Positions 1-31,197 of a DNA stretch of 31,197 bases are shown one piece after another. The position numbers were made by a program, and so were the translations under genes. The stretch's first letter is position 1. The number at the start of each line of letters is the position of its first letter. This DNA comes from a virus, in the IMG/VR virus record IMGVR_UViG_3300023172_000122, positions 1 to 31,197 of that record; one strand, written 5' to 3'. The notes under the pieces are model-generated. The model had not been told where the DNA came from. It ran no database searches and saw nothing but the letters and a program-made list of their open reading frames with translations.

Positions 1-192
1 AACAACGTGAATGTTTGTGGAGTTGATTTCTGCATCCACTGCCATCAAATAAAAACCTTCATCATTTGAAATATCTAAAAGGTTTTTATAATTCACAACT
101 TCATAACCTAGTGCCTCCCAAGCTTTAAAGTAGCCGCGATAAATGTATTTTCCAGCGTTTTCTTCGTGAGATTTAATATATACTTTTCTCAT
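1..192 (-). CDS. N-terminal fragment of a probable glycosyltransferase, running off the window
   Basis: A minus-strand reading frame begins with ATG at 192-190 and stays open to the window edge, giving 64 residues that start MRKVYIKSHEENAGKY. The piece includes YIYRGYFKAWEALGYEV, the kind of opening strand-helix unit seen at the start of GT-B glycosyltransferases. The start overlaps the stop of the gene to its right as ATGA (189-192), so it is translationally coupled and is the last visible member of the glycosyltransferase cluster. No catalytic region is visible in this fragment, so the family call rests on context and this weak resemblance. Confidence 0.6.
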   Translation of the reverse strand, partial: MRKVYIKSHEENAGKYIYRGYFKAWEALGYEVVNYKNLLDISNDEGFYLMAVDAEINSTNIHVV

Positions 193-1028
193 TCAAACAC
201 CTCAATAATCAACTTTGGAATGCTTTCTCTCATTTTATACATTTCTTCCAATAAGGGCTCTCCCTTCAAGGAAAACCATTCTTCAGATGTAGCTCCAACT
301 TTCTTGTTTGTTACAACTTTACAGTTCATTGCTTTAGCTTCCACGCAAACCCTATTTAATGTCTCAACAACTCCGGGAAAGAAGACCAGCCCTTCATTTT
401 TAGATAATTCAGTTAAAAACTGCTGTCTAGGCATTTTTGATATCAGCTTAAATGGAATCTGCTTATGCCGGCAGTATTTAATACAAATATTTGTGTTTTT
501 TATTGGATTGATGGAATTTATAATTGAATAAAAATTACTTTTTTTGTTTTCTGAAAGCTTTCTCATCAATTTCAGATCCTCTTCGGACCACAAATTGCCA
601 GATAAACTTATAGCATTTATTTTCTTTAAGTTTTTGTTAATAATTTCTGCGTGTAACAAAGATTGACATAAAATGGCTTTTGCATTTTGATAAAAACCTA
701 TATTTATTAATTCTTGTTTTTTGCATATATAATCTTCACACTTGGAGGGGTCTCTATTGATTAGGTATTTGTGATCGTGTTCGTATATCGCATAATTTAA
801 CCCTGATTGAATGAACTTTTTACACTCTTCTTTTAAGAATATAAAATTGGAAATAATAAAGTTATTTCCAATATTTTCTTTTAAAAATCTCAAATCAACT
901 TCAGAAGTGTTCTTTTTCTTTACTTTATAGCCTTTATTGGATAATATTTTTAAAAGCTCATAATCATTCAGTTCACCTCCGCCGATCACACCCTGCTCTA
1001 AAAAGAAGTCGGACAAAAAGATATACAT
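189..1028 (-). CDS. Glycosyltransferase-like protein (GT-B type, divergent)
   Basis: This 279-residue protein begins MYIFLSDFFLEQGVIGGGEL; a glycine-rich GGGE loop after the first strand is typical of the N-terminal half of GT-B glycosyltransferases. The C-terminal part has LVFFPGVVETLNRVCVEAKA, the usual position of the donor-binding E-x7-E element of GT4 enzymes (here E-T-L-N-R-V-C-V-E). It is shorter than a typical GT4 enzyme (about 350-400 residues). Its start overlaps the stop of the upstream gene by one base (TAATG) and its stop overlaps the downstream start (ATGA), so it belongs to a coupled operon. The sugar and acceptor cannot be told from sequence. Confidence 0.65.
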   Translation of the reverse strand: MYIFLSDFFLEQGVIGGGELNDYELLKILSNKGYKVKKKNTSEVDLRFLKENIGNNFIISNFIFLKEECKKFIQSGLNYAIYEHDHKYLINRDPSKCEDYICKKQELINIGFYQNAKAILCQSLLHAEIINKNLKKINAISLSGNLWSEEDLKLMRKLSENKKSNFYSIINSINPIKNTNICIKYCRHKQIPFKLISKMPRQQFLTELSKNEGLVFFPGVVETLNRVCVEAKAMNCKVVTNKKVGATSEEWFSLKGEPLLEEMYKMRESIPKLIIEVFE

Positions 1029-2299
1029 TAATCATAAACCTCTTCTCCCAAAGAGGCTAGCCACGAATCAACATCAAAATCTTTCTCCTTCACGCTTTCC
1101 AAAACTTTTTGATATTTGCTATCTGCTTCAAACTCTTTCAAAAGCCACTTTCTTAATCTCTTCGCTTTGGCGTGATAAATGCCATACATTTTCACGACAT
1201 CTCGCAGTCGTGAAACATAAGAAAACCTTTTTGGGAAAGCCCAAAGAGAGTCCCTAATCAAAACTGGCTCCCAGACAGCCTCTTCTTGGACTGGTTTGAG
1301 ATCATAATCGACCTTCAAGAAATGAGCTTTTTTCTTTCCCTTATCATCTGGGGCATAAAGAAAATCAACCACGCCGCCCCAATCAGGGGCAATTACTGGA
1401 AGTCCATAGTAAGCCGCTTCAAAAACAGGAAGGCCGAACCCTTCACCATGAGCCAAATTGATAAAGCATTTAACTTTTTGATGCTGATAAAGGGCTGAGA
1501 GTTCCTCTTCTGTCATGTCTCCGTGTAGGTAATAAACAGAACATTCTCGGTCTTCAAAGTCTTTAAGAATGTGATTGATTCTTTGCTCAAACTTTTCTCG
1601 ATCCATCACACAGTTCTTGGCAAAGTTTCCTTTTAGAATTAGGCCATAAGGTTTGTCCTGAAATTCTTCAAGCCACCAACGAACAGTGTTTTCCAAGTTC
1701 TTTCTTGGGGACCATTGAGCATTGCAAAGAAAGTTGAAATCATGCTTGAAATCAAGTTCCAAAAACTCTGGACAAGGAGCAACTTTACGAACTGGATAAT
1801 GCGTCACTTCCACAGGAGTTTCATTTCTAAAAACGATCTCTTGTCCAGTTTGTGGATGCTGAAATTTATAAACTGTGTTATCAAAAGCATATTTTGTATG
1901 TTCTGAAACAACCAGAATCTTGTCCATCAGGTTGCTTTTTTCAACCCATTGCGGGGACATTTTAGTTGTTTCTGTTCCGGCTGTACAGCCAATGTTAACG
2001 GCAGCTAGCTTCTCCCATTCTTGCGGGATGGTAACTTGAAGCGAAACATCAAAATGAACTTGTTGCCCTGCTTTTTTAGCACCTTCAAGTGTCAAAACAG
2101 TTTTTTTGATTGCTTCATCAATAAACTGCCTTTCTTCATTGTCTTCCCAGATCCAGCCGGTTTCGCCCCAGCGAATATTCAAGATATAAATGTCGAAAAG
2201 CTCTTCTCTACTCCGCAAAGCACGGAGAACAAAACGAGCGTGTTCTCCATATCCAGAGCGACTCAACATTGGAGCTTTAATCAAAACCTTCTTTTTCAT
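1028..2299 (-). CDS. Glycosyltransferase, GT4-like
   Basis: This 423-residue GT-B glycosyltransferase has the N-terminal APMLSRSGYGEHARF loop for acceptor binding and, in the C-terminal nucleotide-sugar domain, NAQWSPRKNLENTV (the phosphate-contacting R/K pair) followed by HGEGFGLPVFEAAYYGLPVI with the E-x7-E signature of retaining GT4 enzymes. It should transfer a sugar from an activated nucleotide donor to a host or virion acceptor, which is unknown. There is no signal peptide or membrane segment, so it is cytoplasmic. The start codon at 2299 has a purine-rich AGAGG upstream. It lies between the small gene at 2310-2492 and the coupled gene at 189-1028. Confidence 0.88.
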   Translation of the reverse strand: MKKKVLIKAPMLSRSGYGEHARFVLRALRSREELFDIYILNIRWGETGWIWEDNEERQFIDEAIKKTVLTLEGAKKAGQQVHFDVSLQVTIPQEWEKLAAVNIGCTAGTETTKMSPQWVEKSNLMDKILVVSEHTKYAFDNTVYKFQHPQTGQEIVFRNETPVEVTHYPVRKVAPCPEFLELDFKHDFNFLCNAQWSPRKNLENTVRWWLEEFQDKPYGLILKGNFAKNCVMDREKFEQRINHILKDFEDRECSVYYLHGDMTEEELSALYQHQKVKCFINLAHGEGFGLPVFEAAYYGLPVIAPDWGGVVDFLYAPDDKGKKKAHFLKVDYDLKPVQEEAVWEPVLIRDSLWAFPKRFSYVSRLRDVVKMYGIYHAKAKRLRKWLLKEFEADSKYQKVLESVKEKDFDVDSWLASLGEEVYD

Positions 2300-2309
2300 T
2301 AAATAACCT

Positions 2310-2492
2310 CTATTTTTTAATAACTAAAACTTGACCTTTATAGTAAACATTGCATGGAGTTTTAGAATTTTTTGAAAATTCATTCCATTTTTCAACAACT
2401 TCGCTATAAGTTCCTTTTTTAATCAACTTGATAGGAAACACTTCATTACCCAAGGAAGAAACTTGCCACAATTCATAACTCCCGCTAGTCAT
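2310..2492 (-). CDS. Small hypothetical protein in the glycosyltransferase operon
   Basis: I take the ATG at 2492-2490 as start: it has AGAGG nine bases upstream and lies one base after the TGA of the upstream gene (TGAAATG). A TTG three codons earlier would overlap that gene. The 60-residue product (MTSGSYELWQVSSLGNEVF) has alternating short strands and one helix, EVVEKWNEFSKN, and ends in a strand GQVLVIKK, suggesting a tiny beta-rich fold. I recognise no family. Its position inside the glycosyltransferase operon suggests a shared role, but nothing in the sequence shows it. Confidence 0.6.
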   Translation of the reverse strand: MTSGSYELWQVSSLGNEVFPIKLIKKGTYSEVVEKWNEFSKNSKTPCNVYYKGQVLVIKK

Positions 2493-2493
2493 T

Positions 2494-3774
2494 TCAAACA
2501 ACCTCTTTCAAAACCCAAGTTTTATGATTTTTTCTATTTTCCCAAGAACCGTGCTTTTCCACTGTTTTATCGATCAGATCAACCCACGTTTCACAAAACT
2601 TTTCATAATTGTAGTTTTCTTGAACATGCTCCATTCCCATTTGGGACATTGCTTCAAATTCAGGATCTTTGTTTTTCCAAAGCTCATACATATCACGCAA
2701 AGCATTAACAACATCTTCTTGATTTAGGCGGTCTTCATAGATGTAAGGTACTGGTTGTGAGCCAATAACAGACTTTGAACAAGGGAACAAACCCATTCCA
2801 AACCAATCTGTGCCATTTGTTACCTGCTCTTGAAGTCCTCCAGTCATATTCACGATGATTGGTGTCCCACAAGAAAGAGATTCCAAAGTAGCCAATCCAA
2901 ACCCTTCTGCATCTGAAATGTTCACGGTGCAGTCAACGGCATTGTATACCTTTCCAAGAGTTGGAATATCCAACTTTGTTGTTGAAAAGATCACCTCTCC
3001 ATTGACAAGACCCAATTCGTGAATAATCGCTTCAAGATCTTGACCGTGCGGGTCTTTTGGTTCAGTGTGCATCATCAAGATTGCTTTGTCATGACCCACT
3101 TCATTCAAAAATTCTTTGAAACACCAAAGAAGGTATCCAGATTGCTTTCTTCTTGCATTTCTGTTATTCCAGAAAAAGACCATCTTTTCATTTCCTTCTT
3201 TATCAAGAAGGTTGTCTTTGAAGATTTTCTTTCTGTGTTCTTTGATCTCTGCCTCTGGAAGCTTTTTGAAAGCCGTAGAGTCTACAGCATGGGGGATGTA
3301 ATGACACTCCACATCAGAAAGAGTTCTTACAATGTCGTCTGTGACCTTTGAAATCGTAGCAATAACATCATTTGAATCATAATACTTTTTGTTGTATTTT
3401 GGATAAGGGTAGTTGTCCCAGACGTGGTAGTAAACCATCGGCATAAGTGGTCTGATTTCGTTTTCAATTTCCCACAGCCAACCATAAAATCTGGGATCTG
3501 TCATAAACCAAAGAAGATCTGGTTTTTCATTTCTGATAATAGACCTGATTGAATCTTGATCTCCATATCCATCAACAGGATAAATAATAAGATCGTCTCC
3601 CCACTCTTCTGTTTTTTGAGGAGTATAGTTCTCGTGCTTAATAGCACCTGCTAAAGCTCGGATCTCATATCTTCCAGTCTTAAGAAGAGCTTCAATAACA
3701 TATTTTGTTTGAGTTCCTACTCCAGAAGGAGAATAAGGATGATCAGAAATGGTTAAGATCTTTGTTTTCTTCAT
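2494..3774 (-). CDS. Glycosyltransferase, GT4-like, first gene of the cluster
   Basis: This 426-residue enzyme opens with KILTISDHPYSPSGVGTQTK, the N-terminal Rossmann strand plus the SGVG acceptor loop. The C-terminal domain has NNRNARRKQSGY (basic donor-phosphate contact) and SDAEGFGLATLESLSCGTPI, the GT4 E-x7-E donor motif. The family transfers sugars from UDP-, GDP- or ADP-sugars with retention. No signal peptide is seen. It is the first gene of the five-gene minus-strand cluster; weak promoter sequences lie in the AT-rich gap to its right. Confidence 0.9.
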   Translation of the reverse strand: MKKTKILTISDHPYSPSGVGTQTKYVIEALLKTGRYEIRALAGAIKHENYTPQKTEEWGDDLIIYPVDGYGDQDSIRSIIRNEKPDLLWFMTDPRFYGWLWEIENEIRPLMPMVYYHVWDNYPYPKYNKKYYDSNDVIATISKVTDDIVRTLSDVECHYIPHAVDSTAFKKLPEAEIKEHRKKIFKDNLLDKEGNEKMVFFWNNRNARRKQSGYLLWCFKEFLNEVGHDKAILMMHTEPKDPHGQDLEAIIHELGLVNGEVIFSTTKLDIPTLGKVYNAVDCTVNISDAEGFGLATLESLSCGTPIIVNMTGGLQEQVTNGTDWFGMGLFPCSKSVIGSQPVPYIYEDRLNQEDVVNALRDMYELWKNKDPEFEAMSQMGMEHVQENYNYEKFCETWVDLIDKTVEKHGSWENRKNHKTWVLKEVV

Positions 3775-3840
3775 ATTAAAACCTTATTTGAAATATTAAT
3801 TTATAGCTTAAAAAGAATATCTTTAAAATTCTTAAAAAAG

Positions 3841-3869
3841 ATTATAACATACATTTTTATATTTTTTAA
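3841..3869 (-). promoter_or_regulatory. Possible promoter of the glycosyltransferase cluster
   Basis: On the minus strand a TATAAT (plus 3841-3846) lies 17 bases downstream of TTAAAA (a poor -35) within a very AT-rich gap of about 190 bases between two divergent genes. The spacing fits a sigma70-type promoter, but AT richness makes chance matches easy. Confidence 0.35.
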
Positions 3870-3903
3870 CCTAATTTGAAAAATAATTTAATTTATTTTT
3901 TTA

Positions 3904-3932
3904 TTGAAATAATAAGATCTTTATGTTATACT
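3904..3932 (+). promoter_or_regulatory. Sigma70-type promoter for the HTH-protein gene
   Basis: TTGAAA (3904-3909), a 17-base spacer and TATACT (3927-3932) lie 34 bases before the ATG at 3967. A Shine-Dalgarno-like AAAGGAAAT follows. This is a good consensus match with ideal spacing. Confidence 0.65.
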
Positions 3933-3966
3933 GTTTAAAGCTTAAAAAGAAAAAGGAAATATTAGT

Positions 3967-4326
3967 ATGAATTATTGGGATGAATTTGAAAAACTTAAAA
4001 CAAAAAGACCTTATAAGTCTTATTCTATCATAAATGAATTAAAAAGTCAAGGAAAAATAGATAATAATTTTCTTTCTAAGATAGATCAAATAACATTAGA
4101 AGATCTTATAGCAATAAAGCTGGAATCAGCTACCATAGCAGCAGGAGGAAAGCTATATGGTTTGAGGATCTTTTACAACATAGACAAAATAATTAAAGAA
4201 GCAATAGTAAAAACGGCTATTTCAGCCGCTGTAGATATAAGAGGGGCAGCGTCTTTCCTAGGTGTAACAACAGAAAGATTCGGAGAGCTTTTAACTAGAT
4301 TTGATTTAAGACAGAAGAATAAGTGA
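3967..4326 (+). CDS. Small predicted helix-turn-helix protein
   Basis: This 119-residue, mostly helical protein has a C-terminal segment from about residue 89 (AVDIRGAASFLGVTTERFGE) with the helix-turn-helix pattern of Fis-type domains: A-A-x-F-L-G-V followed by a recognition-like helix. The middle holds ITLEDLIAIKLESATIAAGG, which I associate with small proteins of large marine phages. A DNA-binding regulatory role is inferred. It has its own sigma70-type promoter, stands alone on the plus strand, and meets the oppositely oriented protease gene end to end with no gap and no visible terminator. Confidence 0.65.
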   Translation: MNYWDEFEKLKTKRPYKSYSIINELKSQGKIDNNFLSKIDQITLEDLIAIKLESATIAAGGKLYGLRIFYNIDKIIKEAIVKTAISAAVDIRGAASFLGVTTERFGELLTRFDLRQKNK

Positions 4327-5106
4327 TTATTTATACATTGCAGAGCGAATGGCTGAAAGAGGCACACCAAAGCTGATATGATGGAACCTTCTATGAACAG
4401 AAGAAACAATGCCGATCACCTCTCCGCATTTATTCAGGATCGGAGAACCAGATGAACCACCAATCACAGGAATCGTGTAAACAGCCATTAAAGATTTATA
4501 TCCTTTGATAGGCACAATCTTTTTACCCAGATAACGCCCTTCATATAGCCCTAGAACGTTTCCTGAAAAGAAACCTAGGGGTGAGGCTGTATTATAAACT
4601 TTCTCGCCTTTTTGGGGCATTTCCGTGGCGATCCTGTAAGTAGGCAGGTCTTCGACCAACTTGACTCTTACAATGCCCAGATCAGCTTTTTTCACCATTT
4701 TGAAGCCAACGATCTTGTGTTTTCTTTTGTGCCAATCGATCAAGTAGGAATGGTCATTAGACACAGAGATCTTGTATTTCATTGCACTTAACATTCTTCT
4801 GTGCATTGGATGTACCGGATCAAGGTATATGTTGTGAGCAGCAGTCAAAGCATAACTCCACTTACCTTCTTTGTGGACATGGAAAGCTGAACCTTCATAT
4901 CTTACTTGTCTAGACCTGCAAGCAATGTGAAATCTTTCTGGCTTACAGATTTGAATTGTTGCTACTCGAACAAATTTGAAAAAGGCTCTTTGTTTGAATG
5001 GGTTTTTCTTTGCGAACGAGCGGAAATAAGTGAGGTGGGAACATCCAGCAAAATGGAAGCAGAGAGGGATAAAAAAAAGATAAAAGTAAATTAAACGTTT
5101 CCTCAT
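4327..5106 (-). CDS. Trypsin-like serine protease with lipoprotein signal
   Basis: The ATG at 5106 has GAGGAAAAGCA upstream. The 259-residue product starts with basic residues, a hydrophobic stretch and FHFAGC, a lipobox with Cys22, so it is predicted to be a lipid-anchored envelope or periplasmic protein. The chymotrypsin-fold triad is visible: His91 in LTAAHNIY, Asp142 in KADLGIVRV and Ser219 in GGSSGSP. Cys54, Cys63 and Cys227 remain in the mature part. The family cleaves peptide bonds; the target is unknown. It is divergently arranged from the PhoH gene. A secreted serine protease is an unusual phage cargo; it could act on host envelope proteins or superinfecting phages. Confidence 0.85.
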   Translation of the reverse strand: MRKRLIYFYLFFIPLCFHFAGCSHLTYFRSFAKKNPFKQRAFFKFVRVATIQICKPERFHIACRSRQVRYEGSAFHVHKEGKWSYALTAAHNIYLDPVHPMHRRMLSAMKYKISVSNDHSYLIDWHKRKHKIVGFKMVKKADLGIVRVKLVEDLPTYRIATEMPQKGEKVYNTASPLGFFSGNVLGLYEGRYLGKKIVPIKGYKSLMAVYTIPVIGGSSGSPILNKCGEVIGIVSSVHRRFHHISFGVPLSAIRSAMYK

Positions 5107-5219
5107 TGCTTTTCCTCGCAAATTAGGGTTACAATTTTAACTAGTTTTCTAATTTGTTTAAAGTATCAAAACTATTTAATCATAGAGTTTTAACTCTAAA
5201 CCACTGCAAGGAAAGCATT

Positions 5220-6530
5220 ATGAGAAAGAAAACTTACATCCTAGATACTTCAGTTTATCTCACAGACGCAAACTCAATCAAAGAATTCAAAAAGAACGAC
5301 ATTATCATCCCCCTGAAGGTTCTAGAGGAAATCGATAAACACAAAACAAGACAAGACGGAGTTGGAGCACAGGCAAGACAGATTATCAGAATTTTAGATG
5401 AGTTAAGAACAAAAGGTTCACTTCAAAAAGGTGTTCGAATTGAAAAAGGAAAAGGCTTAATTTATACCAAAGGGTATAATATCGAGTATCTTCCAGAAGG
5501 CTTTGACCCTAAACACCCCGACAATCAGATTATCTGCGTAGCTCTCACCGAAAAAAGAGAAAATCCCAAAAAGAAAGTTGTTGTTGTTTCTCGTGATATC
5601 AATATGCGAGTTAAATGTGACGCTATTGGTATTGAATGTGAAGAATACGTTGCCTCCAAGGTTGTAAAAGACTCTTCCGAGCTTTACACCGGCCTAAAGC
5701 AAATCCTTGTAGATGAAGAGATTGTGGATCAGTTTTATGCAAAGAAAGATGTCTTTGTTGAAAAAGAAGAGCACAATCTCCATCCAAACCAGTTTGTGAT
5801 GCTGGTTTCCTCTTCAAATGAAAAGAAGACTGCGTTAGCGCGCTTTTTAAGCCATTCTATGCCCCTTAAACACATTTTTGATAGCAAGGGTCACGAATGG
5901 TTAATCAAGCCCCGTAATAAGGAGCAGAGGTTCTCTATTGACCTTCTAATGAACCCTGACGTTCCTGTGGTTACTTTGATTGGGAAAGCAGGGTCTGGTA
6001 AGACGCTTGCTGCTATTTCTGCTGGGATGGAGCAGGTCTTAAACACAGAAAGGTACAAAACCCTTGTTGTTTCCAGACCCGTTCAGCCTCTTGGAAAGGA
6101 CATTGGCTTTCTTCCGGGCTCAATGGAAGAGAAAATGAGACCATGGTTAGCTCCGATCAGAGACAACTTGCAGTATCTTATGGGCAATGATAAGATTCTA
6201 ATGGAAGAATACCTTTCAAACGGCTTGATTGAAGTAGAGGCTCTCACTTACATAAGGGGTCGTTCTATTTCTGATGCTTATATTATTATTGATGAAGCTC
6301 AAAACTTGTCTAGACATGAGTTGAAAACGATCATCACTCGTGTGGGTGAGAACACAAAGATTGTTCTAACAGGAGATATTGAGCAGATTGACAATGCTTA
6401 CATTGATGAAACAACCAACGGGCTGACATATGCAGTTGAAAGTTTCAAAGAAACTGAATTAGCTGGTCATATCACCCTACAAAAAGGCGAAAGATCGAAA
6501 GTCGCCAGTTTAGCAGCGAGGATTTTGTAA
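5220..6530 (+). CDS. phoH: PIN domain-PhoH ATPase (PhoH2-like)
   Basis: I choose the ATG at 5220, which has AAGGAAAG upstream. The 436-residue protein combines an N-terminal PIN nuclease-like domain (about 1-145; acidic Asp9 in ILDTSVYL, Glu37/38, Asp126 in SRDINMR) with a C-terminal PhoH P-loop domain: Walker A GKAGSGKT at 255-262, Walker B IIIDEAQN at 355-362, and TGDIEQID at 384-391. Cellular PhoH2 proteins of this layout unwind and cleave RNA; PhoH genes are common in marine phages, often linked to phosphate starvation. The stop codon abuts the ATG of the Nudix gene, indicating co-translation. Confidence 0.92.
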   Translation: MRKKTYILDTSVYLTDANSIKEFKKNDIIIPLKVLEEIDKHKTRQDGVGAQARQIIRILDELRTKGSLQKGVRIEKGKGLIYTKGYNIEYLPEGFDPKHPDNQIICVALTEKRENPKKKVVVVSRDINMRVKCDAIGIECEEYVASKVVKDSSELYTGLKQILVDEEIVDQFYAKKDVFVEKEEHNLHPNQFVMLVSSSNEKKTALARFLSHSMPLKHIFDSKGHEWLIKPRNKEQRFSIDLLMNPDVPVVTLIGKAGSGKTLAAISAGMEQVLNTERYKTLVVSRPVQPLGKDIGFLPGSMEEKMRPWLAPIRDNLQYLMGNDKILMEEYLSNGLIEVEALTYIRGRSISDAYIIIDEAQNLSRHELKTIITRVGENTKIVLTGDIEQIDNAYIDETTNGLTYAVESFKETELAGHITLQKGERSKVASLAARIL

Positions 6531-7055
6531 ATGTCAAAAGAAGAGTATATCCAATTTGGTTGGGGCAAGTTTATTAGAGAAAGTCTGAGAAACGAAGATT
6601 CTCAAGATGAAGGCGCTGGCTTTTTTATTTACTGCCCTCAAAAAGATAGCGTCTTGCTCCTAAGAAGGGCAGATGGTTCTGAAACAGGCCATCTTGCTTC
6701 TCCCGGCGGACACGCCAAAGTAGGCGAAAAACCAGAGAAAACAGCACAAAGAGAAACCCTAGAGGAAATTGGAAAAGATCTTTCTGGTCGTGATTATATG
6801 GACAAGTTTGTCAATGAAAGGGACGACTTTAAATATACCACTTTCTTGGTTGAAGTTGTTGATGAGTTTGAGCCTAGGCTGAACTCCGAGCACGATGCTT
6901 GGTGCTGGGTAGATCTGGACGAGATCAAAATGTGCATTAAAAAAGATTGCAAACTTAAGTCTTCCAAGTTTAAATTTCCCGGAAGCAGAAAAAGAAGCGT
7001 AAATGCCCCAATTCACTTTGGAATAAAAAATTGCATAAAACACTTTAAATTGTAA
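6531..7055 (+). CDS. Nudix hydrolase
   Basis: This 174-residue protein carries a Nudix box at residues 60-82: GHAKVGE, seven residues, then RETLEEIGK, matching G-x5-E-x7-R-E-x-x-E-E-x-G. The last position is Lys instead of the usual hydrophobic residue. Nudix enzymes hydrolyse nucleoside diphosphates linked to another group, such as damaged dNTPs, NAD, ADP-ribose or capped RNA; the substrate is not clear here. The ATG follows directly after the PhoH stop codon, so it may be expressed with PhoH, pairing an RNA helicase/nuclease-like protein with a nucleotide- or cap-cleaving enzyme. Confidence 0.88.
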   Translation: MSKEEYIQFGWGKFIRESLRNEDSQDEGAGFFIYCPQKDSVLLLRRADGSETGHLASPGGHAKVGEKPEKTAQRETLEEIGKDLSGRDYMDKFVNERDDFKYTTFLVEVVDEFEPRLNSEHDAWCWVDLDEIKMCIKKDCKLKSSKFKFPGSRKRSVNAPIHFGIKNCIKHFKL

Positions 7056-7066
7056 TCAAACTGTGT

Positions 7067-7072
7067 TATAAT
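7067..7072 (+). promoter_or_regulatory. -10 element of a promoter for the small acidic protein gene
   Basis: TATAAT at 7067-7072, preceded by TG two bases upstream (an extended -10 pattern), lies 25 bases before the ATG at 7097. No good -35 is present at 17 bases. A Shine-Dalgarno GAGG follows at 7087-7090. Confidence 0.5.
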
Positions 7073-7096
7073 GTAAAAAAGAAAACGAGGTGTAAA

Positions 7097-7345
7097 ATGG
7101 ATTTAAAACAATATTTGATTGATTATGCTGGAGAGAAGCTCCTCCTCGATAAGGAAACAGAAGAAGTAACAGTTGAAAACATTGTTGAAGTTGTTGCTGA
7201 TGAGTTTCCTGAATTTGTTATTGCTATTGCGGAAGAGAACTTTTTTCGAGGATATGAACAAGCAGCACAAGATTTTGACTTTGCAAAGGAATTTATTGAA
7301 AATGAGCGTGAGGCAACTTTTAATGGAACGACACAAAACAAATAA
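7097..7345 (+). CDS. Small acidic hypothetical protein
   Basis: The 82-residue product (MDLKQYLIDYAGEKLLLDKE) is strongly acidic and helical. A central FFRGYEQAAQDFDF resembles a recurring motif of small early proteins in marine phages, but I cannot assign a function. The start follows GAGGTGTAAA, a good ribosome binding site. The end overlaps the start of the metallopeptidase gene by 23 bases in another frame, so the two are probably cotranscribed from the promoter at 7067. Confidence 0.7.
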   Translation: MDLKQYLIDYAGEKLLLDKETEEVTVENIVEVVADEFPEFVIAIAEENFFRGYEQAAQDFDFAKEFIENEREATFNGTTQNK

Positions 7346-7982
7346 CTATTCAAACAAAAGAATGAAAGAATATTCTATCCACGGAGTTCCTTTCGTTATT
7401 GTTCACGAACCTGACTATTCAAAGGTGAACCCTGAAGAAGTCATTCAAAGGGTAGAAGACATGATCCCTGCGCGACTGGTTGATGGTTTGGATGGTTTTT
7501 ATATGGCTCATCTAAAAGAATTTGATGAGTTGAACAGAAACGCAGTGTTCAAAGACAACACAATCTACATTACAAACGAGCAAGATGACTTTAAAGATAT
7601 GTTGGATGATATTGTTCATGAACTGGCTCACTTCACTGAAGTGAAGTTTCAAGATCATATCTATGGCGATGGAGAGATCCGAGATCACTTTATCAACAAA
7701 AGATACAATCTTTACAACAATTTGACAAGCGCTGGCTACGACTGTGACAAGAAAGCTTTCTTGAAGGTGGATTTCAATCCAAACTTGGATGTGTTTTTCC
7801 ACGAAGAGGTTGGATATTCTAAATTGAGGGGTCACTTGGGAGGCTTTCCCTCCCCTTATTCAACGGCTTCCTTGAGGGAGTATTATGCGGTTGTTTTCAC
7901 TGATTATTTTTGTTATGATAGGGAAGAAGTTTGCAGGAAATGTCCAGAGGTTTGTGATAAGATCCATTCTTTGTTGAATTAA
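7323..7982 (+). CDS. Zincin-type metallopeptidase-like protein
   Basis: The 219-residue protein contains DIVHELAHFTE with the zinc-binding HExxH at 99-103; a later REYYAVVFTDYF may supply a third ligand. I place the start at 7323 because TGAGG lies upstream; an in-frame ATG at 7362 is the alternative and would remove 13 residues. A Cys-rich end (YDREEVCRKCPEVCDK) has three cysteines, possibly a metal or disulphide site. No signal peptide is present, so it acts in the cytoplasm or in virions. The substrate is unknown. Its stop overlaps the convergent stop of the 960-residue protein gene by four bases. Confidence 0.75.
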   Translation: MERHKTNNYSNKRMKEYSIHGVPFVIVHEPDYSKVNPEEVIQRVEDMIPARLVDGLDGFYMAHLKEFDELNRNAVFKDNTIYITNEQDDFKDMLDDIVHELAHFTEVKFQDHIYGDGEIRDHFINKRYNLYNNLTSAGYDCDKKAFLKVDFNPNLDVFFHEEVGYSKLRGHLGGFPSPYSTASLREYYAVVFTDYFCYDREEVCRKCPEVCDKIHSLLN

Positions 7983-10861
7983 AGTTCCAACTCCAATTCT
8001 TCCTCTTCACCGCCTTCTGGCCCCTCCTCTCCCAGATCAAGTTCAATTTCCTCTTCACCGCCTTCTTCAGGTCCGGTTAACTCAATATTATCTGAAGCGG
8101 TTGCAATTTCTGCACCAGCTTCTTTTTCGCCCGTCGCTTGCTTCAAGACATCTTGAAAGAAGTCTTGCGAGATTGAAACTTCAGAGTTGAAGTATTTGTT
8201 CTCTAGGCGATCAAAGTGAAGAGCGATATTGGTGAACAAAAAGTCCAAGAATTCAACTTGAGGTTCATCTTTTCCGGGACTTTCTCTTTTGAAAACTTCC
8301 AATTCTTCCGGTGTCATTTGAAGGTCTTTCAAAGCATTCTCGATGGTTGCTTTTTGGGTAGAGATGAACCGATAAGCTGCTTTTCGACCAATTGAGTTCT
8401 CGCCAGAGATAGGTTCTGGAAAGTCATCTTCCGGGCCACGGTCAGTAACCCGACCGGTTGTCAAGCTGTCTGATGCTGCTAGTTCATCTTCTTCTACTTC
8501 TTTTTCGGTTTTTGGTAACCCTTCAGCATCCAAAGTGATTTTGATATCTTCTTGCTCCATGAGGGGTTTTTGATCTTTCTGTAAGAAAGATTCTTTTCTT
8601 CTCTCAAATCGAGAAATAAGTCCATCCAAAGACATTTCAGGTGCAATCTCGTCGTAAAGACCTTGAATAACGTGCTTGATAAAAGACCTACGCTCTGCCG
8701 CTGTAGAAAGCGCGCTATACTCTGGTTCCAACTGGGAACCGCCCACTTTCCCGGGAATGATCATTTTCAGAACTTTTTCAAGATAGTTGATAGCAGTCGA
8801 TCTTTCTCCTGCTTTCATTTCTTCTTGTTCCATAAGTGTTTTGTATTTCTTTACAACCAAAGCTTGAACAATCTGTCGAAACTTTGCTTCTTCTATTCTT
8901 TTTTGCTCTTTCACGGTTTTTATCCCTTTGTTAATGAGTTTTTTCAATTCTTTTTTCTTTTCATCATCTTCGTCCTTTTTAAAAGGACGACCAGAATGCC
9001 CAGCAACATTTCCAGCGGCCATTGAAGAGGCTTCTTCAAGTCTTTCAGTGTCATAGATTTCTATAAAACGATCAACATCAATGTTATCCGGAATCATTGT
9101 TTTAATAGCTTCTTTGTCTCTAGAACTAATCGCATTTCGAAGCTTTGTGGCGCTGACTGGAGTAGCATCTGGACCCACACAAGGTTGTGTTTCGCAAGGC
9201 GAGATAACATCGACCGAAAAGCCTTCCGGAAGTTTGTCCGGGTTTTTAACTTCAAAATAGTTTTTAAACTCTTCGATTCTTCTTGCATCGGCGTCTTTTG
9301 AGCCAGCACCCATTGTGAAAGCTAAATCTTTGTAAGCTTCCCTTCTTTCATCACTGATCAAAAACTCATAAGCAGCCATAATGGGAGAGTTGTAATCAGT
9401 CTCCAACACTTCTACTTTCCCATCTAAATTATAAAGATCAAAAACTTTCATTGATTGTTCTCTAGAAAACCCTTCTCTAGCCTTGGGGCCGATCAGGACC
9501 AAAATCTTCTCAACATCGGGCAGACTAGCATAGTAGTCAATCATTGCTTTGTGAGCTTTGGTAGGTGGCTTGAAACCGCCGGGAAGGAGAACCAGCTTTT
9601 TATTTTCTTTCAAAAGGCTTTGCAAAGCTGGGATCTTTCCTCTGCCATACTTAAACAACCCTAGGAGTTGGTTAGCAGGAGCAAAGTTACCGGTGAACTT
9701 GTATGTTTTTCCATCGTAATCAAAAACAAAACCTTCAGCAGCAGTGGAAACACCCTCTGCATCGACAAGTTTTTCCAACTGCGTGTTCAAGATCCCAATA
9801 GCTTCTTCAACGCCGGAGCTTCGGATAGCAGAGATAGCATCAGAAACTTCTTTTTGCAGTCTTTGGACTTCTTCTTTGTTATCTAAAACAAAAGCACTTT
9901 GAAAGTTTTTAAGAATTTCAACAGCGAACTGGTGGATGATCATTTCCAAAGGCTTGACTGCCTTTTTAAAGTATTTTCCCAGCTTTTTAGATGCTGCTGA
10001 AACTTGCTGCTGGGCTTCCCTTGGAAGACCTTCCTTGATATCATTGAGCTTAACAGAAGTTCCTTCGAAAAGCCTTTTCATCAGGAGTGTCAGCTTTTCC
10101 TCCGGAATTAAAGGAAAATCTTCAACAATCATTGGAACAATCTTTAAAGTAAGATAATCTCCAACGGTGTTTGAATCAGAAAGGCCAGCGGCAGAAGTTA
10201 AACTTTCTAATCTATTAATGAATTCATTTGCAATGTTTTCATTGTCAAGGCTTTCCAATCTTCGAATAGCATTGACTTGAATTCTAAAATTATCTAAAAC
10301 ATCTTTTTCTTTGATCTTTTCAATTGCATTTTCCAATTTTGCAACCAAGCCTGAAGATACATCATCTGTGGCAACAGGTTTTCCATTTTCAACTTTAACA
10401 TGACCAACACGATGAATATTCAAAGTTGGAATAGAGTATTGAATAACGTTGGGGTTTCTTGGATCTTGGATCTCAGCATTGTAGAAAATATCTGCGCTTT
10501 CTCCAAAGAGGTCTAAAATTTCTTCGTCAGAGAGGGCTTGAACTGCTTTCTCAAAGGCGCTGAAAGCTTCCGTGAAAGCAATTTCCAAAGAACCACGCCC
10601 ACCAAACTTTTGAGCTAATTCAGCAGCGTTCATCCCGCCTTTAGCAATATTCCCTTTGTTTCTAGCGGCTCTTGCTTCGCCAGATGCTAGATCATATGAA
10701 ATAAAAAGGTTCTGGCCATCTGTTTTTTCAGTCCCTTCTAGCTCTCCAACACCAGCTTTCCGGAAAATCTCTTTAATGTCGGAAAACTTAAGTTTTGGAT
10801 TTTCATAAAGGTGGGACATGTGGCCGGCCAAGCCGCCCTCTAGAAGAAGTTCTTCTTGCAT
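7979..10861 (-). CDS. Ligase-like plus cytidylyltransferase-like fusion protein
   Basis: This 960-residue protein has two enzyme-like halves. Residues 1-400 resemble a covalent nucleotidyltransferase (RNA/DNA ligase type): EKTDGQ at 45-50 (motif I lysine), ARNKG at 66-70, AEIQ at 129-132, EGFVFDY at 376-382 and TYKFTGNF at 386-393 (motifs IV-V). The opening GGLAGHMSHLYENP is a conserved start known from T4-like cyanophage relatives. Residues 423-600 form a nucleotidyltransferase fold with LLPGGFKPPTKAH (degenerate HxGH, first His replaced by Thr) and VSATKLRNAISS. The C-terminal third is charged with LMEQE twice (676-680, 767-771) and a very acidic tail. The N-terminus MQEELLLEGG contains L-L-E before G, a possible head-protease site. 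The reaction is unproven. Confidence 0.82.
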   Translation of the reverse strand: MQEELLLEGGLAGHMSHLYENPKLKFSDIKEIFRKAGVGELEGTEKTDGQNLFISYDLASGEARAARNKGNIAKGGMNAAELAQKFGGRGSLEIAFTEAFSAFEKAVQALSDEEILDLFGESADIFYNAEIQDPRNPNVIQYSIPTLNIHRVGHVKVENGKPVATDDVSSGLVAKLENAIEKIKEKDVLDNFRIQVNAIRRLESLDNENIANEFINRLESLTSAAGLSDSNTVGDYLTLKIVPMIVEDFPLIPEEKLTLLMKRLFEGTSVKLNDIKEGLPREAQQQVSAASKKLGKYFKKAVKPLEMIIHQFAVEILKNFQSAFVLDNKEEVQRLQKEVSDAISAIRSSGVEEAIGILNTQLEKLVDAEGVSTAAEGFVFDYDGKTYKFTGNFAPANQLLGLFKYGRGKIPALQSLLKENKKLVLLPGGFKPPTKAHKAMIDYYASLPDVEKILVLIGPKAREGFSREQSMKVFDLYNLDGKVEVLETDYNSPIMAAYEFLISDERREAYKDLAFTMGAGSKDADARRIEEFKNYFEVKNPDKLPEGFSVDVISPCETQPCVGPDATPVSATKLRNAISSRDKEAIKTMIPDNIDVDRFIEIYDTERLEEASSMAAGNVAGHSGRPFKKDEDDEKKKELKKLINKGIKTVKEQKRIEEAKFRQIVQALVVKKYKTLMEQEEMKAGERSTAINYLEKVLKMIIPGKVGGSQLEPEYSALSTAAERRSFIKHVIQGLYDEIAPEMSLDGLISRFERRKESFLQKDQKPLMEQEDIKITLDAEGLPKTEKEVEEDELAASDSLTTGRVTDRGPEDDFPEPISGENSIGRKAAYRFISTQKATIENALKDLQMTPEELEVFKRESPGKDEPQVEFLDFLFTNIALHFDRLENKYFNSEVSISQDFFQDVLKQATGEKEAGAEIATASDNIELTGPEEGGEEEIELDLGEEGPEGGEEEELELEL

Positions 10862-10865
10862 GTTG

Positions 10866-11057
10866 TTAGTTATCCTTGGTTAAAATTCTTGCTTTTCTTT
10901 TAGCACTCTTGATGTGCTCTTTAACTTGCTCTTTTTTCCATCCGGAAGGTAGCTGCTCAACTTGTTTTTCGATCTCTTGAAGGTGCTCCAAGAGGGTATA
11001 CTCTTGTTTTGTTTTTCCTTCAAGAAACTCGCGGGTCATTTTGCGATGATCAGTCAT
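10866..11057 (-). CDS. Small helical hypothetical protein
   Basis: A 63-residue highly charged protein (MTDHRKMTREFLEGKTKQEY) that is predicted helical throughout, with a basic C-terminus (KSAKRKARILTKDN). Its ATG overlaps the end of the Lys/Ala-rich protein gene (ATGACTGA), indicating translational coupling. It lies five bases before the 960-residue protein gene, so these genes form one operon. No family is recognised. Confidence 0.65.
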   Translation of the reverse strand: MTDHRKMTREFLEGKTKQEYTLLEHLQEIEKQVEQLPSGWKKEQVKEHIKSAKRKARILTKDN

Positions 11058-11301
11058 CTTTTTTAACTACCTTTTTCTTGGTGGTTTTTTTGGGTTTTGC
11101 TTCGGTTTTTTTCTTTGCTTCAGCTTCTGCTTTCTTTTTTGCTTCGGCTTCTGCTTTCTTTTTCGCTTCGGCTTCTGCTGCCGCTCTCTTTTCAACTTCA
11201 GCTTTCAAAGCAAGTTCTTTTTCCAATTCAAGAGCTTCCAATGCTTTTTTAGCATCAAGCTGCCTTTTCAAAATTCGAAGTCTTTTCTTTTTTCTACCCA
11301 T
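11050..11301 (-). CDS. Basic Lys/Ala-repeat coiled-coil protein
   Basis: The 83-residue protein starts MGRKKKRLRILKRQ and then carries an Ala-Glu-Ala-Lys-Lys-Lys heptad-like repeat (AEAKKK three times in eight-residue spacing) before a Lys/Thr-rich end. This composition resembles histone H1-like tails and suggests a coiled coil or DNA-binding extended helix. A MxRKKKRLR start is a pattern I associate with large marine phages. The start at 11301 lies downstream of an AAAGGA site. Function unknown; DNA condensation in the virion is speculation. Confidence 0.7.
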   Translation of the reverse strand: MGRKKKRLRILKRQLDAKKALEALELEKELALKAEVEKRAAAEAEAKKKAEAEAKKKAEAEAKKKTEAKPKKTTKKKVVKKDD

Positions 11302-11316
11302 TTTTACAAATCCTTT

Positions 11317-12003
11317 TTATTTTTTAGAAAACCAACGTTTCATTAATTCATTTCCAACGATTTCAGAACGAGTGATGTAATGTTCTTTGACATTTTCTTT
11401 CTCATCTTCTTTCTCATCTTTTTTGCCACCGGCATCTTTATCTTTGTCAATAATTGCTTTTTGAAGGTGATCAGGCAATTCCGTTGCCTGTTTACCCTCT
11501 AGTTCCGGAGCGTCATTATATTTTTCTGTTTTGGCTTCTTTCAAAAGTTTTTTCTTTTCTTTATTTTTCCATTCCATAAGAACTTGGTCTCCTAATTTGA
11601 TTGAATCTTCGAAATCTCTTACAAGAAATCCGTTTCCTAGTAAATAGGCTTCAGCTTCCAATTCTCTTAATTTTTGGTTGTTTTGGGCGTATCCGGGCTT
11701 TGTTTCAAACTGAAAATCAAAGTCTCCTCTACAATTTTGTGCATGATGAACCAATTCGTGCGAGATAGAGCGAAGCATATCTTTTGGATGTCTTCCATCC
11801 ACATAAATTACAATTTCCATATTGGAGGGATCATAATAAGCAGTTTTGCCAAAGTCCATTTTTGAGTTTTCAATATCTGAAACAAAGTTGACACAGCAAG
11901 GCTTGTCGTAACCCAATCTTTCTTTTGCATAAGGAAGAAAGGAAGTTAAAATGTTTTGAAGAGAAGAAAGATCTCGATCTGTATTGTTATTGATTTCTTG
12001 CAT
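11317..12003 (-). CDS. HExxH metallopeptidase-like protein with possible processing site
   Basis: The 228-residue protein has SISHELVHHAQNCRGDF, an HExxH at 82-86, and a downstream LRELEAEAYLLGN that could give the third zinc ligand (Glu), so it looks like a compact gluzincin. Similar HELVHHxQNC proteins occur in cyanophages and relatives. At about residue 154, KKLLKEAKTEK contains L-K-E before A, matching a T4-type head-protease site, followed by a charged disordered tail. Together with the neighbours this hints at a virion-packaged enzyme. The substrate is unknown. It is eight bases downstream of the gene at 12011-13090. Confidence 0.75.
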   Translation of the reverse strand: MQEINNNTDRDLSSLQNILTSFLPYAKERLGYDKPCCVNFVSDIENSKMDFGKTAYYDPSNMEIVIYVDGRHPKDMLRSISHELVHHAQNCRGDFDFQFETKPGYAQNNQKLRELEAEAYLLGNGFLVRDFEDSIKLGDQVLMEWKNKEKKKLLKEAKTEKYNDAPELEGKQATELPDHLQKAIIDKDKDAGGKKDEKEDEKENVKEHYITRSEIVGNELMKRWFSKK

Positions 12004-12010
12004 TATAAAA

Positions 12011-13090
12011 CTAATTCCTATTAATCTTTAAAGTACTAGTAGTACTTTCTCTCAATCGAGCCTCACGAACACGAGGTTTTCTTCTGCTTTTCGGGGAGTA
12101 CTTCTCCCAATCGAATCTGGAGTCCGATGAGGTCTTCCTCTGCTTTCTCGGGGCTGTAGCCCTAGGTGTTCCAAAATAATCGTCCGAGGCTATAGGTCTT
12201 TTTGGTTTTCTATTTGGTTGCATATGAAGACTATCTTCAGCCTCTGTTTTGTCTACATCGATGCCTAAGTTTTTTTTGATAAGATCTTTAAATTGTTCAT
12301 CATGGTTCAGGTCAGAAGAGATTTTTTCAATCGTGGTATCTAAATTGCTAATACTAGCTTTGATAATCTTTTTTATAAACAATTCCAAAGATTCCTTTTC
12401 CAAATCAGAGAAATCAGATGGCTCTTTCTTTTCGAAAACCCTAGCAAGAGCTTGATAATCATCATCCAAGTCAAACAGGCCAATCAAAGGAGCCTCTCCG
12501 CTTTTACCTTTTCCGGTATCTGGCCAGCCTATTAATTGAGCTAGCACTTCTTTGTTCTCACCTACCAATACCTTCAAACCAGAATCAAACAGGAAATCAG
12601 TGATCTTACCAAAACCTCCACCACCAGCTTGATTAAGAACAGCTAACCCAATAAAAGACAGGCCACCGGTGGGGACTGATGCTGCGGCTATAGTCTCCGC
12701 ATCAACCCCCGCTGCAGATAAAATAGTGGCAACAGCCGCTGTGCCTAAACCCGCCACAATTCCACTACTAAGAAAGTCAGCTAACTTTCCAAAGCGCGTC
12801 TCTCTAAGGCTTTCCAATTTTTTCGCTATATCGAGTTTGACTTTATCCCATTGTGAAGGTTTAAGAACGCCTTTGGCGGTTAAATAATACAACAATTCGC
12901 CAACGTTTTTTATATCTCCAATTCCTTCCACCGCCGCGTATTTTTCACCAATCTGTAATTCTTGCAGAGTTTTTGCCGCATCTTCGGTAAGCTCCAAATC
13001 TTCGTCAATCTCCGCTTGTTCTCTAATTACAAATTGTCGCCAATTATCAAATATTTTTTTATCTTTTTCATATGAACTAAAAGTAGACAT
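12011..13090 (-). CDS. Membrane-associated phage protein with NWRQF N-terminal motif
   Basis: I choose the ATG at 13090, preceded by GGGAG at seven bases, over an upstream ATG at 13108. The 359-residue product opens with MSTFSSYEKDKKIFDNWRQF, an aromatic D-N-W-R-x-F element known to me from the N-termini of many marine phage proteins, followed by an acidic stretch. Residues about 109-127 and 134-153 are hydrophobic, Ala/Gly-rich and could span or insert in a membrane. The C-terminus is basic and disordered and ends near VREARLRESTTS, which has V-R-E/A and L-R-E/S sites. A packaged, processed, membrane-active virion protein is inferred. Confidence 0.65.
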   Translation of the reverse strand: MSTFSSYEKDKKIFDNWRQFVIREQAEIDEDLELTEDAAKTLQELQIGEKYAAVEGIGDIKNVGELLYYLTAKGVLKPSQWDKVKLDIAKKLESLRETRFGKLADFLSSGIVAGLGTAAVATILSAAGVDAETIAAASVPTGGLSFIGLAVLNQAGGGGFGKITDFLFDSGLKVLVGENKEVLAQLIGWPDTGKGKSGEAPLIGLFDLDDDYQALARVFEKKEPSDFSDLEKESLELFIKKIIKASISNLDTTIEKISSDLNHDEQFKDLIKKNLGIDVDKTEAEDSLHMQPNRKPKRPIASDDYFGTPRATAPRKQRKTSSDSRFDWEKYSPKSRRKPRVREARLRESTTSTLKINRN

Positions 13091-13121
13091 ATATAAACTC
13101 CCTTTCATTTAACTTAATTAG

Positions 13122-13430
13122 TTATTTTAAAACTAAAAAAAAGTAAAATTGAATAATTAAAGCCCAATAAAATCCAAAAACAAAATAAGCTCCCAACTGA
13201 GCGATCAACATATCTCTTCTTTTCCAGATAATATAAGATCCAGAACAGATCAAGAACATTTTTGCAAAAACAAAGGGCATAATTGAATCAAACTTCAAAA
13301 AGAAGTCCATTATTGGATTTGATTCTTTTAAATGCCCAAACTTGATAACATAAATTGAGACAACTGTATCGATCAGATTAAAGATGATGGTTGCCCAAAG
13401 AAAGAGTTTGATTTGTTTTTCATTAAACAT
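13122..13430 (-). CDS. DUF5658-like membrane protein
   Basis: The 102-residue protein has four hydrophobic segments (about 8-28, 45-65, 78-98 with one partial) and the signature NLIDTVVSIYVIKFGHLKES followed by NPIMDFFL, typical of DUF5658 membrane proteins (N-x-x-D near the first helix, E-x-N-P after it). The family has no established function. It sits between the nucleotidyltransferase and the NWRQF protein with short gaps, in the same minus-strand run. Confidence 0.75.
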   Translation of the reverse strand: MFNEKQIKLFLWATIIFNLIDTVVSIYVIKFGHLKESNPIMDFFLKFDSIMPFVFAKMFLICSGSYIIWKRRDMLIAQLGAYFVFGFYWALIIQFYFFLVLK

Positions 13431-13439
13431 AGTAAGGCC

Positions 13440-14465
13440 TTATAGGTTTGAATAAACTAAAGTTCCTTGATCTACGGGGTGTTCTCCCGGTGTATTACCA
13501 GATGCATCAACAGACATCATCTTGTCGTATGCTTCGTGTTTAAGATCAAAGATCTCTTCAATAACTCCGACTTTTCGAAGTGCTTTGTAAGTTAGATTTT
13601 CAACAGAAAACTCGCCTCCCTTCACAAGGCCAGCAGTTCTCATATTTTTTAACTTGTCCATTAAATTTTCTGCGTAAATAAAAGAAGACTTGTATTGTCC
13701 TTTTGCAAAAAGGTCTTTTAAATGATCCAGCTTTTGCTGAAAGCCATTGATTTTGACCATGATCTGTTGGTCGTCAATGTTCGGCTTTGCAGGAGAAGGT
13801 TTCACAATCCACTCGTTGTTTAAAAGAGAATAAACACCGGTTGAATAATGCTTTTCATTTAAATTTTCAACATAAATTTCAACTTCGTGACCTTTCATCA
13901 TAATATCGTGTTGTTCATTCCAAAGGTTCTTTTTAGAATTAACATAATCACGAATCAGTTTGGGATCAGCCCCAGTTTTCTTGAAGTCAATCACAAGATG
14001 AAGATCAATATCAGAATTATCAGTCCAGTTGTAATTTGCCAAAGATCCTGTGAACTTGATATCGATCAATTCAACATTTTTTGGAAATTTAAGATTATTT
14101 TCAAAAAAGTCTCTTCCAATTTGAATCAATTTGTTTGCAACTTCTGCTTTAAGGACATCCCTTTCACCCCAAAAGGCTGGATTGAGAGAATCTCGAACAT
14201 TGAAAGAAGAATAATCAAACATTGAGATAAACTCTTTCAAAATAACCTTAATCTTTGCTTCTCCAATAGGAGGAGCAGACTTTGACCTTTTCATTGAAGG
14301 CTTTTTGGTATAAGGTTTGGACTTGTACTTGTTTCCACCCTTTCCAATAAGATCTTTCTTCTTTTTTGGATGATTTTTGAACATTTTCTTTTGAAAAGGA
14401 GACTTTGGCAAAGGATCTTTCTTGTTTTCCAAGAAAAACTTCCATTCTTCCATAAAATCAGACAT
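13440..14465 (-). CDS. Pol-beta-type nucleotidyltransferase-like protein
   Basis: The 341-residue protein has the nucleotidyltransferase pattern FTGSLANYNWTDNSDIDLHL: Gly140-Ser141 and Asp152-x-Asp154, with a later VEIYVENLNE as the possible third carboxylate. Such domains transfer a nucleotide to protein, RNA or a small molecule; the substrate is unclear. The N-terminus MSDFMEEWKFFLENKKD is an aromatic acidic element resembling head-targeting peptides of T4-like phages, followed by about 45 Lys/Pro-rich residues. Similar proteins occur in T4-like marine phages. Start at 14465 is preceded by AAAAAGGGAAAA. Confidence 0.78.
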   Translation of the reverse strand: MSDFMEEWKFFLENKKDPLPKSPFQKKMFKNHPKKKKDLIGKGGNKYKSKPYTKKPSMKRSKSAPPIGEAKIKVILKEFISMFDYSSFNVRDSLNPAFWGERDVLKAEVANKLIQIGRDFFENNLKFPKNVELIDIKFTGSLANYNWTDNSDIDLHLVIDFKKTGADPKLIRDYVNSKKNLWNEQHDIMMKGHEVEIYVENLNEKHYSTGVYSLLNNEWIVKPSPAKPNIDDQQIMVKINGFQQKLDHLKDLFAKGQYKSSFIYAENLMDKLKNMRTAGLVKGGEFSVENLTYKALRKVGVIEEIFDLKHEAYDKMMSVDASGNTPGEHPVDQGTLVYSNL

Positions 14466-14479
14466 TTATTTTCCCTTTT

Positions 14480-14782
14480 TTAGCAAGATAACATAATTTT
14501 GTTTAAATTTTCGTTTGAAAACAAAGTTTTGAAGCGAGCAACTGTATCATCGTCACATTTTAGATGAATAATATCAAAAACGGCTCTTTGTTCTTTCAAA
14601 GTTTTCAAATCAGCAACAAAAACAGCAATGTAATAGATTTCTTCGTCATTCATGTTCGTGTTTCCAGCTTCAGATTCAAAATCATTGACAACCCAAGGAT
14701 TTTTTAAGCCTAGAATGTCTTTTGCCGACTCCACCGAGGCAGAAAGAAACTTTGAATGGTTTTTTGATTTATTATTTGACAT
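14480..14782 (-). CDS. Small hypothetical protein
   Basis: A 100-residue protein (MSNNKSKNHSKFLSASVESA) with an alpha/beta look: EEIYYIAVFVADLKTLKEQR is a central strand plus helix, and the end FSNENLNKIMLSC has one Cys. An AT-rich leader with a TATAAC-like -10 lies about 30 bases upstream. No family is recognised. It is expressed on the minus strand between the membrane zincin and the nucleotidyltransferase. Confidence 0.6.
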   Translation of the reverse strand: MSNNKSKNHSKFLSASVESAKDILGLKNPWVVNDFESEAGNTNMNDEEIYYIAVFVADLKTLKEQRAVFDIIHLKCDDDTVARFKTLFSNENLNKIMLSC

Positions 14783-14823
14783 GTAAACTACCTTTATGTT
14801 ATAGTATCACATAAATAAATAGT

Positions 14824-15465
14824 TTAAGAGAAGATGATTTCTTTAACCTTTCTTTGTTCCGGCGAAAGGTCGTCGTTTTTGATTTTTTCCATTTGTTTTT
14901 CGAACATTTTGCGAACAATGCCTTTGAAAGGCCACATAAAGTAATACCATTGACCAACAAATTGCCTTTCAATCCAATAATAGTTAATTTCATTACCAGT
15001 CAACCACCATTTGCAAGCCATTGTCATTGAATAACCACGAAACTCCAACCAAGCACGGGTCGGAGAAGGTATCGGAAGCAGAAACAGCAAACAAAGAAGC
15101 CACCAGACACTCAAGAAGGGGGCTAGGAGGCTCAAGAAGGCTAGGCATTGTGGAAAAAGGTATCCAATGTCGAATAGGAGCCCAAAACGCTTCCTATCGC
15201 TTAAATGGACCCATTCGTGAGCAAGCACCAAAATGGCTGAATAATGATCGTTTTCTTTCCAAGGCAATTTTGGAACATACATTCGGGGATAAATCACAGA
15301 AATGTACGAAGTCATAAAGGATTTGTTGAAAAAAAGAATAACAGAAAGAACTTTCATCAAAAAAGAAGTTGTTTTTGGAACAATCTCAAACTTTGGAATG
15401 TCATCAAGGATCATGTTTTCCAATTTCCATCGGATTCTTGTAAGGTTGAAGATTTTTTCAGACAT
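14824..15465 (-). CDS. Membrane-embedded HExxH peptidase-like protein
   Basis: The 213-residue protein has LVLAHEWVHLSDRKRFG with an HExxH at 83-87, then two hydrophobic segments (about 97-130) and RAWLEFRGY, where Glu141 may be the third zinc ligand. This order, zinc site followed by membrane helices and E-x-R, is seen in small phage zincins. An additional hydrophobic stretch lies at about 35-48. The ribosome site GGGAGG lies seven bases before the ATG. It diverges from the nuclease gene; 82 bases separate the two. Substrate unknown. Confidence 0.72.
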   Translation of the reverse strand: MSEKIFNLTRIRWKLENMILDDIPKFEIVPKTTSFLMKVLSVILFFNKSFMTSYISVIYPRMYVPKLPWKENDHYSAILVLAHEWVHLSDRKRFGLLFDIGYLFPQCLAFLSLLAPFLSVWWLLCLLFLLPIPSPTRAWLEFRGYSMTMACKWWLTGNEINYYWIERQFVGQWYYFMWPFKGIVRKMFEKQMEKIKNDDLSPEQRKVKEIIFS

Positions 15466-15490
15466 TTTTTATCCTCCCACGAGAAAAAGG

Positions 15491-15519
15491 TTGACTTTGA
15501 CACCGATAACTAGTATAAT
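15491..15519 (+). promoter_or_regulatory. Strong sigma70-type promoter for the nuclease gene
   Basis: TTGACT (15491-15496), a 17-base spacer and TATAAT (15514-15519) precede the ATG at 15549 by 29 bases, with AAAGGAG as ribosome site. This is the best -35/-10 match in the AT-rich part of the window, typical of early phage promoters. Confidence 0.8.
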
Positions 15520-15548
15520 AGAGGTCAACAAACACAAAGGAGACCAAA

Positions 15549-16319
15549 ATGGTTCAGCATATTTCATTTTCAGGGTTCAAAATTTGGGATGAGTGCCCTC
15601 ATCGCTTCAAGATCGAATACATTGACGGAAAAAAAGGCTTCACGGGCAACATTTTCACTGCTTTTGGAACAGCAATCCACGAAGTTTGTGAAAAAACGCT
15701 TCTAAATGAGTGGAAAACTGGCGAAGAAGCTCAAAATTTCTCACAATCCTTTCAAAAAGAGTGGGAAAGTCTTGACGAAGACCTAAAAGTTGAAAAAGAT
15801 TTGGATGTTTTCATGGAACAAGGCAAAAAATTAGCTCCAATTTGCATTCCAGAACTTAAAAAAGTCTTTGAAGGCTGCGAAGTTGTTCAAACAGAGATGG
15901 ATCTTTATGAAAACATTGAAGGTTCTAACTTAAAGTTCAAAGGATTTGTGGATCTGATCTTAAAAAATCCAAAAACTGGTAAATATTACATCATTGATTG
16001 GAAAACATGTTCTTGGGGATGGGATGCTAGAAGAAAATCTGACAAGATCACAGGCTATCAGTTGGTTTTTTACAAAAAGTTCATTGCTGAAAAGCTTAAA
16101 GTCGAACCAAAAATGATTGAATGCTTCTTTGCCCTCTTAAAAAGAACTGCAAAGAAAGACCAAGTAGAATTTGTAAGAATAACAACTGGCAATAGGAAGA
16201 TGAAGAATGCGGAAGAAGCTTTGAGCAAAGCTGTTCATTTTATTGATAAAGGATTTTATCCAAAGAAAAAGACTTCTTGTTCAAAATGCCCTTTTAAAAG
16301 AACCGAGTGGTGTCCTTGA
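15549..16319 (+). CDS. PD-(D/E)XK nuclease of the RecB/Cas4 type with Fe-S cysteines
   Basis: The 256-residue protein has the full Cas4/AddB-like layout: Cys16 in WDECPHRFK, His44 in GTAIHEVCE, Asp135 in KGFVDLILK, D150-W-K152 in IIDWKT, and the YQLVFYKK motif IV at 170-177. Three C-terminal cysteines (244, 247, 255) together with Cys16 can bind a 4Fe-4S cluster. Such nucleases trim DNA ends with 5'-3' exonuclease activity; in phages they serve recombination, DNA degradation or replication. No cas1/cas2 genes are nearby, so a CRISPR role is not supported. The gene is a lone plus-strand unit with its own promoter and terminator hairpin. Confidence 0.88.
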   Translation: MVQHISFSGFKIWDECPHRFKIEYIDGKKGFTGNIFTAFGTAIHEVCEKTLLNEWKTGEEAQNFSQSFQKEWESLDEDLKVEKDLDVFMEQGKKLAPICIPELKKVFEGCEVVQTEMDLYENIEGSNLKFKGFVDLILKNPKTGKYYIIDWKTCSWGWDARRKSDKITGYQLVFYKKFIAEKLKVEPKMIECFFALLKRTAKKDQVEFVRITTGNRKMKNAEEALSKAVHFIDKGFYPKKKTSCSKCPFKRTEWCP

Positions 16320-16325
16320 GGTTTC

Positions 16326-16352
16326 GTTATCTGTAGTAGTTTCTCAGATAAC
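16326..16352 (+). terminator. Hairpin terminator between convergent genes
   Basis: GTTATCTG and CAGATAAC form a perfect 8-bp stem with an 11-base loop, followed by TTTCT on the plus strand, just after the nuclease stop codon. The U run is short, so efficiency is uncertain. It may also serve the convergent gene ending at 16373. Confidence 0.6.
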
Positions 16353-16372
16353 TTTCTAAGTCCAAGTCTATA

Positions 16373-17317
16373 TTATCGCTGCCAATGGTTACTTGAGCGC
16401 TCTCCCATAGAGAAGGAGTAGACTTCCATTATGGCTTCTTCTAGGATTAGATGGCTCAACTCTTCGTTGGAAATCTTGTATTCCCTAAGACCGACTGCGT
16501 TCTTTGCCATTTTTAAAATATCAGAGGGTCTTTTTGTGATTACATCATAAAGACCAAATTGGTTGGCCATCCAGTTGAAAAATTGTAACTTTTGACCGAT
16601 CGAAAGCGTTTTAACTTTTCTTCTGATTTTGGGCATAATTACTTCTAATTCGTCTTGTTCGAAAGTTGTTCTTATCAAACTTTGAAGTTGTGTTGGGACT
16701 TCTTCTGATTTTTTTGGTTCTTCTTCAATTTCTTGTGAAGTTTTTGGGATTGCCATTGACGTACTATTTTCATTGTAGTATTTATCAATTACGCCATTTA
16801 ATTTTACCAAGTTTTTTTCCATTTCCTTCGAAGGAATATCTTTATATACTTTGAAGAACAATTCACCTCTAAGATCTAGAAAATCATTGAAACTCATTTT
16901 GCCTTTTTTGAAATCTTCCTCAAGTCCAAATCTAAGAGGATTAGATGCAGCCACTGGGTTTTTTGCCTTTGTACCTGATCCTCTTTGAGTTAGTTTATCA
17001 AATTCCACCCTGAGACCTTGCAATTTGTCGTCTTTTGGATCACCATATTTTCCAATAAAATCAGACAATGCCTTAAAGTAATCGCCTCCGGAGCTTTGGA
17101 TCATTTTTTTAAAATCTTTTGCTGCTTTTTGAACGTCAATGTTTGACAATCCAAGTTCTTGACCAGCAGCTTTTGCTCCTTTTTTGAGAGCGGAGCCTAC
17201 GCTTTTTGCTCCTTTTTTGAGAGCACCGGCCATCTTTTCAAGTCGGCTTTGCTCTAGAAGCTGCTCTCGCAGTTCTTCTAGAATAAGTTGTTCTAATTGG
17301 TTTTTTGAGATTTTCAT
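16373..17317 (-). CDS. Terminal-tag protein with tag at both ends
   Basis: The 314-residue protein starts MKISKNQLEQLILEELREQL and ends with a second copy of the same element at about 281-297 (YKISNEELSHLILEEAIMEV). After the N-terminal tag comes a duplicated GALKKGAKSVGSALKKGAKA segment (basic amphipathic helices), then a helical body rich in Lys and Glu. Hydrophobic pattern I-L-E-E with L-L-E and L-E-E/A sites fits T4-type head-protease cleavage. No known fold is recognised. It is the last gene of the tag cluster and has AAAAAGGAAATT upstream of the ATG. Confidence 0.72.
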   Translation of the reverse strand: MKISKNQLEQLILEELREQLLEQSRLEKMAGALKKGAKSVGSALKKGAKAAGQELGLSNIDVQKAAKDFKKMIQSSGGDYFKALSDFIGKYGDPKDDKLQGLRVEFDKLTQRGSGTKAKNPVAASNPLRFGLEEDFKKGKMSFNDFLDLRGELFFKVYKDIPSKEMEKNLVKLNGVIDKYYNENSTSMAIPKTSQEIEEEPKKSEEVPTQLQSLIRTTFEQDELEVIMPKIRRKVKTLSIGQKLQFFNWMANQFGLYDVITKRPSDILKMAKNAVGLREYKISNEELSHLILEEAIMEVYSFSMGERSSNHWQR

Positions 17318-17335
17318 GTTAATTTCCTTTTTGTT

Positions 17336-18298
17336 TTATATATTAAATAGTTTTTCAACTTCTTCGGAAAGTATTTTGTTTACTTTTCTTTTGGAAATTC
17401 TGATTTTAGATTCAGACAAGGTTTTTTTATTAATATTAAACATTGGATGTTTTAGAGGTTGAAACCTTGGTGTTTTTTTATTAATATTAAATATTGGATG
17501 TTTTAGAGGTTGAAACCTCGGTTTTCCTTCTCCTTCTGGTTTGATGGTTTTTGCCGCCATTTTCCTAATCTCTTCTTCGTCTTTTTCTCCTTTAACAATT
17601 TCTATTAAGATTTCAATTGCTTGAACCACTTTTGTGTCGTTTTTGTAACTTTTACCAGTTTTTACAAGTTGAGTTAATATTTTATTTTTATTTTCTTCTT
17701 GTTTTAGATTGTTATTTTCTAAATTTTGAGTTATGAAAAATAAAATGTTTCTTTCATTTCCTTTTTCAAGAAGACCAGTGAGTTGTTTTACTAAATCGAT
17801 TAAAAGTTTGCTAATGTTGGAAGAAGCTCCGCCTCCTTGTTTTTTTCCACCTTTGAAGGCTTGAAGCGCGGAATTGTATGACTTTGGAGTTTTTTGTTTA
17901 AACCAATTTGCAATTTTGCTTTTCTTCTCCGAGAGTAGAAAATAAATAAATGCTTCAACATATTCGTTGTCATCTACTGGATTGGATTTATCAATTTTTC
18001 CGTTAAAAGCAAACTCAAAAGGATCTTTCTCCTTTTCATTGTGCTGTCCCATAACTGTTTTAAGAGTGGAAAAAACACCTTTAAAAGCAGCGTTCATTTT
18101 TTCTCTTTTAGGATCAACATTAACGGCTTGGCCTTCAAGAAAATTAATAAAAAAACTTTGAACAATCACATCAGGAGTGAAAACCTTTTGTTGCTCTTGC
18201 AAAACACGACAAGAATCAGAGTAAGAAAGGGAAGAAATCATTTCTTCCATAATAATGTTTGAAAAAACATTTTTTTCAATTTCAAAAGCAGTAAACAT
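17336..18298 (-). CDS. Helical protein with C-terminal tag and internal duplication
   Basis: The 320-residue protein has no N-terminal tag but ends with SKIRISKRKVNKILSEEVEK, a C-terminal version of the tag (297-320). Just before it a 17-residue unit, PRFQPLKHPIFNINKKT, is present twice in tandem. The N-terminus, MFTAFEIEKNVFSNIIMEEM, is hydrophobic-acidic and may act as an alternative targeting element. The rest is helical and charged with a GGKKQGGGASS linker near 153. Function unknown. It overlaps nothing and lies 18 bases upstream of the gene at 16373-17317. Confidence 0.7.
   Translation of the reverse strand: MFTAFEIEKNVFSNIIMEEMISSLSYSDSCRVLQEQQKVFTPDVIVQSFFINFLEGQAVNVDPKREKMNAAFKGVFSTLKTVMGQHNEKEKDPFEFAFNGKIDKSNPVDDNEYVEAFIYFLLSEKKSKIANWFKQKTPKSYNSALQAFKGGKKQGGGASSNISKLLIDLVKQLTGLLEKGNERNILFFITQNLENNNLKQEENKNKILTQLVKTGKSYKNDTKVVQAIEILIEIVKGEKDEEEIRKMAAKTIKPEGEGKPRFQPLKHPIFNINKKTPRFQPLKHPMFNINKKTLSESKIRISKRKVNKILSEEVEKLFNI
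17421..17522 (-). repeat. 51-bp in-frame tandem duplication
   Basis: Two adjacent 51-base units (17421-17471 and 17472-17522) differ at only two positions and each encodes a 17-residue PRFQPLKHP[IM]FNINKKT block inside the tag protein gene. The near identity shows a recent event that kept the frame. Confidence 0.9.
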
Positions 18299-18324
18299 AT
18301 TAAATCTAAACCTTTCTTAATAAA

Positions 18325-18570
18325 TCAAAGACGATTGATTAATTGTGGATAATTAACAGAAAGCTCACGATGGAACTTTTTGAGGAGTTGCTTCACAACA
18401 TCTTCAATGATTTCTTTTGAGATCTTGGAGCGAAGGTTTTTTTCAAAGCTTTTTTCAATCTCTTTTTTGATTTTCTTTGCTTCTTTTTTAGAGATCTTTT
18501 TCACTTCGGATTTTGTGATCTCTTCAAAAAGAATTTGAGTTATTTGATCTTTTGTGATTTTCATTTGCAT
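18325..18570 (-). CDS. Small Lys/Glu-rich helical protein with N-terminal tag
   Basis: The 81-residue protein starts MQMKITKDQITQILFEEITK, the terminal tag, then a highly charged helical stretch (KKISKKEAKKIKKEIEKSFE) and ends QLLKKFHRELSVNYPQLINR. A Lys/Glu-rich helix followed by a short LxKxFxREL end is a layout I associate with small proteins recurring in marine phages. Either ATG (18570 or 18564) could start translation; AAAGGA lies five bases before the first. A leader repeat covers the upstream region. Confidence 0.7.
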   Translation of the reverse strand: MQMKITKDQITQILFEEITKSEVKKISKKEAKKIKKEIEKSFEKNLRSKISKEIIEDVVKQLLKKFHRELSVNYPQLINRL

Positions 18571-18574
18571 TTGT

Positions 18575-18630
18575 CCTTTTTGCTTACAATAAATAGATCA
18601 AAAAGGTTCAAATTTGAGGATTTTTTTTTG
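18575..18630 (-). repeat. Conserved AT-rich leader repeat, copy 1
   Basis: On the minus strand: an A-run, TTTGAACCTTTTT, CTATTTATTGTAAG and AAAAAGG in a fixed order just before the ATG of a tag gene. The same order occurs at 20875-20942 and 22871-22927. It is a likely promoter/leader unit with the -10 in TATTTAT[AT]. Confidence 0.6.
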
Positions 18631-18665
18631 AAGGGTTTTTCACTTTTGAACAAAGTGAGGGCAAT

Positions 18666-18881
18666 CTAGTTGGGGCTCAAACTCATAAGAATTTTCATAA
18701 CCAGAGCATAATCTTCCGGCCTTTCCATTTCCAGTCTTGCCAGTTTTTCTTCCAGAGACTCTTCCCGTGGGGTGGGCTCTTCAACTTCTCTGGCTTGCAG
18801 ATAAGATGGGGGCATCTCCACAACTTCTTCTTGAAGTGCTTCCAAGATCATTCTTTTCAGAATTTTCTTTGTAATTTTCAT
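18666..18881 (-). CDS. Small N-terminal-tag protein
   Basis: The 71-residue protein starts MKITKKILKRMILEALQEEV, a complete tag with I-L-E followed by Ala (predicted cleavage after Glu14). What remains is a short acidic peptide with RLARLEMERPEDYALVMKIL-like helix. No family is recognised. The upstream sequence GGAAAATATATAAATG is nearly the same as for the next two tag genes, so translation starts are conserved as a unit. It lies 13 bases after the gene at 18895-19395. Confidence 0.72.
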   Translation of the reverse strand: MKITKKILKRMILEALQEEVVEMPPSYLQAREVEEPTPREESLEEKLARLEMERPEDYALVMKILMSLSPN

Positions 18882-18894
18882 TTATATATTTTCC

Positions 18895-19395
18895 TTAAAT
18901 GAGACCCTGAGCCAACCTTTCTTCATACTCGTCGTCTTCTCTTCTTATTTGTTCGTGTCGATCCAAGATGTGTTGGAGGACTAGGTTTAAAATTTTCTCT
19001 GCGACGGGATTTCCAGTGTCTCTAACAAATGCCTTAAGTGGGTCATCATACTCGGCTGACAATATATCTTCGAAGTAGTCCTCGCCAACGGGATCGTGAG
19101 CATAAGCAACCATATATACAAGGCCCTGCGGCTGGGTATTCCAATCCACCGCGAAGTGCTCCAGTGCGCCAGCATCAAGAAGCGCTTCAAGATCTTTTTG
19201 AGCTTCTGGCTTCATCATTCTTGCGGTCTTCAAGGCTTCATCCATAAAGTCCTCCCGATCTTCTGGTTTAATCTTTTCACGATTTGCGATTTCGCCAAGC
19301 TTTGCTTTAAGCTTTGCGACGACCCCAGATCCACGCTCCTCTTCTTCCATTGCTTCCAAGATCAGCTTTTTCAGCAGTTTCTTTGTAATTTTCAT
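18895..19395 (-). CDS. N-terminal-tag protein of unknown function
   Basis: The 166-residue acidic protein starts MKITKKLLKKLILEAMEEEE, with L-I-L-E before Ala as the likely processing site. The body has two parts: a helical EDREDFMDEALKTARMMKPE region and an alpha/beta-like DWNTQPQGLVYMVAYAHDPV stretch. The end RLAQGLI is helical. No enzyme motif is recognised. The ribosome site is GGAGAATATATAAATG, the same as for the gene at 19458-20069. Confidence 0.72.
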   Translation of the reverse strand: MKITKKLLKKLILEAMEEEERGSGVVAKLKAKLGEIANREKIKPEDREDFMDEALKTARMMKPEAQKDLEALLDAGALEHFAVDWNTQPQGLVYMVAYAHDPVGEDYFEDILSAEYDDPLKAFVRDTGNPVAEKILNLVLQHILDRHEQIRREDDEYEERLAQGLI

Positions 19396-19457
19396 TTATA
19401 TATTCTCCTTTTATGAAAATTCTTTCGTTATTATAAATAGTGATGATTTGGTGAACT

Positions 19458-20069
19458 TCAAAGCTCTTCTCCGTATCTATCTTCATTCCACTGATAGTTG
19501 GTGTAAGGAATGACTTGAATTTTTGCTGGTCTTTTCCTAGGGTTGGTATACTTTTGAACGTAGTCGCGTATTTTTTCTTCCAATTCAGGCAAGAGACCAC
19601 TCTTTTCAATGTGTTCATAAAGATAATCGCCACCAGCGCGCCTGATCGTGCCAAGAACCAATTGATTATGGGCATCGAAATAATGAGTGGTATAATCGTG
19701 GTCCTCAAATCCATCTTTGAACTGGGGGTCTTCATTCAAGCCATTCTCTGCAACAAAGTCTTCAAAAGCTGCAATAATTGCGTCACCGGTTCCCAAGGGG
19801 AACTTGTCTCTGTCGTCTTGAAGTTTTTTTCGAATTCCCGGAGTATCTCCAAGAAAATTCAGGATATAGTCTTTTTCCATATCTGTTAGATTTTTGAGGG
19901 GGTGGATTTTTGTTCCGCTCATAAAAAGTCGAATTTGCTGAAGGCGATCATCATCAATCCCAACGTTGTGAAAGCCTCGTGGGCTGAGGGGTTCTCTTTC
20001 CATGTATCCACTTTCTCGAAGGATTTCTTCTTTGATGATTTTGGTTAAAATTGATTTAGTGATTTTCAT
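19458..20069 (-). CDS. N-terminal-tag protein of unknown function
   Basis: The 203-residue protein starts MKITKSILTKIIKEEILRES, in which L-R-E before Ser gives a T4-type cleavage site. The mature part contains FEDHDYTTHYFDAHNQLVLG, a His/Asp-rich segment that could bind metal, and a C-terminal FTNYQW-like end (IQVIPYTNYQWNEDRYGEEL). No catalytic family is recognised. The gene follows the pentapeptide-repeat gene by 20 bases and shares its GGAG ribosome site layout with the next gene. Confidence 0.72.
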   Translation of the reverse strand: MKITKSILTKIIKEEILRESGYMEREPLSPRGFHNVGIDDDRLQQIRLFMSGTKIHPLKNLTDMEKDYILNFLGDTPGIRKKLQDDRDKFPLGTGDAIIAAFEDFVAENGLNEDPQFKDGFEDHDYTTHYFDAHNQLVLGTIRRAGGDYLYEHIEKSGLLPELEEKIRDYVQKYTNPRKRPAKIQVIPYTNYQWNEDRYGEEL

Positions 20070-20089
20070 TTATATATTCTCCTTTTATT

Positions 20090-20866
20090 TTAAAGATCGC
20101 TCAAAAGAACCGCATCGTCAGGAGCGCCCATTGGACCTACTTCGTCCGTTTGAACCAACTCGTTTTCGTCCCTGAATCGTGCAGCCTGTGGTCTGACATA
20201 AGTGCTGCCGAACCAAAAATTGTTAATCATGGTTTTAGAATTCCATTTAGCCCCTTTAAAAATGCTTCCTGCGAGATCTCCAGAGGCAAATGGGAGCAAG
20301 CGAACATTTGCTAGATTTGCATTTGTAAAATTAGTCTTATCTAATCTAACATTTGTCATGAATGAGTTTGTCAAATCAGCACCGGTGAGATCAGTTTCAA
20401 ACAAAAAACAGTTAATAAGGTCTGCACCGGTAAGGCTAGCACCGCTCAAGTTTGCACCGTTCAAGGTTGCACTTCTCAGATATGCACCGCTCAAGTTTGC
20501 ACCGCTCAAGTTTGCACCGCTCAAGTTTGCGCGGCTCAAGTTTACACCTGAGAGTTCCCCCCCAGAAAGGTCCACCCCGGATAAGTCAAGTATTTCCTTA
20601 CTTTCGGGGTTATGATTAATAAGGCGCTCTACCTTTTCAAAAGCGTCCTTTCCAAAGTGTTTCATGAAATAGTCTTGTGCCAGACTTTTCATATTAGCAT
20701 CTTCTATTGAGGCCACTAGCCTGTATGCTTTCAAGGCGTTGGAAAGCCTTTTATTTCCCGGAGGGCTTGCTAAGTGTCTGATTTGGGTCAACTCTTCGCG
20801 ACCATATGCTTCTCGAAGGATTTCTTCTTTGATGATTCTTTTCAAGATTAATTTGCTGATTTTCAT
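20090..20866 (-). CDS. Pentapeptide-repeat protein with N-terminal tag
   Basis: I choose the ATG at 20866, because it begins the tag MKISKLILKRIIKEEILREA and has AAGG upstream; an upstream ATG would read through leader DNA. The 258-residue protein has the tag with L-R-E before Ala, a helical domain (residues about 25-95), and then about 20 pentapeptide repeats of A-[DN]-L-x-x form (LSGANLSGANLSGAYL). Such repeats form a square right-handed beta helix that mimics DNA and can inhibit gyrase, but other functions are common. A head-packaged, host-delivered pentapeptide protein is inferred. Confidence 0.85.
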   Translation of the reverse strand: MKISKLILKRIIKEEILREAYGREELTQIRHLASPPGNKRLSNALKAYRLVASIEDANMKSLAQDYFMKHFGKDAFEKVERLINHNPESKEILDLSGVDLSGGELSGVNLSRANLSGANLSGANLSGAYLRSATLNGANLSGASLTGADLINCFLFETDLTGADLTNSFMTNVRLDKTNFTNANLANVRLLPFASGDLAGSIFKGAKWNSKTMINNFWFGSTYVRPQAARFRDENELVQTDEVGPMGAPDDAVLLSDL

Positions 20867-20874
20867 TAGGGGTA

Positions 20875-20942
20875 CCTTTTTGTTTATTATAAATAGGTCA
20901 AAGGATCGGACATTTTTTTCAATTTTGGGATTTTTTTTTGGA
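20875..20942 (-). repeat. Conserved AT-rich leader repeat, copy 2
   Basis: Same arrangement as at 18575: on the minus strand an A-run, then CTTTGACCTATTTATAATAA and AAAAAGG before the ATG at 20866. This copy contains a perfect TATAAT at the position of a -10 box. Confidence 0.6.
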
Positions 20943-21008
20943 TTCAAGATGTTGTCAAGGCTTTTATGCCATGAGGGGTTAGGTAGGTGTCCAATTTGTT
21001 CCAATCAC

Positions 21009-22862
21009 TCACCAGTCATTCATTTCTTTTAAAATCTCTTCTTTGATCATTTTAAATAATTTTGATTTAGTAAACTTTTCTTCAAATCCTACTGGAAATG
21101 TTGTTTCAGAGTTGTATTTGGCTCCTTTAAGGTTAACCCCTTCAAGGTTGACCCCTACAAGATAGGCACCTTTAAGGCTAGCCCCTTCAAGGTTGGCCCC
21201 TCGAAGATCAGCCTGCCAAAGGTTGGCCTTGTTGAGATAGGCCCCTTCAAGGTTGCATTTTTCAAGGTTGCATTTTTCAAGGTTGGCACTGCCAAGGTAG
21301 CCCCCTTTAAGGTTAGCTCCTTTAAGCTTGGCTTCTAGAAGAAAGGCCTTTCGAAGGTTGCATTTTTCAAGGTTACATTTTTCAAAGTTGGCGAGGGGGG
21401 CAGATGCCCTTTCAAGATCAGCCCCGCTAAAATCAGCCTCGCTCAAATTTGAACGGTAAAGCTTCGCCCCTTGAAGCTTCGCCCCTTGAAGCTTCGCCCT
21501 TACAAACTTAGCAATAGAAAGGTCAGCTTCTTCAAAATCAACCTCTCGAAGATCTGCCGCTTCAAAATCGGCATCCGGAAGAGAACAAAAATTAAATTTA
21601 ACCTTTTGAAGTTTAGCTCCTTTAAAATTAGCATATGACAGTTGTGATCTAGAAAAATTAATCCCTTCTAGGTTGACCCCTTCAAAGTTGGGATGATCAA
21701 GCTTTCTTCCGCTAAAATCTATACCTTTAAGTTCAACCCCTCGAAAATCAACATTACGAAACCACGTCCACTTTAATTTTTCTTTCAAATTATCCTTTTT
21801 GATCACTTTAATCATTTTATCATTTATAGCTTTTTCTACTTCTGTGGACAACCCTTTCTCTTTTTTTGCAAGTCGTCGTATCTCTGCAATTATATCGAAG
21901 GTAACTTGAAAGCTTTGGCCTCTTGTAAACATGGAATGAAAAGTATTCAAGTCTTGACCTGCTTTTCTGAGCAATTCTTTTGCTGGGTGCTCTTCAAAGT
22001 TTTGAAATATTTTTTCGATGATTTGATAAACTTCTTTGCTTTCCTCCGCTCCCACAATAGCTTCAAATTGTTCTGGATCGATTCCTTTGTTGTCAGAGTT
22101 GATGTTGGTTTGACCATCAGAATATACCTCTATCTTAGAGCCATCTTCTTTATAACCCAAGCTTAGATAATCATTTGGATGTTCGTCCGGAGGAGTGCCG
22201 GCATTTTTTTTGATCACATAAAACAAAACAATAGATCGAGATATGTAATTGTAAAAAAGGTTGTCTCCTCTCGTTCGAGCAGTACACCAAGTGGTTCCTT
22301 TGCCAAGCTCACAAGAGGAATCTACTCTGGTGGGCATGAAAACTTCCCAGTTTTGAGTTTCACCTATTTTGTCACCTTGAGCTAGCTCTTTGTTTCCTTC
22401 GATATCCCCGACTTTTTTCTCAAGGGCATCTTCAAGACCTTCCATGTTAATTGCAGAAAAAAGATTGATTTGAGGTGGTTTTCCTTTGGTTAGTTTGTTA
22501 ACTTTTTCTTTGAATTCTGGATTGTCTTTGTACTTTTGTTTAACACTATTCATTTTTCCAATGAATCTTTCCACCACAGGAAGAGCCTCATGAGGCGGAT
22601 GGTCTGTTCTTTTTTTGGAAATGTAGTTGGTTTTAAGCCAAACTATCAAAGCTTTTGTTTTAGCTCTAGCTTTTTGGTCTTCTTTTGCTTTTTCATACTT
22701 CTTCCACAGATCTTCAAGAGCCTTCTCATCTTGTTCATTAGGGTACAAAGCTTTAACACTTTCTATATCTTCATAAGAAACTTTAACTTTTGCTTCCATT
22801 AGGAGAAGTTCAAAGATCTCTTCTTTGATGATTTTGGTTAGATCTGATTTGGTGATCTTCAT
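21009..22862 (-). CDS. Large pentapeptide-repeat protein with tag at both ends and a WCTA-type domain
   Basis: Start at 22862 (AAAAAGGAAACCCC upstream). The 617-residue protein has MKITKSDLTKIIKEEIFELL as N-terminal tag, followed by L-M-E before Ala. A helical domain leads to GETQNWEVFMPTRVDS and LGKGTTWCTARTRGDN, a W-x-x-x-x-P ... G-T-x-W-C-T-A motif I recall from tag-bearing proteins of marine phages. About 35 pentapeptides then follow (FEKCNLEKCNLEGAYL), with many Cys in the central positions. It ends with FTKSKLFKMIKEEILKEM, a second tag. The combination suggests virion delivery, with DNA mimicry as one possibility. Confidence 0.85.
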   Translation of the reverse strand: MKITKSDLTKIIKEEIFELLLMEAKVKVSYEDIESVKALYPNEQDEKALEDLWKKYEKAKEDQKARAKTKALIVWLKTNYISKKRTDHPPHEALPVVERFIGKMNSVKQKYKDNPEFKEKVNKLTKGKPPQINLFSAINMEGLEDALEKKVGDIEGNKELAQGDKIGETQNWEVFMPTRVDSSCELGKGTTWCTARTRGDNLFYNYISRSIVLFYVIKKNAGTPPDEHPNDYLSLGYKEDGSKIEVYSDGQTNINSDNKGIDPEQFEAIVGAEESKEVYQIIEKIFQNFEEHPAKELLRKAGQDLNTFHSMFTRGQSFQVTFDIIAEIRRLAKKEKGLSTEVEKAINDKMIKVIKKDNLKEKLKWTWFRNVDFRGVELKGIDFSGRKLDHPNFEGVNLEGINFSRSQLSYANFKGAKLQKVKFNFCSLPDADFEAADLREVDFEEADLSIAKFVRAKLQGAKLQGAKLYRSNLSEADFSGADLERASAPLANFEKCNLEKCNLRKAFLLEAKLKGANLKGGYLGSANLEKCNLEKCNLEGAYLNKANLWQADLRGANLEGASLKGAYLVGVNLEGVNLKGAKYNSETTFPVGFEEKFTKSKLFKMIKEEILKEMNDW

Positions 22863-22870
22863 TGGGGTTT

Positions 22871-22927
22871 CCTTTTTGTTTATCATAAATAGGTTGAAAA
22901 GGTTCAAATTTTGGAATTTTTTTTTGG
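22871..22927 (-). repeat. Conserved AT-rich leader repeat, copy 3
   Basis: Third copy: A-run, TTTGAACCTTTTCAAC, CTATTTATGATAAAC and AAAAAGG on the minus strand before the ATG at 22862. It is closest to copy 1, which shares TTTGAACCTTTT. It marks the start of the tag-gene cluster. Confidence 0.6.
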
Positions 22928-23119
22928 GGATTTTTTCTCTTTGGCTTTCTTTTGGAAAGCTTTGGATTTTTGGGAAGTCATTGGAAAGGGTTCGAATTTG
23001 TGGAATTTTTCTGTGTGTGTCGTTGGGACTAGGCCGCGCCTGTAACCCCCTGATCTCTCAGGGGATTTTACTTTCCGGAAGGGCGAGGAATAGGGGGGGA
23101 GGGGGAGCCCCCCCTCTAA
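22928..23119. other. Composition boundary without genes
   Basis: About 190 bases without a gene in which AT-rich DNA (to about 23010) changes to GC-rich DNA. It holds a 6-bp stem GCTTTC/GAAAGC at 22944-22960, CCCCTGA-TCTC-TCAGGGG at 23056-23073 followed by ATTTT on the plus strand, and a G-run/C-run pair near 23092-23116 beyond the stop codon of the gene at 23120. These could terminate transcription from the right. Confidence 0.5.
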
Positions 23120-23467
23120 CTATTTGTTTTTGTTCTCCTTTTTCAAGATCGCGTTTTGCTCGCGGCGAATCTTCGCGGCTTGTTTGGGATCGCGAAACGG
23201 ATTTCGCTTTGATCCCAAGGACTTAGAATTGCTGGCAGCGTCAAGCGCCCTGCCCATCGCGCTCTTGAGAACGGGGCGTTCGAAACGCCCGACCCGCTGG
23301 GGCTTTTCGTTCTCCTGTATTTTGACGATGCAAAACCCTTTCAGATTCGCGTCGTTACGCTGCATCAGGGCGAACTGCCGGCGAACCTCCGCGAAGCTCG
23401 CAGCCTCGAAGACAGCCTTGCCAATTCTTGAGCCATTCTCGATAGTTACAGTGAAAGCCTTTTTCAT
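23120..23467 (-). CDS. Small basic hypothetical protein
   Basis: The 115-residue product starts MKKAFTVTIENGSRIGKAVF with a strand-rich first half and a basic C-terminus (RRVGRFER, KRNPFRDPKQAAKIRREQNA). The first half may be a small beta-domain, the second may bind nucleic acid; no family is recognised. The leader has AACCCTTTGTTTTC and CAGGAG, the second leader class of this region, and no promoter of the palindrome type. It is the last gene of the GC-rich minus-strand chain. Confidence 0.7.
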   Translation of the reverse strand: MKKAFTVTIENGSRIGKAVFEAASFAEVRRQFALMQRNDANLKGFCIVKIQENEKPQRVGRFERPVLKSAMGRALDAASNSKSLGSKRNPFRDPKQAAKIRREQNAILKKENKNK

Positions 23468-23494
23468 TTTGAAACTCCTGAAAAAAAAGTGAAA

Positions 23495-23508
23495 GAAAAC
23501 AAAGGGTT
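23495..23508 (-). repeat. Leader box copy 1 (AACCCTTTGTTTTC)
   Basis: A 14-base version of AACCCTTTGATTTTC lies 28 bases before the ATG at 23467, followed by a pyrimidine-rich run and CAGGAG. Three longer copies precede other genes. Confidence 0.6.
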
Positions 23509-23519
23509 GGGGCTAGCAA

Positions 23520-23765
23520 TCAGGCGAAGGTCTGGCAAAACCCGCCGACAGCGAACCAAACGATCGAACCGGTCAGAGACACCGAGAACAAGAGGAGGAT
23601 CGAAGGGGTGGCTTCGATCACCTCGTAGCCGTCGACTTCTGGGGAGCCCATGATCGCTCGGACGTATTGATCGCACAGAACGAACATGATCACGCCGTAG
23701 AAGCCCACGGCAGCGAGGGAAACGAAGAAGAAGAGATTTGCCAATGAAGACAGGGAGATAGCCAT
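23520..23765 (-). CDS. Small two- or three-helix membrane protein
   Basis: I choose the ATG at 23765, with CAGGAG upstream. The 81-residue product has hydrophobic segments at about 9-30 (NLFFFVSLAAVGFYGVIMFV) and 57-76 (ILLLFSVSLTGSIVWFAVGG), with an acidic loop between them, so it is an inner-membrane protein with both ends on the same side. A phage role such as superinfection exclusion or lysis control is possible, with no direct evidence. Confidence 0.72.
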   Translation of the reverse strand: MAISLSSLANLFFFVSLAAVGFYGVIMFVLCDQYVRAIMGSPEVDGYEVIEATPSILLLFSVSLTGSIVWFAVGGFCQTFA

Positions 23766-23789
23766 GATTGTTGCTCCTGAAAAGGTGAA

Positions 23790-23804
23790 GAAAATCAAAG
23801 GGTT
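23790..23804 (-). repeat. Leader box copy 2 (AACCCTTTGATTTTC)
   Basis: Exact AACCCTTTGATTTTC, 25 bases before the ATG at 23765 and just after the hairpin at 23814-23829. It opens the second-class leader of the membrane protein gene. Confidence 0.65.
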
Positions 23805-23813
23805 GGGAAACAA

Positions 23814-23829
23814 CCGCCCCGAAGGGCGG
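23814..23829 (-). terminator. UUCG-loop hairpin terminator
   Basis: CCGCCC-TTCG-GGGCGG, a 6-bp GC stem closed by a UUCG tetraloop, lies 19 bases beyond the stop codon of the gene at 23848-24258 and is followed on the minus strand by TTGTTTCCC. The U tract is interrupted, so it may be a weak terminator or a 3'-end stabiliser. Confidence 0.6.
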
Positions 23830-23847
23830 CTGCTCCGGGGTTGGCGG

Positions 23848-24258
23848 TCATTCCACCACGTTGAAGGTAGACCGGACGAAAGCCTCGAAATCCTCGAAGC
23901 TTGCGAAGGTGAGGCGTTCCCCGTCGCTACGAGCCTCTTCGAGGGCTAGAGCAGCCTCAAGGGCTGTGATCTCCTGTTCCACGAACCTTTCGATAGTGGG
24001 GTGGACGTAAGACCCGAAGCCGGCGCGGTATTCGCGCACAGCGTTCAACTGCTCCGAAACCTCGTATTCAGCGCGCATTTCGGCAGAGTAGTCTTCCACC
24101 GCCTCGTTGACGGTGATCAAACGACCCTCGATCAGCCCCTTGTTGAGGGGGCTGAGGTCGGGGAAGGTGCGGAGGATACCCTGAAGCTCGTCTGCTTCGC
24201 GAAGGGATTCAGCGAGACCGGGAATCACGGTATATTTCAGGTAGTTAGCGTTTGCCAT
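23848..24258 (-). CDS. Small acidic helical hypothetical protein
   Basis: The 136-residue product (MANANYLKYTVIPGLAESLR) is acidic and mostly helical, with repeated Ala/Glu-rich stretches (EQEITALEAALALEEARSDG) that suggest a coiled coil, and an aromatic end SFEDFEAFVRSTFNVVE. No family is recognised. It starts at 24258 in the display-hairpin leader described for its promoter and belongs to the first-class promoter genes. Confidence 0.72.
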   Translation of the reverse strand: MANANYLKYTVIPGLAESLREADELQGILRTFPDLSPLNKGLIEGRLITVNEAVEDYSAEMRAEYEVSEQLNAVREYRAGFGSYVHPTIERFVEQEITALEAALALEEARSDGERLTFASFEDFEAFVRSTFNVVE

Positions 24259-24340
24259 TTTGATCTCCTTCGATCAGTGTTGGGGGCTTCGTTGCCCCTT
24301 CTCCCCTATTATACGATCCAACAGTGTCAGATCGTGACAC
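24259..24340 (-). promoter_or_regulatory. Palindrome promoter with 5'-hairpin and SD-hairpin leader (A)
   Basis: On the minus strand: palindrome GTGTCA-CGATC-TGACAC (24324-24340), 10-11 bases, TATAAT (plus 24308-24313), hairpin GGGGC-AACGAA-GCCCC (24283-24298), then TGATC-GAAGGA-GATCA (24261-24276) with the ribosome binding site in the loop, then the ATG. No good -35 is seen 17 bases above TATAAT; the palindrome covers that place, as expected for an activator or repressor site. Confidence 0.75.
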
Positions 24341-24349
24341 ATGTCCGCA

Positions 24350-24781
24350 TTAATTGCGCAAACGTCGCAGGTCGTGCGCTTCGCCCATGCGTTCCATCAT
24401 AGCCCCCGCGGCTTCGGGGCTGGAGGCCAGAGGGATGCGAAAACCCCCTTCACGCAGGAGCTTGCAGCGGTAGAAGGAGATCTCCGCTTTGATCGCCTCC
24501 TCCTCCTCTGTGGAGGTCTCCACGAAGCGCATGCGCTCCTCTTCCTGCTCCGCTAGGCGGAGATGATCCGCCGTTGTGAGCGCAGCAATGGCAGCCTTGC
24601 GGGCTGCAACCCCCTCGCGGAGGGGCGTGAGGATGGACGCGAAGAGAGCGTCCATCTCCTCGGAGAGTTTGCCGGAAGCGTCGACGTGGTCGCGCATTGC
24701 GACGTGTGCGTCGATCTTGCGCTCCATGTCTGCGATTTCAAAGAGGAAAAGGTCTTTGGTTGCGTAGCTGTCGATTCTCAT
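24350..24781 (-). CDS. Small acidic helical hypothetical protein
   Basis: A 143-residue product, MRIDSYATKDLFLFEIADME, almost wholly helical with many Glu and Arg (REGVAARKAAIAALTTADHL, EQEEERMRFVETSTEEEEAI), consistent with a coiled coil. It has no recognisable motif. It shares promoter architecture with its neighbours and ends 10 bases before the next palindrome. Confidence 0.72.
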   Translation of the reverse strand: MRIDSYATKDLFLFEIADMERKIDAHVAMRDHVDASGKLSEEMDALFASILTPLREGVAARKAAIAALTTADHLRLAEQEEERMRFVETSTEEEEAIKAEISFYRCKLLREGGFRIPLASSPEAAGAMMERMGEAHDLRRLRN

Positions 24782-24866
24782 GCTTGATCTCCTTCGATCA
24801 TTGTGTGGGGCGTTGTTGCCCCCTTGCCCTCTATTATACGATCAACGTGTGACAGATCGTGTCACA
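24782..24866 (-). promoter_or_regulatory. Palindrome promoter with 5'-hairpin and SD-hairpin leader (B)
   Basis: Palindrome TGTGACA-CGATC-TGTCACA (24848-24866), TATAAT (plus 24833-24838), hairpin GGGGC-AACAAC-GCCCC (24807-24822) and TGATC-GAAGGA-GATCA (24785-24800). The palindrome has A/T in place of the T/A pair seen in copies A, C, G and H. Confidence 0.75.
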
Positions 24867-24868
24867 GG

Positions 24869-24967
24869 TCATGAGGGAAGCTGCAAAAAGAAGAAAATCA
24901 GGGCGGGGGCGAAGTAGAAGAGGGAAGCAATCAGGACACCAGCGAAAAGCTTAATTGTTTCAGACAT
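24869..24967 (-). CDS. 32-residue membrane micropeptide
   Basis: ATG at 24967-24965 with AGAGGTG nine bases before it opens a 32-codon frame, MSETIKLFAGVLIASLFYFA plus PALIFFFLQLPS, ending at 24869. It is a single hydrophobic helix with a short polar N-terminus. It is preceded by the AACCCTTTGATTTTC leader and followed by the next palindrome promoter, the usual place of a second-class gene, which makes it a real gene. Function unknown; a membrane-acting early peptide is a guess. Confidence 0.65.
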   Translation of the reverse strand: MSETIKLFAGVLIASLFYFAPALIFFFLQLPS

Positions 24968-24995
24968 TTAGCACCTCTTTGGAGGAAAAGGAAAA

Positions 24996-25010
24996 GAAAA
25001 TCAAAGGGTT
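24996..25010 (-). repeat. Leader box copy 3 (AACCCTTTGATTTTC)
   Basis: Exact copy 29 bases before the ATG of the micropeptide gene, just after the hairpin at 25021-25036. Confidence 0.65.
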
Positions 25011-25020
25011 AGAAGGGAAA

Positions 25021-25036
25021 CCGCCCAAAAGGGCGG
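25021..25036 (-). terminator. GC hairpin after the gene at 25046-25369
   Basis: CCGCCC-TTTT-GGGCGG lies 9 bases beyond the stop codon, followed on the minus strand by TTTCCC. The stem sequence is identical to that at 23814-23829, but the loop differs. Confidence 0.6.
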
Positions 25037-25045
25037 TGGTGAGGG

Positions 25046-25369
25046 TCAGAAAGCAACGTCTTCGTCTGTGAGGCCGTCAACGTCGACCTCTTCGGCATAG
25101 TCGAGGGAGATGTCGTCGAAATCGACCTTTTCCCCGTGACGCTCGGCCTCAAAGGACAGGGAGCCGGAAAGCCCGCGCTCCTCGCGCTCTTCGGCGCGCA
25201 TCTTGCGAAGCACGATCTTGTCTAGCTCGCGCATCAGCCAGAGGTAGCTGTCGAAACGCTCGCTGTTCTCGGCATCAGAGAGCTTCGGGAGACCCCTGGA
25301 ATCTCTCCACGCCGAAACGAAGGAAGTGTCTGATTTTGCTTTGTTTTTTCGCCATTCGCGGTACTGCAT
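25046..25369 (-). CDS. Small acidic hypothetical protein
   Basis: Start at 25369, where GGAG lies in the SD-hairpin leader; the frame stays open upstream through the promoter, which cannot be coding. The 107-residue product starts with a basic MQYREWRKNKAKSDTS and ends with a very acidic DFDDISLDYAEEVDVDGLTD. It has no known motif. The opposite charges of the two ends suggest a nucleic acid or protein binding adaptor, but this is not shown. Confidence 0.7.
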   Translation of the reverse strand: MQYREWRKNKAKSDTSFVSAWRDSRGLPKLSDAENSERFDSYLWLMRELDKIVLRKMRAEEREERGLSGSLSFEAERHGEKVDFDDISLDYAEEVDVDGLTDEDVAF

Positions 25370-25454
25370 AGTGATCTCCTTGGATCGTTGTGTGGGGCTT
25401 CGTTGCCCCCTGTGTCCCCTATTATACGATCGATCTGTGTCAGATCGTGACACA
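25370..25454 (-). promoter_or_regulatory. Palindrome promoter with 5'-hairpin and SD-hairpin leader (C)
   Basis: Palindrome TGTGTCA-CGATC-TGACACA (25436-25454), TATAAT (plus 25421-25426), hairpin GGGGC-AACGAA-GCCCC (25394-25409) and CGATC-CAAGGA-GATCA (25372-25387). Here the last base pair of the SD stem is lost (C opposite A). Confidence 0.75.
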
Positions 25455-25461
25455 CGTTGGA

Positions 25462-25665
25462 TCAATCCCTCCAGAAATCGTTGAAAAGCCAGTCCCCGCG
25501 GGCATCAGAGAGAACCTTGTCGATCGTTTGGTCTGGTGTCCAGCCAGCCTCGAAGCAATCGCAGAGGAGCATTTCCGCCTCCCTGCGGGAAAGAAGCTTC
25601 TCGATCGGGTGATCCATGCTTTCGAGGGTCTGGCAGACAGCAGCGACAAAGTATTGAAAATGCAT
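25462..25665 (-). CDS. Small acidic hypothetical protein
   Basis: Start at 25665 (CAGGAGAAAAACCT upstream). The 67-residue product has helices (MDHPIEKLLSRREAEMLLCD) and an aromatic end DWLFNDFWRD. It lies downstream of the second-class leader box and has no palindrome promoter of its own, so it is read from the promoter of the upstream gene. No family is recognised. Confidence 0.65.
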   Translation of the reverse strand: MHFQYFVAAVCQTLESMDHPIEKLLSRREAEMLLCDCFEAGWTPDQTIDKVLSDARGDWLFNDFWRD

Positions 25666-25695
25666 AGGTTTTTCTCCTGAAGGGAAAAAATGAAA

Positions 25696-25710
25696 GGAAA
25701 TCAAAGGGTT
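25696..25710 (-). repeat. Leader box copy 4 (AACCCTTTGATTTCC)
   Basis: Copy with one C change, 31 bases before the ATG at 25665. Confidence 0.6.
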
Positions 25711-25721
25711 AGGGGCTGAGG

Positions 25722-26012
25722 CTACCAAGTCTTGCGGGTGAGAGCCACCCAAGTACCTGATTTGTAAGGGTTTCCATCCATCAGGGGCTCCCAGTTTTTC
25801 TGGGAGAACGTGATCCACGGGCTGAGACGCTCTCTGGTGGTCTTCGACCAGCCGAAACCCCCGTCAGAGACAAGAACGGCGTCAGGGGTGACGCGGACGA
25901 TCTGGTTTCCGTGGAGGAAGACCGATCCGTCAGGGGTGACGCGGGTGTTGGATTTGTTGAATGATTTTCCGGTCTTCCAAGCGGTGAAGGCTTCTTGCGT
26001 GATCTTTCGCAT
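25722..26012 (-). CDS. DUF8033-like phage protein
   Basis: The 96-residue product has the order of a widespread small phage family: MRKITQEAFTAWKTGKSFNK, then SNTRVTP, VFLHGNQIVRV, a G-W-S-K-T-T-R-E-R-L segment and a Trp-rich end. I associate this order with DUF8033 proteins found in many T4-like and other lytic phages; function unknown. Its presence supports the phage origin of the GC-rich half. It is read from the promoter at 26013-26090. Confidence 0.78.
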   Translation of the reverse strand: MRKITQEAFTAWKTGKSFNKSNTRVTPDGSVFLHGNQIVRVTPDAVLVSDGGFGWSKTTRERLSPWITFSQKNWEPLMDGNPYKSGTWVALTRKTW

Positions 26013-26090
26013 GTGATCTCTCCTCAGTTGGTGGGCGTTGTTGCCCTGTGTCCTCTATTATACGATCGATCTGTGACAGATCGCGTCACA
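26013..26090 (-). promoter_or_regulatory. Palindrome promoter with 5'-hairpin leader (D)
   Basis: Palindrome TGTGACG-CGATC-TGTCACA (26072-26090; one mismatch), TATAAT (plus 26057-26062), hairpin GGGC-AACAAC-GCCC (26033-26046) and a GGAGAG ribosome site without a complete GATC stem. A block of GTGATTTC repeats adjoins it on the right. Confidence 0.7.
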
Positions 26091-26133
26091 CATGTGATTT
26101 CCTGTGCGATTTCGCACATGTGCAGGTGATTTC

Positions 26134-26637
26134 TCAGCGCGCCCCGTACAGGTCACGATCCCATTGACGGACGACAGGCTCTGCGAGAGCCTCATGGAGG
26201 GGAACAGGGACAGGTTCGCCCTTGATCCACCCCCAGTTGCGCTTGATCCACGCCTCTGGGTCTGTGAGGGTGTGAGAGATTGCGTAGAAGCCGCTGCCCT
26301 CCTTCACCTCGCGGTAATGAAGCAGAGCGGAAGACCCGACAAACAGGCCGAAGGAGCCTTCGACCTCTACGACCTCCCAGCCACCGAAGTCTGGGAGGAA
26401 CGCCTGAGCCATGAAGCCCTTGTCTGCGCCTTCGTAGACCCACATGTGCCAGTGGTCGTGCTTGGACATGAGGCGGTAGGTGTAGCCGCTGGTGGCGGTG
26501 TGGAAGGTGCTGGTTTCCCAGCACCAGCGGGGAAGGATGTTCCAGTAGCAAGCCTCGGATTGGTGCAAATCGTCGAGCCAGTGGGAGATTGCGAAGCCGT
26601 CAAGGTTGGTGTTGTAGGTGCGGAATGTGACTCTCAT
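26134..26637 (-). CDS. Trp-rich hypothetical protein
   Basis: Start at 26637 by conserved leader position. The 167-residue product is rich in Trp and His (QSEACYWNILPRWCWETSTF; MSKHDHWHMWVYEGADKG) with alternating strands, consistent with a small beta-rich fold. It has no known motif. Copies of GTGATTTC directly follow its stop codon. Confidence 0.7.
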   Translation of the reverse strand: MRVTFRTYNTNLDGFAISHWLDDLHQSEACYWNILPRWCWETSTFHTATSGYTYRLMSKHDHWHMWVYEGADKGFMAQAFLPDFGGWEVVEVEGSFGLFVGSSALLHYREVKEGSGFYAISHTLTDPEAWIKRNWGWIKGEPVPVPLHEALAEPVVRQWDRDLYGAR

Positions 26638-26706
26638 GGCGTGTTCTCCATTTTCTGGGGCTGAATTGCCCTTGCCCCCTATTATACGATCGGGGTGGAT
26701 CTTTCT
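26638..26706 (-). promoter_or_regulatory. Promoter without palindrome, with 5'-hairpin (E)
   Basis: TATAAT (plus 26681-26686) and hairpin GGGC-AATTCA-GCCC (26658-26671) are present, but the palindrome is missing; a lone TTGTCA lies 19 bases above TATAAT and may serve as a -35. Ribosome site GGAGAA. Confidence 0.6.
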
Positions 26707-26717
26707 GACAATTTTTT

Positions 26718-26740
26718 TCAACTATTTTGTAAACAGTTGA
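26718..26740. other. AT-rich inverted repeat between two genes
   Basis: TCAACT and AGTTGA, 6 bp with an 11-base spacer, in an AT-rich island within GC-rich DNA. It is flanked by a T-run on the left and TTTTG on the right. The U-run is on the plus strand, against the direction of the genes, so a terminator role for them is doubtful. Confidence 0.35.
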
Positions 26741-26753
26741 TTTTGAAGGGGAA

Positions 26754-27026
26754 TCAGACCCAACTGGATTCGTGCCAGCCTTCGCAGGCTGCTTCCACGT
26801 CCCATGTGATCGGGGATTCAAGGGGCAGATCGTCGACGTGGATCTCTCTGATCTCGATGGAATAGGGGACAGGAAGACGATCGAGATCCCCGAAGATCTC
26901 GTCCCTGCACCATTCGACGGCATGGGAGCGAGTGACGAACCAGAGAGGCGCACCTTCGGGGGAGCGATCGAAGAGGCGGAAGGTGCGATCGGGGGACTGA
27001 GCGAACCAGACGGTGAAGACTTTCAT
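26754..27026 (-). CDS. Small acidic hypothetical protein
   Basis: A 90-residue product (MKVFTVWFAQSPDRTFRLFD) with a strand-rich first half and an acidic end. It contains HAVEWCRDEIFGDLDRLPVP. No family is recognised. Start fixed by the SD-hairpin leader (F). It is the first gene to the right of the promoter-less AT island. Confidence 0.68.
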   Translation of the reverse strand: MKVFTVWFAQSPDRTFRLFDRSPEGAPLWFVTRSHAVEWCRDEIFGDLDRLPVPYSIEIREIHVDDLPLESPITWDVEAACEGWHESSWV

Positions 27027-27114
27027 GAGCGATCTCCTTTGATCGTTTTGGGTTGGTGGGGCTTTCTTGCCCTCGTGCTACATTATACGATCGACCTGTG
27101 TCAGATCGTGTCAC
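27027..27114 (-). promoter_or_regulatory. Palindrome promoter with 5'-hairpin and SD-hairpin leader (F)
   Basis: Half-matched palindrome GTGACA-CGATC-TGACAC (27098-27114), TATAAT (plus 27082-27087), hairpin GGGC-AAGAAA-GCCC (27059-27072) and CGATC-AAAGGA-GATCG (27030-27045), where the outer stem pair is C-G instead of the T-A of copies A and B. The palindrome overlaps the stop codon of the preceding gene. Confidence 0.72.
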
Positions 27115-27350
27115 AGGTGCTTCCCAGAAGCGAGAAACCAGACCTCTTCGAGCCTCGCGAGGTCTCCCTTGCGCTCCTCGATCACAATCGCGAGACGGTC
27201 GCAGGGGTTCTTGCGGAGATAGACGCGAAGGTCGGAGATCGCCCATTGTAGATCGTTGTGCGCCCACTGGAAAGCCTCCTCGTCTCCTAAGCTCTTGATC
27301 CCATTGCGTAACAGGAAAGCCTCGTGCTGCTCCCAAAGCTCGTTCCTCAT
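27111..27350 (-). CDS. Small acidic helical hypothetical protein
   Basis: Start at 27350 by leader position. The 79-residue product (MRNELWEQHEAFLLRNGIKS) is helical, with EEAFQWAHNDLQWAISDLRV and an end DLARLEEVWFLASGKHL. No family is recognised. It ends on the next promoter's palindrome. Confidence 0.68.
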   Translation of the reverse strand: MRNELWEQHEAFLLRNGIKSLGDEEAFQWAHNDLQWAISDLRVYLRKNPCDRLAIVIEERKGDLARLEEVWFLASGKHL

Positions 27351-27439
27351 GGCGATCTCCTTTGATCGGTGTGTGGTTTCTGGGGCTTTCTTGCCCTCGC
27401 CCTCTATTATACGATCGATCTGTGTCAGATCGTGACACA
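27351..27439 (-). promoter_or_regulatory. Palindrome promoter with 5'-hairpin and SD-hairpin leader (G)
   Basis: Palindrome TGTGTCA-CGATC-TGACACA (27421-27439), TATAAT (plus 27406-27411), hairpin GGGC-AAGAAA-GCCC (27383-27396) and CGATC-AAAGGA-GATCG (27353-27368). It is almost the same as F but has the perfect palindrome. Confidence 0.75.
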
Positions 27440-27493
27440 CGTTTCTAGAAAAGGATTCCAGGGATCTCCAACCCCTTGATCTCAAAATGAAAT

Positions 27494-27550
27494 CGAGTGG
27501 CCTTTAGGAGGGGGGTAAATCAAACCCCCGTGTTTCTCGGGGTTTGCGGG
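27494..27550. repeat. Flanking repeat, copy at the 3' end of the gene
   Basis: About 57 bases that closely match 27744-27800, including GGGGGTTTGATT, ACCCCCC and CTCGGGGTTTGCG-like parts. It lies at the stop codon of the gene at 27520-27741, whose last codons and stop are read through the repeat. The other copy is in that gene's own leader. Confidence 0.65.
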
Positions 27551-27741
27551 AATTGGGGATCTGGCGTGTTCCCTCGTGGGTGCGCCATGACCCGTGTCCA
27601 GTCAAGCGCGGTTTGCCTGCGTTGCGGGTGCAGGACAATCGCTGCCGCCCACAGGGGCGGGGTTTGCGCTCGTGCAGGGGTGATTTCCTGTGGGCGTGTG
27701 CCGCCAATCTGTGCCTGTACTTGCTTGATTTCTTTGGACAT
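27520..27741 (-). CDS. Small basic Pro/Arg-rich hypothetical protein
   Basis: Start at 27741 (AAAGGAGACTCGAAA upstream). The 73-residue product (MSKEIKQVQAQIGGTRPQEI) is Pro/Arg/Gln-rich and probably disordered; it contains RRQTALDWTRVMAHPRGN. Its end (PQTPRNTGV) is encoded inside the 3' copy of a flanking repeat, so the C-terminus may have been set by a recombination event. No family is recognised and this gene is less certain than its neighbours. Confidence 0.45.
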   Translation of the reverse strand: MSKEIKQVQAQIGGTRPQEITPARAQTPPLWAAAIVLHPQRRQTALDWTRVMAHPRGNTPDPQFPQTPRNTGV

Positions 27742-27885
27742 TTTCGAGTCTCCTTTAGGGGGGGTGCTAATCAAACCCCCCTATTTCTCGGTGTTTGCGA
27801 AAAACGCTGTTTTCTCGTGTGTGGGTGATTTCTCCTCTGCCTCGTCCTTTTATTATACCATGCATATGTGTCATATCGTGACACA
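27742..27885 (-). promoter_or_regulatory. Palindrome promoter with long leader (H)
   Basis: Palindrome TGTGTCA-CGATA-TGACACA (27867-27885) and TATAAT (plus 27852-27857). The leader is longer (about 105 bases) and holds the 5' copy of the flanking repeat with a GGGGGG/CCCCCC hairpin (27758-27781) instead of the short GGGC hairpin. Confidence 0.65.
27744..27800. repeat. Flanking repeat, copy in the leader
   Basis: The second copy of the 57-base repeat, between promoter H and the ATG at 27741. It contains the ribosome site CTAAAGGAGAC; in the other copy the same place reads CTAAAGGCCAC. Confidence 0.65.
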
Positions 27886-28211
27886 GGTGATTTCCTGTGT
27901 GATTTCCCACAGGTACAGGTGATTTCTCCAGCAGGTCTCTAATCCCCTATTGGTGGGGATTTGCGAACTTGTCATTACCTGTGGATTTCCTGTGGAAAAA
28001 CCTGTGGAAAACCCCGCAAACCCGCGCCATTACTGGGGTTAAGAGCCCCACACTTTTCAATGATTTCCAAACACGCGCCCCCGTAGGTGATTTCTGGCAA
28101 GGCGCAGGTGATTTCTCCTCTCGTATCTGTGGGGGTGTTAGGTGGTTTCTCCTGCCCACCCACAGGTGATTTCTTGCCCCCGCAGGTGATTTCTCACTCG
28201 AAGGTGATTCC
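27825..28211. repeat. GTGATTTC repeats and DnaA-box-like sites, candidate origin or control region
   Basis: The gene-free stretch between 27742 and 28221 carries eight exact GTGATTTC copies (27825, 27887, 27899, 27919, 28087, 28108, 28166, 28186) and two variants (28142, 28204), all in one orientation and often within CAGGTGATTTCT. Between them lie three tandem boxes, TGTGGATTT (27980), TGTGGAAAA (27991) and TGTGGAAAA (28003), spaced 11-12 bases and close to the reverse of the DnaA box TTATCCACA. Repeats plus DnaA-like boxes fit an iteron-type origin; a repeat-based regulator site is the alternative. Confidence 0.5.
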
Positions 28212-28221
28212 TCCTTTTAAA

Positions 28222-28476
28222 TCAAAGACAAAGGTTTGTTTTGTTATCCTCGATCTTTTTGAGGTCTCGCCTGTCACGCAGGACGGGGCTGTCCTGCCCA
28301 GCGTGAAGGACAAGCAATTGATCACCCTCCTCACCGACCACGAACCCATGCAGTCGCTTCTCGGCATCCTTGTAGTCTGTTGGAGAAAACAGCGGAGTCT
28401 CTTTCATGAACTGGAAACTAAACCTGATGAGAGGGCTGCTATACCTGACCCAATCTCCTTTTTTAATTTTTGTCAT
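28222..28476 (-). CDS. Small KOW-like protein, paralogue 1
   Basis: Start at 28476; the ATG overlaps the end of the preceding gene by 14 bases, so it is coupled. The 84-residue product starts MTKIKKGDWVRYSSPLIRFS and continues with HGFVVGEEGDQLLVLHAGQD, a G-D-W-V then G-x-V-V-x-x-x-G-D pattern as in small SH3/KOW-type barrels. Function unknown, and nucleic acid binding is only a possibility. It is related to its neighbour (paralogue 2). Confidence 0.68.
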   Translation of the reverse strand: MTKIKKGDWVRYSSPLIRFSFQFMKETPLFSPTDYKDAEKRLHGFVVGEEGDQLLVLHAGQDSPVLRDRRDLKKIEDNKTNLCL

Positions 28477-28663
28477 TGTTATCCTCGGCTCTTTCGAGGA
28501 CGAGCAGGTTGAATCCGAGGGTTCTTGCAGGGGTGGTTCTTCCCACAAAAAGGACGAGCAACCAATGACCACAACCCTCAGTCTGCGAGAAGTCGCGAAC
28601 AACGATCCCCTCCTCGTCTCGGAAATTACAGTGAACCCAATCTCCTTCAGTTGGTCTTTTCAT
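28463..28663 (-). CDS. Small KOW-like protein, paralogue 2
   Basis: Start at 28663 (GGAGGGAGAGC upstream). The 66-residue product has TEGDWVHCNFRDEEGIVVRD and WLLVLFVGRTTPARTLG, matching the first paralogue in GDWV and the following LLVL element. The two form a two-gene operon behind the TTGATC promoter. Confidence 0.68.
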   Translation of the reverse strand: MKRPTEGDWVHCNFRDEEGIVVRDFSQTEGCGHWLLVLFVGRTTPARTLGFNLLVLERAEDNNDKN

Positions 28664-28685
28664 GCTCTCCCTCCTTTCTGCACCT

Positions 28686-28714
28686 ATTATAGCAAAAAGA
28701 TCAGGATCGATCAA
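28686..28714 (-). promoter_or_regulatory. TTGATC-type sigma70 promoter 1
   Basis: On the minus strand TTGATC (plus 28709-28714), a 17-base spacer and TATAAT (plus 28686-28691) precede the ATG at 28663. The spacer sequence is identical to that of the promoter at 29942-29970. It contains a GATCCTGATC pair. Confidence 0.75.
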
Positions 28715-28724
28715 ATAAAAGATC

Positions 28725-28772
28725 CTGAACAAAATCAAGGGGATGAGCCTTTGGTTGACTCAACCCCCTGAT
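28725..28772 (-). terminator. Intrinsic terminator after the lipoprotein gene
   Basis: On the minus strand ATCAGGGGGTTGAG and CTCATCCCCTTGAT pair at 12 of 14 positions with an 11-base loop and are followed by TTTTG. It lies 20 bases beyond the stop codon at 28792 and directly upstream of the promoter at 28686-28714. Confidence 0.7.
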
Positions 28773-28791
28773 CTTGCTAAGGAAAAAACTT

Positions 28792-29019
28792 TCAGTCTTT
28801 GTTTGTGCCGCCTCCGGGGAGGGCAACGCCTCCTTCTTTTGTGTCTCCTTCGGCTACACCTCCGTCAACCTCCTGTTTTTCTTCTTTTTTCTCTTCTCGT
28901 GGCTCCGCCACCTTTTCACTGGCTGCGTCACCAGCGACGGTTTCGCCTCCTTTGCTTGCTGTGCATCCGATGGACACGAGGGTCATGAAGACCACCATAA
29001 TCAAAATTGCTTTTCTCAT
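28792..29019 (-). CDS. Small lipoprotein
   Basis: The 75-residue product has a basic start MRKAILIMVVFMTLVSIGC with the lipobox LVSIGC (Cys19) and a Glu/Gly-rich disordered mature part. It should be lipid-anchored on the periplasmic side. The ATG overlaps the TGA of the ArdC-like gene (ATGA, 29016-29019), so both are translated together. Phage lipoproteins can block receptors or superinfection; that role is only an inference. Confidence 0.75.
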   Translation of the reverse strand: MRKAILIMVVFMTLVSIGCTASKGGETVAGDAASEKVAEPREEKKEEKQEVDGGVAEGDTKEGGVALPGGGTNKD

Positions 29020-29894
29020 TCTGTAACCTCCTGTTTTTGTTGAGAAACAATGTAATCAAAAGCCTTCTCTGCCTGTGAAGCAGCAGAGAAGATCTCTTTC
29101 CCTTTTTCTCTCAGATACTTACACCATCCTTTGACGTAAGCAGCCGAGTTCTTTCGGGTTTCGCGTTCGATTCCTGCGTGAGCGCAAAGCAGGGCGGAGC
29201 AAAACTCCGCGATCAACTCCTCTTTGCTGTATTGGTGCGATCCAAACTGGATCGGATCGGTCACGCCGACCCTGTTGAGTCTTTGCTTCGCACCAGTTGA
29301 GTGTGCAAGCTCGTGGAACAGGGTCGCATAGAACCCTTCCACGCTCTTGAACGTCGTTTTGTTGGGCATTTTGATCACATCCATCGCTGGAATGTAGCAT
29401 GCCCTGTCTCCTCCTTCCCCGATGCTGGGGATGTCTGCGTATCCTTCGATGATCATGTCGCACCGCTCAAGCGGCTTCCATTCGAGGGTTTCGATCTCCT
29501 GTTCTGGAACCTCGATCCCCTCGCACTGATCGACGTTGAAGATCTTGAAGTACTTGAAAGGCTTCCAGATTTTATCTTTCACCTCTCCCGTCTGCTTGTC
29601 TTTGATCTCGATCGCCCCCCATTTGACGATCTTTGTCGCCTTTTCTCCTTTCTTGATCTTGCCTCCGGCCTTCTTGACCTGCCCAAAGGTGAGCCAGAAG
29701 GGGCTGTTGTAGCCTCGCACGGTCGCCGTGAGCGAACACATGAAGCGGTTGATCCCACGGTACGGCTTCTGCCATACCATGTTCTGCGGGCTGGATGCTG
29801 CCGCGTTCCACGGCTTTTCCCACGGCAACTCCTTGCTTTCTTCGATCAGGTTGATGATGTCCTCGATGATGATGTTTGTGATCTTGCTAGACAT
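29016..29894 (-). CDS. ArdC-like antirestriction protein with zincin domain
   Basis: The 292-residue protein has the N-terminal ArdC/DUF1738 ssDNA-binding domain (WEKPWNAAASSPQNMVWQKP then PYRGINRFMC, FWLTFGQVKKAGGKIKKGEK) and a C-terminal zincin domain with LFHELAHSTG (HExxH at 194-198). ArdC proteins of plasmids protect incoming DNA from restriction enzymes; the zinc domain is needed in some cases. It is read from the TTGATC promoter at 29942 and coupled to the lipoprotein gene. Confidence 0.88.
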   Translation of the reverse strand: MSSKITNIIIEDIINLIEESKELPWEKPWNAAASSPQNMVWQKPYRGINRFMCSLTATVRGYNSPFWLTFGQVKKAGGKIKKGEKATKIVKWGAIEIKDKQTGEVKDKIWKPFKYFKIFNVDQCEGIEVPEQEIETLEWKPLERCDMIIEGYADIPSIGEGGDRACYIPAMDVIKMPNKTTFKSVEGFYATLFHELAHSTGAKQRLNRVGVTDPIQFGSHQYSKEELIAEFCSALLCAHAGIERETRKNSAAYVKGWCKYLREKGKEIFSAASQAEKAFDYIVSQQKQEVTE

Positions 29895-29916
29895 GGCGTT
29901 GTCTCCACCTTCTTGG

Positions 29917-29930
29917 GGGCTTCATTGCCC
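29917..29930 (-). promoter_or_regulatory. 5'-hairpin in the leader of the ArdC-like gene
   Basis: GGGC-AATGAA-GCCC, the same type of hairpin as in the palindrome promoters, 11-12 bases below the TATAAT of the TTGATC promoter. It shows that the 5'-hairpin is a general part of leaders in this region, not tied to the palindrome. Confidence 0.6.
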
Positions 29931-29941
29931 TTGTGTCCTCT

Positions 29942-29970
29942 ATTATAGCAAAAAGATCAGGATCGATCAA
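29942..29970 (-). promoter_or_regulatory. TTGATC-type sigma70 promoter 2
   Basis: TTGATC (plus 29965-29970), 17-base spacer and TATAAT (plus 29942-29947), the spacer being identical to that at 28692-28708. It drives the ArdC-like gene and the lipoprotein. Confidence 0.75.
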
Positions 29971-29971
29971 C

Positions 29972-30036
29972 AAAAAAGATCCTCAATGAAACCAAGGAGT
30001 TGAGGCCGATGCTCTCTCAACCCCCTGATCTCATTG
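29972..30036 (-). terminator. Long-stem intrinsic terminator
   Basis: On the minus strand CAATGAGATCAGGGGGTTGAG and its partner CTCAACTCCTTGGTTTCATTG pair at most positions with an 11-base loop; TTTTTT follows. It lies 11 bases beyond the micropeptide gene and is directly followed by the promoter at 29942-29970, making a compact terminator-promoter unit. Confidence 0.72.
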
Positions 30037-30047
30037 AAGAAAATATT

Positions 30048-30143
30048 TTATCTGGACAAAAAGAAAAGGGAATTGACCCAGAGAAAGGCCAGCAACATCC
30101 CGATAAGTAAAAGGAAATCCCCCCACCATTCCCTGTCTCTCAT
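30048..30143 (-). CDS. 31-residue membrane micropeptide
   Basis: The ATG at 30143-30141 overlaps the TGA of the gene at 30140-30373 (ATGA), and the frame runs 31 codons to TAA at 30048: MRDREWWGDFLLLIGMLLAF plus LWVNSLFFLSR. It is one hydrophobic helix after a charged, Trp-containing start. The overlap and the terminator immediately downstream support it as a real gene. Confidence 0.6.
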   Translation of the reverse strand: MRDREWWGDFLLLIGMLLAFLWVNSLFFLSR

Positions 30144-30373
30144 GGCGATACCTTCCACAAAGCTAGCTCGTAGTGGGGCTTTAGGTCTTCCACAATCCCC
30201 TGCCAAGCCTCTGGTGGGAGGTTGGGGATCAACCCTTCCTCCAAAAGCTCTTCAAGCCTGTCACCCTCGGCAAGAGCGAGAAGATCAGTCCATGTCGCAG
30301 TCACAAACATTTGGGGGGAACACTGTGAAATATCACGGTATTTTTGATATGTCTCCTGTATCAACTCTCTCAT
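30140..30373 (-). CDS. Small acidic helical hypothetical protein
   Basis: Start at 30373; the ATG overlaps the TGA of the gene at 30370 (ATGA). The 77-residue product (MRELIQETYQKYRDISQCSP) has helices with many Leu/Glu (GDRLEELLEEGLIPNLPPEA). No family is recognised. It is the middle member of a three-gene coupled run. Confidence 0.65.
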   Translation of the reverse strand: MRELIQETYQKYRDISQCSPQMFVTATWTDLLALAEGDRLEELLEEGLIPNLPPEAWQGIVEDLKPHYELALWKVSP

Positions 30374-30801
30374 TGTCCGACCAACCTTTCGAAGTCCTCG
30401 CGGTAAGAGGTTTCGAGGTCTTCTCCCATCCCCGTGTATTCGAGGTATTCCTCGTCCTCTTGCCATTCATCGCAGCCACCATCCTCGTCGTCGTCGAGAG
30501 GATCGTTGTAGTCTGGGACTAGCAACTGCTCCACATCCTCGATGGCAACGGAGCCATCTGGCTTCATCGCGAAGGGAAGATCCCACACTTCTCTTGCTAG
30601 AAGCACGAGGTCTTCGAGGGGAAGAACCTCCACCAGCATCTCCAACAGAGCTTCCTTGTCCAACTGGTTTAAATAATTCTGCTCCATGTAAGCGCGGAAT
30701 GCGCCGCTTGAAATGGATACGTCTGTCATTGTCTTCTCCTCTTTCTCGTAGTTTGCGAAACCTTCTGCTACTCTCTCGTCGAAGGCATGGGGTTGATACA
30801 T
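30370..30801 (-). CDS. Acidic hypothetical protein
   Basis: Two starts are possible: the ATG at 30801 (GAGAGGAAAG upstream; 143 residues, MYQPHAFDERVAEGFANYEK) and the ATG at 30729 (GAGGAG upstream, 119 residues, MTDVSISSGAFRAYMEQNYL). I give the first. The C-terminal half is very acidic (DYNDPLDDDEDGGCDEWQED). It has a Leu-rich helical middle (EALLEMLVEVLPLEDLVLLA). No family is recognised. A highly acidic tail may mimic DNA, but this is speculation. Confidence 0.6.
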   Translation of the reverse strand: MYQPHAFDERVAEGFANYEKEEKTMTDVSISSGAFRAYMEQNYLNQLDKEALLEMLVEVLPLEDLVLLAREVWDLPFAMKPDGSVAIEDVEQLLVPDYNDPLDDDEDGGCDEWQEDEEYLEYTGMGEDLETSYREDFERLVGQ

Positions 30802-30815
30802 TCTTTTCTTTCCTC

Positions 30816-31197
30816 TCAATCGTCGATAGCGACGATTCTCTCGTGGGTTGACCAGTACACTCTGTCTTTGCAGTCTTGGGTTGTGAGCCACATTCTCTGA
30901 CACTTTGAACGCCGAGGCTTAGGAGCCTCCATGTCCGTCAGGATGATGTGACCGTCGAAGTCACGATCGTTCACAAACGCGGTGGGAGCGTCGAAACAAG
31001 TCCCACCGTGAAGGTAACGCTCCTTCTTGTGGGTCATTCCCTTCTTCCAGATGAAGACATGCTCCTCTTCTACCCTCGTGTCGAAGGGGATCACAGTGAA
31101 CGTTGCCAGTGTGGACAGCTTGTCCAACTCCGCGTAGAACGCGGCTAGCATCTCTTCAGACACCGATCCAGACTGATCAATCGAGATCGCCACGTTG
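30816..31197 (-). CDS. C-terminal part of a VWA-like (DUF2201) protein, cut by the window edge
   Basis: The open frame runs to the right edge without a start codon (a GTG at 31193 is internal: it is read as Val in NVAISIDQSGSVSEEM). The visible 127 residues hold the metal-site motif DQSGS, then FDTRVEE, LHGGTCFDAPT and HIILTDME, the order of VWA-like domains of the DUF2201 family, which in bacteria work with MoxR-type AAA ATPases. No ATPase is in the window, but one could lie just beyond its right edge. It is probably the first visible gene of the chain to the left. Confidence 0.8.
   Translation of the reverse strand, partial: NVAISIDQSGSVSEEMLAAFYAELDKLSTLATFTVIPFDTRVEEEHVFIWKKGMTHKKERYLHGGTCFDAPTAFVNDRDFDGHIILTDMEAPKPRRSKCQRMWLTTQDCKDRVYWSTHERIVAIDD

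Follow-up and report, generated by a model that had tools for sequence, protein, structure and literature searches.

A short terminal peptide on otherwise unrelated proteins of an uncultured T4-like virus is probably a capsid-targeting sequence. It was recognised in a window of 31,197 nucleotides, which is a whole IMG/VR fragment record and a 31-kb piece of a virus that is also present on a contig of 156,945 nucleotides (G026). In the proposed mechanism, the tag would fold into a helix of about 20 residues with amphipathic character, placed at the N-terminus and sometimes also at the C-terminus, and would keep the proteins within the scaffolding core inside a T4-like prohead; in most cases a gp21-type (S77) protease would remove it after [L/I]-x-E. 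The freed bodies would remain in the head alongside the DNA and, like IPI and Alt of T4, would probably be delivered into the host to act there as early effectors. The packaging of the tagged proteins in the virion, their cleavage, their docking partner and their ejection are steps that we infer.

The tag in the eight-gene cluster

Seven of the eight consecutive minus-strand genes at window positions 16373-22862 open, in translation, with MKI[TS]K..[LI]..[IL][IL].E. The seven N-terminal tags score 21-39 bits with a 15-position profile, while none of the window proteins reached 8 bits when shuffled; when the proteins of every scanned record were shuffled, about 7,000 in total, a single one attained this score. 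At 12 bits or more the position profile recovered seven real window proteins versus no shuffled protein across 13 records. The common N-terminal tag that the earlier note had read from these genes is therefore borne out, both by translation and by the profile.

The gene starting at 22862 (21009..22862, minus strand, 617 amino acids) encodes an N-terminal tag, MKITKSDLTKIIKEEIFELLLMEAK, a phrog_28193-like domain, pentapeptide repeats and a C-terminal tag, KFTKSKLFKMIKEEILKEMNDW (21012..21077, 21.5 bits); the N-terminal tag, mapped as MKITKSDLTKIIKEEIFELLLME to 22794..22862, has a predicted cut before AKVK, assigned from the LxE motif and from the maturation site of the capsid protein (MCP). It is followed on the same strand by a pentapeptide-repeat protein of 258 amino acids (20090..20866; tag MKISKLILKRIIKEEILREAY, mapped as MKISKLILKRIIKEEILRE to 20810..20866, predicted cut before AYGR), by a protein of 203 amino acids with the ortholog L376:4418-5116 (19458..20069; tag MKITKSILTKIIKEEILRESG, mapped as MKITKSILTKIIKEEILRE to 20013..20069, predicted cut before SGYM), and by proteins of 166 amino acids (18895..19395; tag MKITKKLLKKLILEAM, mapped as MKITKKLLKKLILEAMEEEE to 19330-19395) and 71 amino acids (18666..18881; tag MKITKKILKRMILEAL, mapped as MKITKKILKRMILEALQEE to 18816-18881). 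The start of the minus-strand gene 18325..18570 (81 amino acids) was read as MQM, so that its product begins MQ-MKITKDQITQILFEEI, with the tag at 18499-18564 and without a clear cut site. The last tagged gene, 16373..17317 (minus strand, 314 amino acids; tag MKISKNQLEQLILEELREQLLEQ), has its N-terminal copy at 17252-17317 with both LRE/Q and LLE/Q (the slash marks the cut), and a C-terminal tag-like segment at 16415-16480 (8.3 bits) preceded by LRE/Y. The eighth gene, 17336..18298 on the minus strand, carries a tag-like segment at the C-terminus only, SKIRISKRKVNKILSEEVEKLFNI (17339-17410), which is weak at 4.7 bits and stands just after LSE/S. Given the C-terminal copies, and the tagged proteins in which no clear site can be recognised, a plain N-terminal leader is too simple a description of the tag. 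The earlier statement that the mature proteins share nothing else has to be given up, as the genes that start at 20866 and at 22862 both encode pentapeptide repeats.

Within the tag the residues are kept while synonymous codons vary, and therefore selection acts on the peptide; same-codon use is 0.53-0.61 versus 0.39-0.45 expected. These codon data, together with the C-terminal copies, leave hardly any room for a DNA- or RNA-level element, in which the conserved start would be a translation-initiation or regulatory leader instead of a protein tag, although the Shine-Dalgarno context is indeed alike ahead of several window genes. The peptide is amphipathic, with a moment of 0.389 versus 0.255 in shuffled sequences, and a low-confidence structure model of the 19458..20069 product has a helix at residues 5-19, which suggests that the tag may be helical; both structure models obtained are poor, with nothing usable past this hint.

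Other N-termini recall the capsid-targeting sequence (CTS) of T4. A candidate second class of tag, KKIFDNWRQFVIREQAE, lies near the N-terminus of the product of 12011..13108 (minus strand) and is assigned by its resemblance to the T4 CTS (aromatic..F..E); this region also resembles the N-termini of L178:7715-9364, of L172:6398-8542 and of T4 ipII and ipIII. Another candidate, MSDFMEEWKFFLENK, near the N-terminus of the product of 13440..14465 (minus strand), is proposed from its sequence only. Untagged N-termini of this second class, e.g., LLTEWRQFLKE/S and FENWRKVLKE/A, likewise T4 CTS-like, were seen in L132-L210.

Further features of the window were recorded. A 43-nt repeat, CTATTATACGATCGATCTGTGTCAGATCGTGACACACGT, occurs in seven copies at 24277-27888, with a spacing of 0.3-1.0 kb; most copies precede small genes of the minus strand. 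Read on that strand, the repeats have TATAAT beside the palindrome GTGTCACGATCTGACAC, and by sequence they may be likened to an array of regulated promoters. The region 23000-31197 contains many small genes and has a G+C content of 45-56%, versus 34-41% elsewhere in the window; its position is unchanged in the 157-kb contig, and it is therefore not an assembly join of this record alone. At 4327-5106, a trypsin-like peptidase (PF13365) has an N-terminal hydrophobic stretch ending in Cys, similar to a lipoprotein signal.

The head module of the same virus and the cut sites

The window is contained whole, in reversed orientation, in the G026 contig, with 99.7-99.99% identity (blastn); the contig was found by a scan in which it encodes one of the tagged window proteins at 100%. 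At 129834-130433 it codes for an S77 (gp21-type) prohead protease (profile E 2.7e-31), in which the His and Ser columns are conserved, by alignment, with H85 and S140 of T4 gp21, the catalytic residues of that enzyme. Homology and position also identified TerL, the portal (gp20), a gp22-like scaffold (133984-135033) and gp23 homologs, with gp23, portal, TerL and S77 in a T4-like gene order. The protease is thus found on a contig of the same virus, and therefore the objection that its genome might have none, which the earlier note had regarded as fatal to its reading, fails. G026 has at least four more tagged genes outside the window, of which three lie immediately upstream of TerL, and in several genomes tagged genes directly adjoin the protease. 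A conserved core protein of 130-140 amino acids, encoded after the protease (at 130435-130830 in G026), opens with a similar helix, MKKSELKxxIKPxVKEC..LxEEG; it has no PHROG match, and in its poor model (pLDDT 64) helix 5-25 alone is moderately confident.

Two protease-adjacent proteins that are not scaffolds, L172:6398-8542 and L178:7715-9364, end like the gp22-like scaffold, in RWxxLAGIKK, which is possibly a further docking tail. A mimicry of the scaffold C-terminus by the tag was considered and dropped, since the G012 gene concerned is not a scaffold, and the scaffold ends in RWxxLAGI. The head-gene cluster also includes a homolog of ribosomal protein S21, L172:8973-9221 (PF01165, E 2.4e-10); similar genes are found in other head operons, and L212:22183-22410 is annotated as RpsU in Mel-JY01.

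Of 286 tagged proteins, 201 have LxE within tag positions 16-27, versus 106 ± 7 after shuffling; windows further downstream contain it in 39-53 of them, and 25% of untagged proteins have it at the corresponding place. The following P1' residue is enriched for A (2.7-fold) and G (2.2-fold), and LxE with a small residue is found in 42% of tagged versus 12% of untagged proteins. An [L/I]-x-E at the end of the peptide is a statistical property of the whole set; some members, among them the product starting at 18570, lack it or have it in another place. Among the five window sites that had been placed after the tag, those of the products starting at 20069, 20866 and 22862 stand, while the ILE/A of 18881 and 19395 falls inside the tag core (E14). 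In the capsid-protein alignment the known maturation site of the T4 MCP, FLTE/AEIGG, corresponds to LL[KR]E/[ASQ] in the lineage, and by this alignment the virus's own site is LLKE/A; the window tags ending in ILRE/S, ILRE/A and LLME/A match it. The strict MCP-like pattern is rare, yet enriched (15 of 314 tagged proteins). Comparison of the 19458-20069 product with its ortholog revealed 16 identities in the first 19 residues, followed by a divergent linker and then by a conserved body.

The tag could instead be a docking or sorting helix unconnected to the head protease, directing proteins to, e.g., a replication compartment, a membrane or a chaperone, with LxE as the mere end of the helix. 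This would agree with the amphipathic character, with the occurrence of tag clusters far from the protease, with five proteins tagged at both ends and with the lack of LxE at the expected place in about 30% of the tagged set, to which one of the eight window genes belongs; it is nonetheless unlikely, because LxE and a small P1' residue are more strongly coupled than composition would give, several sites in the window match that of MCP maturation, and tagged genes are next to the protease in several genomes. The interpretation put forward in the earlier note is thus partly supported. Its head-protease part has good, if indirect, support: the same virus has an S77 protease, LxE is coupled to the tag and in several cases matches the MCP site, and the tag-bearing viruses are T4-like with S77 and gp23. 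The docking of the tag to scaffold or portal that the note also considered is hypothetical, like the packaging, cleavage and ejection.

Spread of the tag and of the tagged proteins

A degenerate DNA pattern of the tag detected at least 120 viral contig stretches. A stricter one likewise detected at least 120 viral stretches; among 84,980 cellular genomes it matched two contigs, both belonging to metagenome-assembled genomes that contain an S77 protease of their own. The tag is essentially virus-specific and is found in an uncultured T4-like lineage; a related form, MKLTERKLRRIVKEEI, is present in a metagenomic 484-kb phage. RM378, immuto and Mel-JY01, the isolates whose capsid proteins are nearest, had no N-terminal tag in the stretches scanned; the search brought up neither an isolate nor virion proteomics for any tagged virus, and a tblastn search of named phages with the 23-residue consensus, a query too short for BLAST, returned nothing useful. 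T4 late-promoter sites, TATAAATA, are neither enriched nor do they mark tagged genes.

The 314 non-redundant tagged proteins form 258 body clusters; the 25 proteins of G008 form 24, and the highest number of tagged genes on one contig is 27 (G011). A Pfam scan of 100 tagged proteins gave no match for about nine in ten; pentapeptide repeats were found in five, and a TseH-like hydrolase, GNAT and a few other families in one each. A C-terminal copy of at least 8 bits is present in five proteins, all of which are also N-terminally tagged. Bodies as unlike as these, and C-terminal tags mostly in proteins that also have the N-terminal one, make it quite improbable that the genes are a fast-evolving paralogous family from one ancestor, with the N-terminus still recognisable, the rest diverged and the tag devoid of a targeting role. 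The clusters of consecutive genes, together with a same-codon use somewhat above expectation, do indicate duplication of the tag segment, and the pentapeptide repeats common to two window products would also suit such a family.

As for the association of the tag with a gp21-like protease, S77 was detected in 17 of 25 and in 7 of 13 long tagged contigs (24 of 38) versus 4 of 31 contigs of 40 kb or more taken at random (17/25 versus 4/31: Fisher p = 2.9e-5). The p-values are indicative, because the tag served to gather the contigs, the profile was trained on the resulting matches and the sequences are related. The tag pattern occurred in none of the 31 random contigs, the HK97-type S78 protease in none of the 25 tagged ones, and a gp23 profile match in 15 of these 25 records. 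The co-occurrence suggested earlier is hence found, at the level of the lineage, where shared descent alone could produce it. Seven S77-negative tagged contigs that were examined have 4-31 proteins in common with G026 and are without gp23; at least six of the seven seem to be fragments that lack the head module, and G010, also S77-negative, has a differently arranged head module and one tag. Orthologs of flank genes of the window are present in several S77-positive records. Tagged genes near the protease (-25 to +10 kb) number 38 of 79 versus 18.9 expected, an enrichment that is only suggestive because clustered genes are not independent; in G008 (242 kb), tag clusters lie over 95 kb away from the protease.

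On balance, we favour the view that a T4-like uncultured lineage marks unrelated genes, up to tens in each genome and sometimes at both ends, with a head-packaging tag other than the T4 CTS, and that this tag alone suffices to list the proteins that are packaged and ejected, including many unknown early effectors. Packaged or injected phage proteins are normally known only through virion proteomics of cultured phages; if the reading is true, the tag would allow the packaged set of uncultured T4-like viruses to be listed from sequence alone, with hundreds of packaged proteins in the sample taken here. The tag is also a candidate cargo label for loading proteins into phage heads, and bears on the question of whether T4-like lineages evolved different head-targeting peptides.

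Comparison with T4 and other phages

In T4, the CTS sends internal proteins to the scaffolding core, gp21 cuts it off after L/I-x-E and the mature proteins are ejected; Alt is processed at both ends (PMC9026906). The internal proteins of T-even phages are a diverse set, used against host restriction, in which the CTS is the sole common part (PMC3012670). The tag resembles the CTS of IPI, IPII, IPIII and Alt in being a short N-terminal peptide that ends in L/I-x-E on unrelated, variable proteins (PMC9026906, PMC3012670), and a terminal peptide common to unrelated proteins was indeed found here, as in the T4-type internal protein system. T4 ipII and ipIII open with the 10 residues of MKTYQEFIAE/A; unlike this CTS, which is carried by four proteins, the tag is a putative helix of about 20 residues, MKITK..L..II.EEL..LxE, which is found on up to 27 genes per record and is sometimes present as a full copy at each end, a double-ended form for which T4 Alt provides a precedent. 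The tag has no sequence similarity to the T4 CTS (MKTYQEFIAE), to which only the other N-terminal class, ..WRxFLxE, is similar, and therefore no docking mechanism can be carried over.

The system is also like that of phiKZ and SPN3US, where head proteins are cut after x-x-E by a gp21-related protease and many proteins are ejected; unlike here, the propeptides of SPN3US have 20-254 residues, cleavage is after A-x-E, and about 80% of the head proteins escape it (PMC10052503). The open-access papers that a search on capsid targeting returned concern mainly T4, P1, SPN3US and applied work; no description of the tag was found in the open-access literature, and MKITK appears in no relevant paper there. 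We know of no common tag of such a kind in phiKZ or SPN3US. The principle is a known one, and it is in sequence, length, number of tagged genes and double-ended form that the tag differs from the T4 CTS.
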